Below, piece by piece: positions 1 through 59,590 of a stretch of 59,590 nucleotides of DNA (position 1 is its first letter; each line of letters begins with the position of its first letter). The position numbers and the translations under genes are program-made. The stretch spans positions 1 through 59,590 of the forward strand of contig JAUQWQ010000003.1 in assembly GCA_030835085.1 (NCBI GenBank). Direction: 5' to 3'. The notes beneath the pieces are model-generated. The model did no database searches, was not told the DNA's origin, and saw nothing but the letters and a program-made list of their open reading frames with translations. This stretch comes from Ignavibacteria bacterium. Its GTDB lineage: Bacteria > Bacteroidota > Ignavibacteria > Tepidaquicellales > OLB5.

Positions 1-5
1 AAATT

Positions 6-491
6 CTAATCCAGCAATTTTTTTACTTCAGTTTCAAACTGCTCGTATGTCTTGTTTCCCATTAATGTTTTAGTAAGCTTGCCTTCTTTATCGTAAAACC
101 CTGTGTAGGGAATTTCTCCCTGCCAGGATTTATCAACATAGGTCATTAATGCTTCCGGGTTGCTGAAGTTACCAAAGTATGAAGTGAAATCAACTCCCTG
201 CTTTTTTAAAAAAGGAAGAAGCTTGGTATCAAAATCAGCTTTGTCATCCAGTGAAACAAATACAAGTACGAATTCTTTATCCTTGTAATCTTTGTACAGC
301 TTTACAAGCTCAGGGAATTCTTTCACACATGGCGGGCACCATGTTGCCCAAAAATTCACAAGTACTACCTTGCCTTTGGAGCCATCAACAACAGCCTTGT
401 ATTCATCAATACTTGTGATGGTCTTTACTTCCTGCGAATATGAAAATGAGATCAAAAAAAGTAATACTATGATGCCTTTAATAGTTTTCAT
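6..491 (-). CDS. Secreted TlpA-like thioredoxin-fold protein
   Basis: A 161-residue thiol-disulfide oxidoreductase. Residues 1-19 form a signal peptide (MKTIKG followed by a hydrophobic run and SYSQ), so the protein should act outside the cytoplasm. The active site WCPPC is visible at residues 51-55 (Cys52, Cys55), inside the typical VNFWATWCPPCVKEFPEL context of the TlpA/ResA group. Family members reduce disulfides or cytochrome c apoproteins. No cytochrome maturation gene is in the window, so the partner is unknown. It lies 12 bp downstream of the second thioredoxin-fold gene on the same strand, so the two are probably co-transcribed. The complete gene fits in the window, with its TAG stop at the left edge. 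Confidence 0.85.
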   Translation of the reverse strand: MKTIKGIIVLLFLISFSYSQEVKTITSIDEYKAVVDGSKGKVVLVNFWATWCPPCVKEFPELVKLYKDYKDKEFVLVFVSLDDKADFDTKLLPFLKKQGVDFTSYFGNFSNPEALMTYVDKSWQGEIPYTGFYDKEGKLTKTLMGNKTYEQFETEVKKLLD

Positions 492-503
492 TAATGGTAA
501 TAA

Positions 504-1094
504 TTATTTTTCAACTCTTTTTATTCCGCAGCCAAACGATTTGGTCTCTTTTACGGATACATCTTTGCCTGATGAAATTTCATCAATCGCGTTCTTCAGG
601 TCATGTGTGCTCTGCTCAGCAGCGGATTTGTTATCAGATATCCTGCCGTGATAAAGTACAGTGTTATCCTTGCTGATAACAAAAACTTCCGGAGTTCTTG
701 TTGAGCCGAAAATATCTGCTACAACATTGTTGTTATCCTTTAACATCGGAAATGAGTAACCGTTCTTGCTTGCATGTTCCTTCACAACATCAACACTTTC
801 AGTGTTGTTGGAATTGATCGCCCATACAGTAAATCCTTTTTCAGTGTATTCCTTTGCATAATCGTTAATTCTATCATTGTATGGCTGAACCCACGGACAC
901 TCAGTTGACCAGAACATTACAATAACACCGGTATTAGAGCTCTTCAGAGCATCTGCAAGATTATAGCTTTTACCGTCATAATTTGTAATGGTAAAATCTT
1001 CAACTTTATCTCCCGGACCCTTGGTAAAAGCAAATGAATCCAGTGTAAGCGCAAAAATTGCTAAAATCAGGCTAAAAACCACTTTTCTTGACAA
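504..1094 (-). CDS. Secreted redoxin (AhpC/TSA-like) protein, TTG start
   Basis: A 196-residue thioredoxin-fold protein of the AhpC/TSA-redoxin type. Residues 1-23 look like a signal peptide. The N-terminal active-site segment is FWSTECPWVQ, with a single Cys66 instead of a CxxC pair, and a second cysteine lies near the C-terminus in GCGIK (Cys189). This layout fits a peroxiredoxin-like or single-cysteine redoxin better than a classical thioredoxin; the substrate is unknown. The start is TTG: a strong AAGGAGG lies five bases upstream of it, and the nearest alternative (GTG, codon 5) is too far from that site. It is the first gene of a two-gene unit with the TlpA-like protein. Confidence 0.8.
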   Translation of the reverse strand: MSRKVVFSLILAIFALTLDSFAFTKGPGDKVEDFTITNYDGKSYNLADALKSSNTGVIVMFWSTECPWVQPYNDRINDYAKEYTEKGFTVWAINSNNTESVDVVKEHASKNGYSFPMLKDNNNVVADIFGSTRTPEVFVISKDNTVLYHGRISDNKSAAEQSTHDLKNAIDEISSGKDVSVKETKSFGCGIKRVEK

Positions 1095-1099
1095 TATAT

Positions 1100-1106
1100 C
1101 CTCCTT
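1100..1106 (-). promoter_or_regulatory. Strong Shine-Dalgarno fixing a TTG start
   Basis: On the minus strand this reads AAGGAGG, five bases before the TTG start of the redoxin gene. Such strong sites are rare in this window, where most genes have AT-rich leaders without one, so it is the main argument for the TTG start. Confidence 0.7.
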
Positions 1107-1215
1107 GTATTTTTTAATAAGTATTACAAGTTATAAAGAAATTTTGATTAAAAAAGTTTCAATTTTTTTGTAATAATCCATGAATTTTAGTGTAAGAATT
1201 TTAAGATTTTATGTT

Positions 1216-1223
1216 TAATTTTG
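1216..1223 (+). promoter_or_regulatory. Candidate -7 box (TAATTTTG)
   Basis: Matches the Bacteroidota -7 consensus TAnnTTTG, 28 bases before the start of the propeller gene at 1252. No TTG is seen at the expected -33 distance, so the support is partial. Confidence 0.35.
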
Positions 1224-1251
1224 AAAAATCACTTAAACAGGGGATAGCAAA

Positions 1252-2622
1252 ATGAAAAAATCTACAGGTTCAAATTCTATAAGCTTTCTATTTAGCACCC
1301 TTATCATTATTGCATTAACACTTTCATTAACATCACGTACAAATTCCCAGGTATGGGAGCAATTGGGAACGGGAACAGGCGGAGTTGTGAATGCAGTAAC
1401 AGTATTTAACAATCAAATTGTAGCAGCAGGATATTTTGCAGTTGCCGGCGGACAGCTTGTGAATAACATTGCAAGATGGACAGGTTCAGCATGGCAGCCG
1501 CTTGGTTTGGGTACAAACGATACTGTATTTTGTTTAACAGTTTACAACAATAATCTTGTTGCCGGAGGCAGGTTTACTTCTGCCGGCGGTGTTAACTGCA
1601 ACAAAGTTGCTATGTGGAATGGTTCATCGTGGATTTCAATCGGCGGAACTTTTAACGGAAATGTTTTAGCGCTGACGGTTTCGGGGGCATATATTGTTGC
1701 CGGAGGTAACTTCACAATTGTCAATTCCAGAAATATGGCAAGAATTGCAAAATGGCAAAACACCTGGGATACTATTGGGGTTGGTTTTAACAACACTGTT
1801 CATGCACTTGCACAATTTAATAATTCACTTTATGCTGCCGGTGTATTTACTGTTTCTGACGGAATGCCTGTTAACAGGATATCAAGATATACAGGACCTT
1901 CATGGGCAAGTGTTGGAGTTGGAATGGATGACGGAGGAGTATTTTGTTTAAGGGTATTCAACAGCTCATTATACGCGGGCGGAACTTTCACTACAATTGG
2001 CGGATCTACAACAAACAGGATAGCCAGATGGAACGGTTCAAGCTGGTCCAACGTTGGTTTCGGTTTCAGCGGCGGTGTGTATGCCCTGCATTCACTTGGA
2101 ACCAATCTGTACGCTGGCGGTGAATTCGATTTTGCCGATTTTTTACCGGCAAATAAAGTCGCTTTTTATAACGGTTCAACCTGGGCTGCAATGGGTTCAG
2201 GCATTGGCGGCACTTCACCAAGGGTAAGGGGTATTAGCAGTTTCCTGGGTGATGTAATAGTTGGCGGCAATTTCACACTGGCAGGCGGCGTATCTGTTAA
2301 TAATATCGCTAACTGGAAACTCACTGTTGGAATAACGCAAACAGGAAACAATATACCGGAAGTATATTCACTTGAACAGAATTATCCAAATCCGTTCAAT
2401 CCTCAGACAAATATAAAATTTGATTTGCCGAAAAACGGCTTTGTAACTTTATCTGTATTCGATTCCAGGGGAGCATTGGTGCAAAACCTGGTGAATAATG
2501 ATCTTACAGCAGGTGAGTACAATGTAACGATGGATGCATCAATGCTTCCAAGCGGAGTGTATTTCTATAAACTGAACACTGAAAGCTTTTCATCAACAAA
2601 GAAAATGATTTTGGTGAAATAA
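1252..2622 (+). CDS. T9SS cargo: repeat beta-propeller protein
   Basis: A 456-residue secreted protein. Residues 1-33 are a signal peptide. Residues about 35-355 hold roughly eight repeats of about 40-45 residues with the pattern LYAGGxFTxAGG, then IARWNGSSW, then GxGxxxxVxAL. This is a kelch-like or propeller-like architecture in which the Gly-rich strand and the conserved Trp recur in each blade. The sorting domain starts near residue 370, with NYPNPFNP at 377-384, and ends in KKMILVK. No catalytic residue is recognised; a binding or adhesive role at the surface is likely but unproven. It is a single-gene unit, followed by its own terminator. Confidence 0.85.
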   Translation: MKKSTGSNSISFLFSTLIIIALTLSLTSRTNSQVWEQLGTGTGGVVNAVTVFNNQIVAAGYFAVAGGQLVNNIARWTGSAWQPLGLGTNDTVFCLTVYNNNLVAGGRFTSAGGVNCNKVAMWNGSSWISIGGTFNGNVLALTVSGAYIVAGGNFTIVNSRNMARIAKWQNTWDTIGVGFNNTVHALAQFNNSLYAAGVFTVSDGMPVNRISRYTGPSWASVGVGMDDGGVFCLRVFNSSLYAGGTFTTIGGSTTNRIARWNGSSWSNVGFGFSGGVYALHSLGTNLYAGGEFDFADFLPANKVAFYNGSTWAAMGSGIGGTSPRVRGISSFLGDVIVGGNFTLAGGVSVNNIANWKLTVGITQTGNNIPEVYSLEQNYPNPFNPQTNIKFDLPKNGFVTLSVFDSRGALVQNLVNNDLTAGEYNVTMDASMLPSGVYFYKLNTESFSSTKKMILVK

Positions 2623-2643
2623 AAAATTAAATATTTTACATTT

Positions 2644-2677
2644 AGCCTGCCCTAAACAACGGGGCAGGCTTTTTTTT
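2644..2677 (+). terminator. Rho-independent terminator
   Basis: Arms AGCCTGCCC and GGGGCAGGCT form a GC-rich stem around an A-rich loop, followed by a run of T. It lies 22 bases after the stop of the 1252-2622 gene. Confidence 0.85.
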
Positions 2678-2718
2678 GGGGTTATTTTACATTAATTGTT
2701 ATTTGTGTATATTTAATC

Positions 2719-3870
2719 ATGAAAAGATCATTTCTGCTGATATTCTGGTTGATTTTTCTATCATTAGCTTCATCATATTCTCAGCCTGTAACCAGGTTTG
2801 CCGCTATTGGCGACTATGGCAGGTGGTACACTGATGGCGAAGCGCTAGTATCTCAAATGGTGCATAGCTGGAATCCCGATTTTATCATTACCCTTGGAGA
2901 TAACAATTACGAGTACGGCGCGGATTCAACCATCGATTCAAATATCGGGCAATTTTACCACGACTATATCTTCCCCTATAATGGTAATTTTGGACAAGGC
3001 TCACCATTCAACAGATTTTTCCCCTCGCTGGGCAATCATGATTTTTACAGCGATACCGCGCGTACTTATTTGAATTATTTTGTACTTCCCGGGAATGAAA
3101 GATACTATGACTATATAAGAGGTAATTGTCATTTTTTTGTGATTAACAGCGACCCTATTGAGCCGGATGGCAACACAGAAACTTCTGCGCAGGCGTTGTG
3201 GCTTAAAAATAAACTTGCGCAATCAAATGCAAGATTTAAAATAGTATATTTTCATCACCCTCCGTTCTCATCGGGTCAGCATGGTAACAATGCCGATATG
3301 AACTGGAAGTTCAAACAGTGGGGTGCAACAGTAGTATTATGCGGGCATGAACATAATTACGAAAGGCTTGTTGATAATACAGGCATGACATATTTTATCA
3401 ACGGACTTGGAGGTAAAGACTGGCGGGAATTCGCAACGATTGTGCCCGAAAGCCGTGTAAGGTTCACCGGGAACTACGGCGCAATGCTTGTAACAAGTTA
3501 TGCCGATAGTTTAAATCTGAAATTCATCGCATATCCTGATTCTGTTAAAGATGATACAACTATAGTATTGCCGCCTATCGGCATTCATCAAATTTCAGAA
3601 GTTGCTTCTGAATTTAGACTTGAGCAGAATTTTCCCAATCCATTTAACCCGGTTACGCACTTGAAATTTCAGGTTGCAGATTTCGGATTTGTAACACTGA
3701 ATATTTATGATGCATCCGGAAGCTTGATCGAATTAATGATAAATCAACAGCTGCAGCCGGGGACTTATGAAGTTCAATGGGATGCTTCAGCATACTCCAG
3801 CGGGATCTATTTTTATTCATTAAGTTCATCCTACGCTACTTTAACGAAAAAAATGATCCTGATCAAATAA
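2719..3870 (+). CDS. T9SS cargo: purple-acid-phosphatase-like metallophosphoesterase
   Basis: A 383-residue secreted calcineurin-like phosphoesterase. A signal peptide covers residues 1-22. The five metal-binding motifs of the purple acid phosphatase type are in order: GDYG (Asp32), GDNNY (Asp61, Tyr64), GNHD (Asn106, His107), FHH (179-180) and GHEHNYER (His210, His212). The catalytic domain spans about 25-285. The sorting domain carries NFPNPFNP at 304-311 (Phe in place of the usual Tyr) and ends in KKMILIK. It probably hydrolyses phosphate esters outside the cell, for example for phosphate scavenging; no Pho-type regulatory sequence was recognised. The gene stands alone between a terminator and a 93-base gap. 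Confidence 0.88.
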   Translation: MKRSFLLIFWLIFLSLASSYSQPVTRFAAIGDYGRWYTDGEALVSQMVHSWNPDFIITLGDNNYEYGADSTIDSNIGQFYHDYIFPYNGNFGQGSPFNRFFPSLGNHDFYSDTARTYLNYFVLPGNERYYDYIRGNCHFFVINSDPIEPDGNTETSAQALWLKNKLAQSNARFKIVYFHHPPFSSGQHGNNADMNWKFKQWGATVVLCGHEHNYERLVDNTGMTYFINGLGGKDWREFATIVPESRVRFTGNYGAMLVTSYADSLNLKFIAYPDSVKDDTTIVLPPIGIHQISEVASEFRLEQNFPNPFNPVTHLKFQVADFGFVTLNIYDASGSLIELMINQQLQPGTYEVQWDASAYSSGIYFYSLSSSYATLTKKMILIK

Positions 3871-3963
3871 CCCATTCCGGGTACAAAAAGTTAATGATTA
3901 TAGCATACAGGATAAGAACATTTTCTATTATATTCTCTTATTCCAATAATTAATTTATCACAA

Positions 3964-6000
3964 ATGAATGGATTTTTTCGCTTTTTCAAAGGGCTGAGAA
4001 ATCTCTTTTTGATTATTTTCATAGCTGTAACCGGTATAATATTGTTCCAGGCACATATTCCCGGGTATAATTTTGATGATAATAATCCGAATATAGAACA
4101 GCCGACCAGGGAATCATTTTCTCATTTTAATCCTAATGTAAGCCACCAGCCGAGTATTGTTACTTTAAATGATTTTGATAACTTTGATATTGGCGTGGAT
4201 TATTACGAGCAGTACGGTTCATCAAATCCAAATAACCCATTGTGGTTATTCTTTGGAGCTAATGCAAGTCCGCAGAATGCCAGGGGCACAACAAACGGCG
4301 GATTGAACTGGTATCTTATTAACCCGGGTTACCAGTCAGGGACATGCTGTGACCCATGGGCAGCACATACAGGCAGCGGAGTACTGATCTATGCTTCCGG
4401 GGTATCCGGTCAGTACATTTACCGTTCAACCAACAACGGTCAGACGTGGAGCTCTCCGGTACTTTCGGTTAATGGTATTGACCGGAATCATGTTTCGGCT
4501 GAGTATACCGGTACCGGACCATATGCAAACTATGTTTATGCAGCTATTACAGGTTCAGGAAGCACCGGACCTTTTGGCAGAAGTACTGATGCGGGAGTTA
4601 CGTGGACAACAACGTTCACACCTGCTCAGTCGTTACCGGGTGTTTATATTGCTGTTGGACCCAATGGAACAACAAACGGCGGATGCGTTATGTATGTGAC
4701 AAACACGGGTAGTGACCAGGCGCGAAATTACAATTTTTACCGTTCCACCAACGGTGGCGCTAATTTTACATTAAGCTCAACACAGCAGTTTGCCAACCAG
4801 GTTGGATTCTATAACTCAGCCGGCAGGCATACTATTAATAATGCAAGAACTGCACCACATCCGAAAATTGCTATGGATAACAGCAACGGCCCCAACAGGG
4901 GAAGGCTGTATCTTGTATACGCTTCCAATGATCCGCCGGGTAACGGAAACAAGCCGGATATATGGTTAAGATACTCAACTGATCAGGGTATAACATGGAG
5001 CGGAGCAATAAGGGTTAACGATAATCCGAATCCAACACTAAGCGATCAGTGGTTCCCTGAAATATGGTGTGAAGCAACCACAGGAAAATTATATATACAC
5101 TGGTATGATGACCGTTCAAACCCTGCGAACTTTACCACGGATATTTACGCGACATACACAACTGATGGCGGTATTACATTTGCGCAAAACCAAAGGCTGA
5201 CCAACCAGTCATTTATATTTCCAAGTCCGGCGTGTTCGCCAAATTCAAATTGCTACAGGGGTGACTATACTACAATAATGGCAAACAATCCCAAAGTTGG
5301 ATACAGTGTATGGAGCGATCACAGGAACGGGACCGCTTTAAATATGGGTTCATATTTCCCGGATTTTGCAATGAGAGTTCAGCCAAATGCTTTTGGTATG
5401 AACGGAGTAAATGACAGCGCATTCGTGAATGTCAGTATTCCCGCAGTTAAACTATATAGTGATACGGCATTGTTTGCAGCAACAGTTACAAATCCCCCGG
5501 GCACCGGTACAATTACTCTTGACCTGCTGAATAAAACGTCAAATACTCTGCAAAATAAGCTGACAACTTTTCCTGATTCCCTGAGGTTAAGAATAAAAAC
5601 TTCGGGTGGTGTGCCAAGCGGAAATTACAATATCAGGGTACAGGGTAACGGACCAAACGGAACTCCGGTTCATGAAAGATTCATAAATATTAATGTGGGT
5701 TTTGTCGGTATTTCAATTAACAATAACCAGATACCGGATAATTATTCTTTGCAGCAGAATTACCCAAATCCGTTTAATCCTTCTACAAACATTAGTTTTC
5801 AGTTGCCTGAAAACGGTTTGGTGAATATCAGCATTTACGATATAAACGGAAAACTAGTTGAAGAACTGGTAAATAGAAATTTAACTGCAGGAAATCATTT
5901 AATCGAATGGAACGCGGTAAACTATCCGAGCGGAATTTATTTCTACAGAATTAATACGGGAAGTTTTACTGATGTTAAGAAAATGATGTTGATCAAATAG
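3964..6000 (+). CDS. T9SS cargo: sialidase-fold (BNR/Asp-box) protein
   Basis: A 678-residue secreted protein. The N-terminal hydrophobic segment (residues about 13-30) acts as signal or anchor. Residues about 70-480 contain Asp-box repeats (STNNGQTW, STDAGVTW, STNGGANF, STDQGITW, TTDGGITF) typical of a six-bladed sialidase-fold propeller. The Asp-boxes are structural: I could not identify the Arg triad and Tyr/Glu pair of a true sialidase, so enzymatic activity is uncertain. Residues about 490-580 look like a beta-sandwich linker. NYPNPFNP is at 599-606 and the protein ends in KKMMLIK. It is monocistronic, with its own terminator. Confidence 0.8.
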   Translation: MNGFFRFFKGLRNLFLIIFIAVTGIILFQAHIPGYNFDDNNPNIEQPTRESFSHFNPNVSHQPSIVTLNDFDNFDIGVDYYEQYGSSNPNNPLWLFFGANASPQNARGTTNGGLNWYLINPGYQSGTCCDPWAAHTGSGVLIYASGVSGQYIYRSTNNGQTWSSPVLSVNGIDRNHVSAEYTGTGPYANYVYAAITGSGSTGPFGRSTDAGVTWTTTFTPAQSLPGVYIAVGPNGTTNGGCVMYVTNTGSDQARNYNFYRSTNGGANFTLSSTQQFANQVGFYNSAGRHTINNARTAPHPKIAMDNSNGPNRGRLYLVYASNDPPGNGNKPDIWLRYSTDQGITWSGAIRVNDNPNPTLSDQWFPEIWCEATTGKLYIHWYDDRSNPANFTTDIYATYTTDGGITFAQNQRLTNQSFIFPSPACSPNSNCYRGDYTTIMANNPKVGYSVWSDHRNGTALNMGSYFPDFAMRVQPNAFGMNGVNDSAFVNVSIPAVKLYSDTALFAATVTNPPGTGTITLDLLNKTSNTLQNKLTTFPDSLRLRIKTSGGVPSGNYNIRVQGNGPNGTPVHERFININVGFVGISINNNQIPDNYSLQQNYPNPFNPSTNISFQLPENGLVNISIYDINGKLVEELVNRNLTAGNHLIEWNAVNYPSGIYFYRINTGSFTDVKKMMLIK

Positions 6001-6021
6001 TTTAGCATTTCTATTCACAAA

Positions 6022-6058
6022 AGCCTGTCACATTTAAAACGTGGCAGGCTTTTTGTTT
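6022..6058 (+). terminator. Rho-independent terminator
   Basis: A 10-bp stem, AGCCTGTCAC with GTGGCAGGCT (one G-T pair), nine-base loop, then a T-rich tail. It lies 21 bases after the stop of the 3964-6000 gene. Confidence 0.85.
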
Positions 6059-6149
6059 TATAGCCGCATTAATCTGTTTTTGGTAAATTTTCTATTTTTT
6101 TCGCATTTATTTTATGAGGTGCATCATTTTATTTGCGTACCGCTAATAT

Positions 6150-6157
6150 TATATTTG
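6150..6157 (+). promoter_or_regulatory. Candidate -7 box (TATATTTG)
   Basis: Perfect TAnnTTTG match about 93 bases before the start at 6251. A TTTG lies at 6132-6135, but the spacing is only 14, shorter than usual. If used, the leader would contain the palindrome at 6185-6214. Confidence 0.4.
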
Positions 6158-6184
6158 AATAAGATTGAAATCTTTTTATAAAAA

Positions 6185-6214
6185 TTAAGAAGTGATCTTA
6201 AGATCACTTCTTAA
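6185..6214. repeat. 30-bp perfect palindrome in a probable 5' leader
   Basis: The half-site TTAAGAAGTGATCTT is followed immediately by its exact reverse complement, 36 bases before the start codon at 6251. As RNA it would fold into a 13-bp stem with a UUAA loop. No T-run follows, so it does not look like an ordinary terminator. It could be a dimeric repressor operator, an mRNA hairpin affecting translation or stability, or a mobile palindrome. Confidence 0.6.
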
Positions 6215-6250
6215 CCAATTTCTCTTAATTTAACGGTTGAAAAATCTTAT

Positions 6251-8737
6251 ATGAGCTACTTAAAAACATTGACCGCAGCACTTTTACTTTTTAATTCCGT
6301 TTTTTTATTTTCACAGCAGGGTTGGTTTCAGCTAAACAGCGGAACAACAAATCAGTTGAACTGCATTAGCTCATTTGAATCCAAAGCATGGGCTGTAGGT
6401 AATAACGGAACGATCCTCCGCACAACAAACGGAGGAATAAACTGGTTCTCCCAATTTTCCGGAACAACTAACGATCTCAATTACATTTGCTTAATTTTCC
6501 TTCGTGATTCTGTTGCATATATTGTGGGGGATGCCGGTACAATTTTGAGAAGTACAAATTTAGGAAATAACTGGGGAATTGTTAACAGCGGAACAAACGC
6601 TGACTTAAATGCCATTTGCCCTCTATTCGATACAATTTCTGTTATAGCAGTAGGCAATGGCGGAATGATATTAAAAAGTACTAACAGAGGTTCCTCCTGG
6701 ATTCAAAAAACCTGCCCTGTAAACGTAAATCTAAACAACATTACAACTGCTTATCCTATGGATCTTTTTATTGCAGGTGATGCAGGAAAAATACTGCATT
6801 CGTATGAAGAAGGAAACACATGGTTTGCGCAAACAAGCGGAACGACAGTTAATCTGTCTTCTTTTTCAACATATTATCTGAATAACAATGGTTTTGTTCA
6901 CGTTGTAGGAGATAATGGCACTATATTAAAGACAACCAACTCCGGGTACAACTGGTTAACAGTACAAAGCGGAACGACGCAGAATCTGAGCTCTATATAT
7001 GTCATAAACAATCCATGGGATACAATGCTTTATCATATAGCCGTCGGTGCTAACGGAACAATGATAGAATCAATTAATGGCGGAATGTGGGTTAACAGGA
7101 CCATACCTTTTAATGATAATATTAACATGATAGAAATGCAGAATATTAATACAGGTTATGCTGCAGGAAACAATGGTATGATCATTAAATCAGTTGGAAA
7201 TTATGCAGGTGTTGATCTTAAATACATGAATGCAAACACTATAAGCACAATTTACAGAAGTGATGGCGGATTTAATGTTGTAAAAGAAGGCGGAACATCA
7301 CCCGGGTTTGAATGGCCTAAGGGTTCAGGCAAACACGCCAGGTATGCCTCCGGTTTATGGATAGGTGCATTGGTAAACGGTGTGCCAAGGGTTACAACTG
7401 CGGCTTATGATAATGAATATTACCCGGGATACACAAATAATAGTTCTGTTCCCCAGGGCAGAAACGATTCAAATTACCATATTTATAATATGAATTTGGG
7501 TTCAGCAGGTACCGACAGGCAATTATGGCCTAATTCTCTCCTTGGTAATTCTGATCAGGGAGCGCCGGTATATTTTGATACTCTAACCGGTTCATGGAAA
7601 CCTCTGGATTTTGGCAGCCAGACTATGTTCTATTCATATACCGATAGCTATCCGGAATCTCATAAAAATTTTATTAACGGGGGAGGGTCAACCCCTCTTA
7701 AAGCAGATGTTAAGCAGCTTAATTTTTCTTTAGATGTGCCGGGAGTGCTTGGCAATGTTATCTTCTCACAATATACTATAATTAACCGCAGCAGTAGCGT
7801 GTGGCATGATGCTTATTTTACGATGTGGTCAGATGATGATCTTGGTGAGTCCTTTGATGACATGGTTGGATGTGACTCCGCGCTAGGATTGGGCTACACT
7901 TATAACGGAACTAACAATGATCCTGTTTATGGTATTGCTGTTCCCGCTGTTGGATTTGTTATGTTAAAAGGAGCGTATTTGTTTACAGGCAATGTAAATG
8001 ATACAGTTCATTTTTGCAGAAATAAAACCCGGGTTTCAATGAACCGATACAGGGATCTTGGAATGAGTGTGTTTAATTTTGCAGTTAATGCCAATCCTTA
8101 TTTCCATGATCCTGAGGACACAGAGCAAAGTTATAATCTGCTAAAAGGCTTACATACCGATGGTTCACCAATTTTTCATCCGGAGGGTTTTATTACGACT
8201 CTTCCGTATTCGGGTGACCCTGTTACGCAAACAGGCTGGAATGCCGCTGATGCTGAGGATTACAGGATGTATGTTACCACGGGTCCGGTTGATCTTAACC
8301 CGGGCGATACGCAGGTAATTGTAACTGCACAGGTAATTGCTCTTGGTACTTCATACCTGAACAGCATTACAGAATTAAGGTTATATGCGGCCGAACTAAG
8401 GGAGTTTTATAACAGCTGTTATACTTCAACTGTGATCGGGATTGAGAACCAATCATCCATGCTGCGCAGTTTTAATCTCAGGCAGAATTATCCAAACCCG
8501 TTTAACCCTTCAACTGTTATTAAATATTATATTCCGCATGAAAGCAGTGTTAACATAAGGATTTTTGATGTTACAGGAAGGGAAGTATATAAGGTAACTG
8601 AATTCAGGAAAGCCGGAAGTTACGAAGTACTGTTTGACGGTTCAAAACTTGCCTCTGGGGTTTACTTTTATACCATGGAAGCAATTGATAACAGCGGTGT
8701 ATATACAGATACAAAGAAAATGGTTCTACTAAAGTAA
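6251..8737 (+). CDS. T9SS cargo: B-type propeller fused to A-type domain
   Basis: An 828-residue secreted fusion. A signal peptide covers residues 1-22. Residues about 23-315 are Ycf48/BNR-like propeller repeats (family B), each with GNNGTILRTTNGGINW or a variant followed by SGTTxxL. Residues about 320-690 match the organisation of family A: an opening YRSDGGFN segment, FEWPKGSG, GLWIGALV, a long middle region, SDDDLGESFDDMVGCDS, and DPVYGIAVPAVG followed by FTGNVNDT. The A part is more divergent and cysteine-poor than the operon copies. NYPNPFNP is at 746-753 and the protein ends in KKMVLLK. The fusion suggests that A and B domains act together; no catalytic motif is recognised. It is monocistronic with its own terminator. 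Confidence 0.82.
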   Translation: MSYLKTLTAALLLFNSVFLFSQQGWFQLNSGTTNQLNCISSFESKAWAVGNNGTILRTTNGGINWFSQFSGTTNDLNYICLIFLRDSVAYIVGDAGTILRSTNLGNNWGIVNSGTNADLNAICPLFDTISVIAVGNGGMILKSTNRGSSWIQKTCPVNVNLNNITTAYPMDLFIAGDAGKILHSYEEGNTWFAQTSGTTVNLSSFSTYYLNNNGFVHVVGDNGTILKTTNSGYNWLTVQSGTTQNLSSIYVINNPWDTMLYHIAVGANGTMIESINGGMWVNRTIPFNDNINMIEMQNINTGYAAGNNGMIIKSVGNYAGVDLKYMNANTISTIYRSDGGFNVVKEGGTSPGFEWPKGSGKHARYASGLWIGALVNGVPRVTTAAYDNEYYPGYTNNSSVPQGRNDSNYHIYNMNLGSAGTDRQLWPNSLLGNSDQGAPVYFDTLTGSWKPLDFGSQTMFYSYTDSYPESHKNFINGGGSTPLKADVKQLNFSLDVPGVLGNVIFSQYTIINRSSSVWHDAYFTMWSDDDLGESFDDMVGCDSALGLGYTYNGTNNDPVYGIAVPAVGFVMLKGAYLFTGNVNDTVHFCRNKTRVSMNRYRDLGMSVFNFAVNANPYFHDPEDTEQSYNLLKGLHTDGSPIFHPEGFITTLPYSGDPVTQTGWNAADAEDYRMYVTTGPVDLNPGDTQVIVTAQVIALGTSYLNSITELRLYAAELREFYNSCYTSTVIGIENQSSMLRSFNLRQNYPNPFNPSTVIKYYIPHESSVNIRIFDVTGREVYKVTEFRKAGSYEVLFDGSKLASGVYFYTMEAIDNSGVYTDTKKMVLLK

Positions 8738-8760
8738 TTCCGGCAAGCACATGTTTTTTA

Positions 8761-8800
8761 AAGCCTTTTACTGTAAACAGTAAAAGGCTTCTTAATTTTT
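8761..8800 (+). terminator. Rho-independent terminator
   Basis: Perfect 13-bp stem AAGCCTTTTACTG with CAGTAAAAGGCTT around a TAAA loop, followed by CTTAATTTTT. It lies 23 bases after the stop of the fusion gene. Confidence 0.85.
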
Positions 8801-8869
8801 GAAGTATTAATTATATAATAGAATTATTCTAAAAACATTGATATTATTGGATATCTAAACTTCTTTAAT

Positions 8870-10603
8870 ATGAGAACTCTGATACTGATTTCTACGGCAC
8901 TTTTATTCCTTACACAAACAGCATTTTCACAGAACTGGTTTACAACAGGCGGCAATATGCAGCGAAGCGGACTTAGTGAAATTACAGGACCAAATTCTGT
9001 GTCAAGCGCTTATTGGACCGTTAACAGTACAAATAATACCGCCTGGGGTAATTCAATTTATTCATATGGCGATAAGTTTGTTACATCGCGCATAGTGCTA
9101 TCACCTTACACGGGCAAAATTGAACTGAGGAATATCAATACCGGCGCCCTTATTTGGGAAAAGATGATAAATTCAACTTCACGTATGTACGCTGTCGGCT
9201 TCACTGAAGATGCTGTATACGCGCATGATTATAATTCTGCTATTTTGTATGCGCTTAATATAAGCGATGGTTCGGTAAAATGGCAAATTGCTTCTGATAT
9301 GTTCCCGGGAAATACGGGATTACTTTTTGCATGCGATGGCGATCCTATTGATAAAGGAAGAAGGATAAACAAAAATACCGGCGTTGCCCGGTGGACTAAC
9401 AATTATATCATTCCAGTCGGACCCGATGGGGGATTTTGTATTTACGGAAATACTTATTATCACTGGACGGGCTCGGTAGTTACACCAAAAAAACTTATTG
9501 CTATAGATGTAAATTCCGGTGTAACCAAATATACATCAGCTGACCTGCCCGGAGACGGCGACCAGGAAAATGATCTTTGTATCGGTCCTGGTGGCACAAT
9601 ATACATTTGCCGTGATGGTGGCGCTCTTTATGCATTTCAGGATAATGGTACCTCGTTTGTTCAGCTGTGGAGTCACACACCCGGTTATGTTGTAAAAGGA
9701 GTTGGCAGAGATGGTTCGCTGTACGCGTCAAATATCAATGATCCATCACAGTTTGCAAATAGTAATATATACCGGTTGGATCCTGCAAACGGAAATATCC
9801 TTGATTCCGCACAAACAAGAACGCCGCTTGCGTACATGTCGGCCGGGGCTGATTCAACAATTATTGTAACTACCGGCGAAACGGGAAACGGAAGATATGT
9901 TGCGTTCACGCCAAATCTGCAAACTGTTAAGTGGACACTGAATGTTCCGTATAATTATTACAGCGGCTCAAACCTGGGACAAAACGGTATTTTTATTGCG
10001 GCCGGCGCGGGAACGGAAATAAAAGCCTACAAAACAAATTACAATATCAAGCCTGTTGCGGATTTTAAAGCAAGTAAAACCAATGGAACAGTATTTGATA
10101 CAATTTCATTTACGGATCAATCATCTTACAATCCAACATCATGGCTTTGGCTGTTTCCAGGCTCAAGTACTCCAAGCTCAACGCAGCAGAATCCTGGTGT
10201 TATTATGTACCTGGCCGGAGGGACTTACCCGGTCACCTTAATAGCTTCAAACTCTTTTGGGAATGATACATTGGTAAGAACATGTTATATAACAATTGAG
10301 CCATACAATGGTATACAGCAAACAGGAAACGGGATCCCAGGTAAATTCAGCTTGAGCCAGAATTATCCGAATCCTTTTAATCCGGTGACAAAGCTGAATT
10401 TCCGGTTGCCGAAGTCCGGGTTAACCACGCTGGCCATATTTGATATTACGGGTAAAGTTATAGCGGTACCCGTGAATGAAGAACTGAATCCCGGCACGTA
10501 TGAATATGAATGGGATGCATCGGCATATTCCAGCGGAGTTTATTTTTACACATTAACGTCAGATGATTTTAAAGAAACCAAAAAGATGTTATTAATAAAA
10601 TAA
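8870..10603 (+). CDS. T9SS cargo: PQQ-type propeller with PKD domain
   Basis: A 577-residue secreted protein. The signal peptide ends near residue 20 (TAFSQ). Residues about 25-385 form a quinoprotein-like propeller, with repeated segments such as GKIELRNINTGALIWEK, YALNISDGSVKWQ and LIAIDVNSGVTKY (strand, then a conserved Trp or aromatic). Residues about 390-475 are a PKD domain: PVADFKAS, VFDTISFTDQS, the diagnostic SWLWLFPG, GGTYPVTLIASNSFG. NYPNPFNP is near 498-505, and the protein ends in KKMLLIK. No PQQ-binding or dehydrogenase residues are seen, so a scaffold or binding role is more likely than an enzyme. The next gene begins five bases after the stop, so the two form an operon. Confidence 0.85.
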   Translation: MRTLILISTALLFLTQTAFSQNWFTTGGNMQRSGLSEITGPNSVSSAYWTVNSTNNTAWGNSIYSYGDKFVTSRIVLSPYTGKIELRNINTGALIWEKMINSTSRMYAVGFTEDAVYAHDYNSAILYALNISDGSVKWQIASDMFPGNTGLLFACDGDPIDKGRRINKNTGVARWTNNYIIPVGPDGGFCIYGNTYYHWTGSVVTPKKLIAIDVNSGVTKYTSADLPGDGDQENDLCIGPGGTIYICRDGGALYAFQDNGTSFVQLWSHTPGYVVKGVGRDGSLYASNINDPSQFANSNIYRLDPANGNILDSAQTRTPLAYMSAGADSTIIVTTGETGNGRYVAFTPNLQTVKWTLNVPYNYYSGSNLGQNGIFIAAGAGTEIKAYKTNYNIKPVADFKASKTNGTVFDTISFTDQSSYNPTSWLWLFPGSSTPSSTQQNPGVIMYLAGGTYPVTLIASNSFGNDTLVRTCYITIEPYNGIQQTGNGIPGKFSLSQNYPNPFNPVTKLNFRLPKSGLTTLAIFDITGKVIAVPVNEELNPGTYEYEWDASAYSSGVYFYTLTSDDFKETKKMLLIK

Positions 10604-10608
10604 AGATC

Positions 10609-11859
10609 ATGAAAAAAATTATTCTTATACTTTTAATTCCCTTTTTCACTTATTCGCAGGGATGGTTTGTTCAAACTACATTCAGCCCGGCGCAGTCACT
10701 GCAGACAGTGAGATTTTATGATCAGAATACAGGTTATACAACTGCTCCGCTCTACAATGGTTCAAATTTCAATATTCATAAAACCACCAATGCGGGGTCC
10801 AACTGGTTTGACCAGAATTCAGGTTACACTTCAATGAGGTTTATGGCAATATGGATCCAGCATCCTGATACTGTTTACATGAGCGGGAATGACGGAATAA
10901 TTATCAGAACTGTGAACGGCGGAATTAACTGGGTCACGGTCAATTCAGAACCAACATTGCAGTTGTGGGGATTGTGTTTTGTAAACTCCTTAACCGGATT
11001 TACATCAGGCTCCACAGGTAGAATTATGAAAACCACTAATGCGGGTGTTAACTGGGTAAATGTTACATCACCAACGCAAACATCACTGAATTCGATTTAT
11101 TTCATAAATGAAAATACCGGATTTATATCGGGTTATGCTATTGCACTTAAAACTACTGACCAGGGTGCAAGCTGGGCAAACATGAACGCGCCGTTCATAA
11201 GCGGGTTTGAAAATTTCAGGGAAATATATTTCTTCAACGAAAACCTTGGTCTGTATGTTTCTGATGCAGGCAGAATAGTTAAAACCACTAACAGCGGTGC
11301 TACATGGAATGTAATGAACTCAGGTACAACGCAGTCATTATTCGGAGTGAAATTCATTGATGCCCAAACAGGCTACGCCTGCGGAAATGCCGGGGCAATC
11401 GTAAGGACTACCGATGGGGGAGAGAACTGGTTCGGGCAAACCTCACCTCTGAATGAAATATTGACTGACGTCTGGTTCACAAATGCCAATACCGGATATA
11501 TTTCGTCTTGGTCAGGTAAGATACTTAAGACTACCAATGGCGGAATAACTTTCATTGAGCCGGTAAGCAGTGAGACTCCAGAGAAATTTTTACTTGAACA
11601 GAATTATCCGAATCCGTTTAACCCGGAAACAAAAATTCGATTTCAAATTCCGGCTTCTGCAGAGACGACCCGGGGGGTTGTCTCACTTAGAATTTACGAT
11701 GTTTCCGGCAAAGAAATTTCGACTCTCGTAAATGAAGAAATGAAGCCCGGTATTTATGAAATCAACTGGAATGCCGAAAATATGCCAAGCGGCGTATATT
11801 TTTATCAGCTGAATATAGGTGAATTTACACAAACTAAATCTATGATATTATTTAAATAA
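10609..11859 (+). CDS. T9SS cargo: Ycf48/BNR-like propeller (family B), palindrome in sorting domain
   Basis: A 416-residue secreted protein with a short signal peptide (residues 1-16). Residues about 18-310 contain about seven repeats of the Ycf48 type: NTGYxxG..G.IxKTTNAGxNWxxxxS. The Ycf48 name comes from a photosystem assembly factor in cyanobacteria; nothing here suggests photosynthesis. NYPNPFNP is at 332-339. The sorting domain has five extra residues between the first two strands (ETTRG in the insert), encoded by a palindrome at 11662-11684. The C-terminus is KSMILFK. It probably shares a transcript with the PQQ/PKD gene five bases upstream. Confidence 0.83.
   Translation: MKKIILILLIPFFTYSQGWFVQTTFSPAQSLQTVRFYDQNTGYTTAPLYNGSNFNIHKTTNAGSNWFDQNSGYTSMRFMAIWIQHPDTVYMSGNDGIIIRTVNGGINWVTVNSEPTLQLWGLCFVNSLTGFTSGSTGRIMKTTNAGVNWVNVTSPTQTSLNSIYFINENTGFISGYAIALKTTDQGASWANMNAPFISGFENFREIYFFNENLGLYVSDAGRIVKTTNSGATWNVMNSGTTQSLFGVKFIDAQTGYACGNAGAIVRTTDGGENWFGQTSPLNEILTDVWFTNANTGYISSWSGKILKTTNGGITFIEPVSSETPEKFLLEQNYPNPFNPETKIRFQIPASAETTRGVVSLRIYDVSGKEISTLVNEEMKPGIYEINWNAENMPSGVYFYQLNIGEFTQTKSMILFK
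11662..11684 (+). repeat. In-frame 23-nt palindrome in a sorting-domain coding region
   Basis: Arm GAGACGACCC, loop GGG, arm GGGTTGTCTC (one G-T pair). Translated as ETTRGVVS. The same unit, in the same reading frame and protein position, occurs at 27395-27417 and 34600-34622. Confidence 0.8.
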
Positions 11860-11913
11860 TATAATTATATTAGTGCTGTAAGTTTCTATTTCATAAACCT
11901 TTTTCCCATAACT

Positions 11914-13644
11914 ATGAAAAAAACTGTAATATTTTTATCTCTTTTTCATTTCTTTACCTTAACTTCATTTTCAGATATCCCTGAAAATTTTTATCCTGTT
12001 TTACCTGCTGCACCGGTATCAACATACTTTCTTCAGGCTAATAATATAAATGTAGCCATCAGTAATGATGGTATATTGAGTTATGACAGGTATACATTTA
12101 CAGGCGGTTCGGCCGGTTTTATCTGGCCTGTTGCTGCTGCACAAAGACTTACAATGGATTACGCTGCAGGTTTGTGGATAGGAGCTAAAGTAGGTACTTC
12201 ACGTGAACTTCGCCTTGCAGCTGCACTTTACAGTTCTCATTATTCACCCGGAAATATTCCGGTAATTGGCAATGTTCCCGGTTCTGGTGTATGCAATGAT
12301 CCGCAATATAAACCCTATATAATAAATATGGTGGACCCTTCATATGTAAACGGCGGATCTACTTCAAAAATTGCCGGCGGCAGAACATATGTTATTACTT
12401 ATGATTCTTGGGCAAGCTGGCCGGTTAACCTTGGAGCGCCTTATGTTGAAGTCAACGGAACACCGGGTTACCAGCCTTCTTTCAATGGTGACAGGCCCGG
12501 TATTTGGCATACTACCGCAAGACCCGATGAAATAGTTTTTACAATATATATGGATTATAAAAATTGCACCAATAGTATTCACGCTTCAGAATTAAGTTTA
12601 CCCGGTGGTACACTTCCACTTGGTGTTGAAATTCAGCAAATTTCCTTTGCTTTTTTGCAGAGCAATTATTTGGATATGATCTTTACTCAATACAGAATAT
12701 TGAACAGAAGCAGCCAAAACTGGGATAGTGTATATGTTTCGCTGGTTGATGATGGCGATATAGGTTCAGGAAGTGATGATGCAGCCGGATGTGATTCTGT
12801 TAGAGGGGCGGGATTTATTTACAATTTTGATAATGATGATCCTGAATATGGCACAGCACCACCCGCACTTGTTTACAGGATATTACAGTCGCCATTACGG
12901 TTTACAGGAAATAATAATGATACAGCCAGACTTCCATATGGAAATTTTGTTGGTTACAGATCAACAGGTATGAGCGGCTACAACGTTTTTGTTAACGGCG
13001 GTGGCAGCTGCCTTGGTGACCCGAATAACGCGGTTAATGCTTACAACTTTATGAGGGGAAAAGATGGTTGCGGTAATACGATGATAAACTGGACAACAGG
13101 CGGTCCTTCTCAATATAAATATAATGGGAGTGCCGAGTTCAGAACAGGGTGGTTTGACAGCGTTCAGGATGATAAAAGACAATTGCTGAACTGCGGACCG
13201 TTCTCAATGAACTCAGGCAGTGAACAATTTTTGGTTACAGGTTCAGTGGTTTCAAGAGGTGTCAATAATAACAATGCTGTGGGGGTTACATTAAGTAAAT
13301 CTGATAATGCTAAATCGTTTTATAATAGCAGTTTTGGCGGTACACCAATTGGCATAAGTTCAATTTCGACAGAAGTTCCCAGTTCTTTCAATCTTGAGCA
13401 GAACTATCCAAACCCGTTTAACCCGGTTACAAAATTCAAATTCAGCATTCCCGTTTCGGGGATTGTTGTACTGAAAATATTTGATGCAACCGGAAGGGAA
13501 GTAACCGAACTTGTAAATAACCCTATGCAAGCCGGGATATATGAAGCAGATTGGGATGCATCTGTATTTTCAAGCGGAATATATTTCTATACTATAATAT
13601 CCGGTGACTTCGCTCTAACCAGGAAAATGGTATTAATTAAATGA
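11914..13644 (+). CDS. T9SS cargo: stand-alone family A protein
   Basis: A 576-residue secreted protein of the A family found five times in the operon at 25520-38263. A signal peptide covers residues 1-20. Shared landmarks in order: YFLQANNINVAISNDG, GFIWPVAAAQRL, GLWIGAKVG, RELRLAAALY, SPGNIPVIG, the Cys near GSGVCNDP, YDSWASWPV, GAPYVEVNGTPGYQP, FNGDRPGI, MDYKNCTNS, LSLPGGTLPLGVEIQQI, DDAAGCDS, DPEYGTAPPALV, GKDGCGN. It keeps only about five of the nine operon-type cysteines. NYPNPFNP is at 497-504 and the protein ends in KKMVLIK after an Arg. The function is unknown; no enzyme motif is seen. The 54-base gap from the preceding gene leaves room for a promoter, but none was recognised. Confidence 0.8.
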   Translation: MKKTVIFLSLFHFFTLTSFSDIPENFYPVLPAAPVSTYFLQANNINVAISNDGILSYDRYTFTGGSAGFIWPVAAAQRLTMDYAAGLWIGAKVGTSRELRLAAALYSSHYSPGNIPVIGNVPGSGVCNDPQYKPYIINMVDPSYVNGGSTSKIAGGRTYVITYDSWASWPVNLGAPYVEVNGTPGYQPSFNGDRPGIWHTTARPDEIVFTIYMDYKNCTNSIHASELSLPGGTLPLGVEIQQISFAFLQSNYLDMIFTQYRILNRSSQNWDSVYVSLVDDGDIGSGSDDAAGCDSVRGAGFIYNFDNDDPEYGTAPPALVYRILQSPLRFTGNNNDTARLPYGNFVGYRSTGMSGYNVFVNGGGSCLGDPNNAVNAYNFMRGKDGCGNTMINWTTGGPSQYKYNGSAEFRTGWFDSVQDDKRQLLNCGPFSMNSGSEQFLVTGSVVSRGVNNNNAVGVTLSKSDNAKSFYNSSFGGTPIGISSISTEVPSSFNLEQNYPNPFNPVTKFKFSIPVSGIVVLKIFDATGREVTELVNNPMQAGIYEADWDASVFSSGIYFYTIISGDFALTRKMVLIK

Positions 13645-13669
13645 CAAATACATAAACTTCGCTTTTTTG

Positions 13670-13700
13670 AGCCACTCAATTTGAATTGGGTGGCTTTTTT
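13670..13700. terminator. Terminator hairpin
   Basis: A 12-bp stem, AGCCACTCAATT with AATTGGGTGGCT (one T-G pair), two-base loop, then six T. It lies 25 bases after the stop of the family A gene. Confidence 0.85.
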
Positions 13701-13805
13701 AATGAAATCTGGCAACTATTTCATTTAAATACATATACCCTGAAAAAGCTATATGCATCAAAGATATAGTTAACTATTTTTAATATGAAAGGGGGTTTAG
13801 AAACG

Positions 13806-15101
13806 ATGAAATTTCTATTTTTTTCAATATTAATTACTTTTTCCCTTAACTTATATTCTCAAAGCTGGGTACCTGCAGGAAATATAACCAATCCCGGTAC
13901 AAGGCCAAGCATCAGTGTATGCGGCATAAATTCAGCCTACATTGCTGATGGAAGCCTGAATTCACCGAAAGTATTCAGGACAACCAATGGGGGTTTAAAC
14001 TGGCTTACGGTTCCTGTTGGCGGAATTGCAAACGAAATATATTGTGTTTGGGCAATTAATGATAATCTTGCATTTGTTGGTGAGGGTTATGTAAACGGTA
14101 ACGCTAATCTGTATAAAACTACTAATGCAGGCGTAAACTGGACTTCAATTTTAACCACCGGGTCAAATAACGGTCATTTCACCGGACTGGCATTTACAAA
14201 AATCAACGGAAATCTGTTCGCTCTGGCAATTGCTGAAAAGGTTTACAGAAGTTCTAATTCCGGCAACAATTGGGTTGAACTAAGCGCAGGTGTTACCGGA
14301 GTATCCAATGCACAGAATTCACTTATGATTGTTGATAACGATTTTTACGGCTTTGGTTTAAATAATGGAGCTGCGAGGATCAGGTTAACAACAAATAATT
14401 CTACCTCGTGGTCAACACAGCAGATAAGTGTTTCAGGTAACTATACTTCAGCAATAGCATTTCATTCAAACAAACTATACGGAGTAGCCGCAACATCAAC
14501 TTCACTTCCTATGATATCAAGAACCACAGACGGCGGTTTATCATGGAGCAGTGTAGATATTGGAAGCGGCGTGACAGGTACATGTTATTTAGTATGGGTA
14601 CCGCAGACACCGGTTATTTATATATTAGGTCAGAACGGCGGCATAAAAAGAAGCACTGACAATGGTTCTACCTGGGTTACAACGCCAACACCGGGAGTGA
14701 CAAATTTAACGCATTTTGATTTTATGCAGACCGGAATGATTGTTTATGGCTATGCTGTTTCATCAAACGGCAACGTGATAAAACTTACCGATACACTGAA
14801 CATATTAACGGGAGTTACCAATAATAACAATGTACCCAATGCTTTTTCACTCGAACAGAATTATCCAAATCCGTTCAATCCGTCAACACTTATCAAATAC
14901 TCACTTGCAGAAAATACCAGTGTGAGACTCTCGGTCTATGATGTATTGGGCAGAGAAGTAGCTGTGCCTGTGAATGAATTCAAAACGACAGGCAGTTATG
15001 AGGTATCGTTTAGCGGAGATAATTTAAGTACGGGTGTTTATTATTACAGGCTGGATGCAGGGAATTTTACAGACACTAAAAAAATGCTTATGATCAAATA
15101 A
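13806..15101 (+). CDS. T9SS cargo: Ycf48/BNR-like propeller (family B)
   Basis: A 431-residue secreted propeller with a signal peptide MKFLFFSILITFSLNLYSQ. I chose the ATG at 13806 because it gives the MK-plus-hydrophobic start seen in the other cargo genes. An in-frame ATG at 13785 would add seven residues (MKGGLET) and cannot be excluded, and a GGGGG run lies between the two. Repeats in the body carry FRTTNGGLNW, YKTTNAGVNW, YRSSNSGNNW, SRTTDGGLSW and KRSTDNGSTW. NYPNPFNP is at 352-359 and the sorting domain has the standard 11-residue spacing. It ends in KKMLMIK. Monocistronic, with its own terminator. Confidence 0.8.
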   Translation: MKFLFFSILITFSLNLYSQSWVPAGNITNPGTRPSISVCGINSAYIADGSLNSPKVFRTTNGGLNWLTVPVGGIANEIYCVWAINDNLAFVGEGYVNGNANLYKTTNAGVNWTSILTTGSNNGHFTGLAFTKINGNLFALAIAEKVYRSSNSGNNWVELSAGVTGVSNAQNSLMIVDNDFYGFGLNNGAARIRLTTNNSTSWSTQQISVSGNYTSAIAFHSNKLYGVAATSTSLPMISRTTDGGLSWSSVDIGSGVTGTCYLVWVPQTPVIYILGQNGGIKRSTDNGSTWVTTPTPGVTNLTHFDFMQTGMIVYGYAVSSNGNVIKLTDTLNILTGVTNNNNVPNAFSLEQNYPNPFNPSTLIKYSLAENTSVRLSVYDVLGREVAVPVNEFKTTGSYEVSFSGDNLSTGVYYYRLDAGNFTDTKKMLMIK

Positions 15102-15136
15102 GAAAACTAATTATAAATATTATTTTTTTTCTATTG

Positions 15137-15160
15137 AAGCGGCTTACAGCCGCTTTTTTT
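15137..15160. terminator. Terminator between convergent genes
   Basis: Perfect 8-bp stem AAGCGGCT with AGCCGCTT, TAC loop, followed by T on the plus strand. It serves the 13806-15101 gene and may also act on the convergent zinc-ribbon gene. Confidence 0.8.
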
Positions 15161-15177
15161 ATTTTCGACAGGTAACA

Positions 15178-15984
15178 CTAAGAAGCCCTTACCGCACTTA
15201 GAAAAATAGTTCCGAATATCCATCCGGTTACCAGCAGCCAGTAAGAAAACGTTAAGAACATGCTGACAATAATTGCTTTCCAAAGCGTTTTATGATATAC
15301 TTTCCGAACCGCTATCAACAGGTAGAACCCGGGAACAAAATACCACCAGAAAAAAACGAAAACTTCACCCAAACCCTGGCAAATAAACCCCATCAAATAA
15401 CACCAAAGAGTAAATGTAAAGAAGTGAAGTGTGAAAACAACATGCTCTGAGTAGAAATATTTTTTCGGGAGGTAGACGATCTTCAGCAATACCGAAAATA
15501 CCAGCATAATGAAAAATATGTAAAGTGTGATATTATCATTGAACTTATTGTTGAATTCTTCTATAAAAAGATCATGTGATTTACTGCTGTTGCTTTCTTC
15601 ATCAAGTATTAATTCCTTCATAAAATTATCTTCACCGCCTTCGGTTACAAGTGACTTGTACTGGTCGGGGTCGCTTTTTATCATAATGAAAAACAAAATA
15701 AAGGAGGAGAACAGGAACATTTTTAAAGGTGAGATGTATCGTTTATGCCGCCCTGAAATGTATTCATGCGTGAGGAATCCTGGCTTTAAGAACAGGTATT
15801 TTATAGACTGGAAAAAGCGGGAATCCCAGGTGAATAATTCTTCAAAAAAATGAGCAATAATCGCAAACACCGATTTATCAAAGGCAGCTTTGCCGCTTTG
15901 ACCGCAATTAACACAATAATTGCCATTCAGGTCCGCCCCGCAGTTCTGGCAAATATGTCTAATATTTTCAGTCAGATCATTCAT
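15178..15984 (-). CDS. Zinc-ribbon multi-pass membrane protein (DUF3667-like)
   Basis: A 268-residue inner-membrane protein. The N-terminus has a zinc ribbon with two CxxC pairs (CQNCGADLNG, then YCVNCGQSG; residues about 12-32). This is followed by an amphipathic region (HFFEELFTWDSRF, SGRHKRYISPLKMF) and about five hydrophobic helices from residue 95 onward. The arrangement of a YCxxCGQ ribbon before a membrane domain is typical of DUF3667 proteins, whose function is not known. It is the only minus-strand gene within the left cargo cluster and has no operon partner. Confidence 0.7.
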   Translation of the reverse strand: MNDLTENIRHICQNCGADLNGNYCVNCGQSGKAAFDKSVFAIIAHFFEELFTWDSRFFQSIKYLFLKPGFLTHEYISGRHKRYISPLKMFLFSSFILFFIMIKSDPDQYKSLVTEGGEDNFMKELILDEESNSSKSHDLFIEEFNNKFNDNITLYIFFIMLVFSVLLKIVYLPKKYFYSEHVVFTLHFFTFTLWCYLMGFICQGLGEVFVFFWWYFVPGFYLLIAVRKVYHKTLWKAIIVSMFLTFSYWLLVTGWIFGTIFLSAVRAS

Positions 15985-16109
15985 ATTCAGTAAAATACAA
16001 AGATTATTTTTTTATAAACACGTAATTTCCCGTAATTAAAAATTTCTTAGAATAGCATTGCTTAGGGGGATTAATTTTATTATGTTTTAATAATTTATTT
16101 CACCTTGTT

Positions 16110-18203
16110 ATGAAAAAATTAGTATACACCTTTCTCCTTCTATCCATAGCTACAATAAGTATTGATGCCCAGCAGGGCTGGTTTTGGCAAAATCCATTGC
16201 CGCAGGGGAATTCGCTAAATGGTTCATATTTTTTTGACCAAAATACCGGTTACATTTGCGGAGGCTATGGAACAATATTAAACACAACCGATGCAGGTAC
16301 TTCATTCGTAAGAAAGTATACAAACAGTAGTGACCTACTATTTTCTATATACTTCATTAACCAAAACACAGGTATGGCAATAGGATTAAATGGTACTTTT
16401 CTCAGAACAACCACAGGGGGCGAAAATTGGGCGCTTTCACACATATTAAATGGTCAAGATCTAAGAAGTATAAGTTTCATAGATGGAAATACTGGTTATG
16501 TTTGTGGTGCTGGAGGTTCATTTGCGAGGACTACTAACGCTGGACTAAATTGGCAAACTATTAATCTAGGAACAAACGGATACCTTACCAAAGTATATTT
16601 TAATGATAATCTTACTGGTTTTGTGATTGGGGAAAACGGATTTATTTTGAGAACTACTAATTCTGGATTAGAGTGGAATAATTCAAGTGTTGTCTCAAAT
16701 TACTTATGGTCAATTTGTTTCATAAATAGTCATACTGGGTATATTATGGGTTCATCAGTTGTTTTAAAAACAACAAATTCCGGTAATAGTTGGGCGAATA
16801 TGAATTTGTTTCTAGGGACGATCTATACGCTAAACAAATTCGATTCCACAAATTTGATTGCAGCAGGAAACGGGAGGATATATTTTTCCAGTAATAGCGG
16901 TTTAAATTGGACGGTAACTTATACAAGTAGTAATATATTGTTTCACTCCTCAACTATTTTGAATGTAAATTCTGCAATTGTATCTGGTATGGGAGGTTCA
17001 TTAATAAAATCTACTAACAAAGGAATTAACTGGACCAGTAATACATTAGGTAATCAATATTCAATTAATTCAATTAATTTTTATAATGAACTTATAGGTG
17101 CCGCGAGTACTAGTAACGGGTCCTTGCTGCTTACAACAAATGCTGGTTTAAACTGGGTTGAAAGAAGTGTTGATGCCAGTACAGTTTTGGAAGATGCATT
17201 TTTAAAGAACGAGAATGAAATTTTTGCAATTGGTCAAAACAGTAAAATATATAAATCTACTAACTTTGGCCTTAACTGGACTTCTTTGTATTTTGCCTTG
17301 CGCAATTTATACAAAATTAGATTTCTAAATTATAATACAGGATTTGTATCAGGCAATAACGGTTTATTTTTGAAGACTACCAATAATGGTGACAATTGGT
17401 TTTCACCATCAGTTTTGCCTCATGCTATTATTGATTTTGCAATAAAAGACAGTAGTACAATCTTTACTGCTTCTGATGGTGGAATAATATACAAATCTTC
17501 TGATTCAGGCAATAATTGGATAGAGGTCGCTTCTGGATACAGTAGTTTTAGTTCAATAAAATTTGTGAATAATTATGGGTTTGCCTGCGGAGATTACGGT
17601 TTTGTAGTAAGATCCACTGATAGCGGTAATACATGGAATACAGTTTTTGAAAATGAGGATCTGTATAATTTAAATGACTTATTTTTTGTAGATTCATTAA
17701 GAGGATACTTTGTTGGCGTGGATTATGAAGCACATGGATTGATATATAAAACTACTAACAGTGGATTAAACTGGTTTTCTCTTAACTCAAGAACAAGTAA
17801 TACATTAAACTCGGTTTTTTTTACGGGTTCTGAAACGGGTTATGCTGCTGGGCATTATGGCACAATCATCAAAACGACAAATGGCGGCGGTGAGCCAATT
17901 GGGATTGAACCGATCAGCAATACTATACCTGATGAATTCAGATTATACCAAAATTATCCAAACCCGTTCAATCCGGTTACAAAGATAAAATTTTCAATTC
18001 CCGTGAGTTCTCAGTCAGATGGCGTGAATATTCATATCTACGATGTTACAGGAGGGGAAGTAAGAAACTATCCATTGGGTAATCTGAAAGCCGGTATATA
18101 TAGTATAGAGTTTGACGGAGAAGATCTGGCAAGCGGAGTGTATTTTTATCAGTTAATAACCGGGAGTTTCTCTCAAACAAGGAAAATGGTATTGATAAAA
18201 TAG
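16110..18203 (+). CDS. T9SS cargo: long Ycf48/BNR-like propeller (family B)
   Basis: A 697-residue secreted protein, close in size to the operon B proteins (699 and 700). The signal peptide covers residues 1-20. Residues about 22-590 are a long array of about 42-residue repeats with the pattern NTGYxxGxxGxxLxTTNxGxNW. About 14 repeats can be read, which would fit two propellers in tandem. NYPNPFNP is near 615-622. The sorting-domain loop is three residues longer than standard (VSSQSDG), without a palindrome. It ends in KMVLIK. By eye the repeat region is more AT-rich than its neighbours. Monocistronic; 124 bases upstream separate it from the divergent zinc-ribbon gene. Confidence 0.82.
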   Translation: MKKLVYTFLLLSIATISIDAQQGWFWQNPLPQGNSLNGSYFFDQNTGYICGGYGTILNTTDAGTSFVRKYTNSSDLLFSIYFINQNTGMAIGLNGTFLRTTTGGENWALSHILNGQDLRSISFIDGNTGYVCGAGGSFARTTNAGLNWQTINLGTNGYLTKVYFNDNLTGFVIGENGFILRTTNSGLEWNNSSVVSNYLWSICFINSHTGYIMGSSVVLKTTNSGNSWANMNLFLGTIYTLNKFDSTNLIAAGNGRIYFSSNSGLNWTVTYTSSNILFHSSTILNVNSAIVSGMGGSLIKSTNKGINWTSNTLGNQYSINSINFYNELIGAASTSNGSLLLTTNAGLNWVERSVDASTVLEDAFLKNENEIFAIGQNSKIYKSTNFGLNWTSLYFALRNLYKIRFLNYNTGFVSGNNGLFLKTTNNGDNWFSPSVLPHAIIDFAIKDSSTIFTASDGGIIYKSSDSGNNWIEVASGYSSFSSIKFVNNYGFACGDYGFVVRSTDSGNTWNTVFENEDLYNLNDLFFVDSLRGYFVGVDYEAHGLIYKTTNSGLNWFSLNSRTSNTLNSVFFTGSETGYAAGHYGTIIKTTNGGGEPIGIEPISNTIPDEFRLYQNYPNPFNPVTKIKFSIPVSSQSDGVNIHIYDVTGGEVRNYPLGNLKAGIYSIEFDGEDLASGVYFYQLITGSFSQTRKMVLIK

Positions 18204-18461
18204 TTGTTTAGTCACAATATTTCAAATACTATTTCAGAATTTTATAAGTGCCTTACTTATTGTTCACTTTTTCAGGCAATATAGTGTATTTCTCAAATTA
18301 TACCGAACTTATCCCTTTTTTCACACCTATAATTTCTTTATAATTGTGCTTACCCAGCCACCAATATATGGTTTTTTCGCCTTTTTTGAAGAAAAAGCCT
18401 ATTTAAAATGAAATAAGATTCTAATGATTTTTTAATTGAATTAAGTTCTAAATCTATAATT

Positions 18462-19397
18462 ATGTCAATAAAAGTAAGCAATTTAACGAAATACTACGGT
18501 GATTATCTTGCCGTAGATAATATTTCGTTCGAAGCAAAAAAAGGAGAGATCCTTGGATTTCTGGGACCTAATGGTGCCGGCAAATCAACTACAATGAAGA
18601 TTATTACTACATATCTTCCGCCAACATCCGGATCAATAGAGGTTGACGGCTTCGATGTCGAAGATAAATCACTTGAAGTACGCAAGAAACTTGGTTACCT
18701 GCCTGAGCTGAATCCGCTTTATTATGATATGAACCCTGTTGATTACCTCGATTTTGTAGCTAAGCTCGATGGTATTCCCGCCGGTGAGATCAAAAAAAGG
18801 CGCGAAGAGATGATAAGGGTTTGCGGACTTGATTCAGTGCGTAAAAAAGATATCGGAACACTCTCCAAAGGTTTTAAGCAGCGTGTTGGTCTTGCACAGG
18901 CTATGATCAATAACCCTGATGTACTTATACTTGATGAACCGACTTCAGGTCTTGATCCGAACCAGATCATCGAGATAAGGAATCTTATCAAAAAGCTTGG
19001 CAAAGAAAAAACAGTGGTACTTTCAACACACATCCTTTCGGAAGTTACAGCTACATGTAACAGGGTAATAATTATTAATAAAGGCAAAATTGTCGCAAAC
19101 GGCACCCCTGAAGAGCTTCAGGCAAAATCAAAAGGGCAGAGCCTTGTAACGCTGGAAGTGAAAAATAACTGCGATAAGAACGCTCTTTCAGGCGCGCTAA
19201 AAGAAATACGCAGTGTTAATAAAGTTGAATTTGTAAAAGATAACGGAGACTCATTCCTGTTTAATATTTACGGTGAGCATGGTACAGATCTCAGAGAAGT
19301 AATTTCAAACAAAGTTATGCAGCAGAAAGCAATGGTACTTTCAATGCAGGCAAAACATTCATCATTAGAAGATATATTCAGGGAGTTAACAAAGTAA
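18462..19397 (+). CDS. gldA: ABC transporter ATP-binding protein, GldA-like
   Basis: A 311-residue cytoplasmic ATPase. Walker A GPNGAGKST is at 35-43, the ABC signature region reads LSKGFKQRVGLAQAM, Walker B is LILDEPTSGLDP, and the switch His is in STHIL. Residues about 225-311 form the C-terminal extension seen in GldA and related drug/gliding ABC-2 ATPases. The next gene begins four bases after the stop and encodes the permease, and a GldG-like protein follows. In Flavobacterium johnsoniae GldA-GldF-GldG form an ABC transporter needed for gliding; here the substrate is unknown, and gliding is not implied by these genes alone. First gene of a four-gene operon. Confidence 0.85.
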   Translation: MSIKVSNLTKYYGDYLAVDNISFEAKKGEILGFLGPNGAGKSTTMKIITTYLPPTSGSIEVDGFDVEDKSLEVRKKLGYLPELNPLYYDMNPVDYLDFVAKLDGIPAGEIKKRREEMIRVCGLDSVRKKDIGTLSKGFKQRVGLAQAMINNPDVLILDEPTSGLDPNQIIEIRNLIKKLGKEKTVVLSTHILSEVTATCNRVIIINKGKIVANGTPEELQAKSKGQSLVTLEVKNNCDKNALSGALKEIRSVNKVEFVKDNGDSFLFNIYGEHGTDLREVISNKVMQQKAMVLSMQAKHSSLEDIFRELTK

Positions 19398-19401
19398 TAA
19401 T

Positions 19402-20124
19402 ATGAATACACAGAATATAAAAACAATTTTTACAAAAGAGCTTAAATCGTACTTTAATTCACCGATAGCATACATTGTTATGATAGTATTCATGGCTATT
19501 TCCGGATTCCTGTTTACGATGAGCTTCTTCCAGATAAATATCGCTTCAATGCGTGAATTCTTCGGAAGCTTTTTTATTCAGCTTGTTTTGTTCGTGGTCT
19601 TCATTCCGGCAATTACAATGCGAAGCTTTTCTGAAGAAAAAAAACAGGGTACTTTAGAACTTCTTTTAACAAAACCTATTACTGATATTGAGCTTATTTT
19701 AGGAAAGTATCTTTCAGCGCTTACATTAATAGTTATAACACTTTCTCCAACAATTTTATATTTCATAATAATTAAAATGATAGGACCTATTTCTTTCTGG
19801 CCCTTCTTAACCAGTCTGTTAGGTTACATATTAATGAGCGCGTTTTTTATAGGTATTGGTGTATTTGTATCATCACTTACAGAAAACCAGATCATAGCTT
19901 TTATTGTAAGTGTTCTTATCTGTCTGTTTTTCTTCCTTTTCGGTAAACTTTTAATAGTGTTCCCGACCTCAGTGGTTTCATTCTTTGAATACCTGACAAC
20001 AGACTATCATTTGAGCAATATTTCAAGAGGAGTGATCGATTCACGTGTTCTTATTTATTACTTCTCAATGATATTTTTTACTATATTTTTAACAAAAGTA
20101 TCACTTGAAAGCAGAAAGTGGTAA
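19402..20124 (+). CDS. gldF: ABC-2 permease, GldF-like
   Basis: A 240-residue inner-membrane permease with about six transmembrane helices. The N-terminus TIFTKELKSYFNSPIAYIV and the segment PAITMRSFSEEKKQGTLELLLTKPI are characteristic of the ABC-2/GldF group (the SEEKxxGTLELLL coupling segment). It should pair with the ATPase encoded four bases upstream. It ends with SLESRKW, a common ABC-2 permease C-terminus. The substrate cannot be told from sequence. Confidence 0.85.
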   Translation: MNTQNIKTIFTKELKSYFNSPIAYIVMIVFMAISGFLFTMSFFQINIASMREFFGSFFIQLVLFVVFIPAITMRSFSEEKKQGTLELLLTKPITDIELILGKYLSALTLIVITLSPTILYFIIIKMIGPISFWPFLTSLLGYILMSAFFIGIGVFVSSLTENQIIAFIVSVLICLFFFLFGKLLIVFPTSVVSFFEYLTTDYHLSNISRGVIDSRVLIYYFSMIFFTIFLTKVSLESRKW

Positions 20125-20192
20125 TTGTTACTTTTTCAAAGCGGTAAATCAGGTTAATTAAAAATAAATAAAAAGCATTTTAATATACACAT

Positions 20193-21923
20193 ATGGCAGA
20201 AGAATTAGAAAATAAAGACGAATTGCAGAATGAAGAGGAAGTAACCGAAGAGTCTTCCGAAGAAATTGAGCAGGACGAAAGACTTACCAGCAGGAAAAAG
20301 AAAACTGAATCCAGGAGGCGCCAGGCTATAATTAGTGTTTTGCTTGTAGCTGGTATCCTTATAGTTCTGAATGTAATTGCTGTAAAGGTATTTTTCCGCT
20401 GGGATCTTACTCCAAACAAGATCTACACACTTTCTGATGCAAGTAAATCCATTGTTACCAAGCTGGATGATAAGCTTGTTGTAAAGGCATATTTTACCGA
20501 TAATCTTCCTGCACCTTACAACAATAACCGCAGGTATTTACAGGAGCTTCTTGATGATTACCGTAATGCTTCGGACGGAAAGATAACATATGAGATTATC
20601 AGTCCAAGTGACCAGGATGAGCTTGAAAAGGAAGCACAGAAATACGGTATTCAGCCCGTGCAGGTGCAAACAGTAAAGAATGACCGCGCTGAAGCGCTGA
20701 AGGCATATATGGGTATGGTACTTTTGTTCGGCGGTAAACAGGAAGCTATTCCTTTCATTGGAAGCACTGAAAATCTTGAGTACGAAATTACAGGGGTTAT
20801 CAACAGGCTCACACAGCCTGAACTTAAAAAGATAGGTGTTTTATCTGGTAATGATATGCCCGGTGTTGAAAAGATAAGCAAGGTTAACCAGTACTTAACA
20901 AAGTTCTATAATGTTACAAATGTTGATGCTTCGAAGAACAATCCAATACCTGCAGATATTAAAACACTTATAGTGTTTTCACCAAAAGCTCCGCAGCAGC
21001 AGCAGCAAATGGGAATGCAGCAGACACCTCCCCCGGTTGTTCCTGAAAATGTGAAATTTGCAATTGACCAGTACATAATGAACGGCGGTAAAGTTGTTTT
21101 TATGTTAAGCAGGGTAAATGTAGCTTCGCAGCAGCAATTCCAGATAGCCCAGGTTACAAATACCGGACTTGAGGACCTACTTGAAAATTATGGTGCTAAG
21201 CTGAACAATACTATAATAACTGATAAAGAGTGCGCATTTGTTCAGGTTCCTGTTCAGCAGGGTCCGCTGCAGATGTATACCCAGATACCATTCCCGTATT
21301 ATCCTAAGATTGTTAACATAAACCGCGATATACCTTCATTTGCAAACATTGGACAGGTATTTCTTGGATTTACAAGTGATATTGATCTGAATTTTGCAGG
21401 TACAAAAGGAATAAAAGCATTACCGCTTTTAACTACTTCACCTAAAACCGGCGTTGCAAATGAATTTGCAATAGTACAGGCATCAGGTCAAATGCTGCCC
21501 GATACAATGTTTAAGGCAAAGGACCTGAGTGTTGGTGCAATTTATGAAGGTGTTTTCAAAAGTTTTTATAACGGTAAAACAATTCCTGCCGATACATCAG
21601 CCGGTTCATCACCCGTTCCAACAAGCGTAAAACCGGAAAGCCCGGCAGGGAAAATTATTGTTATTGGCAACGGAGATTTCCCTCAGGATGATTTCCGCGG
21701 TCCGGATGAAAGCCTTTTGTTCTTCGCTAATATGATAGATTACATGAGTGATGATGCTGGTCTCTCAGCCATCAGGATGAAAGATTCTAATCCAAAGCCT
21801 CTTGATTCAATTGAAGACAGCACAAAAACAATTGTGAAATACGGAATGCTTGCCGGTCCACCGGTGCTGGTACTGCTTTACGGGTTGATGAGATGGAGAA
21901 AGAAAAAAGCAGCAAGAAGCTGA
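20193..21923 (+). CDS. gldG: GldG-like ABC transport auxiliary protein
   Basis: A 576-residue membrane-anchored protein. It starts with an acidic, charged cytoplasmic segment (residues 1-45), then a transmembrane helix (about 48-68). The large extracytoplasmic domain opens with RWDLTPNKIYTLSDASKSIV and contains KAYFTDNLPAPYNNNRRYLQELLDDYR, both typical of the Gldg (ABC-type uncharacterised transport) family. A Gln-rich loop (PQQQQQMGMQQ) is near residues 268-280. A second helix lies near the C-terminus, followed by basic residues. It works with the GldA/GldF-like pair; the gap to the permease gene is 68 bases. Confidence 0.83.
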   Translation: MAEELENKDELQNEEEVTEESSEEIEQDERLTSRKKKTESRRRQAIISVLLVAGILIVLNVIAVKVFFRWDLTPNKIYTLSDASKSIVTKLDDKLVVKAYFTDNLPAPYNNNRRYLQELLDDYRNASDGKITYEIISPSDQDELEKEAQKYGIQPVQVQTVKNDRAEALKAYMGMVLLFGGKQEAIPFIGSTENLEYEITGVINRLTQPELKKIGVLSGNDMPGVEKISKVNQYLTKFYNVTNVDASKNNPIPADIKTLIVFSPKAPQQQQQMGMQQTPPPVVPENVKFAIDQYIMNGGKVVFMLSRVNVASQQQFQIAQVTNTGLEDLLENYGAKLNNTIITDKECAFVQVPVQQGPLQMYTQIPFPYYPKIVNINRDIPSFANIGQVFLGFTSDIDLNFAGTKGIKALPLLTTSPKTGVANEFAIVQASGQMLPDTMFKAKDLSVGAIYEGVFKSFYNGKTIPADTSAGSSPVPTSVKPESPAGKIIVIGNGDFPQDDFRGPDESLLFFANMIDYMSDDAGLSAIRMKDSNPKPLDSIEDSTKTIVKYGMLAGPPVLVLLYGLMRWRKKKAARS

Positions 21924-21994
21924 AACTTCCGGAGAACATCCGGGATTAATTAAAGTATATAAGAAAATAAGTTAAGTTATAACAAAAGCAGTTT

Positions 21995-22939
21995 ATGAAT
22001 AAAACAATTAAAATTTTACTTGCAGTATTCGCTGTCCTGATCGCTCTATATTTCCTTTTCTTCAGGTCAAGCGAGAAAGTTACGACTGAAAAAATTGATG
22101 CAAAGCTGTTTGTTGCTGATTCATCAAAGATAGATAAAATAGAAATAGTTAAGAACAGCGAAACAATTGTGCTTGAAAAAGTTAACAACCAGTGGAAACT
22201 TACCAAACCAATAGAATACCCGGCTGATACAACCAATGTATATCTTTTGCTGAGTGACCTTAAAAACTTTACAGTCGAAAGCGTAGCATCTGAGAACCCG
22301 GCAAAATTCAGCGGATATCTTGATTCTGTGAATAATTCAAAGGTCACTACTTACCAGGAAGGCAAGCCTCTTGGGACATTTATTCTCGGGAAATCCCAGG
22401 CAAATGATAATTCTTATATAAAAAAACCAGAAGAGAACAGGATATTGCTGGCTTCAAATCTTACAGCAGCATTATTTAATAAAACATCAAAAGATTTCAG
22501 AAATAAATTCATGTTTTCAATACAGCCCTTTTCAATCAGCAGCATAACATTTAAATCAACTGACTCGAATAATGTTGATATGACAGTATCAAAATCAGGT
22601 GATAATAAATGGGTAATTGGCAGCGATTCAGTTTCATCTTCTGTAATGGAAGGGTTTTTGAATATACTTGCAAATTTCAACACCGATGATTTTAAGGATA
22701 CTGTTATTACAACTTTCCCTGTGCCTGTTTATACTATTACTGTTAATACAACTACAGGTCAGCCGACCGTAATAAATCTTTATAAAGAGCCTGTCACAGA
22801 TCCAAACGGTGTTCCTTCTTATATTACACAGGTAAGCGGCAACAACCAGTTATTCAGGCTATTTGCGGCTCTTGCAACTCAGTTAATGAAAAAGAGATCA
22901 GATTTTATACCACCGGCACCTAAACCGCCCGGAAAATAG
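21995..22939 (+). CDS. DUF4340 protein of the GldG-type transport operon
   Basis: A 314-residue protein with an N-terminal membrane anchor (residues 4-22) and an extracytoplasmic beta-rich region. Segments such as KIDKIEIVKNSETIVLEKVNNQWKLTKP and YPADTTNVYLLLSDLKNFTVE mark DUF4340, which commonly follows GldG-family genes. The C-terminus is Pro- and Lys-rich. Its role is not known; the position suggests an accessory subunit of the ABC system. Last gene of the operon, followed by a strong terminator. Confidence 0.8.
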   Translation: MNKTIKILLAVFAVLIALYFLFFRSSEKVTTEKIDAKLFVADSSKIDKIEIVKNSETIVLEKVNNQWKLTKPIEYPADTTNVYLLLSDLKNFTVESVASENPAKFSGYLDSVNNSKVTTYQEGKPLGTFILGKSQANDNSYIKKPEENRILLASNLTAALFNKTSKDFRNKFMFSIQPFSISSITFKSTDSNNVDMTVSKSGDNKWVIGSDSVSSSVMEGFLNILANFNTDDFKDTVITTFPVPVYTITVNTTTGQPTVINLYKEPVTDPNGVPSYITQVSGNNQLFRLFAALATQLMKKRSDFIPPAPKPPGK

Positions 22940-22954
22940 AAAAATTTATTAAAT

Positions 22955-22989
22955 AAAAAAGACCTGCTTGATTCAAGCAGGTCTTTTTT
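22955..22989. terminator. Bidirectional terminator
   Basis: A 10-bp stem, GACCTGCTTG with CAAGCAGGTC, ATT loop, flanked by six A on the left and six T on the right. It can stop transcription from both the gld-like operon and the convergent gene at 23011. Confidence 0.92.
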
Positions 22990-23010
22990 ATATCATACAC
23001 TTCGTAACTT

Positions 23011-25443
23011 TTATGTTGTCTTCCGGGTGAAGGAAATTAACGCAGCAAACGCTGCCAAATAACAAACAGCCCCTGTCCAGTAAGATACTGATATACCGTA
23101 ATTCATAGCTATAATTATGGATATGACTGTTGCAAGAACGCTCATAACACCGTTAATACCCCAAAGCCATGGTGTAATGCCGGGAGCTTTTTCTCCGGCT
23201 AATTTAATACCGGCAGGGAATGCCATTCCCAGAAAAAGCCCCATAGGAAAGAGTGTGAGAACTGATACAAGAACTCGTATTTCAGTGGATTGCTCTCTGA
23301 ATGCATGTATTATATATGGAGTAAATATCCCGAATAAAATCAACGTTATTATCAAAAAAATAAATCTTAGCTTGCTGCCAGAAGCAAAATTATGCTTATC
23401 AGCCCCGCTGAAATAACTTCCTATTCCGCTTGATAAAAGCATTGTAAACAATGCAGCCGCAAGGCTGTACGTGGGGTGACCCAGGAATATATTCAGCCTC
23501 TGTATCTGCGATATTTCAATAAGCATAAAACCAAGCCCGATTGCAATGAAAAATATAAAAAATCCTGATGTTCCTTTGAGTTTTACTTTTTTAGCTGTTA
23601 GTTTCAGAGGAATAACTATACACAAAAATGATAATACCGACATTGTTCCCGCAAGCGTAAGCAATATAAATATAGCTTTGGCGTTAAAACCCATATCCCA
23701 GGTGTTCCACATCTGCGTATTTGGCAGGTCGGTAAAATTCATGTAATGGAAAAAGAACGGTTTATCGTCACTTGGTGATGTAATATCTAACGGGAAATTT
23801 TTATTAAGATCACCCCTTAAGTTTTCATTGGTAAGCTTTACAAAAACAGAGTCAGCTGCATGCTGTGGAGATATTATATCTTCAAACTCAAAAGTTCTGC
23901 AAAGGCTATCGACCATGTTCATATCTTTACTGCTGAAGGGAGATCTGCTTATTAGCAGTGTACCGGTCCCGCTTCTGTCTTCAATTCTTTCCTGCTGCTG
24001 GCATTTTATAAGCATTACGTGGCTGCGTATATCCTTTATGCCTGATTCTATAAGCGCATCAGCAGTAATGTTCATAAGCCTGTAATGCTCAATAGGCTTG
24101 GCGCGGTAAAACCTTGTAACTGTCAGTATGCCGTCCGGCTTTAGCCTGCTGAAGAGCAGCTTCCAGGTTTCTGTGGTATACAACGCGTTTTCGGTGAGTA
24201 CAAATGCACCTGATGCCGCTGCTGACCAGTTATCAATTACCGAGACCTGTATAATATCAAACTTCCTTGAGGTGTCCATTCTCTGAATATAACTGCGCGC
24301 TTCATCGCCAACAAACTCAACATTCGGGTATTTATCCAGGTGCCCCGTAAAATTACCAAAATCATTATTGATGGCGCTTATCATATCCTTATTTATCTCT
24401 ATGCCAAGTATATTCTTCTGCCCGAATGCAAGCGAAGAAAGCACATCGCGCCCCGCGCCGCTGCCGATAATCATAATATCGCCCTGCGGTCTTAAATATT
24501 GTGCTAAATTAGAAACATCATACTTAAGATGAGAGAGCTCCGAAGTATCGCCGTTAAAGTGTGACAACACTGTTGTTGAGTGCGCATCAATATTCAGCAT
24601 AAGCTGCCTTATTTTGCGGGAGCGGTCATACTTGTTACTTAAGCCCCAGCCAAAGGGTGTTTCATATTTGGTTGAGTCACCATCTATGCTCACACGGCTG
24701 AATGAATTCCATTTTTCATATAAAGGCTTTTCAGCCCACTCGCCGCGAACCCAGAATAATCTGAGCAGCGGTTCATGTTTCTGCACTAACACAGTATGGA
24801 ATACCGCGAAGACAAGAATCACAAGAGAGAAAACAGCAATTCCTTTCCCCAGGGAAGTTTTTAATTCTGAATTTCTGTTAAATGAATACGCGGCTGCAGC
24901 TGAAAAAAGCGCTGTAATAAATACACCGGTGGGTCCGCCGGAAACATTAAGCACAATAACGACCAGTATACAACCCAATGACGCGCCGATGAGATCAGCA
25001 GCGTAAAGCTTATTTACTGATTTAGGAAACCTGGTAAGAAGCAGCGATATACAAATACCGCTGAACACGAACGGTACTGAAATTTCCGCGTAAGTGAAAG
25101 CGGTAACAGCCATACCGAATAAAGACATTCCGTGTATAAACGGAATGAACAAATGTATAAGAAAACTCAGCAGAGTAGCCAGGCTGAAGTACAGCGCCTG
25201 TTTAGTTAGAATTGAGTTTATTTTTTCCTGGGGGAATTTATGCGGGAAGATATATACTATTATAGCTCCAACTGTCATACCGAACATAGCCAGTGATACA
25301 GCCATAAACGCAAAATGGTAGCCCATGGTTACACTGAAAATACGCGTAAGCAGTATTTCATACATTAAGGTTGAAAGAGCTACCAGGAAAATTCCGATAT
25401 AATTGCTTTTTGTTACTTGCGGCTGATTTTGGGCTGAATTCAT
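23011..25443 (-). CDS. Membrane-embedded spermidine-synthase-like protein
   Basis: An 810-residue protein with about seven N-terminal transmembrane helices (residues about 15-220), a central soluble Rossmann-type methyltransferase/aminopropyltransferase domain (about 240-560), and about seven C-terminal helices (580-800). In the central domain, the nucleotide-binding loop reads MIIGSGAGRDVLSSL, followed by the acidic GIEINKDMI and by DIIQVSVIDNW. This resembles SpeE-like proteins fused to MFS-like membrane segments. Whether it makes polyamines is uncertain, because membrane-fused members often have unknown substrates. It starts 76 bases after the last gene of the cargo operon on the same strand, so read-through is possible. 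Confidence 0.75.
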   Translation of the reverse strand: MNSAQNQPQVTKSNYIGIFLVALSTLMYEILLTRIFSVTMGYHFAFMAVSLAMFGMTVGAIIVYIFPHKFPQEKINSILTKQALYFSLATLLSFLIHLFIPFIHGMSLFGMAVTAFTYAEISVPFVFSGICISLLLTRFPKSVNKLYAADLIGASLGCILVVIVLNVSGGPTGVFITALFSAAAAYSFNRNSELKTSLGKGIAVFSLVILVFAVFHTVLVQKHEPLLRLFWVRGEWAEKPLYEKWNSFSRVSIDGDSTKYETPFGWGLSNKYDRSRKIRQLMLNIDAHSTTVLSHFNGDTSELSHLKYDVSNLAQYLRPQGDIMIIGSGAGRDVLSSLAFGQKNILGIEINKDMISAINNDFGNFTGHLDKYPNVEFVGDEARSYIQRMDTSRKFDIIQVSVIDNWSAAASGAFVLTENALYTTETWKLLFSRLKPDGILTVTRFYRAKPIEHYRLMNITADALIESGIKDIRSHVMLIKCQQQERIEDRSGTGTLLISRSPFSSKDMNMVDSLCRTFEFEDIISPQHAADSVFVKLTNENLRGDLNKNFPLDITSPSDDKPFFFHYMNFTDLPNTQMWNTWDMGFNAKAIFILLTLAGTMSVLSFLCIVIPLKLTAKKVKLKGTSGFFIFFIAIGLGFMLIEISQIQRLNIFLGHPTYSLAAALFTMLLSSGIGSYFSGADKHNFASGSKLRFIFLIITLILFGIFTPYIIHAFREQSTEIRVLVSVLTLFPMGLFLGMAFPAGIKLAGEKAPGITPWLWGINGVMSVLATVISIIIAMNYGISVSYWTGAVCYLAAFAALISFTRKTT

Positions 25444-25519
25444 TGAATTTTCATAATTTAAAGCCCAAAATATAACGGAGTTACATCAATTTAAATGTAA
25501 AAATTTATGAAACAACCGG

Positions 25520-27223
25520 TTATTTCAGCACTACTATCTTCTTTGTTTGAGTAAATTCATTTGTAATTAATGAATAAAAATACACACCGCTTGGTATGTT
25601 TTCAGCGTTCCAGTCAATTTCGTAAATGCCGGGTTTGAGATTTTCGTTAACAAGAATGGATATTTCTTTTCCGGTAACATCAAAAATGGCAAGTTTAGTG
25701 AAACCGGATTTTGGCATTTGGAATTTGAGCTTTGTCATTGGATTGAACGGATTTGGATAATTCTGGAACAGTTCAAACCTTTTTGGAATTTCAGTGCTTA
25801 TCGGTTCAATTCCAATGGGCACGCAAGTTTGGAAATCGTTGTAATAATATTTAAGAGCTGAGTCTGATATCGATTGCAGCGCGCACACATTCTGGAAATT
25901 GTTTCCGCCGTTTCGTGTAATCATAAAGCTTAAAACGACCACTTGTGTATCTCCGGATTGCATTCTAAATGGACCGGAATTCTGTATATATCTGTTTTGA
26001 CCGAATGAACTATCATACCAGCCTGTTCTTAGACAGGCGTTACCGCTGTATCTGAATTTAGTTGGCTGACCTGTTACCCAATTTATTAAAGTGTTGCCGC
26101 AGCCGTCCTTTCCTTTCATGAAATTATAAGCATTTACTGCATTATCAGGGTCTCCATTGCATTCATTTCCTCCATTTAGAAATTTATTATATGAGGTCAT
26201 ACCTTTTTGCAGAAATCCCGTTAAAGTATCATAAGGCAGTTTTGCAGTATCGGTTGATATACCTGTATATAATAATGGACTCTGCATGAACCGTGTTCCA
26301 ACAGCAGGGGGATTTACTCCATATATTGGATCAGAATTAAGAGATTTATACATAAAACCAAGATCCCTTAATGTATCACATCCTGTCGGTTCATCAGAAG
26401 TTTGTCCGATATCAACTTCATTTGCTAATGTAAAATAAACGCTATCCCAATTAAGTAAACTCTTATTTATAATACGGAATTTTGTATAATACATATCCCG
26501 TAACGAAAAACAGTTAAAATTGAAAACAATTTGCTGTATCTCTACACCTAAAGGTCTGGTTCCACCCGGTAAGCTTAACTCACTTCTGTGAATTGAATCT
26601 GTGCAATTAGTATAATCCATAAACACCATAAATAAAATTTCTTCCGGTCTTGCAGTCATACCGTTGCCAATGCCGGGTCTGTCTCCGTTCCAAGCCGGCT
26701 GGTAGCCGGGAATGCCGTTCACTTCAACATAAGGTGCACCTTTCTGAACTGGCCAGCTTACCCAGGAGTCATAATTGAATGTATACTGCCTTCCGCCTGC
26801 GTTTTTATATCTTGTACCCCCGTTAAAAAGCGAGGGATCAGATAATTGTATATAATACCCTCGCCAGGAAGGGTCGCTGCAAACAGATGAAGGTGGTACC
26901 TGCCCAATTACCGGAATGTTGCCGGGTGTATATTGAGTACTCCATAAAGAAACTGCCATCCTGAGCTCATTTTGTGGACCTGCTTTAGCGGCGATCCAGA
27001 TTCCTGAAGTTTCAATTGCTGTTAATCTTTGTTGTGAAGTTACCGGCCAGATAAAACCTGCTATTGAACTTGAAAATGTGACTCTGTCAAAATTAAAATA
27101 TCCATCAGTTCTGAAAACTGCATTGATGTTGTTGCCCTGCATAAAGATGCTTTGGGCAGGAGCAAGCGATTGTGAGTTTATTTGAATGGTCAAAAACAGT
27201 ATCAGTATAGATATTGATTTCAT
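25520..27223 (-). CDS. T9SS cargo family A (A1), last gene of ATGA operon
   Basis: A 567-residue secreted protein of unknown function. The signal peptide ends near residue 18 (INSQ). The body opens with IFMQGNNINAVFRTDGYFNFDR, and about nine cysteines recur in the operon A proteins: SSVCSDP, TNCTDS, NCFSLRD, GCDTLR, NECNGDP, DGCGN, NACLRTGW, NVCAL, TCVPIG. The Asp-rich stretch DIGQTSDEPTGCD and the GDPDNA segment could bind calcium, but this is speculation. NYPNPFNP is near 488, with the standard 11-residue loop. Its ATG overlaps the preceding stop (ATGA). It ends AAA-TAA, unlike the six upstream genes, which end in AAA-TGA and create the next start. Confidence 0.8.
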   Translation of the reverse strand: MKSISILILFLTIQINSQSLAPAQSIFMQGNNINAVFRTDGYFNFDRVTFSSSIAGFIWPVTSQQRLTAIETSGIWIAAKAGPQNELRMAVSLWSTQYTPGNIPVIGQVPPSSVCSDPSWRGYYIQLSDPSLFNGGTRYKNAGGRQYTFNYDSWVSWPVQKGAPYVEVNGIPGYQPAWNGDRPGIGNGMTARPEEILFMVFMDYTNCTDSIHRSELSLPGGTRPLGVEIQQIVFNFNCFSLRDMYYTKFRIINKSLLNWDSVYFTLANEVDIGQTSDEPTGCDTLRDLGFMYKSLNSDPIYGVNPPAVGTRFMQSPLLYTGISTDTAKLPYDTLTGFLQKGMTSYNKFLNGGNECNGDPDNAVNAYNFMKGKDGCGNTLINWVTGQPTKFRYSGNACLRTGWYDSSFGQNRYIQNSGPFRMQSGDTQVVVLSFMITRNGGNNFQNVCALQSISDSALKYYYNDFQTCVPIGIEPISTEIPKRFELFQNYPNPFNPMTKLKFQMPKSGFTKLAIFDVTGKEISILVNENLKPGIYEIDWNAENIPSGVYFYSLITNEFTQTKKIVVLK

Positions 27224-28938
27224 TTCAGCACTACCATCTTCTTTGTTTGAGTAAATTCATTTGTAATTAATGAATAAAAATACACACCGCTGGGAATATT
27301 TTCGGCGTTCCAGTCAATTTCGTAAATGCCTGGTTTGAGATTTTGGTTTACCAGTTCGACAATTTGTTTTCCAAGAACATCGTAAATTCTCAGGGAGACG
27401 ACCCGCTGGGTCGTCTCTACAAAAGCAGGTATTTGAAAACGTATTTTTGTCATTGGATTAAAAGGGTTCGGATAATTCTGAAACAGTTCAAATCTTTGTG
27501 GAATTTCAGTGCCAATTGGCTCAATTCCAATGGGTACGCATGTGCGGAAATCGTTGTAATAATATTTAAGAGCTGAGTCTGATATCGATTGCAGCGCACA
27601 CACATTCTGGAGATTGTTTCCGCCATCACGGGTTATCATGTAATTAAATACTACTATTTGAGTATCACCAGACTGCATGGTAAACGGACCCATATTAGTG
27701 ATATTTCGTTTATCGCTACTTAGACTATCATACCAGCCTGTTCTTAGACAGGCGTTACCGCTGTATCTGAATGTAGTTGGCTGGCCTGTTACCCAGTTTG
27801 TCAAAGTATTTCCGCAGCCGTCTTTTCCGCGCATGTAATTAAACGCGACGTATGCCTCATCAGGGTCGCCGGTACACTCATTACCACCACCTACAAACAC
27901 ATAAAATCCTGACATTCCGGTCATTTTATAACCTGTCAAAGTATCATAGGGCAAAATCACGGTATCATTATTGTTACCTGTAAATTTTAAAGGGGTTTGC
28001 AAGAACCTATTGCCTATTGCTGGCGGATTCGTTCCATAGTCGGCATCATTGTTACTGATGTTGTACAAAAAACTCAGATTTCTCAAAGTGTCACATCCCT
28101 GAACATCATCAAATGCACTTCCCAAATCTATATCGTTTATATTTGATATGTATACGCTATCCCAGATTAATGAGCTTTTATTTACAAAACTGTATTTCAT
28201 AAAGTACATATCCCTTAACGGAATACAATTGAACATGAATACAATCTGGTGAACTTCAACCCCTAACGGCAAAGTTCCTCCGGGCAATGATAATTCGCTT
28301 ACATGAATTGTATTACTGCAGTTTGTGTAATCCATAAAGACCATATATGATAGTTCGTCCGGTCTTGCAGTCATCCCGTTACCTATTCCCGGCCTGTCAC
28401 CATCCCATGCAGGCTGGTAGCCGGGGATTCCGTTCACTTCAACATAAGGCGCACCCTTTTGTACGGGCCAGGCGGCCCATGAGTCGTAGTTAAATGAGTA
28501 TGGTCTCCCTCCAGCTGTCTTGATTCTTATCCCGCCATTAAACAGTGCAGGATCAGTCAGTTGTACTAAGTAACCCCTCCAGGACGGGTCGTTGCAGACG
28601 GAAGAAGGAGGTACCTGACCGGTTACCGGAATATTACCGGGTGTAAAATGCGAGTTAAAAAAAGATGCCGCGAGCCTAAGCTCTCTTTGAGGACCGGCCT
28701 TGGCTCCTATAAACATACCACTTGAATATACAGCTGTGAGTCTTTGAGGTGCTGTGACAGGCCAAATAAAACCTGCAGCCCCGGAAGGAAATGTAGAGTT
28801 ATCCCTGTTGTATACACAATTGTTGTAAAAAATGGAGTTAATGTTATTTCCCTGCATTATAGTGTATGGTACAGGTGAGAGGCTCTGTGAATTCAGGCTG
28901 AACGAACAAATCATCAATGATAAAATGATCCTTTTCAT
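27220..28938 (-). CDS. T9SS cargo family A (A2), palindrome in sorting domain
   Basis: A 572-residue paralogue of A1. Signal peptide residues 1-18. Compared with its siblings, the N-terminus reads FYNNCVYNRDNSTF instead of FRTDGYFNYDKVTF, adding a cysteine. The rest follows family order: GNIPVTGQVP, SSVCNDP, YDSWAAWPV, GAPYVEVNGIPGYQP, WDGDRPGIGNGMTARP, LGSAFDDVQGCD, GKDGCGN, SGNACLRTGW. The sorting domain has five extra residues (VETTQ in the insert) encoded by the palindrome at 27395-27417. The DNA around its C-terminal region is nearly identical to A1 on both sides of this insert, so it looks mosaic. Start and stop both lie in ATGA overlaps. Confidence 0.8.
   Translation of the reverse strand: MKRIILSLMICSFSLNSQSLSPVPYTIMQGNNINSIFYNNCVYNRDNSTFPSGAAGFIWPVTAPQRLTAVYSSGMFIGAKAGPQRELRLAASFFNSHFTPGNIPVTGQVPPSSVCNDPSWRGYLVQLTDPALFNGGIRIKTAGGRPYSFNYDSWAAWPVQKGAPYVEVNGIPGYQPAWDGDRPGIGNGMTARPDELSYMVFMDYTNCSNTIHVSELSLPGGTLPLGVEVHQIVFMFNCIPLRDMYFMKYSFVNKSSLIWDSVYISNINDIDLGSAFDDVQGCDTLRNLSFLYNISNNDADYGTNPPAIGNRFLQTPLKFTGNNNDTVILPYDTLTGYKMTGMSGFYVFVGGGNECTGDPDEAYVAFNYMRGKDGCGNTLTNWVTGQPTTFRYSGNACLRTGWYDSLSSDKRNITNMGPFTMQSGDTQIVVFNYMITRDGGNNLQNVCALQSISDSALKYYYNDFRTCVPIGIEPIGTEIPQRFELFQNYPNPFNPMTKIRFQIPAFVETTQRVVSLRIYDVLGKQIVELVNQNLKPGIYEIDWNAENIPSGVYFYSLITNEFTQTKKMVVLK
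27395..27417 (-). repeat. In-frame 23-nt palindrome in A2
   Basis: Perfect 10-bp arms GAGACGACCC and GGGTCGTCTC around the loop GCT (plus-strand reading). In the gene it encodes ETTQRVVS. Same frame and loop as the copies at 11662 and 34600. Confidence 0.88.
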
Positions 28939-30638
28939 TTCAATACCACCATTTTTTTTGTTTGGGTATACTCGTTTGTAATGAGTGAATAAAAATACAC
29001 ACCGCTGGGAATATTTTCGGCGTTCCAGTCAATTTCGTAAATGCCTGGTTTGAGATTTTCGTTAACTAGTATTGATATTTCTTTTCCGGTGACATCAAAT
29101 ACAACAAGTTTAGTGAAACCGGATTTTGGCATTTGGAATTTGAGCCTTGTCATTGGATTGAACGGATTTGGATAATTCTGGAACAGCTCAAATTTTTGAG
29201 GGATTTCAGTGCTTATCGGTTCAATGCCAATGGGAAGGCATGTTCGGAAATCAGCGAAGTAGTATTTCAATGCTGAGTCTGAAACAGAGCGCAGCGCACA
29301 GACATTCTGATTATTAGTTCCGCCGTTGCGGGTTATCATGTAATTTAACAGTACAATCTGAGTATCACCTGAATTAATAGTAACCGGTCCCATGTTCATT
29401 ATCGTTCTCTTATCTCCCGGCAAGCTATCATACCACCCGGTTTTTGTACATGCATCTCCTGAATATCTGTATCTTGTTTGCTGACCGGTTACCCAATTTA
29501 TAATTGGATTGCCGCAGCCATCTTTACCGCGCATAAAATTATAGGCAAGTATTGCCTGGTCAGGATCTCCTGAACATTCATTTCCGCCGCCTAAAAATCC
29601 GTTGAATCCGCTCATCCCTGTCATTTTGTAACCTATCAATGTATCATACGGTAATCTCGCAGTATCATTATTACTTCCTGTGTAAATCAACGGTGTTTGA
29701 AGAAACCTTACCCCAATTGCAGGCGGGTTTGTACCGTAATCATAATCACTATTATCATTATTGTAAGTGAATCCAAGATTCTTTGATGAATCGCAGCCGA
29801 ACGAATCATCACCGGCATTTCCAAGATCTGGGTCATTCAAATTGGAAATATATGTGCTATCCCAGGTTAGTGAGCTTTTGTTTATAATAGTATATTTAAC
29901 AAAGTACATATCCCTTAACGGAAGGCAATTGAAATTAAAAACCAACTGGTGAATTTCCGCACCCAAAGGGGGAGTGCCTCCGGGTAAACTTAATTCAGAC
30001 ATGTGAATTGAATCGCGGCAGTCTGTATAATCCATATAAACCATAAACAGTAATTCTTCAGGTCGGGCTGTCATTCCGTTGCCAATGCCGGGTCTGTCGC
30101 CATCCCAGGCAGGCTGGTAACCGGGTATGCCATTGACTTCAACATATGGTGCACCTTTTTGAACGGGCCAAGATGCCCATGAATCATAGTTGAAAGTGAA
30201 TTGCCTGCCGCCGGCAGTTTTGTACCTGGTTCCGCCATTAATCAGTGATTGATCATTGATCTGGACAAAATATCCTCTCCATGATGGATCCGTACATACA
30301 GATGAAGATGGTACCTGTCCTATAACCGGAATATTGCCCGGTGTATAATGCGAATTAAACATTGATGCTGCAAGGCGAAGTTCTCTTTGGGGTCCGCATT
30401 TCGCACCGATCCAGAAACCTGATGTAAACACAGCGGATAACCTTTGAGGCGCAGTTGCCGGCCATACAAAGCCTGCCACACCACTGGAAAAAGTGACTTT
30501 ATCATAGTTGAAATAGCCATCTGTTCTGAAAACAGCATTGATATTGTTGCCCTGCATAAAAATATTTTGTACAGGTGCCAGACTCTGAGAGTTAATATCT
30601 AAAGTTAAGAAAAGTAAAACCAAAATTAAAGTTTTCAT
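28935..30638 (-). CDS. T9SS cargo family A (A3)
   Basis: A 567-residue secreted paralogue, same layout as A1. The signal peptide is MKTLILVLLFLTLDINSQ. The start segment IFMQGNNINAVFRTDGYFNYDKVTFSSGVAGFVWP is almost shared with A4 and A5. Local differences are in the Cys/Asp regions: TDCRDS in place of TNCTDS, DLGNAGDDSFGCDSS, and NECSGDPDQA. The sorting domain has the standard loop (KSGFTKLVVFD) and ends in KKMVVLK. Its start lies in the ATGA junction with B1. The closest relatives are in the same operon, which points to recent tandem duplication. Confidence 0.8.
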   Translation of the reverse strand: MKTLILVLLFLTLDINSQSLAPVQNIFMQGNNINAVFRTDGYFNYDKVTFSSGVAGFVWPATAPQRLSAVFTSGFWIGAKCGPQRELRLAASMFNSHYTPGNIPVIGQVPSSSVCTDPSWRGYFVQINDQSLINGGTRYKTAGGRQFTFNYDSWASWPVQKGAPYVEVNGIPGYQPAWDGDRPGIGNGMTARPEELLFMVYMDYTDCRDSIHMSELSLPGGTPPLGAEIHQLVFNFNCLPLRDMYFVKYTIINKSSLTWDSTYISNLNDPDLGNAGDDSFGCDSSKNLGFTYNNDNSDYDYGTNPPAIGVRFLQTPLIYTGSNNDTARLPYDTLIGYKMTGMSGFNGFLGGGNECSGDPDQAILAYNFMRGKDGCGNPIINWVTGQQTRYRYSGDACTKTGWYDSLPGDKRTIMNMGPVTINSGDTQIVLLNYMITRNGGTNNQNVCALRSVSDSALKYYFADFRTCLPIGIEPISTEIPQKFELFQNYPNPFNPMTRLKFQMPKSGFTKLVVFDVTGKEISILVNENLKPGIYEIDWNAENIPSGVYFYSLITNEYTQTKKMVVLK

Positions 30639-32734
30639 TTTACTACCACCATCTTTCTGGTCTGTTTATAATTATCAGTAAAAAGTGAATAAAAATATAT
30701 ACCGCTTGAAACTTCCGAAGCATTCCAGTCAGCTTCGTAAATTCCGGGTGTGAGATTTTCGTTTACCAGCACAGCAATTTCTTTGCCAAGTATATCGTAA
30801 ACTTTAAGTAACACATTCCGCCCCCCGTGTATTCCTCCGGAGTATGGGATACTGAATCTGATTTTAGTTACTGGATTAAACGGGTTCGGGTAATTCTGAA
30901 AAAGGATAAAAGTTTTTGGTATTTCAGTTGAAATAGTTGTTATTCCTATTCCGCCGCTGGTTGTACGCATTATTCCTCCATACATTCCAACACACCAGCC
31001 ATAGTTTTCATCAATAAAGTGGAGACCAATACCGTATACTGAATTACTTCCTCCTGCCTGGATAAACCAGTTTACTCCTCCATTAGTTGTTTTCCTTATT
31101 TGGTTGCCTGCAACAAGCCAGCCGGTTTGCTCATTTACGAAATAGAGCTTTTGATACTGTCCGCCGGCTACCTGGTATTGCTGCCAGTTATTACCTGTAT
31201 TAGTAGACTTAAGCAGGAAAAATGCGCTGGTTGTATTTGTAAAAGCGAATCCGGTATTGCCTATGAACTGAACAGAACCGGTATGATTTGAAGAGGACTG
31301 AACCCAGTTTAAGCCTCCGTTTGTAGTTCTGTAGAGTCCGGAATTTTTACCTGCAAATCCGGTGTTATTATCGATAAAGCAGATCTCATTCAGATTCATA
31401 GTTTCAAATCTTGTCCTTACCCAGTTAATTCCTGAATTGGTCGTTTTTATTATATACCCAAGGCTCCCGGCAGCCCATCCTGTATTTTGGTCTATAAAAT
31501 GTATTGCTGCAATTTGTGATGAATCATTATACACAGTTTGCCAGCTTCCGCCGCCGTTGGATGTCCGGAAAATTATACCGTTTGGAATAACATCCCAGCC
31601 GCCAATAAATCCTGTTTGGTTATTCACAAACTGTATATCCTTTAATGAATAGTTTGTACCTAAATTTGAAACCAGCCAGTTAATTCCTCCGTTTGTTGAA
31701 CTGATCAGTATTCCTTTATCTCCGCATGCAAATCCGGTAAACTGGTTTGTAAAATACACTGAATTCAGATGTTCTTTGGTAAGATACTCTCTGTAAATGA
31801 GGTTCCAGCTGTTCCCAAGGTTAGTTGAATTTAATATAAGAGCACTATCAGCGGCAATCCAGAAATTACCATCATTTGTAATTGATGCAGCATTTACCTG
31901 TACGTTTAAACCGTTGGAGGGTAACTGTTCCCATGTACTTCCTGTATTGGTTGACCTGAAGAAAGCACCCGGTGAACCGAAAGCATATGCAGTGCCGTTT
32001 TGAGTAAAGCTAATTCCCGAAACCAGGTATGAATTTACATAAAACGGGCTCCAGTTGGCTCCGCTGTTCGTTGTCCTGTATATATTGCCTCCTGTACCGG
32101 ATACAAAACCTGTCTGGCTGTTCTTAAATTTTACATGTGAATAAAAACCAAGGTAATTATCATAAAATAAATTCCAGTTTGCTCCTCCATTGGTAGTTGA
32201 TAATATTATTCCCCAGTCACCTGCACATATACCATTGTTATCATCGGCAAAAGCGATTGCCCTTAATGTAACGCTGGTACCGGAAGGAATAGATATCCAG
32301 TTAACTCCGCTATTGGTAGTTTTTTTAATCTTTCCTGAATCACCGCATACCCATCCTGTTAAAAGGTCCCTGAAAAACAGCCCGCGCGGATTAGAAACAG
32401 AGGTGTTAATTACGCTCCAGTTCATACCTGAATTTGATGTAAAATTCAGGTAATTATTTTCACCAACCCAGCCAATATCTTTATTGTAAAAGTAAAAACA
32501 ATTCAACTGGTTGAATTGATGTACTAAATTAAAGACATTCCAGTTAGTTCCGCCATTTGTAGTTTTTAAAAGGTTAACGTTATCAAGTACCCAGCCCGTC
32601 TGATTATCAAAAAAAACAATATCTTTAAAATGCTGGCCGGTCGTATTTACACCGGGATAAACTATCTGCCATCCGCTTTGTGAGAGTATAATAGATGAAG
32701 AGAAGAGCATTAATAATACAGTTATTGTTTTCAT
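30635..32734 (-). CDS. T9SS cargo family B (B1): long Ycf48-like propeller
   Basis: A 699-residue secreted propeller sandwiched between A4 and A3. Signal peptide residues 1-18. The body is an array of about 40-residue repeats with TTNGGTNW, TTNSGVNW, STNTGSTW, TSNGGGSW and so on, preceded by DNQTGWV, NNTGF or EQTGWL type segments. It is close in length and repeat order to B2. The sorting domain has six extra residues in the insertion-prone loop (YSGGIHGGRN) from a GC-rich stretch near 30811-30850 that is not a clean palindrome. It ends in KMVVVK. Translation should be coupled to A4 upstream and A3 downstream by ATGA overlaps. Confidence 0.82.
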   Translation of the reverse strand: MKTITVLLMLFSSSIILSQSGWQIVYPGVNTTGQHFKDIVFFDNQTGWVLDNVNLLKTTNGGTNWNVFNLVHQFNQLNCFYFYNKDIGWVGENNYLNFTSNSGMNWSVINTSVSNPRGLFFRDLLTGWVCGDSGKIKKTTNSGVNWISIPSGTSVTLRAIAFADDNNGICAGDWGIILSTTNGGANWNLFYDNYLGFYSHVKFKNSQTGFVSGTGGNIYRTTNSGANWSPFYVNSYLVSGISFTQNGTAYAFGSPGAFFRSTNTGSTWEQLPSNGLNVQVNAASITNDGNFWIAADSALILNSTNLGNSWNLIYREYLTKEHLNSVYFTNQFTGFACGDKGILISSTNGGINWLVSNLGTNYSLKDIQFVNNQTGFIGGWDVIPNGIIFRTSNGGGSWQTVYNDSSQIAAIHFIDQNTGWAAGSLGYIIKTTNSGINWVRTRFETMNLNEICFIDNNTGFAGKNSGLYRTTNGGLNWVQSSSNHTGSVQFIGNTGFAFTNTTSAFFLLKSTNTGNNWQQYQVAGGQYQKLYFVNEQTGWLVAGNQIRKTTNGGVNWFIQAGGSNSVYGIGLHFIDENYGWCVGMYGGIMRTTSGGIGITTISTEIPKTFILFQNYPNPFNPVTKIRFSIPYSGGIHGGRNVLLKVYDILGKEIAVLVNENLTPGIYEADWNASEVSSGIYFYSLFTDNYKQTRKMVVVK

Positions 32735-34428
32735 TTCAGCACCACCATTTTTTTTGTTTGGGTAAATTCATTTGTAATAAGTGAATAAAAATACACACCG
32801 CTTGGAATATTTTCAGCATTCCAGTCAATTTCATATATGCCGGGTTTGAGATTTTGGTTAACAAGTATCGAAATTTCCTTTCCGGTGACATCAAAAACAG
32901 CAAGTTTGGTGAAGGCGGATTTTGGCATTTGGAATTTGAGCTTTGTCATTGGATTAAACGGATTAGGATAATTCTGGAACAGCTCAAATTTTTGGGGAAT
33001 TTCAGTGCTAATCGGTTCAATTCCAATGGGCACGCATGTGCGGAAATCGTTGTAATAATATGCTAATGCGGAATCCGAGAGTGATTGTACTGCACAAACA
33101 TTTTGCAGGTTATTCCCCCCGGTTCGGGTTATCATGAAACCAGTCATAACTATTTGCGTATCACCGGAATTCATAATAAACGGACCTGAGCCAATAAAAT
33201 TCTTTTTATCACCCATTAAGCTATCATACCAGCCGGTTCTTGCGCAGGCATTGCCGCTGTACCTGAATTTTGTTTGTTGACCGGTAACGGGGTTTAACAT
33301 AGGCAGGCCACATTCGTTTAATCCCGTAAGGTAGTAATATGCGGTTGTATCCTTATCCGGATCGCCGTAACAGCCTCCTCCTTTAAAGGAATTATGAGTC
33401 GTCATTCCAACAAGTTTGTATCCGGTTAAAGTATCATATGGTAATTTGGCCGTATCGGATTGGGAGCCGGTAAATCTTAAGGGACTTTGCAGTAAACGTA
33501 TTCCAACTGCCGGAGGATTGGTACCGTAATCAGAATCATCATTATCAAAATTGTAAACAAAACCCATATTTCTGATTGTATCACATCCGCTTGCATCATC
33601 ACTGGCATTTCCAAGATCTGAATCACTTACAATAGAAATATATGTACTATCCCAAAGCAACGAGCTTTTATTGATAATTCTGTATTTTACAAAATACATA
33701 TCACGCAATGGGAAACAGTTAAAATTGAATACAATTTGCTGTATTTCAACACCCAACGGCTTTGAGCCACCGGGTAAACTTAATTCAGTATAATGAATGG
33801 AATCTGTACAATTGGTATAATCCATATAAACCATAAACAAAATCTCTTCCGGCCTGGCTGTCATACTGTTGCCAATACCGGGTCTGTCACCATCCCAGGC
33901 AGGCTGATACCCGGGAATTCCATTGACCTCAACATAAGGAGCGCCTTTTTCTACAGGCCATGCAGCCCATGAATCGTAGTTAAACGCGTACTGATTTCCG
34001 CCTGCCATTTTAAATCTGGATCCTCCACTGAAGAGAGATTGATCGTTTAAATGCACATAATAACCGCGCCATGAAGGGTCATCGCAAACAGATGATGGAG
34101 GTACCTGACCAATTACCGGTATATTGCCCGGCGAATAATGTGAATTATAAAGTGAAGCAGCCAATCTAAGTTCATGCTGCGCGCCGACTTTTGCTCCAAT
34201 GAAAAATCCTGTAGAAAAGATCGCAGTTAATCTTTGCGGCGAAGTTGCAGGCCATACAAATCCTGCAATATTGCTGGAAAAGGTCACTTTATCATAATTA
34301 AAATAGCCGTCAGTTCTGAAAACGGCATTAATGTTGTTACCCTGCATAAAAATGTTTTGTACCGGTGCGAGACTCTGAGAGTTAATGTTTAAAGTTAAGA
34401 AAAGTAAAACTAATATTAAAGTTCTCAT
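32731..34428 (-). CDS. T9SS cargo family A (A4)
   Basis: A 565-residue secreted paralogue, the shortest operon A protein. The signal peptide is MRTLILVLLFLTLNINSQ, nearly identical to A3. The middle part diverges: GGCYGDPDKDTTAYYYLTG, GLNECGLP and LNPVTGQQT replace the GGNECxGDPDxA, GKDGCGN and INWVTGQPT of its siblings, so one Cys-containing loop is remodelled. NYPNPFNP is followed by the standard loop (KSAFTKLAVFD). The C-terminal part is nearly identical at DNA level to A1 and A3. ATGA overlaps at both ends. Confidence 0.8.
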   Translation of the reverse strand: MRTLILVLLFLTLNINSQSLAPVQNIFMQGNNINAVFRTDGYFNYDKVTFSSNIAGFVWPATSPQRLTAIFSTGFFIGAKVGAQHELRLAASLYNSHYSPGNIPVIGQVPPSSVCDDPSWRGYYVHLNDQSLFSGGSRFKMAGGNQYAFNYDSWAAWPVEKGAPYVEVNGIPGYQPAWDGDRPGIGNSMTARPEEILFMVYMDYTNCTDSIHYTELSLPGGSKPLGVEIQQIVFNFNCFPLRDMYFVKYRIINKSSLLWDSTYISIVSDSDLGNASDDASGCDTIRNMGFVYNFDNDDSDYGTNPPAVGIRLLQSPLRFTGSQSDTAKLPYDTLTGYKLVGMTTHNSFKGGGCYGDPDKDTTAYYYLTGLNECGLPMLNPVTGQQTKFRYSGNACARTGWYDSLMGDKKNFIGSGPFIMNSGDTQIVMTGFMITRTGGNNLQNVCAVQSLSDSALAYYYNDFRTCVPIGIEPISTEIPQKFELFQNYPNPFNPMTKLKFQMPKSAFTKLAVFDVTGKEISILVNQNLKPGIYEIDWNAENIPSGVYFYSLITNEFTQTKKMVVLK

Positions 34429-36527
34429 TTTACTATCACCATCTTTCTGGTCTGTGTATAATTATCAGTAAAAAGTGAATAAAAATAAATGCCGCTTGAG
34501 AAATTCGAAGCATTCCACCCGACTTCATAAGTACCGGGAGTGAGGATTTCGTTTACCAGCACGGCAATTTCTTTGCCAAGTATATCGTAAATCTTCAGTG
34601 AGACGACCCGCCGGGTCGTCTCTGCAAAAGAGGGAATACTGAATCTTATTTTTGTTACCGGGTTAAACGGGTTTGGATAATTCTGAAATAGTGTATAATA
34701 TCGCGGTATCTCCGCTGAAATTTGAGTTATACCTATCCCTCCGTTTGTCGTTCGCATAATTCCGCCGTTATCACCCACAACCCAGCCGCGGTTTTCATCA
34801 ATAAAGAATATCGAGTTTACCGCAATCGAATTGCTGTTAGTATTTTGTATATTCCAGTTTACGCCGCCATTTGTTGTTTTCCTGATTATGTTTGAAGTGT
34901 TTAACCATCCGGTTTCAGAATTTATGAAATACAGATCTTTCCTGTTGCTTCCTTCTACCGTATAAGTGATCCAATTTTCGCCTAAATTGGTTGACTTCAT
35001 AAAATTTCCTGAAGTTGAGCTGAGCGCAAACCCGGTATTACCAACAAATTGTATAGAGATAATCGTAAAAATTGAAACCCTGTACCAGTTCAATCCGCCG
35101 TTGGTTGTTTTGTGCATTCCGTTGCTTCCTATGAAACCCGTATTTTCATTGATAAAAAATATATCATTTATATAACTTAGCGGGGGAGATGTTGTAATTG
35201 CAGTTTTAACCCATGAATTCCCGGCATCGGTTGTTTTAAGGAAAGCTCCATAATTTCCCGCACACCAGCCAGTAGTTGGGTTGATAAAATGCATACTGAT
35301 TAATTGTAGTGAGTCGTTATAAACAGTCTGCCAGTTATTTCCAGAGTTAGTTGTTTTAAGAACAACCCCCAAATAACCCTCAGCACCTCCAATAAATCCT
35401 GTACTGCTGTTAACGAACTTTATTGAATTCAGCGATTTTCCTGTTCCAAGATTCTGATAACTCCAGTTAACACCGCTGTTTGTTGTTTTAAGCAGAACTC
35501 CGTGCGTTCCAACGGCAAACCCGGTTGACTGATCGGTAAAATAAACTGATTTAAGATTCTCTTTTGTTATATATTCCCTGTGTGCTATGTTCCAGTTATT
35601 GCCATTATCAGTAGATCTGAATATCATACCGCTATCTGCAGCGCACCAGAATGAGTTAGCAGGAGTAACAGATGCAGCAAAAACCTGGGATATCAGACCG
35701 TTTGCTGTGACTTGCTCCCAGGAGCTGCCTGAATTTGCTGATCTTAAATATGAAAATGGGGAACCGAATACATAACCTGTATTGGCTGAATTGACTTCAA
35801 TTGTGTTTTGAATTAATAAGTTTGTAAAATGCGGAACCCAGTTCTCTCCGCGGTTGGTAGTTCTGTATATAATACTGCCCGTTCCGGTGACAATACATGT
35901 TTGACTATCGAAGAATTTTACGTTAATAAAAAAATTCATGTAGTTATCTGTAAAATTATTCCAGTTTATTCCTCCGTTTGTAGTCCATAATATAGTACCC
36001 CAGTCACCGCCGCAAACTCCGAAATCATTATCTGCAAAGGCTATTGAATTCAGGTTGTAGGTAGTTCCTGAGCTCAGACTTAACCAGTTATGGCCCCCAT
36101 TTGTCGTTTTCCTGATCATTCCGCTTGTACCGCAGTACCATCCGTTGGAGATATCTTTGAAATACATTCCCTTTATACCAAATGTTGTAGTATCAATTGT
36201 CACCCAATTTGCTCCGCTGTTAGATGTAAAGATCAGGTATTTTCCCTCTAACACCCATCCGGTATTTTCATTCAGGAATTGAAAGCAGTTCATTGAATTA
36301 TTGTTGTTGTGAGATATGTTATGAGTTATCCAGTTTTGAGCCGCATTTGTTGTTTTTCTTACATTAGATTGTGTTAATACCCAGCCGGTCTGTTCGTTAA
36401 AAAATGAAATATCTCTAAAGTACGGGGTATAAACGTATTCACTGGAATAAATCACTTCCCAGCCTCCCTGGGAGAATATTGCTGTTTGAGATAAAATAAA
36501 AAGTAATGTTATAATCGTCTTTTTCAT
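34425..36527 (-). CDS. T9SS cargo family B (B2), palindrome in sorting domain
   Basis: A 700-residue secreted propeller, the second gene of the operon. Signal peptide residues 1-19. The repeats carry TTNAAQNW, TTNGGHNW, TTNRGENW, STDNGNNW, TTNSGVNW, TTDAGNSW and similar. Many lines match B1 one-to-one (for instance the REYITKENLKSVYFTDQSTGF segment), which shows the pair arose by duplication. NYPNPFNP is followed by a loop with five extra residues (FAETTRR) encoded by the palindrome at 34600-34622. It ends in KMVIVK. The A5 stop and its ATG share ATGA. Confidence 0.83.
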   Translation of the reverse strand: MKKTIITLLFILSQTAIFSQGGWEVIYSSEYVYTPYFRDISFFNEQTGWVLTQSNVRKTTNAAQNWITHNISHNNNNSMNCFQFLNENTGWVLEGKYLIFTSNSGANWVTIDTTTFGIKGMYFKDISNGWYCGTSGMIRKTTNGGHNWLSLSSGTTYNLNSIAFADNDFGVCGGDWGTILWTTNGGINWNNFTDNYMNFFINVKFFDSQTCIVTGTGSIIYRTTNRGENWVPHFTNLLIQNTIEVNSANTGYVFGSPFSYLRSANSGSSWEQVTANGLISQVFAASVTPANSFWCAADSGMIFRSTDNGNNWNIAHREYITKENLKSVYFTDQSTGFAVGTHGVLLKTTNSGVNWSYQNLGTGKSLNSIKFVNSSTGFIGGAEGYLGVVLKTTNSGNNWQTVYNDSLQLISMHFINPTTGWCAGNYGAFLKTTDAGNSWVKTAITTSPPLSYINDIFFINENTGFIGSNGMHKTTNGGLNWYRVSIFTIISIQFVGNTGFALSSTSGNFMKSTNLGENWITYTVEGSNRKDLYFINSETGWLNTSNIIRKTTNGGVNWNIQNTNSNSIAVNSIFFIDENRGWVVGDNGGIMRTTNGGIGITQISAEIPRYYTLFQNYPNPFNPVTKIRFSIPSFAETTRRVVSLKIYDILGKEIAVLVNEILTPGTYEVGWNASNFSSGIYFYSLFTDNYTQTRKMVIVK
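34600..34622 (-). repeat. In-frame 23-nt palindrome in B2
   Basis: Perfect 10-bp arms GAGACGACCC and GGGTCGTCTC around GCC (plus-strand reading). Encodes ETTRRVVS in the gene. Same site as in A2 and in the 10609-11859 protein. Confidence 0.88.
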
Positions 36528-38263
36528 TTCAACACCACCATCTTTTTTGTTTGGGTAAACTCATTTGTAATGAGCGAATAAAAATACGCACCGCTTGGGA
36601 TATTTTCGGCGTTCCAGTCGATCTCGTAAATGCCGGGTTTGAGATTTTCATTTACCAGCGCCGCGATTTCTTTACCAAGTACATCGTAAATTTTAAGGGA
36701 GACTCCCAGTTTGTCTCCCCCTGACAGGGGGAGATTTAGAGGGGGTATTTGAAAACGTATTCTTGTCACCGGATTAAACGGATTCGGGTAATTCTGTAAT
36801 AGCTCATATTTTTGGGGAATCTCAGTACTTATTGGTTCAATTCCAATGGGCACGCAAGTGCGGAAATCGTTGTAATAATATTTAAGAGCGGAATCTGATA
36901 ACGATTGCAGCGCGCATACATTCTGGAAATTATTGCCGCCATCACGGGTAATCATGTAGCTGATAACCACTATTTGTGTATCGCCTGAGTTCATTGTAAC
37001 CGGACCCATATTAAACAGATCGCGCTTGTCACCCGGAATACTATCGTACCAGCCAGTCCTGCTGCATACATCGCCCGGGAATTTGAATGTTGTTGGTTGT
37101 CCGGTTATCCAATTGATAAATGTATTACCGCATCCGTCCTTTCCCCGCATGAAATTGAAAGCAAGTTCGGCATTGTCAGGGTCGCCGGTACATTCATTTC
37201 CTCCACCAATAAATGAATTAAATCCAGTTAAACCGGTTAATTTAAAACCCGTTACTGTATCATAGGGTAAATAAACTGTATCACTGTTTAGCCCTGTATT
37301 TCTAAGCGGACTCTGCAGGATTTTCATCCCTAAAGCAGGAGGATTCATGCCATAAACCTGATCATTATTATCTAAATTGTATTGAAAAACCAGGTTTTTC
37401 AGAGTATCACAGCCAATACCATCATCATTTGACTCTCCAAGATCTGAATCATTTGCATATGAAATATATGTGCTATCCCAATTCAGCGAACTCTTGTTAA
37501 TAATTCTGTACTTAACAAAATACATATCGCGAAGGGGAAAGCAGTTGAACATAAAATTAATCTGTTGTATTTCTACACCCATAGGTAATGTTCCGCCGGG
37601 AAGTGATAATTCTTGAACATGCTGAGTATTTGTACAATTTGTGTAATCCATGAAGACAAAGAAGGATAGCTCTTCGGGTCTTGCAGTCATTCCGTTGCCA
37701 ATGCCGGGTCTGTCGCCATCCCAAGCAGGCTGGTAGCCCGGTATTCCGTTTATTTCAACATACGGTGCACCCTTTTGCACAGGCCATACTGCCCAGGAAT
37801 CATAATTGAAAGTATATTGCCTTCCGCCTGCTATTTTATATCGTGTACCGCCTGAAAATAATGCAGGGTCGGTTAGTTGTACATAGTACCCGCGCCATGA
37901 AGGATCACTGCATACTGTTGATGGTGGAACTTGACCTATTTGTGGAATATTGCCGGGTGAGTAGTGTGTATTGTAGAATGAAGCTGCAAGTCTTAGCTCA
38001 CGCTCGGGTCCGACTTTTGCACCTAACCAAATACCTGAAGTAAACACAGCGGTAAGCCTTTGGGGGGATGTTGCAGGCCAAATGAAACCTGCAACACCGC
38101 TGGAAAAAGTTACTTTGTCATAATTAAAATATCCGTCAGTTCTGAAAACAGCGTTGATGTTGTTGCCCTGCATGAAAATTGTCTGTGCGGGTGCCAGTGA
38201 CTGTGAGTGGATTATTGATGCTGCTATCAATAAGAGGAACAGATAATTTACGAGGGTTTTCAT
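36524..38263 (-). CDS. T9SS cargo family A (A5), first gene of ATGA operon
   Basis: A 579-residue secreted paralogue and promoter-proximal gene of the seven-gene operon. Signal peptide residues 1-20 (ASIIHSQ). All nine operon-type cysteines are present, including SSYxxC replaced by PSTVCSDP, and DVCSRTGW in place of NACxRTGW. The sorting-domain loop has nine extra residues (PLNLPLSGGDKL), part of which is encoded by a different 21-nt palindrome at 36714-36734. It ends in KKMVVLK, with the stop in the ATGA overlap with B2. Upstream is a 205-base gap in which I recognise no TAnnTTTG box on this strand. Confidence 0.8.
   Translation of the reverse strand: MKTLVNYLFLLLIAASIIHSQSLAPAQTIFMQGNNINAVFRTDGYFNYDKVTFSSGVAGFIWPATSPQRLTAVFTSGIWLGAKVGPERELRLAASFYNTHYSPGNIPQIGQVPPSTVCSDPSWRGYYVQLTDPALFSGGTRYKIAGGRQYTFNYDSWAVWPVQKGAPYVEINGIPGYQPAWDGDRPGIGNGMTARPEELSFFVFMDYTNCTNTQHVQELSLPGGTLPMGVEIQQINFMFNCFPLRDMYFVKYRIINKSSLNWDSTYISYANDSDLGESNDDGIGCDTLKNLVFQYNLDNNDQVYGMNPPALGMKILQSPLRNTGLNSDTVYLPYDTVTGFKLTGLTGFNSFIGGGNECTGDPDNAELAFNFMRGKDGCGNTFINWITGQPTTFKFPGDVCSRTGWYDSIPGDKRDLFNMGPVTMNSGDTQIVVISYMITRDGGNNFQNVCALQSLSDSALKYYYNDFRTCVPIGIEPISTEIPQKYELLQNYPNPFNPVTRIRFQIPPLNLPLSGGDKLGVSLKIYDVLGKEIAALVNENLKPGIYEIDWNAENIPSGAYFYSLITNEFTQTKKMVVLK
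36714..36734 (-). repeat. In-frame 21-nt palindrome of a second type in A5
   Basis: Arms TCTCCCCCTG and CAGGGGGAGA flank a single A. It lies in the same sorting-domain loop as the 23-nt palindromes, but has a different sequence and translation (NLPLSGGD). Confidence 0.8.
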
Positions 38264-38468
38264 ATCTTTTTTTTAAAACATAGCTAAAAAAACAAGGATT
38301 GTCAATAAACAAATGAGAAATTATTAATTTAAGAGTTCATTAATCCTCTTATAAATAATTTGTATAGATAAGATCAATCAATTTGAAAATGTGATTAAAA
38401 TCAACTGAAATTCGCATTTTTGGATAATTTTTGTAAAGGACAACTTATTGAACACAAAGACAGGATTT
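38264..38468. other. Intergenic gap upstream of the seven-gene operon
   Basis: A 205-base AT-rich gap. It must hold the operon promoter if the operon has its own, and the end of the 38469-40064 gene's upstream transcript lies elsewhere. I found no clear -7 box on the minus strand, hairpin or repeat here. Confidence 0.4.
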
Positions 38469-40064
38469 TTACTTTTTTCTCACATAACCAAAGTAATTCA
38501 GCCAGAATGTAATTGTTATAAATGCCAAAACCGCAATTATAGTTGTCAGCATACTTTTGTAAACGAACAATTGCAGCAGTATCACTAATGTTCCGTATAT
38601 AAAAGGATATATTATCGAAGTCATTCTTTGCAGGGAATTGATCAGTGTATTTTCACGGGTGAATGGTAAGCTTCTGCTTAAAAGGTTATATATAGAATTG
38701 TACAAATTAGCAGCCGCGAAAATGAATATTGTATGCAATAATGCCTGGTGCATAGGGATCTTAATTGTAAAAATTATTCCTAGACCAATACATGCGGGAA
38801 TCAAAAGGTATACTACAAAAAACTTCCTGAAGCCGTTCCTGAAATTCCTTTTTGATGCAGCAGGGTATGAATCATAAACCCACGAAGCTCCGGAATAATT
38901 TGTTACTTTAACCCCTATTATGGCAGTGTTCAATACAACCAGAAGGCTGAGCAGCAGAGAAATGTGGAATACAGGTTTTATATCAAAATAATTTTTATCA
39001 AACGGCGGGGGTAACTGATTTGTTATCAGTGCAAAAATACCAAGGCCCAATGGGATAATTATCATAGGGAGTATCGCCAGTCTTACGGTTTTATCTTTGT
39101 AATATAGGGCACGTATCAGACCGTACGAAGAACGCTCTGTATTATTGCGCAAATATACGTTCTGTATGAGATCGCTTATCATTGCAAAGATAAAAAATCT
39201 TTTCTTTCCGGAACCGGCGGCTGCTATAACTCTTGAATTCAGAAATTTATCTCTTATGTGCACATAATTTTCATCAAGATACATTTTCAGGCTGAAGTAA
39301 CTTAAAATTGTTATCAGCAAAGGCATAACCAGTTTGATTATCAAACCTGCTTCGAGCAGGTACTGATTGCGCGTTGTTAAAAATGCAAACCATGCAGGCG
39401 GGAAGTAGTCAATTACTCCTTTTTGCTGAAGTGAAGCTATGTAACCGTTCACACTGCTGCCGGGTCTTCCTGTTATACCAAAAGAAATGAACTGGTAAGC
39501 CATAATGAGGAGCAGGATCATTCCCGCCTGGAATATCATTGTGTATGAGCCTACGCTTTTTGTGCGGAATACTTTCAGTGCCATACTGTACAGCAGTATC
39601 AGAACATTCGCTGTGAAGAAACAAAGCATTAATGCTGAAATATAGAAAAGAAGTGCCCGGGGGAAAGACCTGAGTATAGCGTAATAATAAATGCTGCCCG
39701 GCAATAGCAGGGGTAAAGATAATAACAGTAGATAACGGGTTATCATGTACATTTTTGCATTCACCAGGAGCTTCAGATCAATTGGCATTGCTGCAAGTAT
39801 TTCAGCCTCTGTTTTACTGGTTATGAGATTATCAAGCTCAGTAATAATTGTGAATGCAATTATAAGAGAGTAGAATAAAAACGTTAAGAATGAGAACTGG
39901 AATCCTGTCGGGTCAGCGTTTTGTTTAAGCAGTATCCATGGTAAAAATACTCCCGGTATGAAATACGAAATATTTAGCAGCAGCATTTTTCTGCCGGAAC
40001 CTGTTTTGCTCCTGGTTTCAAGTTTCAGCAGCAGGCTGCCGAGTATTTTTACTTTATTTATCAA
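38469..40064 (-). CDS. Multi-pass membrane protein, possible ABC-2-type permease
   Basis: A 531-residue inner-membrane protein with about 12 hydrophobic helices. The segment FTIITELDNLITSKTEAEILAAMPI between early helices resembles the cytoplasmic loop of large ABC-2-type permeases, but no ATPase gene is adjacent, so the assignment is tentative. The start is TTG, 14 bases after the mltG stop; the next in-frame Met is at residue 27. Together with mltG and the glycosyltransferase it forms a three-gene minus-strand cluster, of which it is the last. No terminator is seen after it. Confidence 0.55.
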   Translation of the reverse strand: MINKVKILGSLLLKLETRSKTGSGRKMLLLNISYFIPGVFLPWILLKQNADPTGFQFSFLTFLFYSLIIAFTIITELDNLITSKTEAEILAAMPIDLKLLVNAKMYMITRYLLLLSLPLLLPGSIYYYAILRSFPRALLFYISALMLCFFTANVLILLYSMALKVFRTKSVGSYTMIFQAGMILLLIMAYQFISFGITGRPGSSVNGYIASLQQKGVIDYFPPAWFAFLTTRNQYLLEAGLIIKLVMPLLITILSYFSLKMYLDENYVHIRDKFLNSRVIAAAGSGKKRFFIFAMISDLIQNVYLRNNTERSSYGLIRALYYKDKTVRLAILPMIIIPLGLGIFALITNQLPPPFDKNYFDIKPVFHISLLLSLLVVLNTAIIGVKVTNYSGASWVYDSYPAASKRNFRNGFRKFFVVYLLIPACIGLGIIFTIKIPMHQALLHTIFIFAAANLYNSIYNLLSRSLPFTRENTLINSLQRMTSIIYPFIYGTLVILLQLFVYKSMLTTIIAVLAFITITFWLNYFGYVRKK

Positions 40065-40078
40065 TTATTTCCGTTTAA

Positions 40079-41134
40079 TTAAGGCTGTGATTTTTGTTTC
40101 TTTTCCTCAAGCTCTTTTAAATACTGCTGGTATAGAGTAATGTTCTTTTTGTGTTCATCGTAACTTACTGCAAACCTGTGTGAACCATCGCCTTTGGCGA
40201 CGAAATAAAGATAGCTGTTCTCTTCCGGCTCTAATGCCGCAATAATTGAGCTTAACCCCGGGTTATTTATCGGACCCGGCGGTAAACCCTTGTATAAATA
40301 TGTATTATATGGTGATTCAATTTTAAGATCACTGTAAAGCAGCCTGTTCTTTGAACCTCCCGGCAGTATATACTGAACAGTAGGATCAGCCTGAAGTTTC
40401 ATTCCTTTTTTTATCCTGTTATAATATACACCTGAAATAGTTTTTTTCTCAGCTTCATATCTTGTTTCGCCTTCAATTATTGAAGCCATTGTTATCAGTT
40501 CGTTTAAAGTCAGATTCTTAGTCTTCATTTCTTCCCGCATTTCAGGGGTTACCCTTTTGCGGAAAGTTGAAGCCATAAGCGAAACGATTTCCTTTTCACG
40601 GTTTAGTGAATTGAATCTGAACTGGTAAGTATCAGGGAATAAATAACCTTCCAGGTTTTCGATTTTGCTTTCATCATCAAAGCCGAGAAGTTTTATCAGG
40701 CTATCGTTTTTGGCTTCTTCCACAAACCTTGCAGAATCAACCCCTATCTGCCTCTGCAAAAGTCTGCCAATCTGCCGGATATTCATTCCTTCGGGTATTG
40801 TTACCGTAACAGTTCTGATGATCGTAGGGTCTGTAATGGTACTTAATACATTCAGGTATGTCAGTCCGTTCCCGAATTTATATTCACCCGGTATCAGGTT
40901 ATCCTGTTTACCGAAGAGTCTGCCGATGGCAATAAAAACATACTTGCTATAGATTACCTGGCTTTGCTCAAGTTTTTCGGCAACGCTTCTGAGGTTATCA
41001 CCCCTGGTAATTTTTACGGCTATATCGGTTGCTGAATTATTGTACCCGCGGTTTAAAAAACCAAGCTGCAGTGTTAAAAACACCGCAAATGAAAAAATAA
41101 ACACCGAAGGATAAATAATTACGCGAAATTTCAA
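40079..41134 (-). CDS. mltG: Endolytic murein transglycosylase MltG
   Basis: A 351-residue membrane-anchored lytic transglycosylase that cleaves nascent peptidoglycan strands. An N-terminal helix (residues 5-25) anchors it, a LysM-like region (about 37-100) follows, then the YceG domain. Diagnostic segments are VTIPEGMNIRQIGRLL, LEGYLFPDTY, ITMASIIEGETRYEAEKK (catalytic Glu221), VYYNRIKKGMKLQADPTVQY, SPYNTYLYKGLPPGPINNPG and AALEPEENSYLYFVAKGDGSH. The length is normal for the family. The start is TTG, nine bases after the stop of the glycosyltransferase gene, so co-transcription is likely. The C-terminus is Lys/Glu-rich. Confidence 0.93.
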   Translation of the reverse strand: MKFRVIIYPSVFIFSFAVFLTLQLGFLNRGYNNSATDIAVKITRGDNLRSVAEKLEQSQVIYSKYVFIAIGRLFGKQDNLIPGEYKFGNGLTYLNVLSTITDPTIIRTVTVTIPEGMNIRQIGRLLQRQIGVDSARFVEEAKNDSLIKLLGFDDESKIENLEGYLFPDTYQFRFNSLNREKEIVSLMASTFRKRVTPEMREEMKTKNLTLNELITMASIIEGETRYEAEKKTISGVYYNRIKKGMKLQADPTVQYILPGGSKNRLLYSDLKIESPYNTYLYKGLPPGPINNPGLSSIIAALEPEENSYLYFVAKGDGSHRFAVSYDEHKKNITLYQQYLKELEEKKQKSQP

Positions 41135-41143
41135 TATTACAGT

Positions 41144-43147
41144 TTATTTAGTTTTGAGCGTATCAGTCTTTACCGGATCCGTTTTTAACGGCTCCAATTT
41201 GTTAAGCTGATTTAATACAGAAGTATCCTGCGGGTTAATTGCCAGGTATTTCGTTAGAACATTACGTGAATCATCAGTCTTCTGCTGTATCCTGTATAGA
41301 TTACTGAGAGAAAGAACCGCATCTTTGTAATCAGGGTATAATTCAATTGCCTTCAGCAGGTTCTTTTCGGCTGATGCCCCGTCATTGGTAAATGAGTTTA
41401 CATATGCCATCATAAAATAGGTCAAAGAGCTGTTGGGGTCCATCGCAGCAAGCTGCTTTAATACGCTCATAGCCTGCGGGTACTGCTTTGAACTGATAAG
41501 CTGGCTTACATACTGAATTCCGCTGTTAACTTCTGTTGAAAGAAGGTGAGTTTTGCCCGGGATATATTTATATACCTGCATTATTTCAAAGGCATTTTCC
41601 CCGGCGGTAAATAAAGCCGGCTGGTTAACAACCTGGAACCACTCTTTTAAAAATGCCATATAAGTCACATTTTTCTTTATTATCTGTTCTTCGACAAAAC
41701 CGGCAAATTCTTTGGTATTAAGCTTTGAAATGAATTCAGGATTTATCAATCCTACCACATCAACAACTTTTCTATCGGAATAATAAGCTATTGCACCTAC
41801 ATCATGGGTCGCAATTGTGGAACCCTCAGGGGTATTGTTTTTGAGCCACTTTGCTGTTTCAACCTGCCTAATATAGATGTGGCGTGACTGGTCCTGGAAT
41901 ATTTCTTTGGTTGAGTTATACTCAGATGCGAAATAAACAATTGTTCCGGCAAGCAAAATCACATTTAATCCGTTTACCAGCTTGCTGTCACCAATATAAT
42001 TTGCAAACCATCTGAAGAACTCCCTTCCGCCATAAACTGAAATTAAGATATAGAACGGAAATACCGGCATCATATACCTGCCGAAACGGTGTGCGTATGG
42101 CAGTTTATACCAATACATGAAAATAAGAAGTGCTATAAAAATAAAAGCAGGTAAAAGGGGATTATACTTCAGCTTAAAGGAATCAGATGCAAGTTTGAAT
42201 ACTCCAAAAACAAAAGGAATAAAAATTAATAGGTAAGCAGATTCAGTGAAATATTCCCATACTTCGAGTTTCAGAAATTCTGAGCGGCTGCGGAACTCCG
42301 CGGAATAATATGCAAGCTTTGCGCTGTATGTGTTTGGTAAAAGGGAACCGGCTATAATATAATTCATAGCAAAATATGCTGCCATTATAGCTCCAAAAAT
42401 TCCGGCAATTTTATAAAGGTCCTTTTTTTCAAATAATAAAATATCAGTGTTATCTTTGGGTGAGCGGTTCTTAAGGTAAACCCTGAAGAAATAATCAGCA
42501 GCAATTGCGGCTATGAAAGCGAGCGCATCGGGTCTTGTCCAGAAGGTCAGCCCTAATGTTACAGCAAAGCCAATTGCATTCATTTTGCGGTAATAATAAT
42601 AGCAGGCTACCAGCAGGAAAATGTAAAGCGTGGTTTCCATTCCGGTTACAGAAATAAAATTTAACCACTTATCAAATACCAGCAGCAAAGCTGCGGCAAT
42701 AGCCAGCCAGTTTTCCTTCGGGAAAAATGTGCCGCTTAGTTTATAGAAATAGTACACAGAAAATGCGAAAAAAATTATCCCGATTACATAGCTCAGCCAC
42801 ATTTCATTTTTTGTGATCAGGAATCCCGCAGCCAGAATAATGGTATAAATTGGGGATGTTGAGCCGGCGGTTACCACTTCATTTTTAAAATATGAGAAGC
42901 TGCCGTACTCGGCAAGGTTCTTTGCAAACTGCAGATGTATCCACGGGTCATCCAGCGGGAAGCTGTTGTAATGATTTACCGAATAGGCGTAATATACATA
43001 ATAATATGGCAGAACTATTGAGAGTATAAGCAGAGCTGCAATAATAATTAATCCTGTTGTGTGACTTAAGTTAAGATCAAATGATATATCAACTATTTTT
43101 TTGACGTTTTTTTGCTGTTTTACCTGTTTTTTTGAAGGTTTTGCCAT
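41144..43147 (-). CDS. GT-C-fold glycosyltransferase with C-terminal TPR repeats
   Basis: A 667-residue membrane protein. Residues 1-25 are Lys-rich and cytoplasmic. About 11 transmembrane helices follow (28-425). The first extracytoplasmic loop has the Asp-Asp pair expected of GT-C enzymes (FPLDDPWIHLQFAKN), then VVTAGSTSPIY. Residues about 430-545 are a soluble domain (TPEGSTIATHDVGAIAYYS, VVDVVGLINPEF) found in related mannosyltransferase-like proteins. Residues about 550-650 contain TPR-like helices. It probably transfers a lipid-linked sugar to a surface substrate; the acceptor is unknown. First gene of the cluster, with a good promoter candidate upstream. Confidence 0.75.
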   Translation of the reverse strand: MAKPSKKQVKQQKNVKKIVDISFDLNLSHTTGLIIIAALLILSIVLPYYYVYYAYSVNHYNSFPLDDPWIHLQFAKNLAEYGSFSYFKNEVVTAGSTSPIYTIILAAGFLITKNEMWLSYVIGIIFFAFSVYYFYKLSGTFFPKENWLAIAAALLLVFDKWLNFISVTGMETTLYIFLLVACYYYYRKMNAIGFAVTLGLTFWTRPDALAFIAAIAADYFFRVYLKNRSPKDNTDILLFEKKDLYKIAGIFGAIMAAYFAMNYIIAGSLLPNTYSAKLAYYSAEFRSRSEFLKLEVWEYFTESAYLLIFIPFVFGVFKLASDSFKLKYNPLLPAFIFIALLIFMYWYKLPYAHRFGRYMMPVFPFYILISVYGGREFFRWFANYIGDSKLVNGLNVILLAGTIVYFASEYNSTKEIFQDQSRHIYIRQVETAKWLKNNTPEGSTIATHDVGAIAYYSDRKVVDVVGLINPEFISKLNTKEFAGFVEEQIIKKNVTYMAFLKEWFQVVNQPALFTAGENAFEIMQVYKYIPGKTHLLSTEVNSGIQYVSQLISSKQYPQAMSVLKQLAAMDPNSSLTYFMMAYVNSFTNDGASAEKNLLKAIELYPDYKDAVLSLSNLYRIQQKTDDSRNVLTKYLAINPQDTSVLNQLNKLEPLKTDPVKTDTLKTK

Positions 43148-43193
43148 CTATAAATATGTTACAGTTTTATTTAGAAATTTGCTTATACGTGCT

Positions 43194-43224
43194 CAAAAAT
43201 AGCAATTTTATGCGTGTTATTCAA
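43194..43224 (-). promoter_or_regulatory. Promoter candidate ATTG-N20-TATTTTTG
   Basis: On the minus strand, TTG at 43224-43222, 20-base spacer, and TATTTTTG at 43201-43194. The start of the glycosyltransferase gene is 46 bases downstream. The same spacing occurs at two other genes in this window. Confidence 0.55.
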
Positions 43225-43289
43225 TTTAAATGAGAAATCTTTTAGGAAGTTAAATGATTACAGTTTATAGTTTATATTAACAATATATG

Positions 43290-43297
43290 TATATTTG
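43290..43297 (+). promoter_or_regulatory. Candidate -7 box (TATATTTG)
   Basis: Perfect TAnnTTTG match 19 bases before the start at 43317. An AAGGAG ribosome binding site follows at 43303-43308, eight bases from the ATG. No -33 TTG is seen. Confidence 0.5.
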
Positions 43298-43316
43298 AAC
43301 TTAAGGAGAAATAAAT

Positions 43317-43661
43317 ATGATAAAAAATCACATTATTATGATCGTCAATGCTGTTGTATTAATAGCTTTGGGTGTTTACGGCTATTTTACATCAGGTAGT
43401 CCAACTGCACTTATAGCGCCCGCAATAGGCCTGATACTTTTTATTCTTTCTTTCCCAACTAAGAAAGAAAACAATACAATGGCTCATATTGCCGTTGTTT
43501 TAACACTTATTGCATCAATTGCATTTATCGTAATCGGATTCAGAAGGGGCAATGCAATGGTTATTGGCATGGGGATCTTTACATTTGTTTGTTTTGATCT
43601 TTATGTGCTGAATTTTATTCTGAGGAAAAGACAAAGAGATTTGAATAAAGCGGGCAAATAG
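43317..43661 (+). CDS. Small four-helix membrane protein
   Basis: A 114-residue protein with about four hydrophobic helices (residues 6-24, 28-46, 54-74, 80-100) and a basic C-terminal tail (RKRQRDLNKAGK). The first half, GVYGYFTSGSPTALIAPAIG, is reminiscent of TMEM14-like small membrane proteins, but the match is too weak to name it. It has one of the better ribosome binding sites in the window (AAGGAG, eight bases from ATG), so it may be well expressed. Monocistronic, with a promoter candidate and a terminator of its own. Confidence 0.7.
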   Translation: MIKNHIIMIVNAVVLIALGVYGYFTSGSPTALIAPAIGLILFILSFPTKKENNTMAHIAVVLTLIASIAFIVIGFRRGNAMVIGMGIFTFVCFDLYVLNFILRKRQRDLNKAGK

Positions 43662-43691
43662 TACTAAACAGATTACATACTTAACAACAAT

Positions 43692-43720
43692 AAGGGGCAT
43701 AATGTATGCCCCTTTGTTTT
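43692..43720. terminator. Terminator between convergent genes
   Basis: Perfect 10-bp stem AAGGGGCATA with TATGCCCCTT, ATG loop, followed by TGTTTT. It serves the small membrane protein and possibly the convergent gene at 43743. Confidence 0.8.
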
Positions 43721-43742
43721 ATATTCTGTTTTTATCTGGATT

Positions 43743-45413
43743 TTATCTTACCAGAGAAAGCTTCTTCGTATCTTTAAAAATTCTTCCGCTTAAGGTTCTT
43801 GCTTCGAGTGTATAAAAATAAATTCCTGAACCAAGTCCTGCAGCATTAAACCGGGTGCTGTAGCTGCCAGCTGAATAATTCCTGTTTGTCAAAAGCTTTA
43901 CTTCTCTGCCAAGCAGGTCGTATAACCTTAATGTTACAAATCCCGCTTCAGGAATTGAAAAACTTATCTCAGTTTCAGGGTTAAATGGATTTGGATAGTT
44001 CTGCTCAAGAGAGAATTTCGCGGGTGTAGTATTGTTCCCGATTGCAAGCGGTACGTCGTTTGTATCAATGAATACATTATATACTTCGCCTCCGTTGCCA
44101 AACGACCTTGCGTGTATTGCTTTTCCGCTGGCAATGACAGTGCTGCCGTCAGCTGATGCATTACACCAGAAGAATGATCCGGGTGATGATACCCCGAAGA
44201 TCGGGGCGGCTGCCGGTATACTTGTTTTGAAGACCAGCAGGTCACTGTTGTTATTTCCAAGATCACCGTAAGTGGATGCTGCAAGTATTTTCCCGTTCTT
44301 AGAAAAAGATACGCTTGTTACCTGGTCGCCGGTATTCGGATAGGTCCATACTGCAGTTGAGCTTGATGTATTGAAATACTTTATTCTGCCGTCAAAACCT
44401 CCGCCGCTTACAAACACAAGAGTGCCGCAGGCTATCTTCGTTCCGTCATAGCTGATATCAACCGCAGTCATCCAAGAACCGCCTTCGGCTGCCTGCCATA
44501 GGAAATTGTACGTACTTCCATTCCACTGGTATACCCTCATTACGCCGCTGTAATTTATTGTAGCAATGTAGCTGCCGTTACCGCTTATCCCTTGCTGAAA
44601 CTGTGTTCCGCTGGTTGCTGAGGGATTGACTGACCCTGAATGAACAAGCTGGCCTGTATATGTTCTGAAAACGTAAAATCCAAGATAGGTGTTAACGATC
44701 ACTAGTGAATCATTACCTGACATCTTTATGCCCTGGATAGTTGCGCCGCCGGTATTATTCGTCTGCCCGACCCTGTAGCGCCATACCCAGTTTGTTGAAT
44801 TCCTGTTGAACCCGAATATCCAGCTCGAGTCATTTCTTGAAGCGCAGGCAATGATAAAATCACCCTGTGAAGTAATATCTACCGGTCCTGCCAGGCCTGT
44901 ATCAGGTAACTGGGTTTCAAGGTTAAAATCAAATATGGGCGTATTGCTTGCCCGGTTAAAAATATAAATATTATGATAGCTACCGTTGACTATATATCCG
45001 CCTGTATCTGATATTGCAACGTAATTAACAAAAGTATTCGGATTGGAGGAATATTCCCATAGCGGTGTTGCTGAATTGTTATCGTACAGCGCCACTCTTT
45101 CTGTATTCAAACCCCAGCCTGCTGTTGGGAACAAACCATTCTTACTAACTGCACATCTGTCACCGATGGCAATCGGGTCGCTGCATATCCACCTAATGGT
45201 TGAGGCATTCAGGATATTGCTTTGGGGTATTATTACAGGTGCTGAATAAATTCCCTGCGGGGCGTTAAGGATGATTTCTCTGCTTTGTTGCTGCCCGCCA
45301 GAATACAAATACTGTGTTTGGGATTGAGGAAGTTCACGACTTAACGGCTGGCTAAGTGCCGGCAGGGATAAAACAATGGTTGAAATTACAAACAGAAGAA
45401 TTATTTTGTTCAT
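43743..45413 (-). CDS. T9SS cargo: WD40/PQQ-like propeller protein
   Basis: A 556-residue secreted protein. Signal peptide residues 1-21 (PALSQ). Residues about 75-455 form a propeller with repeats such as VALYDNNSATPLWEYSS, GYIVNGSYHNIYIFNRAS, GDFIIACASRNDSSWIFGFNRNSTNWVWRY and DGRIKYFNTSSSTAVWTY. This pattern of recording a state and then displaying a strand with Trp is close to the PQQ/WD40 type. NYPNPFNP lies near residue 473, with standard spacing. It ends in KKLSLVR, with Arg instead of the usual final Lys. The function is unknown. Confidence 0.82.
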   Translation of the reverse strand: MNKIILLFVISTIVLSLPALSQPLSRELPQSQTQYLYSGGQQQSREIILNAPQGIYSAPVIIPQSNILNASTIRWICSDPIAIGDRCAVSKNGLFPTAGWGLNTERVALYDNNSATPLWEYSSNPNTFVNYVAISDTGGYIVNGSYHNIYIFNRASNTPIFDFNLETQLPDTGLAGPVDITSQGDFIIACASRNDSSWIFGFNRNSTNWVWRYRVGQTNNTGGATIQGIKMSGNDSLVIVNTYLGFYVFRTYTGQLVHSGSVNPSATSGTQFQQGISGNGSYIATINYSGVMRVYQWNGSTYNFLWQAAEGGSWMTAVDISYDGTKIACGTLVFVSGGGFDGRIKYFNTSSSTAVWTYPNTGDQVTSVSFSKNGKILAASTYGDLGNNNSDLLVFKTSIPAAAPIFGVSSPGSFFWCNASADGSTVIASGKAIHARSFGNGGEVYNVFIDTNDVPLAIGNNTTPAKFSLEQNYPNPFNPETEISFSIPEAGFVTLRLYDLLGREVKLLTNRNYSAGSYSTRFNAAGLGSGIYFYTLEARTLSGRIFKDTKKLSLVR

Positions 45414-45514
45414 AACTGTGAAATTAGTTTGGTGAAAAAAATAGATCTATATTACATTTTAATACAATTTTAATGTAAAAACAATTTAATACAGCGTGCA
45501 ATTAACTTGATGCA

Positions 45515-45545
45515 AATAAAAAGGGGGACTGTAAGCAGTCCCCCG
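45515..45545 (-). terminator. Terminator of the 45571-46602 gene
   Basis: A 9-bp stem of GGGGGACTG with CAGTCCCCC, loop TAAG. On the minus strand the stem is followed by TTTTTATTT. It lies 26 bases after the stop. Confidence 0.85.
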
Positions 45546-45570
45546 GGAAAACCAAAATTGCTGAAAAATA

Positions 45571-46602
45571 TTATTTTACAAGCATAAGTTTCTTTGTATC
45601 CTTCAGAATATTTCCGCTTTCAGTTTCTGCGGTAATACTGTACATATATATACCGGTACTTAAACCGTTCGCGTTCATATCAACCGCATATGTGCCTGCT
45701 GAGAAATTATTGCTTACAAGCTGCATAACTTCTTTGCCAAGCATATCGTAAACTTTCATTGTAACAAAGCTTCTTTCCGGAATTGAGAAGTTTATTTTTG
45801 TTGATGGATTGAACGGATTTGGATAGTTCTGTGAAAGTGAGAAGTTTTCAGCAACTTCGGTAATCGGAGTAATGCCTACCAGGTTACCCCATGTTCTGAA
45901 AACAGAAAAACCATCTATATCTAATGTAGGTGCATTGGCTGCAGAACCCTGTCTTAAAACAATTCGGCTGATATTTGGTGAATCAACCTGGGTTCCGGTA
46001 ATAGGACCGGCAACCGGAGCTGGTTCTGTACCCGGGATAGCACCGCTGAGTACAAATAAACTTAACTGATCATCCTGGTTTGTTCCTGAATTAAAAGTAT
46101 ATTTTACTACTACAAGATAAGTTGTTCCAAGAAGATATGTGGCGGGCGCATAAGTTGTAGCTTCAGTGCTTTTTGAGATACCTATCTGGTAACCGCCAGT
46201 AGCTGATTTAACATATGTCCTCATAGTATAAGTAGTTGTAGAGGTACTTGGCAGCAGTGCGAAGAAATAATCTCCTGTTGCCTGAACGGAATCAACTCTA
46301 AGAAGAAATGATACATATACACTGTTGGTATTAACTGAATCATGCTGCCTGTATATATCCTGACCGTTATTCTTTAATCTTACGTTGTTGCCAATTCCTG
46401 AATTAGGATAGCCCGAATAAGTTAAATTTCCTGTTGCAACTAAAACTGTATTAACATAACTGTTGACCCATGTCCAGCCATGTGCTGTTAATGAATCACC
46501 TGCTGGGTAATTAAAATTTTCTGTTAATAAGATCTGACCCGACGTCCGTTCCACAATAGCTAATGACAATACTGCCACTATAAGAAGTAATGTTCTTCTC
46601 AT
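45571..46602 (-). CDS. T9SS cargo: jelly-roll-like secreted protein
   Basis: A 343-residue secreted protein. Signal peptide residues 1-22. The region about 25-240 opens with TENFNYPAGDSLTAHGW, followed by beta-rich segments (VYVSFLLRVDSVQATGDYFFAL, YLVVVKYTFNSG, DDQLSLFVLSG, DIDGFSVFRTW). This arrangement resembles concanavalin-like jelly-roll domains of surface proteins. No catalytic motif is seen, so a carbohydrate- or surface-binding role is only a guess. NYPNPFNP is near residue 258, and the protein ends in KKLMLVK. It has a strong ribosome binding site and a promoter candidate. Confidence 0.78.
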   Translation of the reverse strand: MRRTLLLIVAVLSLAIVERTSGQILLTENFNYPAGDSLTAHGWTWVNSYVNTVLVATGNLTYSGYPNSGIGNNVRLKNNGQDIYRQHDSVNTNSVYVSFLLRVDSVQATGDYFFALLPSTSTTTYTMRTYVKSATGGYQIGISKSTEATTYAPATYLLGTTYLVVVKYTFNSGTNQDDQLSLFVLSGAIPGTEPAPVAGPITGTQVDSPNISRIVLRQGSAANAPTLDIDGFSVFRTWGNLVGITPITEVAENFSLSQNYPNPFNPSTKINFSIPERSFVTMKVYDMLGKEVMQLVSNNFSAGTYAVDMNANGLSTGIYMYSITAETESGNILKDTKKLMLVK

Positions 46603-46610
46603 GAATTCAT

Positions 46611-46617
46611 CTCCTTT
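46611..46617 (-). promoter_or_regulatory. Shine-Dalgarno AAAGGAG
   Basis: Reads AAAGGAG on the minus strand, eight bases before the ATG of the jelly-roll gene. It confirms that start. Confidence 0.7.
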
Positions 46618-46646
46618 AATTATAAGATATATGTTTATTGATTATA

Positions 46647-46654
46647 CAAATATA
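46647..46654 (-). promoter_or_regulatory. Candidate -7 box (TATATTTG)
   Basis: Perfect TAnnTTTG on the minus strand, 44 bases before the start of the jelly-roll gene. No TTG at the expected -33 distance. Confidence 0.45.
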
Positions 46655-46778
46655 CGGATTTTAGGATTAATTAACCGTGAGGAAATTGTTAAGAAAACGT
46701 TGGGAAAATGGTAAAAATTAACTGAAATTGCTGTTTTTGATGCAGTAAATTAGGGATAAGGAAGTAATTGTTAGTAAC

Positions 46779-49700
46779 TTAACGGTTAACACTTCTTATT
46801 TTTTCCAAATATTTCTGGATCAGCGCTTCATAGTCTTCAGTGTAATTTTCTTTCTGAAGCTCAAGCGCATCCTGGTTTACGCCATTGATAATATTCGGTT
46901 TTGATATCACTATTTCAGGCGGAGAGGACCTATCGAAATTTTTACCCGGGCGCGATTCACGTTTCTGCTCAAAATCCTTTTCGCGGGTTGAAAGCTGAAA
47001 ATCAAGCATGCGCGAGAGAATTTTTTCCTGCCGCTTTTTGGTTTCAGGGGTAACATTGTTTTCCTGCAGGTCTTTAATTATTTCCTGCATATCTTTTTGT
47101 ACCTGGTCTAAATTACCAAGCAGTTTCTTTCCTTCTGACTCCTGCTGTTTCTTGAACTCCTCATTAAGCTGGTTAACACCGTCCTTTATCTGCTGCTGCT
47201 CCATTGCAAGCTTCTGCATCTGCGCCATCTGTTCCTGTGAAAGTTTACCCTGGTTGCCGTTCGGGCTCATTCCCTGCATCTGGTTATTAAGCTGCTGCTG
47301 TTTGGCGATCATCTGCTGGAGCTGCTCAAGCAATTGCTGCAGACCCATACCCGGTTTTTTGCCGTTGCCCGGTTTTCCGTTCTGGCACATCTGCGCCATT
47401 TTTTCCGCGGCTTTATCAAGTGATTCCTTAGCATTTCCCTGTGATTTATTCGCGTTTTTGCCGTCTTTTTTGCTTAACTGGTCAGAGGCTTTCTGCATCT
47501 CATTGAAAGCGTCACCAAGATTCTTGCTCATCATCGGGCTCATGCCCATTTGCTGAGCCATACTCATCATTTCTTCTGTCAGATTGGAAAGCTCATTCTG
47601 AAGTTTATCCTGCTGCATTTTGTTATCCTGGAAATCTTTGGAATCAGTATTCTTATCAAAATTCTCTGATTCATCCATAAGCTCCTTCTGCTTCTTTGAC
47701 ATTTCTTTCAGCCTGTCAAGGAATTCCTGCATCTTTTCCATCATCTTGCTGCTCTCTTTATCCATCATGCTCTGCAGCATATCCTGCATCTGCTGGTTCA
47801 GGTCGTTCAGGTCCTTTGATATCTCTTCCTGCTGCTTCTGTGATTGATCTTTATTACCCTGTTCGAGATTCTGCTTGGAGTTCTGCATCTTCTGCTCAAG
47901 CATCTTCTTCATTATTTCCGCAAGCATCTTCTGCATTTCCTTGGACATCTGCTGGTCGCCAGATTTCTTGAAGTTCTCTGAAAGCTCCTTCATCTGTTTC
48001 TGGAAATCCTGCATGTTGTTCTTTACATCTTCCTGCTTTTTTGACTGGTCATTCAGCGCGTTCTTATCATTCTTATCGGTGGCTTTGGTTTCTTCTTTCA
48101 GGGCATCCTGTTTTTTGGTTATGTCGTCAAGCTTCTGGGTCAGCTCTCCCATTTTCTGCTCATTCATAATTTTGTTGAGCAGCTCCATGGTTTTTTCAAG
48201 CGACTTCTTAAAATTCTCTTCATCAAACTTAAAGTTCTTCATCGCTTCTTTAAGCTGGTCCTTATTCATGTTCTTCATCGCATCCTGCAGCTTCTTTAGC
48301 GCGTCGCGCAGCTCTTTGGAATCGATCTTCTGGAACATTTTCTGCAGCTCCATATATTTATCAAGCGTTTCCTTTGAAAGCTGGCTGTTCTGCTGAAGCT
48401 CTTTCATCAGCTCTTCCATCTTCTGCTGTGTTGTGTTCAGGCTGTTCTGAATGTTCTCCAGCTTCTGCTGCATTTCCTGGTTCTTCTTCGGGTCGTTGAG
48501 CCCCATTTCCTCAGGGTTCTTTTCCATCTTATCCTTAAGCTCATCAAGCTCTTTCTTCAGTTCCATCGCATCATCCATGGCTGATTTCATGGAGCTTTCA
48601 ATTTCATCTTTTGTCTTTTCGGTTTTCTTAAACAATGATTCCATTGAAGGATATATCAGCCTTTTTACTTCACTTCGGGACATCTTGGGTCCGCTGAAAC
48701 CATCATTATCATACACTTCAACAAAATACTCCACAACATCTTCTGAGCCTAAATTGAGCGAAGATAAATTCCATACATATGGCACTTCAAGACCTGTTGC
48801 GTCAGTATTTTTTACGGGAATATCACTATAGCGGTAGTCTTTATCCGTGGGTCCGAATTTTGAGCTAACGGTCTTATAACCAATACGCATTTTGGTGAAA
48901 CCAAAGTCATCCGTTACCCGTGACCTTACAAGCAACTCACGTTTACCCTGAACATTCAGGTCGTTGTTATCAGGCTCAATAATAGAGATAACAGGGAACT
49001 GGTCGGGGAATACTCTTAAAGTATATTCTTTCGGATTGGTGGCAGTCAGTTCCTTACCGTTAAAATCTTTTATTACGTTTACGCTGAAAGTACCGTTTGA
49101 TACTGCAACAAATGAACCGCGTGCTGTTTTACCGGTTATTTCCATTGTTACAGGCGCTGTAGCACCGGCAAACTGTATCATAGAGCGGCTTAAGTCATCG
49201 CTGGCATCAAGCTCTACATATATAGTGCTCCCGGCAATTGTTGTAATTTCGTTGCCATCAATTGTTCGTGATGGCAGCTTGGTATATGCCGGAGGATAAA
49301 CGGTAATTTTAACACTCTTTATTACCGGCCTGTTTGTGATGGTTACCGTAGATGTACTGCTTTTTACACCCCTGTATTCAAACCAGTAGATTGTTTGTGA
49401 ATTGATATTCTTGATAGTAGTCTTAAACTCGTTGGTACCTGCTGCCTGTATCTTCTCGTCATTTTCAGAAATCTCTATTCCGTCATTTGTTACTTCCTTT
49501 GTATGGAAAGTAATTTCATCTGTGGTATAATTCGGGTCATGGAATTTTATCAGCGCAGTTACATCCAGGCTTTCGCCTTTAGATAGCTCAACATTGCCCG
49601 GCTTAACATCAAAGGCTATGCCAAGCGAATTATCAACAAATGTAAAATTATAATTAACGATCCTGTTAGCAGCAGCTAAGAACGTATTGGGGAAGGTAAA

Positions 49701-50231
49701 CAATAAAGCATTGAACAATACCAGTGCTGATACGAATAAAATCAGCAGACTATTATTTTTTTTGAATGATACCGAATTTTTAAAATCAATTGAGCGGGTG
49801 TTTTCATTAAAGCGGTTTATAGTTTCTGCGGCAAGATCATTGGAAAAAATATGGTCAGCCCTATTTGTATATGTATAAAGCTGAATGGCATTCAGCAGGT
49901 TATCTTTTATTTCAGGGTATGAGCCGCCGATCTTTTTAGCGTAGCGCGAAATGCTTTCATTTGCATTCAGCTTACTGAGTTTGCTGAAGAGATTAAGCAT
50001 TATCATTCCCGCAGTTGCAGCGAATGATGATATGAATCCGAAAAATATAATTTTACGAAGTGTGGTTGAAAGTTCGAATATCGCTTCAAGGGAAATGAAT
50101 ATAAATGCCAGCAGTATAAAAGCAGTGAGCATCAATAATGCATGGCGAAGCGCGGTAAAAAGCAGATCCTTTTTGCCGGTGTCAGATATCCTGGTTAAGA
50201 AGCTGCGGTACGTAAGCTCTAAACTGCTCAT
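46779..50231 (-). CDS. Large DUF4175-like membrane protein with long coiled coil
   Basis: An 1150-residue protein. Two transmembrane helices lie near residues 25-50 and 58-80, a third near 155-178, and a beta-rich extracytoplasmic region follows (about 190-520). Residues about 540-1075 are extraordinarily rich in Met, Gln, Lys and Glu, with long coiled-coil heptads (for example KEMQKMLAEIMKKMLEQKMQ) and a Gly/Asn/Gln-rich stretch (GNGKKPGMGLQQ). The C-terminus is charged. The layout matches DUF4175 proteins of Bacteroidota, whose role is unknown. The composition leaves long open frames on the opposite strand, which are not genes. No promoter was found in the 235-base upstream gap. Confidence 0.75.
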   Translation of the reverse strand: MSSLELTYRSFLTRISDTGKKDLLFTALRHALLMLTAFILLAFIFISLEAIFELSTTLRKIIFFGFISSFAATAGMIMLNLFSKLSKLNANESISRYAKKIGGSYPEIKDNLLNAIQLYTYTNRADHIFSNDLAAETINRFNENTRSIDFKNSVSFKKNNSLLILFVSALVLFNALLFTFPNTFLAAANRIVNYNFTFVDNSLGIAFDVKPGNVELSKGESLDVTALIKFHDPNYTTDEITFHTKEVTNDGIEISENDEKIQAAGTNEFKTTIKNINSQTIYWFEYRGVKSSTSTVTITNRPVIKSVKITVYPPAYTKLPSRTIDGNEITTIAGSTIYVELDASDDLSRSMIQFAGATAPVTMEITGKTARGSFVAVSNGTFSVNVIKDFNGKELTATNPKEYTLRVFPDQFPVISIIEPDNNDLNVQGKRELLVRSRVTDDFGFTKMRIGYKTVSSKFGPTDKDYRYSDIPVKNTDATGLEVPYVWNLSSLNLGSEDVVEYFVEVYDNDGFSGPKMSRSEVKRLIYPSMESLFKKTEKTKDEIESSMKSAMDDAMELKKELDELKDKMEKNPEEMGLNDPKKNQEMQQKLENIQNSLNTTQQKMEELMKELQQNSQLSKETLDKYMELQKMFQKIDSKELRDALKKLQDAMKNMNKDQLKEAMKNFKFDEENFKKSLEKTMELLNKIMNEQKMGELTQKLDDITKKQDALKEETKATDKNDKNALNDQSKKQEDVKNNMQDFQKQMKELSENFKKSGDQQMSKEMQKMLAEIMKKMLEQKMQNSKQNLEQGNKDQSQKQQEEISKDLNDLNQQMQDMLQSMMDKESSKMMEKMQEFLDRLKEMSKKQKELMDESENFDKNTDSKDFQDNKMQQDKLQNELSNLTEEMMSMAQQMGMSPMMSKNLGDAFNEMQKASDQLSKKDGKNANKSQGNAKESLDKAAEKMAQMCQNGKPGNGKKPGMGLQQLLEQLQQMIAKQQQLNNQMQGMSPNGNQGKLSQEQMAQMQKLAMEQQQIKDGVNQLNEEFKKQQESEGKKLLGNLDQVQKDMQEIIKDLQENNVTPETKKRQEKILSRMLDFQLSTREKDFEQKRESRPGKNFDRSSPPEIVISKPNIINGVNQDALELQKENYTEDYEALIQKYLEKIRSVNR

Positions 50232-50466
50232 AATGTTATGTTTAGAGGGCGTGTTATTTGCGGTTTATTGATGGTTTCTTACCTATTTAAGCCTAATTAT
50301 GCTAATATTGTTCCCAAAATGCAAGATAAATTATACAGGCTGAATATATTTTTCGTTTGAAGTGTGGGCGTATCAATAACACTAAAATAAATGCATATTT
50401 CATATTATAAAATCTGTACAATGCTTATATTTATTATAATAAATTTTAGAGAGCAGCAAGAATAGT

Positions 50467-51060
50467 ATGAGAAAAATAATCGTCTTTTCAATGATCACAT
50501 TAGATGGAGTTATGCAGGCCCCCGGCGGTCCCAAGGAAGATGCATCAGGCGGATTCAAATATGGCGGCTGGGTTGCGCCCTATGGTGATAAAGTTTATGG
50601 GAAGATAGTGAAGGAAGAACTGAAATCTGCTGAATATCTTTTAGGAAGAAAAACATTTGAGATATGGGAACCTTACTGGCCAAAGCATGCTGACTTCTGG
50701 CCGGGTATCAATAAAGGCGTCAAATACGTATTTTCCAAAACGAGGAAAAAGTCCGGTTGGAGTAATTCAGTATTTATCAAAAGTCCGGCAGATATAAGAA
50801 AGCTCAAAAGATCAAAAGGTTCTGATCTTCATGTTTGGGGCAGCGGTAAGCTTGTTCAATTGCTGTTAAAAAATGATCTGGTCGATGAGCTGCGGCTTAA
50901 AATTCATCCGTTAACTTTAGGTAAAGGAAAAAAGCTATTTGAAGACGGTACTATTCCCACTGCATATACATTAACAAAGAGTACTATAACAACTACCGGA
51001 GTTATTATTGTTTATTACAACCGGGTTGGAAAAGTGAAGGCTGGTGCCGTAAAGGCTTAG
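50467..51060 (+). CDS. Dihydrofolate-reductase-family protein (RibD C-terminal-like)
   Basis: A 197-residue cytoplasmic protein of the DHFR/RibD-C reductase superfamily. It starts RKIIVFSMITLDGVMQAPGGP, has the middle helix EELKSAEYLLGRKTFEIWEPYWP, and near the C-terminal half the NADPH-binding strand DLHVWGSGKLVQLLL followed by VDELRLKIHPLTLGKGKKLF. These features mark the accessory YyaP/YwjB-like group, not FolA. The substrate is unknown. It precedes arr by 46 bases on the same strand, so the two may be co-transcribed. Confidence 0.85.
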   Translation: MRKIIVFSMITLDGVMQAPGGPKEDASGGFKYGGWVAPYGDKVYGKIVKEELKSAEYLLGRKTFEIWEPYWPKHADFWPGINKGVKYVFSKTRKKSGWSNSVFIKSPADIRKLKRSKGSDLHVWGSGKLVQLLLKNDLVDELRLKIHPLTLGKGKKLFEDGTIPTAYTLTKSTITTTGVIIVYYNRVGKVKAGAVKA

Positions 51061-51106
51061 TTAGTTACCAATAAATAACATTTAAATACATTAATTAATT
51101 CTGTTA

Positions 51107-51547
51107 ATGAAGAAAACTAACGACGACTCAAAGCAATATACTCATAGTCCTTTTGTTCCGACATACTTTCACGGTGCAAAGGCCGACCTGAAAATAGGAG
51201 ATCTTATTGAACCGGGCTTTAATTCAAATTACGGGCAAAGAAAAAATGCGAAGTATGTTTACCTGACGGCGACTCTGGATGCAGCTGTTTGGGGGGCTGA
51301 GCTTGCAATGGGTGATGAGCAGGAGAGGATATATTTAGTTGAGCCTACCGGACCGATTGAAGATGATCCTAATTTAACAGATAAGAAGTTTCCCGGCAAT
51401 CCGACTAAATCATATCGTTCCAAACATCCGTTCAAAGTCGTTGGAGAAGTTACAGTCTGGCAGGGGCACCCGCCTGAACAGGTGAAAGCAATGAAAGATA
51501 ACCTTGAGAAACTAAAACAACAGGGTATTGAAGCAATTGAAGATTGA
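51107..51547 (+). CDS. arr: Rifamycin ADP-ribosyltransferase (Arr)
   Basis: A 146-residue protein that inactivates rifamycin antibiotics by transferring ADP-ribose from NAD to a hydroxyl group of the drug. It follows known Arr enzymes along its whole length: TYFHGAKADLKIGDLIEPGF, YVYLTATLDAAVWGAELA, YLVEPTGPIEDDPNLTDKKFPGNPTKSYR, VVGEVTVWQGHPPEQV. The catalytic residues His22, Tyr52 and the Asp of EDDPN (86-87) are in place. The length is normal. Arr homologues occur in environmental bacteria without clinical context, so natural drug exposure or another substrate is possible. Near the end, a convergent DUF4159 gene starts after 31 bases. Confidence 0.92.
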   Translation: MKKTNDDSKQYTHSPFVPTYFHGAKADLKIGDLIEPGFNSNYGQRKNAKYVYLTATLDAAVWGAELAMGDEQERIYLVEPTGPIEDDPNLTDKKFPGNPTKSYRSKHPFKVVGEVTVWQGHPPEQVKAMKDNLEKLKQQGIEAIED

Positions 51548-51578
51548 AGATGTCCCGTAAACAATTTAAAAAGTCTCT

Positions 51579-52256
51579 TTAATTGTTCAGCACATACACA
51601 ATAATATTCGTACCCATCTTAAATGATTCTTCGCGCTTTTCCGGGGGATCTTCGTGTTCTCGGGGTTCTGCCCAGCCATCGGAAATATTGGTCTCGTACG
51701 TATAATACACACACAGCCTTCCGTTTAAGTAATAGCCAAAGCCCTGCGGCGGCTTGCCGTCATGTTCATGTATTTTAGGGAGTCCGTTGGGAAAGCTGAA
51801 TTGTGAATTGTAAATTTTATGATCAAATGGCAGCTCCTGCATCTTTTGGTCAGGAAAAACCTTTTCCATTTCACGCCTGAAAGCTTTATCCATGCCGTAA
51901 TCATCATCTGCATACAAAAATCCGCCCCGCTCAAGATACTGCCTTAAGCGTTTAACTTCCGTATCGGTGAATGAAATATTGCCGTGTCCTGTAATTAATA
52001 TAAAAGGGAAATTGAAGATATCATCTGAATTAATATCAACGGAATAGAACTTCGATTCATCGACATCAATTACCGTATTTTTCTTCAGGTAATCCATCAT
52101 ATTCACTTCTGCTGAAGGGTCGTTATACCAGTCACCCCCACCGGAATATTTAAGCCTCACTATCTTGAATGATGAGGATAGTTTATTGATGCCATCGTTT
52201 TGAGAGTAAACTGTGGCTGCAAAGAAGGCTAAAATTACTATGAAGAGTCTTTTCAT
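51579..52256 (-). CDS. Secreted DUF4159 protein
   Basis: A 225-residue protein with a signal peptide (residues 1-18, VYSQ). The DUF4159 domain fills the rest: FKIVRLKYSGGGDWYNDPSAEVNMMDYL, FPFILITGHGNISFTDTEVKRLRQYLERGGFLYADDDYGMDKAFRREM, KIHEHDGKPPQGFGYYLNGRLCVYYTYETN. The family has a flavodoxin/GATase-like fold and an unknown function. In many Bacteroidota it is linked to DUF4175 genes, and a DUF4175-like gene lies 1.3 kb away here on the same strand. A TATTTTTG box ends seven bases before the ATG, so the mRNA may be leaderless. Confidence 0.8.
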   Translation of the reverse strand: MKRLFIVILAFFAATVYSQNDGINKLSSSFKIVRLKYSGGGDWYNDPSAEVNMMDYLKKNTVIDVDESKFYSVDINSDDIFNFPFILITGHGNISFTDTEVKRLRQYLERGGFLYADDDYGMDKAFRREMEKVFPDQKMQELPFDHKIYNSQFSFPNGLPKIHEHDGKPPQGFGYYLNGRLCVYYTYETNISDGWAEPREHEDPPEKREESFKMGTNIIVYVLNN

Positions 52257-52263
52257 TTATGTT

Positions 52264-52271
52264 CAAAAATA
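52264..52271 (-). promoter_or_regulatory. -7 box (TATTTTTG) for leaderless DUF4159 transcript
   Basis: Perfect TAnnTTTG on the minus strand, seven bases before the ATG at 52256. No TTG at the expected -33 distance. Confidence 0.45.
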
Positions 52272-52297
52272 TTAAGTGGCTTAAACGTGAAAATTTA

Positions 52298-52816
52298 TTA
52301 GTCTATCTTTTTCATTCTAACAGTTGAGCGCGATAAAAAATGCCCGCCGGCTTCGCCCCATGAATAATTGTAGCTCAAATCATTGTCATCCCATAACTCA
52401 ATTGTTATTTCCTCGCGGAAGATATTGTTATCTTCCGGGTCGCCGTAACCGAAAATAAATAGGCTGTGTTTTGATGATACTTGTCTGTACCTTCTAAGGT
52501 CAAACCTTGCCATAGTTCCAATGTTATTGTTCAGGGTCCACAATGTCAGCTTATTCTCACTATCGTTACATATAATAGTATACTCTTCGTTATATAGAAC
52601 TGTATCTTCGTTGTAAAGACTTGTATCTTTATTGAATTCCGTGCCTTCCATTCCGATTGCTTTATATCTGAATGAAACGCCTTTATGATTTACCACTGAT
52701 TTTACTTCAAGTATTCCTTTGAATTCCTTTTTTTCGTGGTTGATCCCAATTCCAACATATTTGCCTTCGCGTTTTGTAAGAAGCTCCAGCAGGTTTAATT
52801 TTTTACTCTTTGGCAC
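52298..52816 (-). CDS. Hypothetical beta-rich protein, GTG start
   Basis: A 172-residue protein with no signal peptide. The alternating pattern of hydrophobic strands (YVGIGINHEKKEFKGILEVKSVV, VSFRYKAIGMEGTEF, EYTIICNDSENKLTLWTL, FREEITIELWDD, SYNYSWGEAGGHFLSRSTVRMKK) resembles a lipocalin/FABP-type barrel. I do not recognise a named family. The start is GTG, directly after the TAA stop of the acetyltransferase gene (TAAGTG), so translation is likely coupled to it. The same TAAGTG junction links psd and pssA. Confidence 0.65.
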   Translation of the reverse strand: MPKSKKLNLLELLTKREGKYVGIGINHEKKEFKGILEVKSVVNHKGVSFRYKAIGMEGTEFNKDTSLYNEDTVLYNEEYTIICNDSENKLTLWTLNNNIGTMARFDLRRYRQVSSKHSLFIFGYGDPEDNNIFREEITIELWDDNDLSYNYSWGEAGGHFLSRSTVRMKKID

Positions 52817-53407
52817 TTATTTAATCTTCTTTAATTGATTTTGTTCCCATTCGCTTTTTAACAGGCTGTAAAGCTTCAGGTCATGATACTCACTTTTTGC
52901 AAACAGCCTTTTTCTCAAAATTCCTTCATAGCTTAGGCCGCATTTTTTCATTACTTTTTCTGATGCTGTATTTGCAATTTTACAGGTCGCTTCTACCCGG
53001 TTTAATCTCAGTCTTTCAAAGCCGAACTTGATTACCTCTTCGAATGCTTCGGTGGTGTACCCTTTATTCCAGAAATCTTTCGAGAGAGCGTAACCAACTT
53101 CCCCGAAACCATTCGGCAGAGACCATACATGGTAACCGATAGTACCTATCAGTTTGCCAAGCTCTTTGTGAATTATTCCCCACGGACTCGGGAGACCATC
53201 CTGGTATTGCTGTGTAATAAACCTTAAGTAATGCATTGAGTCTGATATGTTGCGGTGGTATTCCCACGTAACATGCTCGGCAACTTCAGGTACAGATGCG
53301 TAGTCAAAAACATCTGCTGCATCGCGCATTGAAAGTTTCCGCAATCTCAGACGCCCGGTTTCCAATATTGGAAGATTTTTAAATATGTCGTAAGCTCTTT
53401 CTGTCAT
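52817..53407 (-). CDS. GNAT acetyltransferase, RimJ/RimL-like
   Basis: A 196-residue N-acetyltransferase. The segments LETGRLRLRKLSMRDAADVFDYAS, LIGTIGYHVW, GEVGYALSKDFWNKGYTTEAFEEVIKFGFERL and RVEATCKIANTASEKVMKKCGLSYEGILRKRL are the order expected for the RimJ/RimL group, which uses acetyl-CoA to modify N-termini or small amines. The acetyl-CoA pyrophosphate loop is at the KGYTTEAF segment. The substrate is unknown. It is the first gene of a two-gene unit with the beta-rich protein. Confidence 0.85.
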   Translation of the reverse strand: MTERAYDIFKNLPILETGRLRLRKLSMRDAADVFDYASVPEVAEHVTWEYHRNISDSMHYLRFITQQYQDGLPSPWGIIHKELGKLIGTIGYHVWSLPNGFGEVGYALSKDFWNKGYTTEAFEEVIKFGFERLRLNRVEATCKIANTASEKVMKKCGLSYEGILRKRLFAKSEYHDLKLYSLLKSEWEQNQLKKIK

Positions 53408-53528
53408 TTCTTTTTATGCAGAAAACAAATTTATCTTTAATTGATTTTATAAAATAGGAAATTAGGGTTACTTAAATGTAATCATGTATTTTAATAATAA
53501 TTTAAATGCTTCTAATTATTGGTTTGGA

Positions 53529-53559
53529 TTGTAATTTGAAACAGATATGAGTAATTTTG
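53529..53559 (+). promoter_or_regulatory. Promoter candidate ATTG-N20-TAATTTTG for purC
   Basis: TTG at 53529-53531, 20-base spacer, TAATTTTG at 53552-53559, start codon 17 bases after the box. It probably drives purC-psd-pssA. Confidence 0.55.
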
Positions 53560-53575
53560 ACTTTAATACACAAAA

Positions 53576-54301
53576 ATGACCGAAAATTACAAAAAAATAA
53601 AACAAATTTATGAAGGTAAAGCTAAAAAGCTTTATACTTTAAAAGGGCACAAGGACCTGTTATTGCAGGAATTCAAAGATGATGCCACTGCTTTTAATGC
53701 CTTGAAAAAAGGAAAGATATTAAATAAAGGAATTATTAATTGTGAACTGACAACATTCCTTTTTACCTATCTGAGGAAAAAGGGAGTAAGGAATCATTTT
53801 GTTAAACAGGTTTCTGCAAATGAAATGATAATAGACCGCCTTAAGATAGTACCTATAGAAGTTGTTGTAAGAAATATTGCGGCAGGCAGCCTGCTTAAGA
53901 AAACAAATTTTAAGGAAGGGCACCAGCTTGCAAAACCAATTGTTGAGTTCTATTATAAGGATGATTCTCTGGGTGACCCGATGATAAGTGATTCTCATGC
54001 GCTTGCGATGAAAATAGCTACAGAAAAAGACCTGAAAACACTGAAACAAATGGCAGAGAATATCAATACAATACTTAAGCCTTTCTTTTTGAAGAGGGGA
54101 TTGAAGCTGGTTGATTTTAAGCTTGAGTTCGGTAAAGATAAGACCGGCAGAATAATGCTGGGTGATGAAATAACACCCGATACATGCAGGCTGTGGGATA
54201 AAAAAACAAACAAGAAGCTTGATAAAGACCGCTTCAGGTTCGATCTTGGCGGAGTTAACGAAGCATACGCAGAAGTAAGAAAACGTATTTTAGGAAAGTA
54301 A
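53576..54301 (+). CDS. purC: Phosphoribosylaminoimidazole-succinocarboxamide synthase
   Basis: A 241-residue cytoplasmic enzyme of purine biosynthesis, joining aspartate to CAIR with ATP to form SAICAR. The N-terminus YEGKAKKLYTL is the family hallmark, followed by DDATAFN, the VPIEVVVRNIAAGSLLKK motif, EFYYKDDSLGDPMISDSHAL, and in the C-terminal part LVDFKLEFGKD and LGDEITPDTCRLWD. The length is normal for the short bacterial form. No other purine gene is in the window. It is followed after 16 bases by psd, an unusual partner that may just share a promoter. Confidence 0.95.
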   Translation: MTENYKKIKQIYEGKAKKLYTLKGHKDLLLQEFKDDATAFNALKKGKILNKGIINCELTTFLFTYLRKKGVRNHFVKQVSANEMIIDRLKIVPIEVVVRNIAAGSLLKKTNFKEGHQLAKPIVEFYYKDDSLGDPMISDSHALAMKIATEKDLKTLKQMAENINTILKPFFLKRGLKLVDFKLEFGKDKTGRIMLGDEITPDTCRLWDKKTNKKLDKDRFRFDLGGVNEAYAEVRKRILGK

Positions 54302-54317
54302 AAGGTTCAGATAAGAT

Positions 54318-54977
54318 TTGAGACTTACGATATATGGCAGAAGTACTGTGATCAAAGCACTTGTTATTACGCTGGCACTTGATCTTGCTGCGCTTTTAGT
54401 ACCAAATGAAATTGCTAAACTTGTGCTCCTGCTGGTTTCCATTGTATTCATTTCATTTACCTTGTATTTCTTCCGTGACCCGCTGAGGCAGATACCTGAA
54501 AACCTGAAAAGCGGCGATGTTCTTTCACCGGCTGACGGTAAAGTAATGATGATCGAAGAATTACAGGAAAATGAGTTTATAAAGGGTCCTGCTAAAGTGA
54601 TCGGGATTTTTCTATCCCCATTGAATGTTCATGTTAACAGGGTACCGATATCAGGGACAGTTAAATTCTACCAGTATATAAAAGGTGAATTCATTGCCGC
54701 TTATGACCACGCTTCCGCTGATAAAAATGAAAGAACAGTAATTGGCATTGAAGGTGAACGGTTTAAGGTGCTCTTCAAACAGATAACAGGATTTGTTGCA
54801 AGGCGTATTGTTTGTGAATTGAGAGTCGGTGATAATGTTAAAATTGGCGAAAAATTCGGAATGATAAAATTCGGTTCAAGAACCGATGTTATCCTTCCTG
54901 TAAATGCGAATATTAAAGTGAGTGTTAACCAAAAAGTAACGGGCGGTATCACACTCCTTGCGGAGGTTCCTGAATAA
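54318..54977 (+). CDS. psd: Phosphatidylserine decarboxylase proenzyme (short form), TTG start
   Basis: A 219-residue membrane enzyme that makes phosphatidylethanolamine from phosphatidylserine. An N-terminal hydrophobic hairpin (residues about 11-52) is followed by YFFRDPLRQIP, the LSPADGKV motif (Asp73), PLNVHVNRVP (His105) and the self-cleavage site FGSRTD (Gly186-Ser187), where the Ser becomes the pyruvoyl group. The short type lacks the long N-terminal extension of the E. coli enzyme. The start is TTG at 54318: the segment from there (RLTIYGRSTVI) fits the family; a GTG at codon 11 would cut it short. pssA follows directly. Confidence 0.92.
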   Translation: MRLTIYGRSTVIKALVITLALDLAALLVPNEIAKLVLLLVSIVFISFTLYFFRDPLRQIPENLKSGDVLSPADGKVMMIEELQENEFIKGPAKVIGIFLSPLNVHVNRVPISGTVKFYQYIKGEFIAAYDHASADKNERTVIGIEGERFKVLFKQITGFVARRIVCELRVGDNVKIGEKFGMIKFGSRTDVILPVNANIKVSVNQKVTGGITLLAEVPE

Positions 54978-55751
54978 GTGAAAAACCGCATGGGATTCAT
55001 ACCAAGCTTATTCACAGTGCTGAACCTGTTCTGCGGGTTTATGTCAATTATTAACGCTGATACGCTGAATTTTGAACAGGCAGCTCTGTTTATTCTATAT
55101 GCCGGATTGTTTGATATGTTTGATGGTGTGGTTGCCAGATTCACCGGTACATCTTCAAAATTCGGTGTTGAGCTTGATTCCCTTGCAGACCTGGTTTCCT
55201 TTGGGGTAGCTCCTTCGTTCATTTTATACAAAGTATATTTCTTCTCGCTTGATGGGCTTGGAATAGCACTATCGGCACTGATAATGATATTCGGCGCATT
55301 GCGCCTTGCGAGATTCAACGCGCAGCTTGTCGGATTTGATAAAAATTATTTCAGCGGTGTGCCTGTACCGATTCCCGCCGTTACTGTTTCATCATTTATT
55401 CTGTATTATTACAACCTGAATTTTAACTCACATGTAAGTGAAATTTTTATTTACTGTATTGCAATAGTACTGCCGCTGCTTATGGTAAGTAAATTTAAAT
55501 ACGATACCACTCCAAAGTTCAATAAACGCGAAGTAAAAGAGCATCCGGTTAAGACTATCATTGTGATACTTTCAGTTATTTTGATAATTGCAACGAAAGG
55601 CGAAGGGCTTTTCGCATTTTGCCTGTTCTATATCAGTACGGGGATATTCCGCAGCACCAAAAACCAGGTGCGCAAATTTTTTTTCAGCAAAAAGGTGAGC
55701 AGTGATGAATCTGATGCGGATGAAAATCTGAAACTGAAGGAATCGAATTAG
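54978..55751 (+). CDS. pssA: CDP-diacylglycerol-serine O-phosphatidyltransferase
   Basis: A 257-residue integral membrane enzyme that forms phosphatidylserine, the substrate of the psd product encoded just upstream. It has the complete CDP-alcohol phosphotransferase motif: Asp46, Asp49-Gly50, Ala53-Arg54, Gly63, Asp67 and Asp71. About seven transmembrane helices follow. The start is GTG, immediately after the psd stop (TAAGTG), so the two steps of phosphatidylethanolamine synthesis are translationally coupled. The C-terminal tail is charged. Its stop directly abuts the stop of the convergent toxin gene, leaving no intergenic base. Confidence 0.95.
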   Translation: MKNRMGFIPSLFTVLNLFCGFMSIINADTLNFEQAALFILYAGLFDMFDGVVARFTGTSSKFGVELDSLADLVSFGVAPSFILYKVYFFSLDGLGIALSALIMIFGALRLARFNAQLVGFDKNYFSGVPVPIPAVTVSSFILYYYNLNFNSHVSEIFIYCIAIVLPLLMVSKFKYDTTPKFNKREVKEHPVKTIIVILSVILIIATKGEGLFAFCLFYISTGIFRSTKNQVRKFFFSKKVSSDESDADENLKLKESN

Positions 55752-56036
55752 TTATTTTGGTCTTTGTCTTGTATCGATGAAATTTAAAATTATTAGCTTA
55801 TTATCTTTAATTCTGTAGTAAACTTTTATTTGTTTAGTAACCAGGAATCCTCTTATTTCTTTTATATCATCAATTATCGTACCAATTTCAGGAAATATGG
55901 ATAATACATCCAGAGTTTCATAAAGATGTTCAAGAAATTCATTTGCTACTCGGACTGACCATTCGGATTTTAGATATATAAGGGTTGAATCGAGTTTATT
56001 ATCGGCTCTTTTATTAAATACTATTTTGAGAGCCAT
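55752..56036 (-). CDS. RelE/ParE-family toxin
   Basis: A 94-residue protein with the RelE/ParE fold pattern: an N-terminal strand ALKIVFNKRADNKLDSTLIYL, helices with LEHLYETLDVLSIFPEIGTI, and C-terminal strands IRGFLVTKQIKVYYRIKDNKLIILNFIDTRQRPK. The latter matches the ParE-type ending (YRIxxxxIxIxxixDxRxxP). Toxins of this group either cut mRNA or poison gyrase; the sequence alone does not decide. It overlaps the antitoxin gene by 16 bases, as expected for a coupled pair. Confidence 0.8.
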   Translation of the reverse strand: MALKIVFNKRADNKLDSTLIYLKSEWSVRVANEFLEHLYETLDVLSIFPEIGTIIDDIKEIRGFLVTKQIKVYYRIKDNKLIILNFIDTRQRPK

Positions 56037-56269
56037 TCTTTATGTTTTGCTTTTACATCTTCATAATTTATAAGGTTCTCTTCATCGTTGCTTTCCTCAA
56101 ATGCATCCATTATTTCCTGCTTCTGGGAATCAGTTAGTGAATCCCACAGTTCAAATTTAGAATTTTTGTGACTGTAACTCATCGCCCTATAAAACCGTTC
56201 CAACAATAATTTGTTATCGATCTTATCGATCAGCTCATGAAATTCTTTCTTTATTGATTGTGTAGTCAT
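56021..56269 (-). CDS. Antitoxin of a RelE/ParE module
   Basis: An 82-residue acidic, helical protein upstream of and overlapping the toxin gene. It reads as KKEFHELIDKIDNKLLLERFYRAM, then ELWDSLTDSQKQEIMDAFEESNDEENLINYEDVKAKHKEWLSK. The final segment (NxIxxxxVKAKHKEWL) is common in antitoxins of the addiction-module component family, where it wraps the toxin. The N-terminal half would be the dimerisation and DNA-binding part. Autoregulation of the pair is typical but no operator was found. The cysteine desulfurase gene ends 31 bases upstream on the same strand. Confidence 0.75.
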   Translation of the reverse strand: MTTQSIKKEFHELIDKIDNKLLLERFYRAMSYSHKNSKFELWDSLTDSQKQEIMDAFEESNDEENLINYEDVKAKHKEWLSK

Positions 56270-56299
56270 AGTATAATTTAATGTTTTATTAAAAAAATT

Positions 56300-57451
56300 T
56301 CAAGAGATTATCTCTTTTAATCCTTTTATTAAACTATCAATATCTGATTCTGTGTTAAATCTGCCAAGTGAAATTCTGATGGATGTCCGCGCGGTAATAT
56401 CATCATATCCGATGGCTTTGAGCACATGTGATGGCTGTACTGAACCCGACGTGCAGGCAGAGCCGGATGATACCATGATTCCTTTCATATCCAGCTTTAT
56501 CAGCAATGTATCCGGATCGATCTTTGTAGTTTTGGGATCAAAGGATATGCTCACTATGTTTTGGAGGAACGTACCACCCTCCTTCGCTGAATTAACAATT
56601 ATCTTATCGCTGAATTGAGAGTTTAATTCAGCCAATAGCTTATGCCTTAGTTCATATGCTTTCTCAATATCAGAATCCATTTCAGCATTCAGTAATTCAA
56701 TGGCTTTCTTAAAACCGGCAATTGCGGGAATGTTTTCCGTCCCGCCGCGGCGGTCTCGCTCCTGTTTGCCGCCATGCATGAATTTATCAATAGGGGAATC
56801 TTTCTTAATATATAAAACGCCTAAACCCTTGGGTCCGTATATTTTATGACCGGAAAATGATGCGAAATTAACCCCGGTTTCTTCAACGCTGAACTTAACT
56901 TTCCCCAATGACTGAACCATATCACTATGAAGCATAATACCAGTATCTTTAATCAGACCTGCAATTGATGAAATATCATTTATTACACCAAGTTCATTAT
57001 TTGAGTGCATCACAGAAACAAGAAAGGTACTATCGGTTACTGAATCTTTTAATTCGTTCAGGTCAATTTCGCCATGTTTATTGGTCTTAAGATAAGTAAC
57101 ACTAATGCCGAATCTTGTTTTGAGATATTCAACTGTATCAAGTACTGCGGAGTGTTCAATTGCGGTAGTGATGATATGATCTTTTTTACCCAGATTATAA
57201 AAAGCAGAGCCTTTAATAGCAAAATTATTCGCCTCGGTTCCTCCTGAAGTGAAATATATCTCTGATGACCTTGAGCCTATGAAAGCTGCGAACTCATCAC
57301 GGGTATCTTCAAGCATTACCTTGGCTTTCCTGCCGGCTTCATGCACTGATGAAGGATTCCCGTAATTCTCACCAATCCATGGAAGCATAGCTTCTTTTAC
57401 TCTTGGGTCAATCGGTGTTGTTGCGGCATTATCTAAATATATCAGGCTCAT
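56300..57451 (-). CDS. Cysteine desulfurase (NifS/IscS type)
   Basis: A 383-residue PLP enzyme that removes sulfur from cysteine for iron-sulfur clusters and thio-modifications. It starts MSLIYLDNAATTPID; the PLP-contacting His100 is in IEHSAVLDT, the PLP lysine is Lys203 in SGHKIYGPKG, and the persulfide Cys333 is in SSGSACTSGSVQPSHVL. The length and the SGSACTSG loop fit group I. I place the start at the ATG at 57451: an upstream in-frame TTG (57460) overlaps the -7 box, and the ATG fits the family N-terminus. No iscU or other cluster gene is next to it. Confidence 0.92.
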   Translation of the reverse strand: MSLIYLDNAATTPIDPRVKEAMLPWIGENYGNPSSVHEAGRKAKVMLEDTRDEFAAFIGSRSSEIYFTSGGTEANNFAIKGSAFYNLGKKDHIITTAIEHSAVLDTVEYLKTRFGISVTYLKTNKHGEIDLNELKDSVTDSTFLVSVMHSNNELGVINDISSIAGLIKDTGIMLHSDMVQSLGKVKFSVEETGVNFASFSGHKIYGPKGLGVLYIKKDSPIDKFMHGGKQERDRRGGTENIPAIAGFKKAIELLNAEMDSDIEKAYELRHKLLAELNSQFSDKIIVNSAKEGGTFLQNIVSISFDPKTTKIDPDTLLIKLDMKGIMVSSGSACTSGSVQPSHVLKAIGYDDITARTSIRISLGRFNTESDIDSLIKGLKEIIS

Positions 57452-57457
57452 AAGCAG

Positions 57458-57488
57458 CAAAGTTACCTGAAAATTCGGGGTTGTTCAA
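57458..57488 (-). promoter_or_regulatory. Promoter ATTG-N20-TAACTTTG, probably leaderless
   Basis: On the minus strand TTG at 57488-57486, 20-base spacer, TAACTTTG at 57465-57458, then six bases to the ATG at 57451. This would place the transcription start at or next to the start codon. Confidence 0.6.
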
Positions 57489-57545
57489 TTCATTTTGTTA
57501 TAGGGCAATATTCATAACAACATAGCACAAAAAAATATTTTAAGT

Positions 57546-57553
57546 TATCTTTG
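57546..57553 (+). promoter_or_regulatory. -7 box (TATCTTTG) for leaderless pyrD
   Basis: Perfect TAnnTTTG ending seven bases before the pyrD ATG. No -33 TTG is visible at 20 bases. The divergent cysteine desulfurase promoter is about 60 bases away. Confidence 0.5.
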
Positions 57554-57560
57554 TTCTACA

Positions 57561-58598
57561 ATGTATAAAAAAATAATCAGGCCGCTTTTATTTGACTACG
57601 ACCCCGAAAAAGTTCATAATTTTACGATAAACAGGCTTTCCGGTTCATTATTCCCTTCAATTTTAAAGCTGTTTTTAGGATTTGAAGATAAAAAACTTGA
57701 GACTAAAGTTGGCAGACTAACTTTCCGCAATCCAATAGGTCTTGCTGCCGGAATGGATAAGAACGCAACAGCACTTGCCGGCTGGGACGCAATGGGCTTT
57801 GGGTATGCGGAAGCAGGCACGGTAACTCCGCTGCCTCAGGATGGCAATCCCAAACCAAGGATGTTCCGTCTGCCTGAATACGGCGCTGTGATAAACAGGC
57901 TTGGTTTCAACAACGCGGGAGCAGATGAGTTTGAAAAGAACCTCGAAGCATCTAAAGAAAAAATAAGCAAAGATTTTATTGTTGGCGTAAACATAGGGAA
58001 GAATAAACACACAGAGCTTGATGACGCTTACCAGGATTATAAATTTTCGTTTGAAAAATGTTTTGAAACCGCTGATTACTTTACCATTAATGTAAGTTCA
58101 CCCAACACCGAAGGCTTGCGGCAGCTTCAGCAGAAGAAATTTCTTGATGAAATTTTGAAACATCTTCAGCAGCTGAATACTGAGCTTGATACCACATATT
58201 CAGATACTGCAAAAGATATTTACCTTAAAATAGCGCCTGACCTTACGGAGGCAGAGCTTGATGATATCATCCAGGTATCAATTGATAATAACATTACCGG
58301 GCTCATAGCAACAAATACAACTATCTCGAGGGATACTCTTCCGGAAGGAAAATATGAAAGCGGGGGACTCAGCGGTAAACCGCTTGAGCCTATTGCTAAT
58401 TCAGTAATAAAATATGTTATTAATAAAGCCTGCGGGAAACTTGTTGTAATTGCCTGCGGCGGGATATCATCATACGATGATGTAAAGGAAAAACTGGATC
58501 TTGGTGCTTCACTTGTACAGGTTTATACAGGTCTTATTTACGAAGGACCGGGGATGATCAAACAAATTAAGAAAGCAATGGCGGCATCGGGGAAATAA
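57561..58598 (+). CDS. pyrD: Dihydroorotate dehydrogenase, class 2 (quinone)
   Basis: A 345-residue membrane-associated flavoenzyme of pyrimidine synthesis, oxidising dihydroorotate with quinone as acceptor. The N-terminal helix region (residues 1-50), IRPLLFDYDPEKVHNFTI, is the class 2 quinone-access extension. Then follow GLAAGMDKNATALAGWDAMGFGYAEAGTVTPLPQDGNPKPRMFRL, INRLGFNNAG, and FTINVSSPNTEGLRQLQ with the catalytic Ser (179-180), which is Cys in class 1. The FMN-phosphate region near VIACGGISSYDDV and GASLVQVYTGLIYEGP completes it. A GNAT gene follows after eight bases. Confidence 0.96.
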   Translation: MYKKIIRPLLFDYDPEKVHNFTINRLSGSLFPSILKLFLGFEDKKLETKVGRLTFRNPIGLAAGMDKNATALAGWDAMGFGYAEAGTVTPLPQDGNPKPRMFRLPEYGAVINRLGFNNAGADEFEKNLEASKEKISKDFIVGVNIGKNKHTELDDAYQDYKFSFEKCFETADYFTINVSSPNTEGLRQLQQKKFLDEILKHLQQLNTELDTTYSDTAKDIYLKIAPDLTEAELDDIIQVSIDNNITGLIATNTTISRDTLPEGKYESGGLSGKPLEPIANSVIKYVINKACGKLVVIACGGISSYDDVKEKLDLGASLVQVYTGLIYEGPGMIKQIKKAMAASGK

Positions 58599-58606
58599 GT
58601 TACCTT

Positions 58607-59158
58607 ATGGAAATTAAATTTACAGAATTTAGAAGTTCAGAAAAAGACCAATTGATTGATTTTCTTTCATCCGGTTACTGGCAATTCCACAGCACTCCGC
58701 GAATTTCAAAGGAAAAACTTGAAAAGCAGTATGAATCTGGTTACTTTTCAGGAGAAGGCTGCAGAACATTTCTGATAAAAGATAAGACAGAAGATATTAT
58801 TATCGGTGTTATGAGATTGTTTGATCTTGGCTCCGTAAAAGATGATGATGAAACGCCCCTGTTTGATATAAAAATCAAAGAAGAATTCCGCGGTAAAGGT
58901 ATCGGCAAGCAGGCATTGGGCTGGCTGACTGATTTTGTGTTTTCAAACTATCCTGCTAAACTAAGATTTGAAGCCACAACAAGAATTGATAATATTGCAA
59001 TGCGCAGGGTTTTTGAAAATTGCGGCTTTGTTAAAGAAGCGCATTACCGCCAGGCATGGCCGGATGCTGAAGGGAAGAGGTATGATTGTACAGGTTACGC
59101 AATATTACGAAGTGACTGGATGAATAAAAGGAAAACGCCTGTTAAGTTTGAAGATTAA
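58607..59158 (+). CDS. GNAT acetyltransferase
   Basis: A 183-residue acetyltransferase. The central strand and acetyl-CoA loop read LFDIKIKEEFRGKGIGKQALGWLTDFVFSNY, followed by RFEATTRIDNIAMRRVFENCGFVKEAHYRQAWPDAEGKRYDCTGYAILRSDW, a RimL-like C-terminal half. The N-terminal part is less typical (SGYWQFHSTPRISKEKLEKQYESGYFSGEG). The substrate is unknown. It lies eight bases after pyrD, probably in the same transcript. A stem-loop overlaps its stop codon. Confidence 0.82.
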   Translation: MEIKFTEFRSSEKDQLIDFLSSGYWQFHSTPRISKEKLEKQYESGYFSGEGCRTFLIKDKTEDIIIGVMRLFDLGSVKDDDETPLFDIKIKEEFRGKGIGKQALGWLTDFVFSNYPAKLRFEATTRIDNIAMRRVFENCGFVKEAHYRQAWPDAEGKRYDCTGYAILRSDWMNKRKTPVKFED

Positions 59159-59180
59159 CAGGCGCTGATTGTGTTTTTTT
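59136..59180 (+). terminator. Possible terminator overlapping the stop codon
   Basis: Perfect 10-bp arms CGCCTGTTAA and TTAACAGGCG around a nine-base loop. The T-run (59174-59180) starts nine bases after the stem, so the hairpin is strong but the terminator is atypical. Confidence 0.5.
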
Positions 59181-59211
59181 ATTCTTCTAAATTAATTAGC
59201 ACGCAAATTAT

Positions 59212-59590
59212 TTATCCTTTGCTTCTGTTTTTTTCTATCCAGTTAAGCGCATAATCTGCAACTTCTTTCCAGTTCGGCAGACCCAATACCGAGTGGTTGT
59301 TGCCTTCAAATTCTTTAAATTCCTTCACGGATCCATTTTCTTTATACTTTTTAAAATTTGAATGGTTCAGGCCTGCGGGCATAATATGATCTTCTGAGCC
59401 CGCTATCATGAGAAGGGGGTTATGTTTCTTTTTAAAATCTACTTTCGCTACGTGAGTAAGCGCATCCCTGGAAATGTGTTTCGATTCAGGCACTACCAGC
59501 AGGTCATATGTTCTTCGTGCTTCAGCATCCGATTGACCGTTGGCAAAAGCATATTTCCATTGGTCTAAAGTAAACAGGAATGAATCTTTT
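59212..59590 (-). CDS. Alpha/beta hydrolase, C-terminal part (truncated by window)
   Basis: The reading frame is open to the right edge, so the true start lies outside the window; at least 125 residues are present. The visible portion has the catalytic Asp loop LLMIAGSEDHIMPAG and the catalytic His near EFEGNNHSVLGLPNW, followed by a final helix VADYALNWIEKNRSKG. This is the C-terminal half of a serine hydrolase of the alpha/beta fold. The nucleophile elbow is not in the window, so the substrate cannot be judged. Confidence 0.75.
   Translation of the reverse strand, partial: KDSFLFTLDQWKYAFANGQSDAEARRTYDLLVVPESKHISRDALTHVAKVDFKKKHNPLLMIAGSEDHIMPAGLNHSNFKKYKENGSVKEFKEFEGNNHSVLGLPNWKEVADYALNWIEKNRSKG

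Follow-up and report, generated by a model that had tools for sequence, protein, structure and literature searches.

The array of seven genes in a 59,590-nt stretch of Ignavibacteria DNA (the window) is a probable type IX secretion (T9SS) cargo operon built from an undescribed pair of proteins. In agreement with the preliminary description, five family A and two family B genes lie on the minus strand in the transcription order A-B-A-B-A-A-A, with exact ORF coordinates (Table 1). The TGA stop codon of each gene overlaps the ATG of the next in a 4-nt ATGA, as had also been noted, at all six junctions. The five A proteins share 72–78% sequence identity, and B1 and B2 share 57%. Each A protein contains 9–11 cysteines, nine of them common to all five, which is what the earlier label "cysteine-rich" refers to.

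Table 1. Positions in the window of the array, its flanks and related genes.
Feature	Position	Strand	Description
Propeller–A fusion	6251..8737	+	Natural fusion, 828 aa: one seven-bladed propeller, A domain, sorting domain; four more genomes have relatives
B-type gene	10609..11859	+	Ycf48-like, 416 aa; immediately precedes an A gene
A paralog	11914..13644	+	Related family A paralog, 576 aa
Downstream flank	23011..25443	-	810-aa gene; weak spermine-synthase match
A1	25520..27223	-	Family A, 567 aa; last gene, stop codon TAA
A2	27220..28938	-	Family A, 572 aa
A3	28935..30638	-	Family A, 567 aa; used for structure prediction
B1	30635..32734	-	Family B, 699 aa
A4	32731..34428	-	Family A, 565 aa
B2	34425..36527	-	Family B, 700 aa; Asp-box/Ycf48-like repeats, T9SS sorting domain
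A5	36524..38263	-	Family A, 579 aa; first gene; signal-peptide-like start, predicted super-β-sandwich, T9SS sorting domain
Upstream block	38264..38331	-	Conserved; proposed single promoter of the array; TTGACA 38305-38300, 17 nt, TATGTT 38282-38277
Upstream flank	38469..40064	-	531-aa gene

The array is almost certainly one operon. Since there is no intergenic space inside it, a single transcript is likely. A block of ~70 nt immediately before A5 is almost unchanged across five genomes and can still be recognised in a sixth, and the remainder of the intergenic region has drifted in the same comparison. The block contains TTGACA-17-TATGTT, which matches the sigma-70 consensus at 10 of 12 positions. 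Such matches are frequent by chance, and the candidate is therefore singled out by the conservation of the block, not by its consensus score. The longer pattern of the block has one match in the source genome when up to 3 mismatches are allowed; the block is absent in G008. Together with the overlaps found throughout the genus, this operon-specific block bears out the earlier proposal of one operon. Shine-Dalgarno motifs play little part in initiation and reinitiation in Bacteroidetes (PMC6728339), so the absence of strong motifs at the junctions is no objection.

The array is present in ten genomes of the same Ignavibacteria genus, which includes Chlorobi bacterium OLB5. The source genome (G000) is an assembly of 4.05 Mb in 234 contigs. 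An assembly artefact is rejected, as the array recurs in ten genomes, two of these with contigs longer than 1 Mb. Inside the arrays, 4-nt overlaps make up 34 of the 36 junctions that can be read, compared with 4 of 104 same-strand pairs outside the arrays in the same-genus loci; the junctions are related by duplication and are not independent events, so the count does not represent a probability. No 4-nt overlap occurs between the ~25 remaining same-strand neighbours of the window. One of the two exceptions is in G007, at whose first junction the upstream frame stops just before the next ATG. The other is in G003, where the B gene appears broken: on contig C102 (L073, L101), in-frame stops interrupt an array-type B gene whose tail continues into the next A gene, reflecting either a broken gene or an assembly error.

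The order of the genes differs between species. It is ABABAAA in the source genome (A:B 5:2), AAABAA in G014 (5:1), ABABA in G004 (3:2), AAABBA in G007 (4:2), AABABAA in G005 (5:2; two contigs, joined by inference), and AABA... in the partial array of G013; G006, G008, G003, and G011 contain array fragments. An A gene is first in every array with a readable start and last in every array with a readable end. Thus, of the "conserved order" described earlier, the composition and the ATGA junctions are kept across species, but the gene order is not. The idea that coupled translation balances the output of A and B is unsupported, because the gene ratio runs from 3:2 to 5:1 among arrays readable from end to end and the genes are reshuffled between species.

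All seven proteins match the T9SS sorting domain Por_Secre_tail (PF18962) above its 27-bit cut-off, confirming the earlier assignment, and all seven start with a signal-peptide-like N-terminus, read by eye. The source genome encodes the T9SS translocon protein SprA (SprA_N at E 9e-43) and has at least 150 type IX sorting-domain matches, many of them clustered, an unusually large cargo set. With SprA and so many sorting tails in the genome, export of the array products through the type IX system is expected, and so, judging from their sequences, is a location on the outer surface. The C-terminal sorting domain and the presence of SprA are features of T9SS type A cargo (TIGR04183/PF18962), and the signal-like start may be another. 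However, other cargo genes of the window lack the 4-nt coupling, and the A domain belongs to no described family. No TonB receptor (SusC)/SusD pair, as in a Sus-type polysaccharide utilisation locus, is found among the scanned window genes that flank the array. Our literature search finds no work on Ignavibacteria T9SS sorting domains or on Ycf48-like T9SS cargo, save one brief reference to a Ycf48-like protein.

Family B is probably a pair of seven-bladed Ycf48-like propellers. Thirteen Asp-box repeats are spaced by 38–45 residues, and a fourteenth can be read from the sequence near residue 590. PF14870 (PSII_BNR) matches B1 and B2 above the Pfam cut-off, with 112.8 and 135.9 bits (E 1e-32 to 1e-39). 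The number of repeats and the PF14870 matches make two seven-bladed propellers probable and agree with the propeller assignment made previously. The Asp-box repeats at this spacing resemble those of Ycf48, but B has ~14 of them instead of 7, is presumably exported, and has no photosystem to serve. In addition, B scores 139 and 166 bits against NF010237, the equivalog of Ycf48 proper, below its cut-off of 326 bits.

Apart from the sorting tail, no Pfam or NCBIfam model matches family A, and an A profile finds no match among PDB sequences at E up to 1. An AlphaFold2 model of A3 (48 sequences; pLDDT 89, pTM 0.80) is best matched by the N-terminal super-β-sandwich and linker helix of GH15, GH65, GH94, GH116, and related enzymes (Z 17–19, rmsd ~3.5 over ~240–270 residues). 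A structure search against a viral structure library gives no convincing match. The likeness to these glycosidases and phosphorylases is confined to this N-terminal part. The model contains only a few helices and no catalytic (α/α)6 barrel, and its C-terminal end is the sorting domain. Sequence identity to these enzymes is only 6–12%, and A, unlike them, is presumably exported and carries a sorting domain. According to the model, family A is a stand-alone super-β-sandwich without the catalytic barrel.

An acid-rich motif, D-x-D-x-G...DD..G.D...N.D..YG..PPA.G (residues ~251–300 of A3), is nearly invariant and shared across phyla; in the form D-x-D-x-G...DD..G.D...D..YG..P it is nearly invariant from Ignavibacteria to Latescibacteria. 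It may serve to bind either a metal ion or a ligand. Certain stand-alone folds of this class, the mutarotase-like sandwiches, are enzymes, and the invariance of the motif would also suit a glycan-acting enzyme that consists of the sandwich alone. We consider such an enzyme very unlikely, since the structures closest to A are N-domains that have no catalytic role in their two-domain enzymes, no catalytic residues can be assigned, and the motif could instead bind a metal ion. Of 293 genomes sampled from the class, 197 have the A domain, often within proteins of ~1,100 residues; beyond the class it is found in Zixibacteria, Eisenbacteria, Latescibacteria, and Marinimicrobia. In the source genome, a 1098-aa A-domain protein is encoded on contig C66 (L025:3516-12316), where genes for a TonB receptor, a PorV-family protein, and a GWxTD protein stand in the same row.

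Within the genus, nine genomes carry array-type B (scoring >400 bits, or truncated where a contig ends), always next to A and always on a contig with array A. The contig of G008 stops after two A genes and is outside this tally. G009, which is 97% complete, has neither array A nor array-type B; G012 has no array-type B, and A is represented there only by a fragment of uncertain type. Proteins that join a propeller to an A domain are encoded in five genomes from two families, and the window encodes one such protein. In the model of this fusion, the propeller is a standard seven-bladed one (Z 32.8); the model (pTM 0.63) yields domain folds only, with the domain orientation undefined. Short overlaps are 4.5- to 8.1-fold enriched among genes for subunits of heteromeric complexes (PMC10666635). 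The co-occurrence, the fusions, and this enrichment support the functional link between A and B that had been proposed. Therefore, A and B probably share a function. Whether they form a physical complex is nearly an even question, leaning slightly towards no.

B-type and A genes also meet outside the array. The pair at 10609-13644 recurs in G011, and in G006 with one gene between. Contig C31 of the source genome (L024:6814-16669) reads B-A-A, then a 275-aa gene, then another B-type gene, without overlaps; the layout is the same in G005 and is found in part in G004, G007, and G008. The source genome contains ~68 Ycf48-like ORFs, and for this reason adjacency outside the array is weak evidence. 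Elsewhere in the class, A genes mostly occur without B, and those in other phyla have no B-type neighbours.

The explanation that we favour, with about even confidence in it as a whole, is as follows. The array would be transcribed as one unit from its single operon-specific promoter, and ribosomes would proceed to each next gene by termination–reinitiation at the ATGA junctions. The products, with their Sec signals and type IX sorting domains, would reach the outer surface, where A and B would be subunits of one surface unit that binds a polymer or glycan. The A subtypes would have different fixed tasks, and the numbers of A and B would differ by species. The overlaps, the conserved upstream block, the co-occurrence, the fusions, the A fold, and the purifying selection are computed results. 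From them we infer the single transcript, the coupled translation, the surface location, and the shared function; physical contact between A and B and glycan binding are speculative, and glycan binding is less likely than not.

Alternatively, A and B could be separate surface binders for several related targets that are needed under the same condition, and could be co-expressed without assembling. A variable A:B ratio and order, distinct A subclades under purifying selection, and a genome with so many sorting-domain ORFs, many of them in clusters, would all be natural in such a repertoire. It is harder to reconcile with array-type B being found solely beside A, with the recurrence of propeller–A fusions, and with the A4-subclade gene that lies directly after a B gene in 5 of 6 genomes. 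We regard such a repertoire as rather unlikely.

The structure of PorZ of the type IX system contains propellers, a β-sandwich, and a T9SS C-terminal domain, and in this respect resembles the array set. However, PorZ appears as a weak Foldseek row (prob 0.13), and no array or fusion protein matches the PorZ family. PorZ is also a single core component (PMC5121618, PMC8545088), unlike the set of A and B genes in the array.

Homologs of the 531-aa and 810-aa flanking genes adjoin directly, ~20–90 nt apart, in G009, G010, G001, and G002, indicating that the array was either inserted between these two genes or lost in four lineages. G010 carries a separate, diverged A/B array elsewhere (L074), with three ATGA junctions. 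In a tree of the A proteins, the subclades are common to several species and occupy differing array positions; one subclade holds the first genes of the source genome, G014, G004, and G007. Ten ortholog pairs have dN/dS of ~0.05–0.13, values that are rough where dS exceeds 1.5. Distinct A subclades are kept under purifying selection. Antigenic variation is rejected, because dN/dS is well below 1 and the subclades are old and common to several species. A recent tandem expansion is rejected as well, because the cores of the paralogs are saturated at synonymous sites.

Between paralogs, similarity is higher in the last 45 codons than in the cores, and this includes the silent sites (0.65–0.83 versus 0.48–0.57). 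This suggests that the gene tails are homogenised by recombination, which would provide a route to shuffle genes with the junction kept. The same observation, together with the sequence AAATGA(A/G)(A/G) at every junction and the shuffling of gene positions between species, would fit an origin of the ATGA junctions as a by-product: genes with Lys-stop (AAATGA) at the end and Met-Lys (ATGAAA) at the start would be duplicated and shuffled by recombination through their alike tails, and the overlap would be inherited, with no role in dosage. However, A-A, A-B, B-A, and B-B junctions all keep the overlap, as do old, saturated paralogs, where drift should have opened gaps, and other sorting-domain neighbours in the source genome are separated by gaps of 5–250 nt. 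A by-product origin is less likely than not, and it can be combined with a shared function of A and B. A bolder reading, which we hold to be quite unlikely, is a modular surface machine, in which tails and ATGA junctions would act as joints, A and B cassettes would be exchanged and reordered into species-specific assemblies, and coupled translation and export would be kept.

If A and B do act together as in the favoured explanation, the array would be a type IX cargo operon that co-translates sets of surface proteins, and a glycosidase N-domain fold would be used alone as a surface protein. Ignavibacteria have been reported as abundant companions of anammox bacteria that may degrade matrix protein, as shown for another member (PMC5460018); a surface unit that binds the matrix would be of ecological interest for that reason. 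A function found for A would annotate many proteins, because the domain, which has no Pfam family of its own, is present in roughly two of every three genomes sampled from the class and in several other phyla. As a minor observation, a 146-aa ORF at 51107-51547 of the window is a candidate rifampin ADP-ribosyltransferase (Arr).
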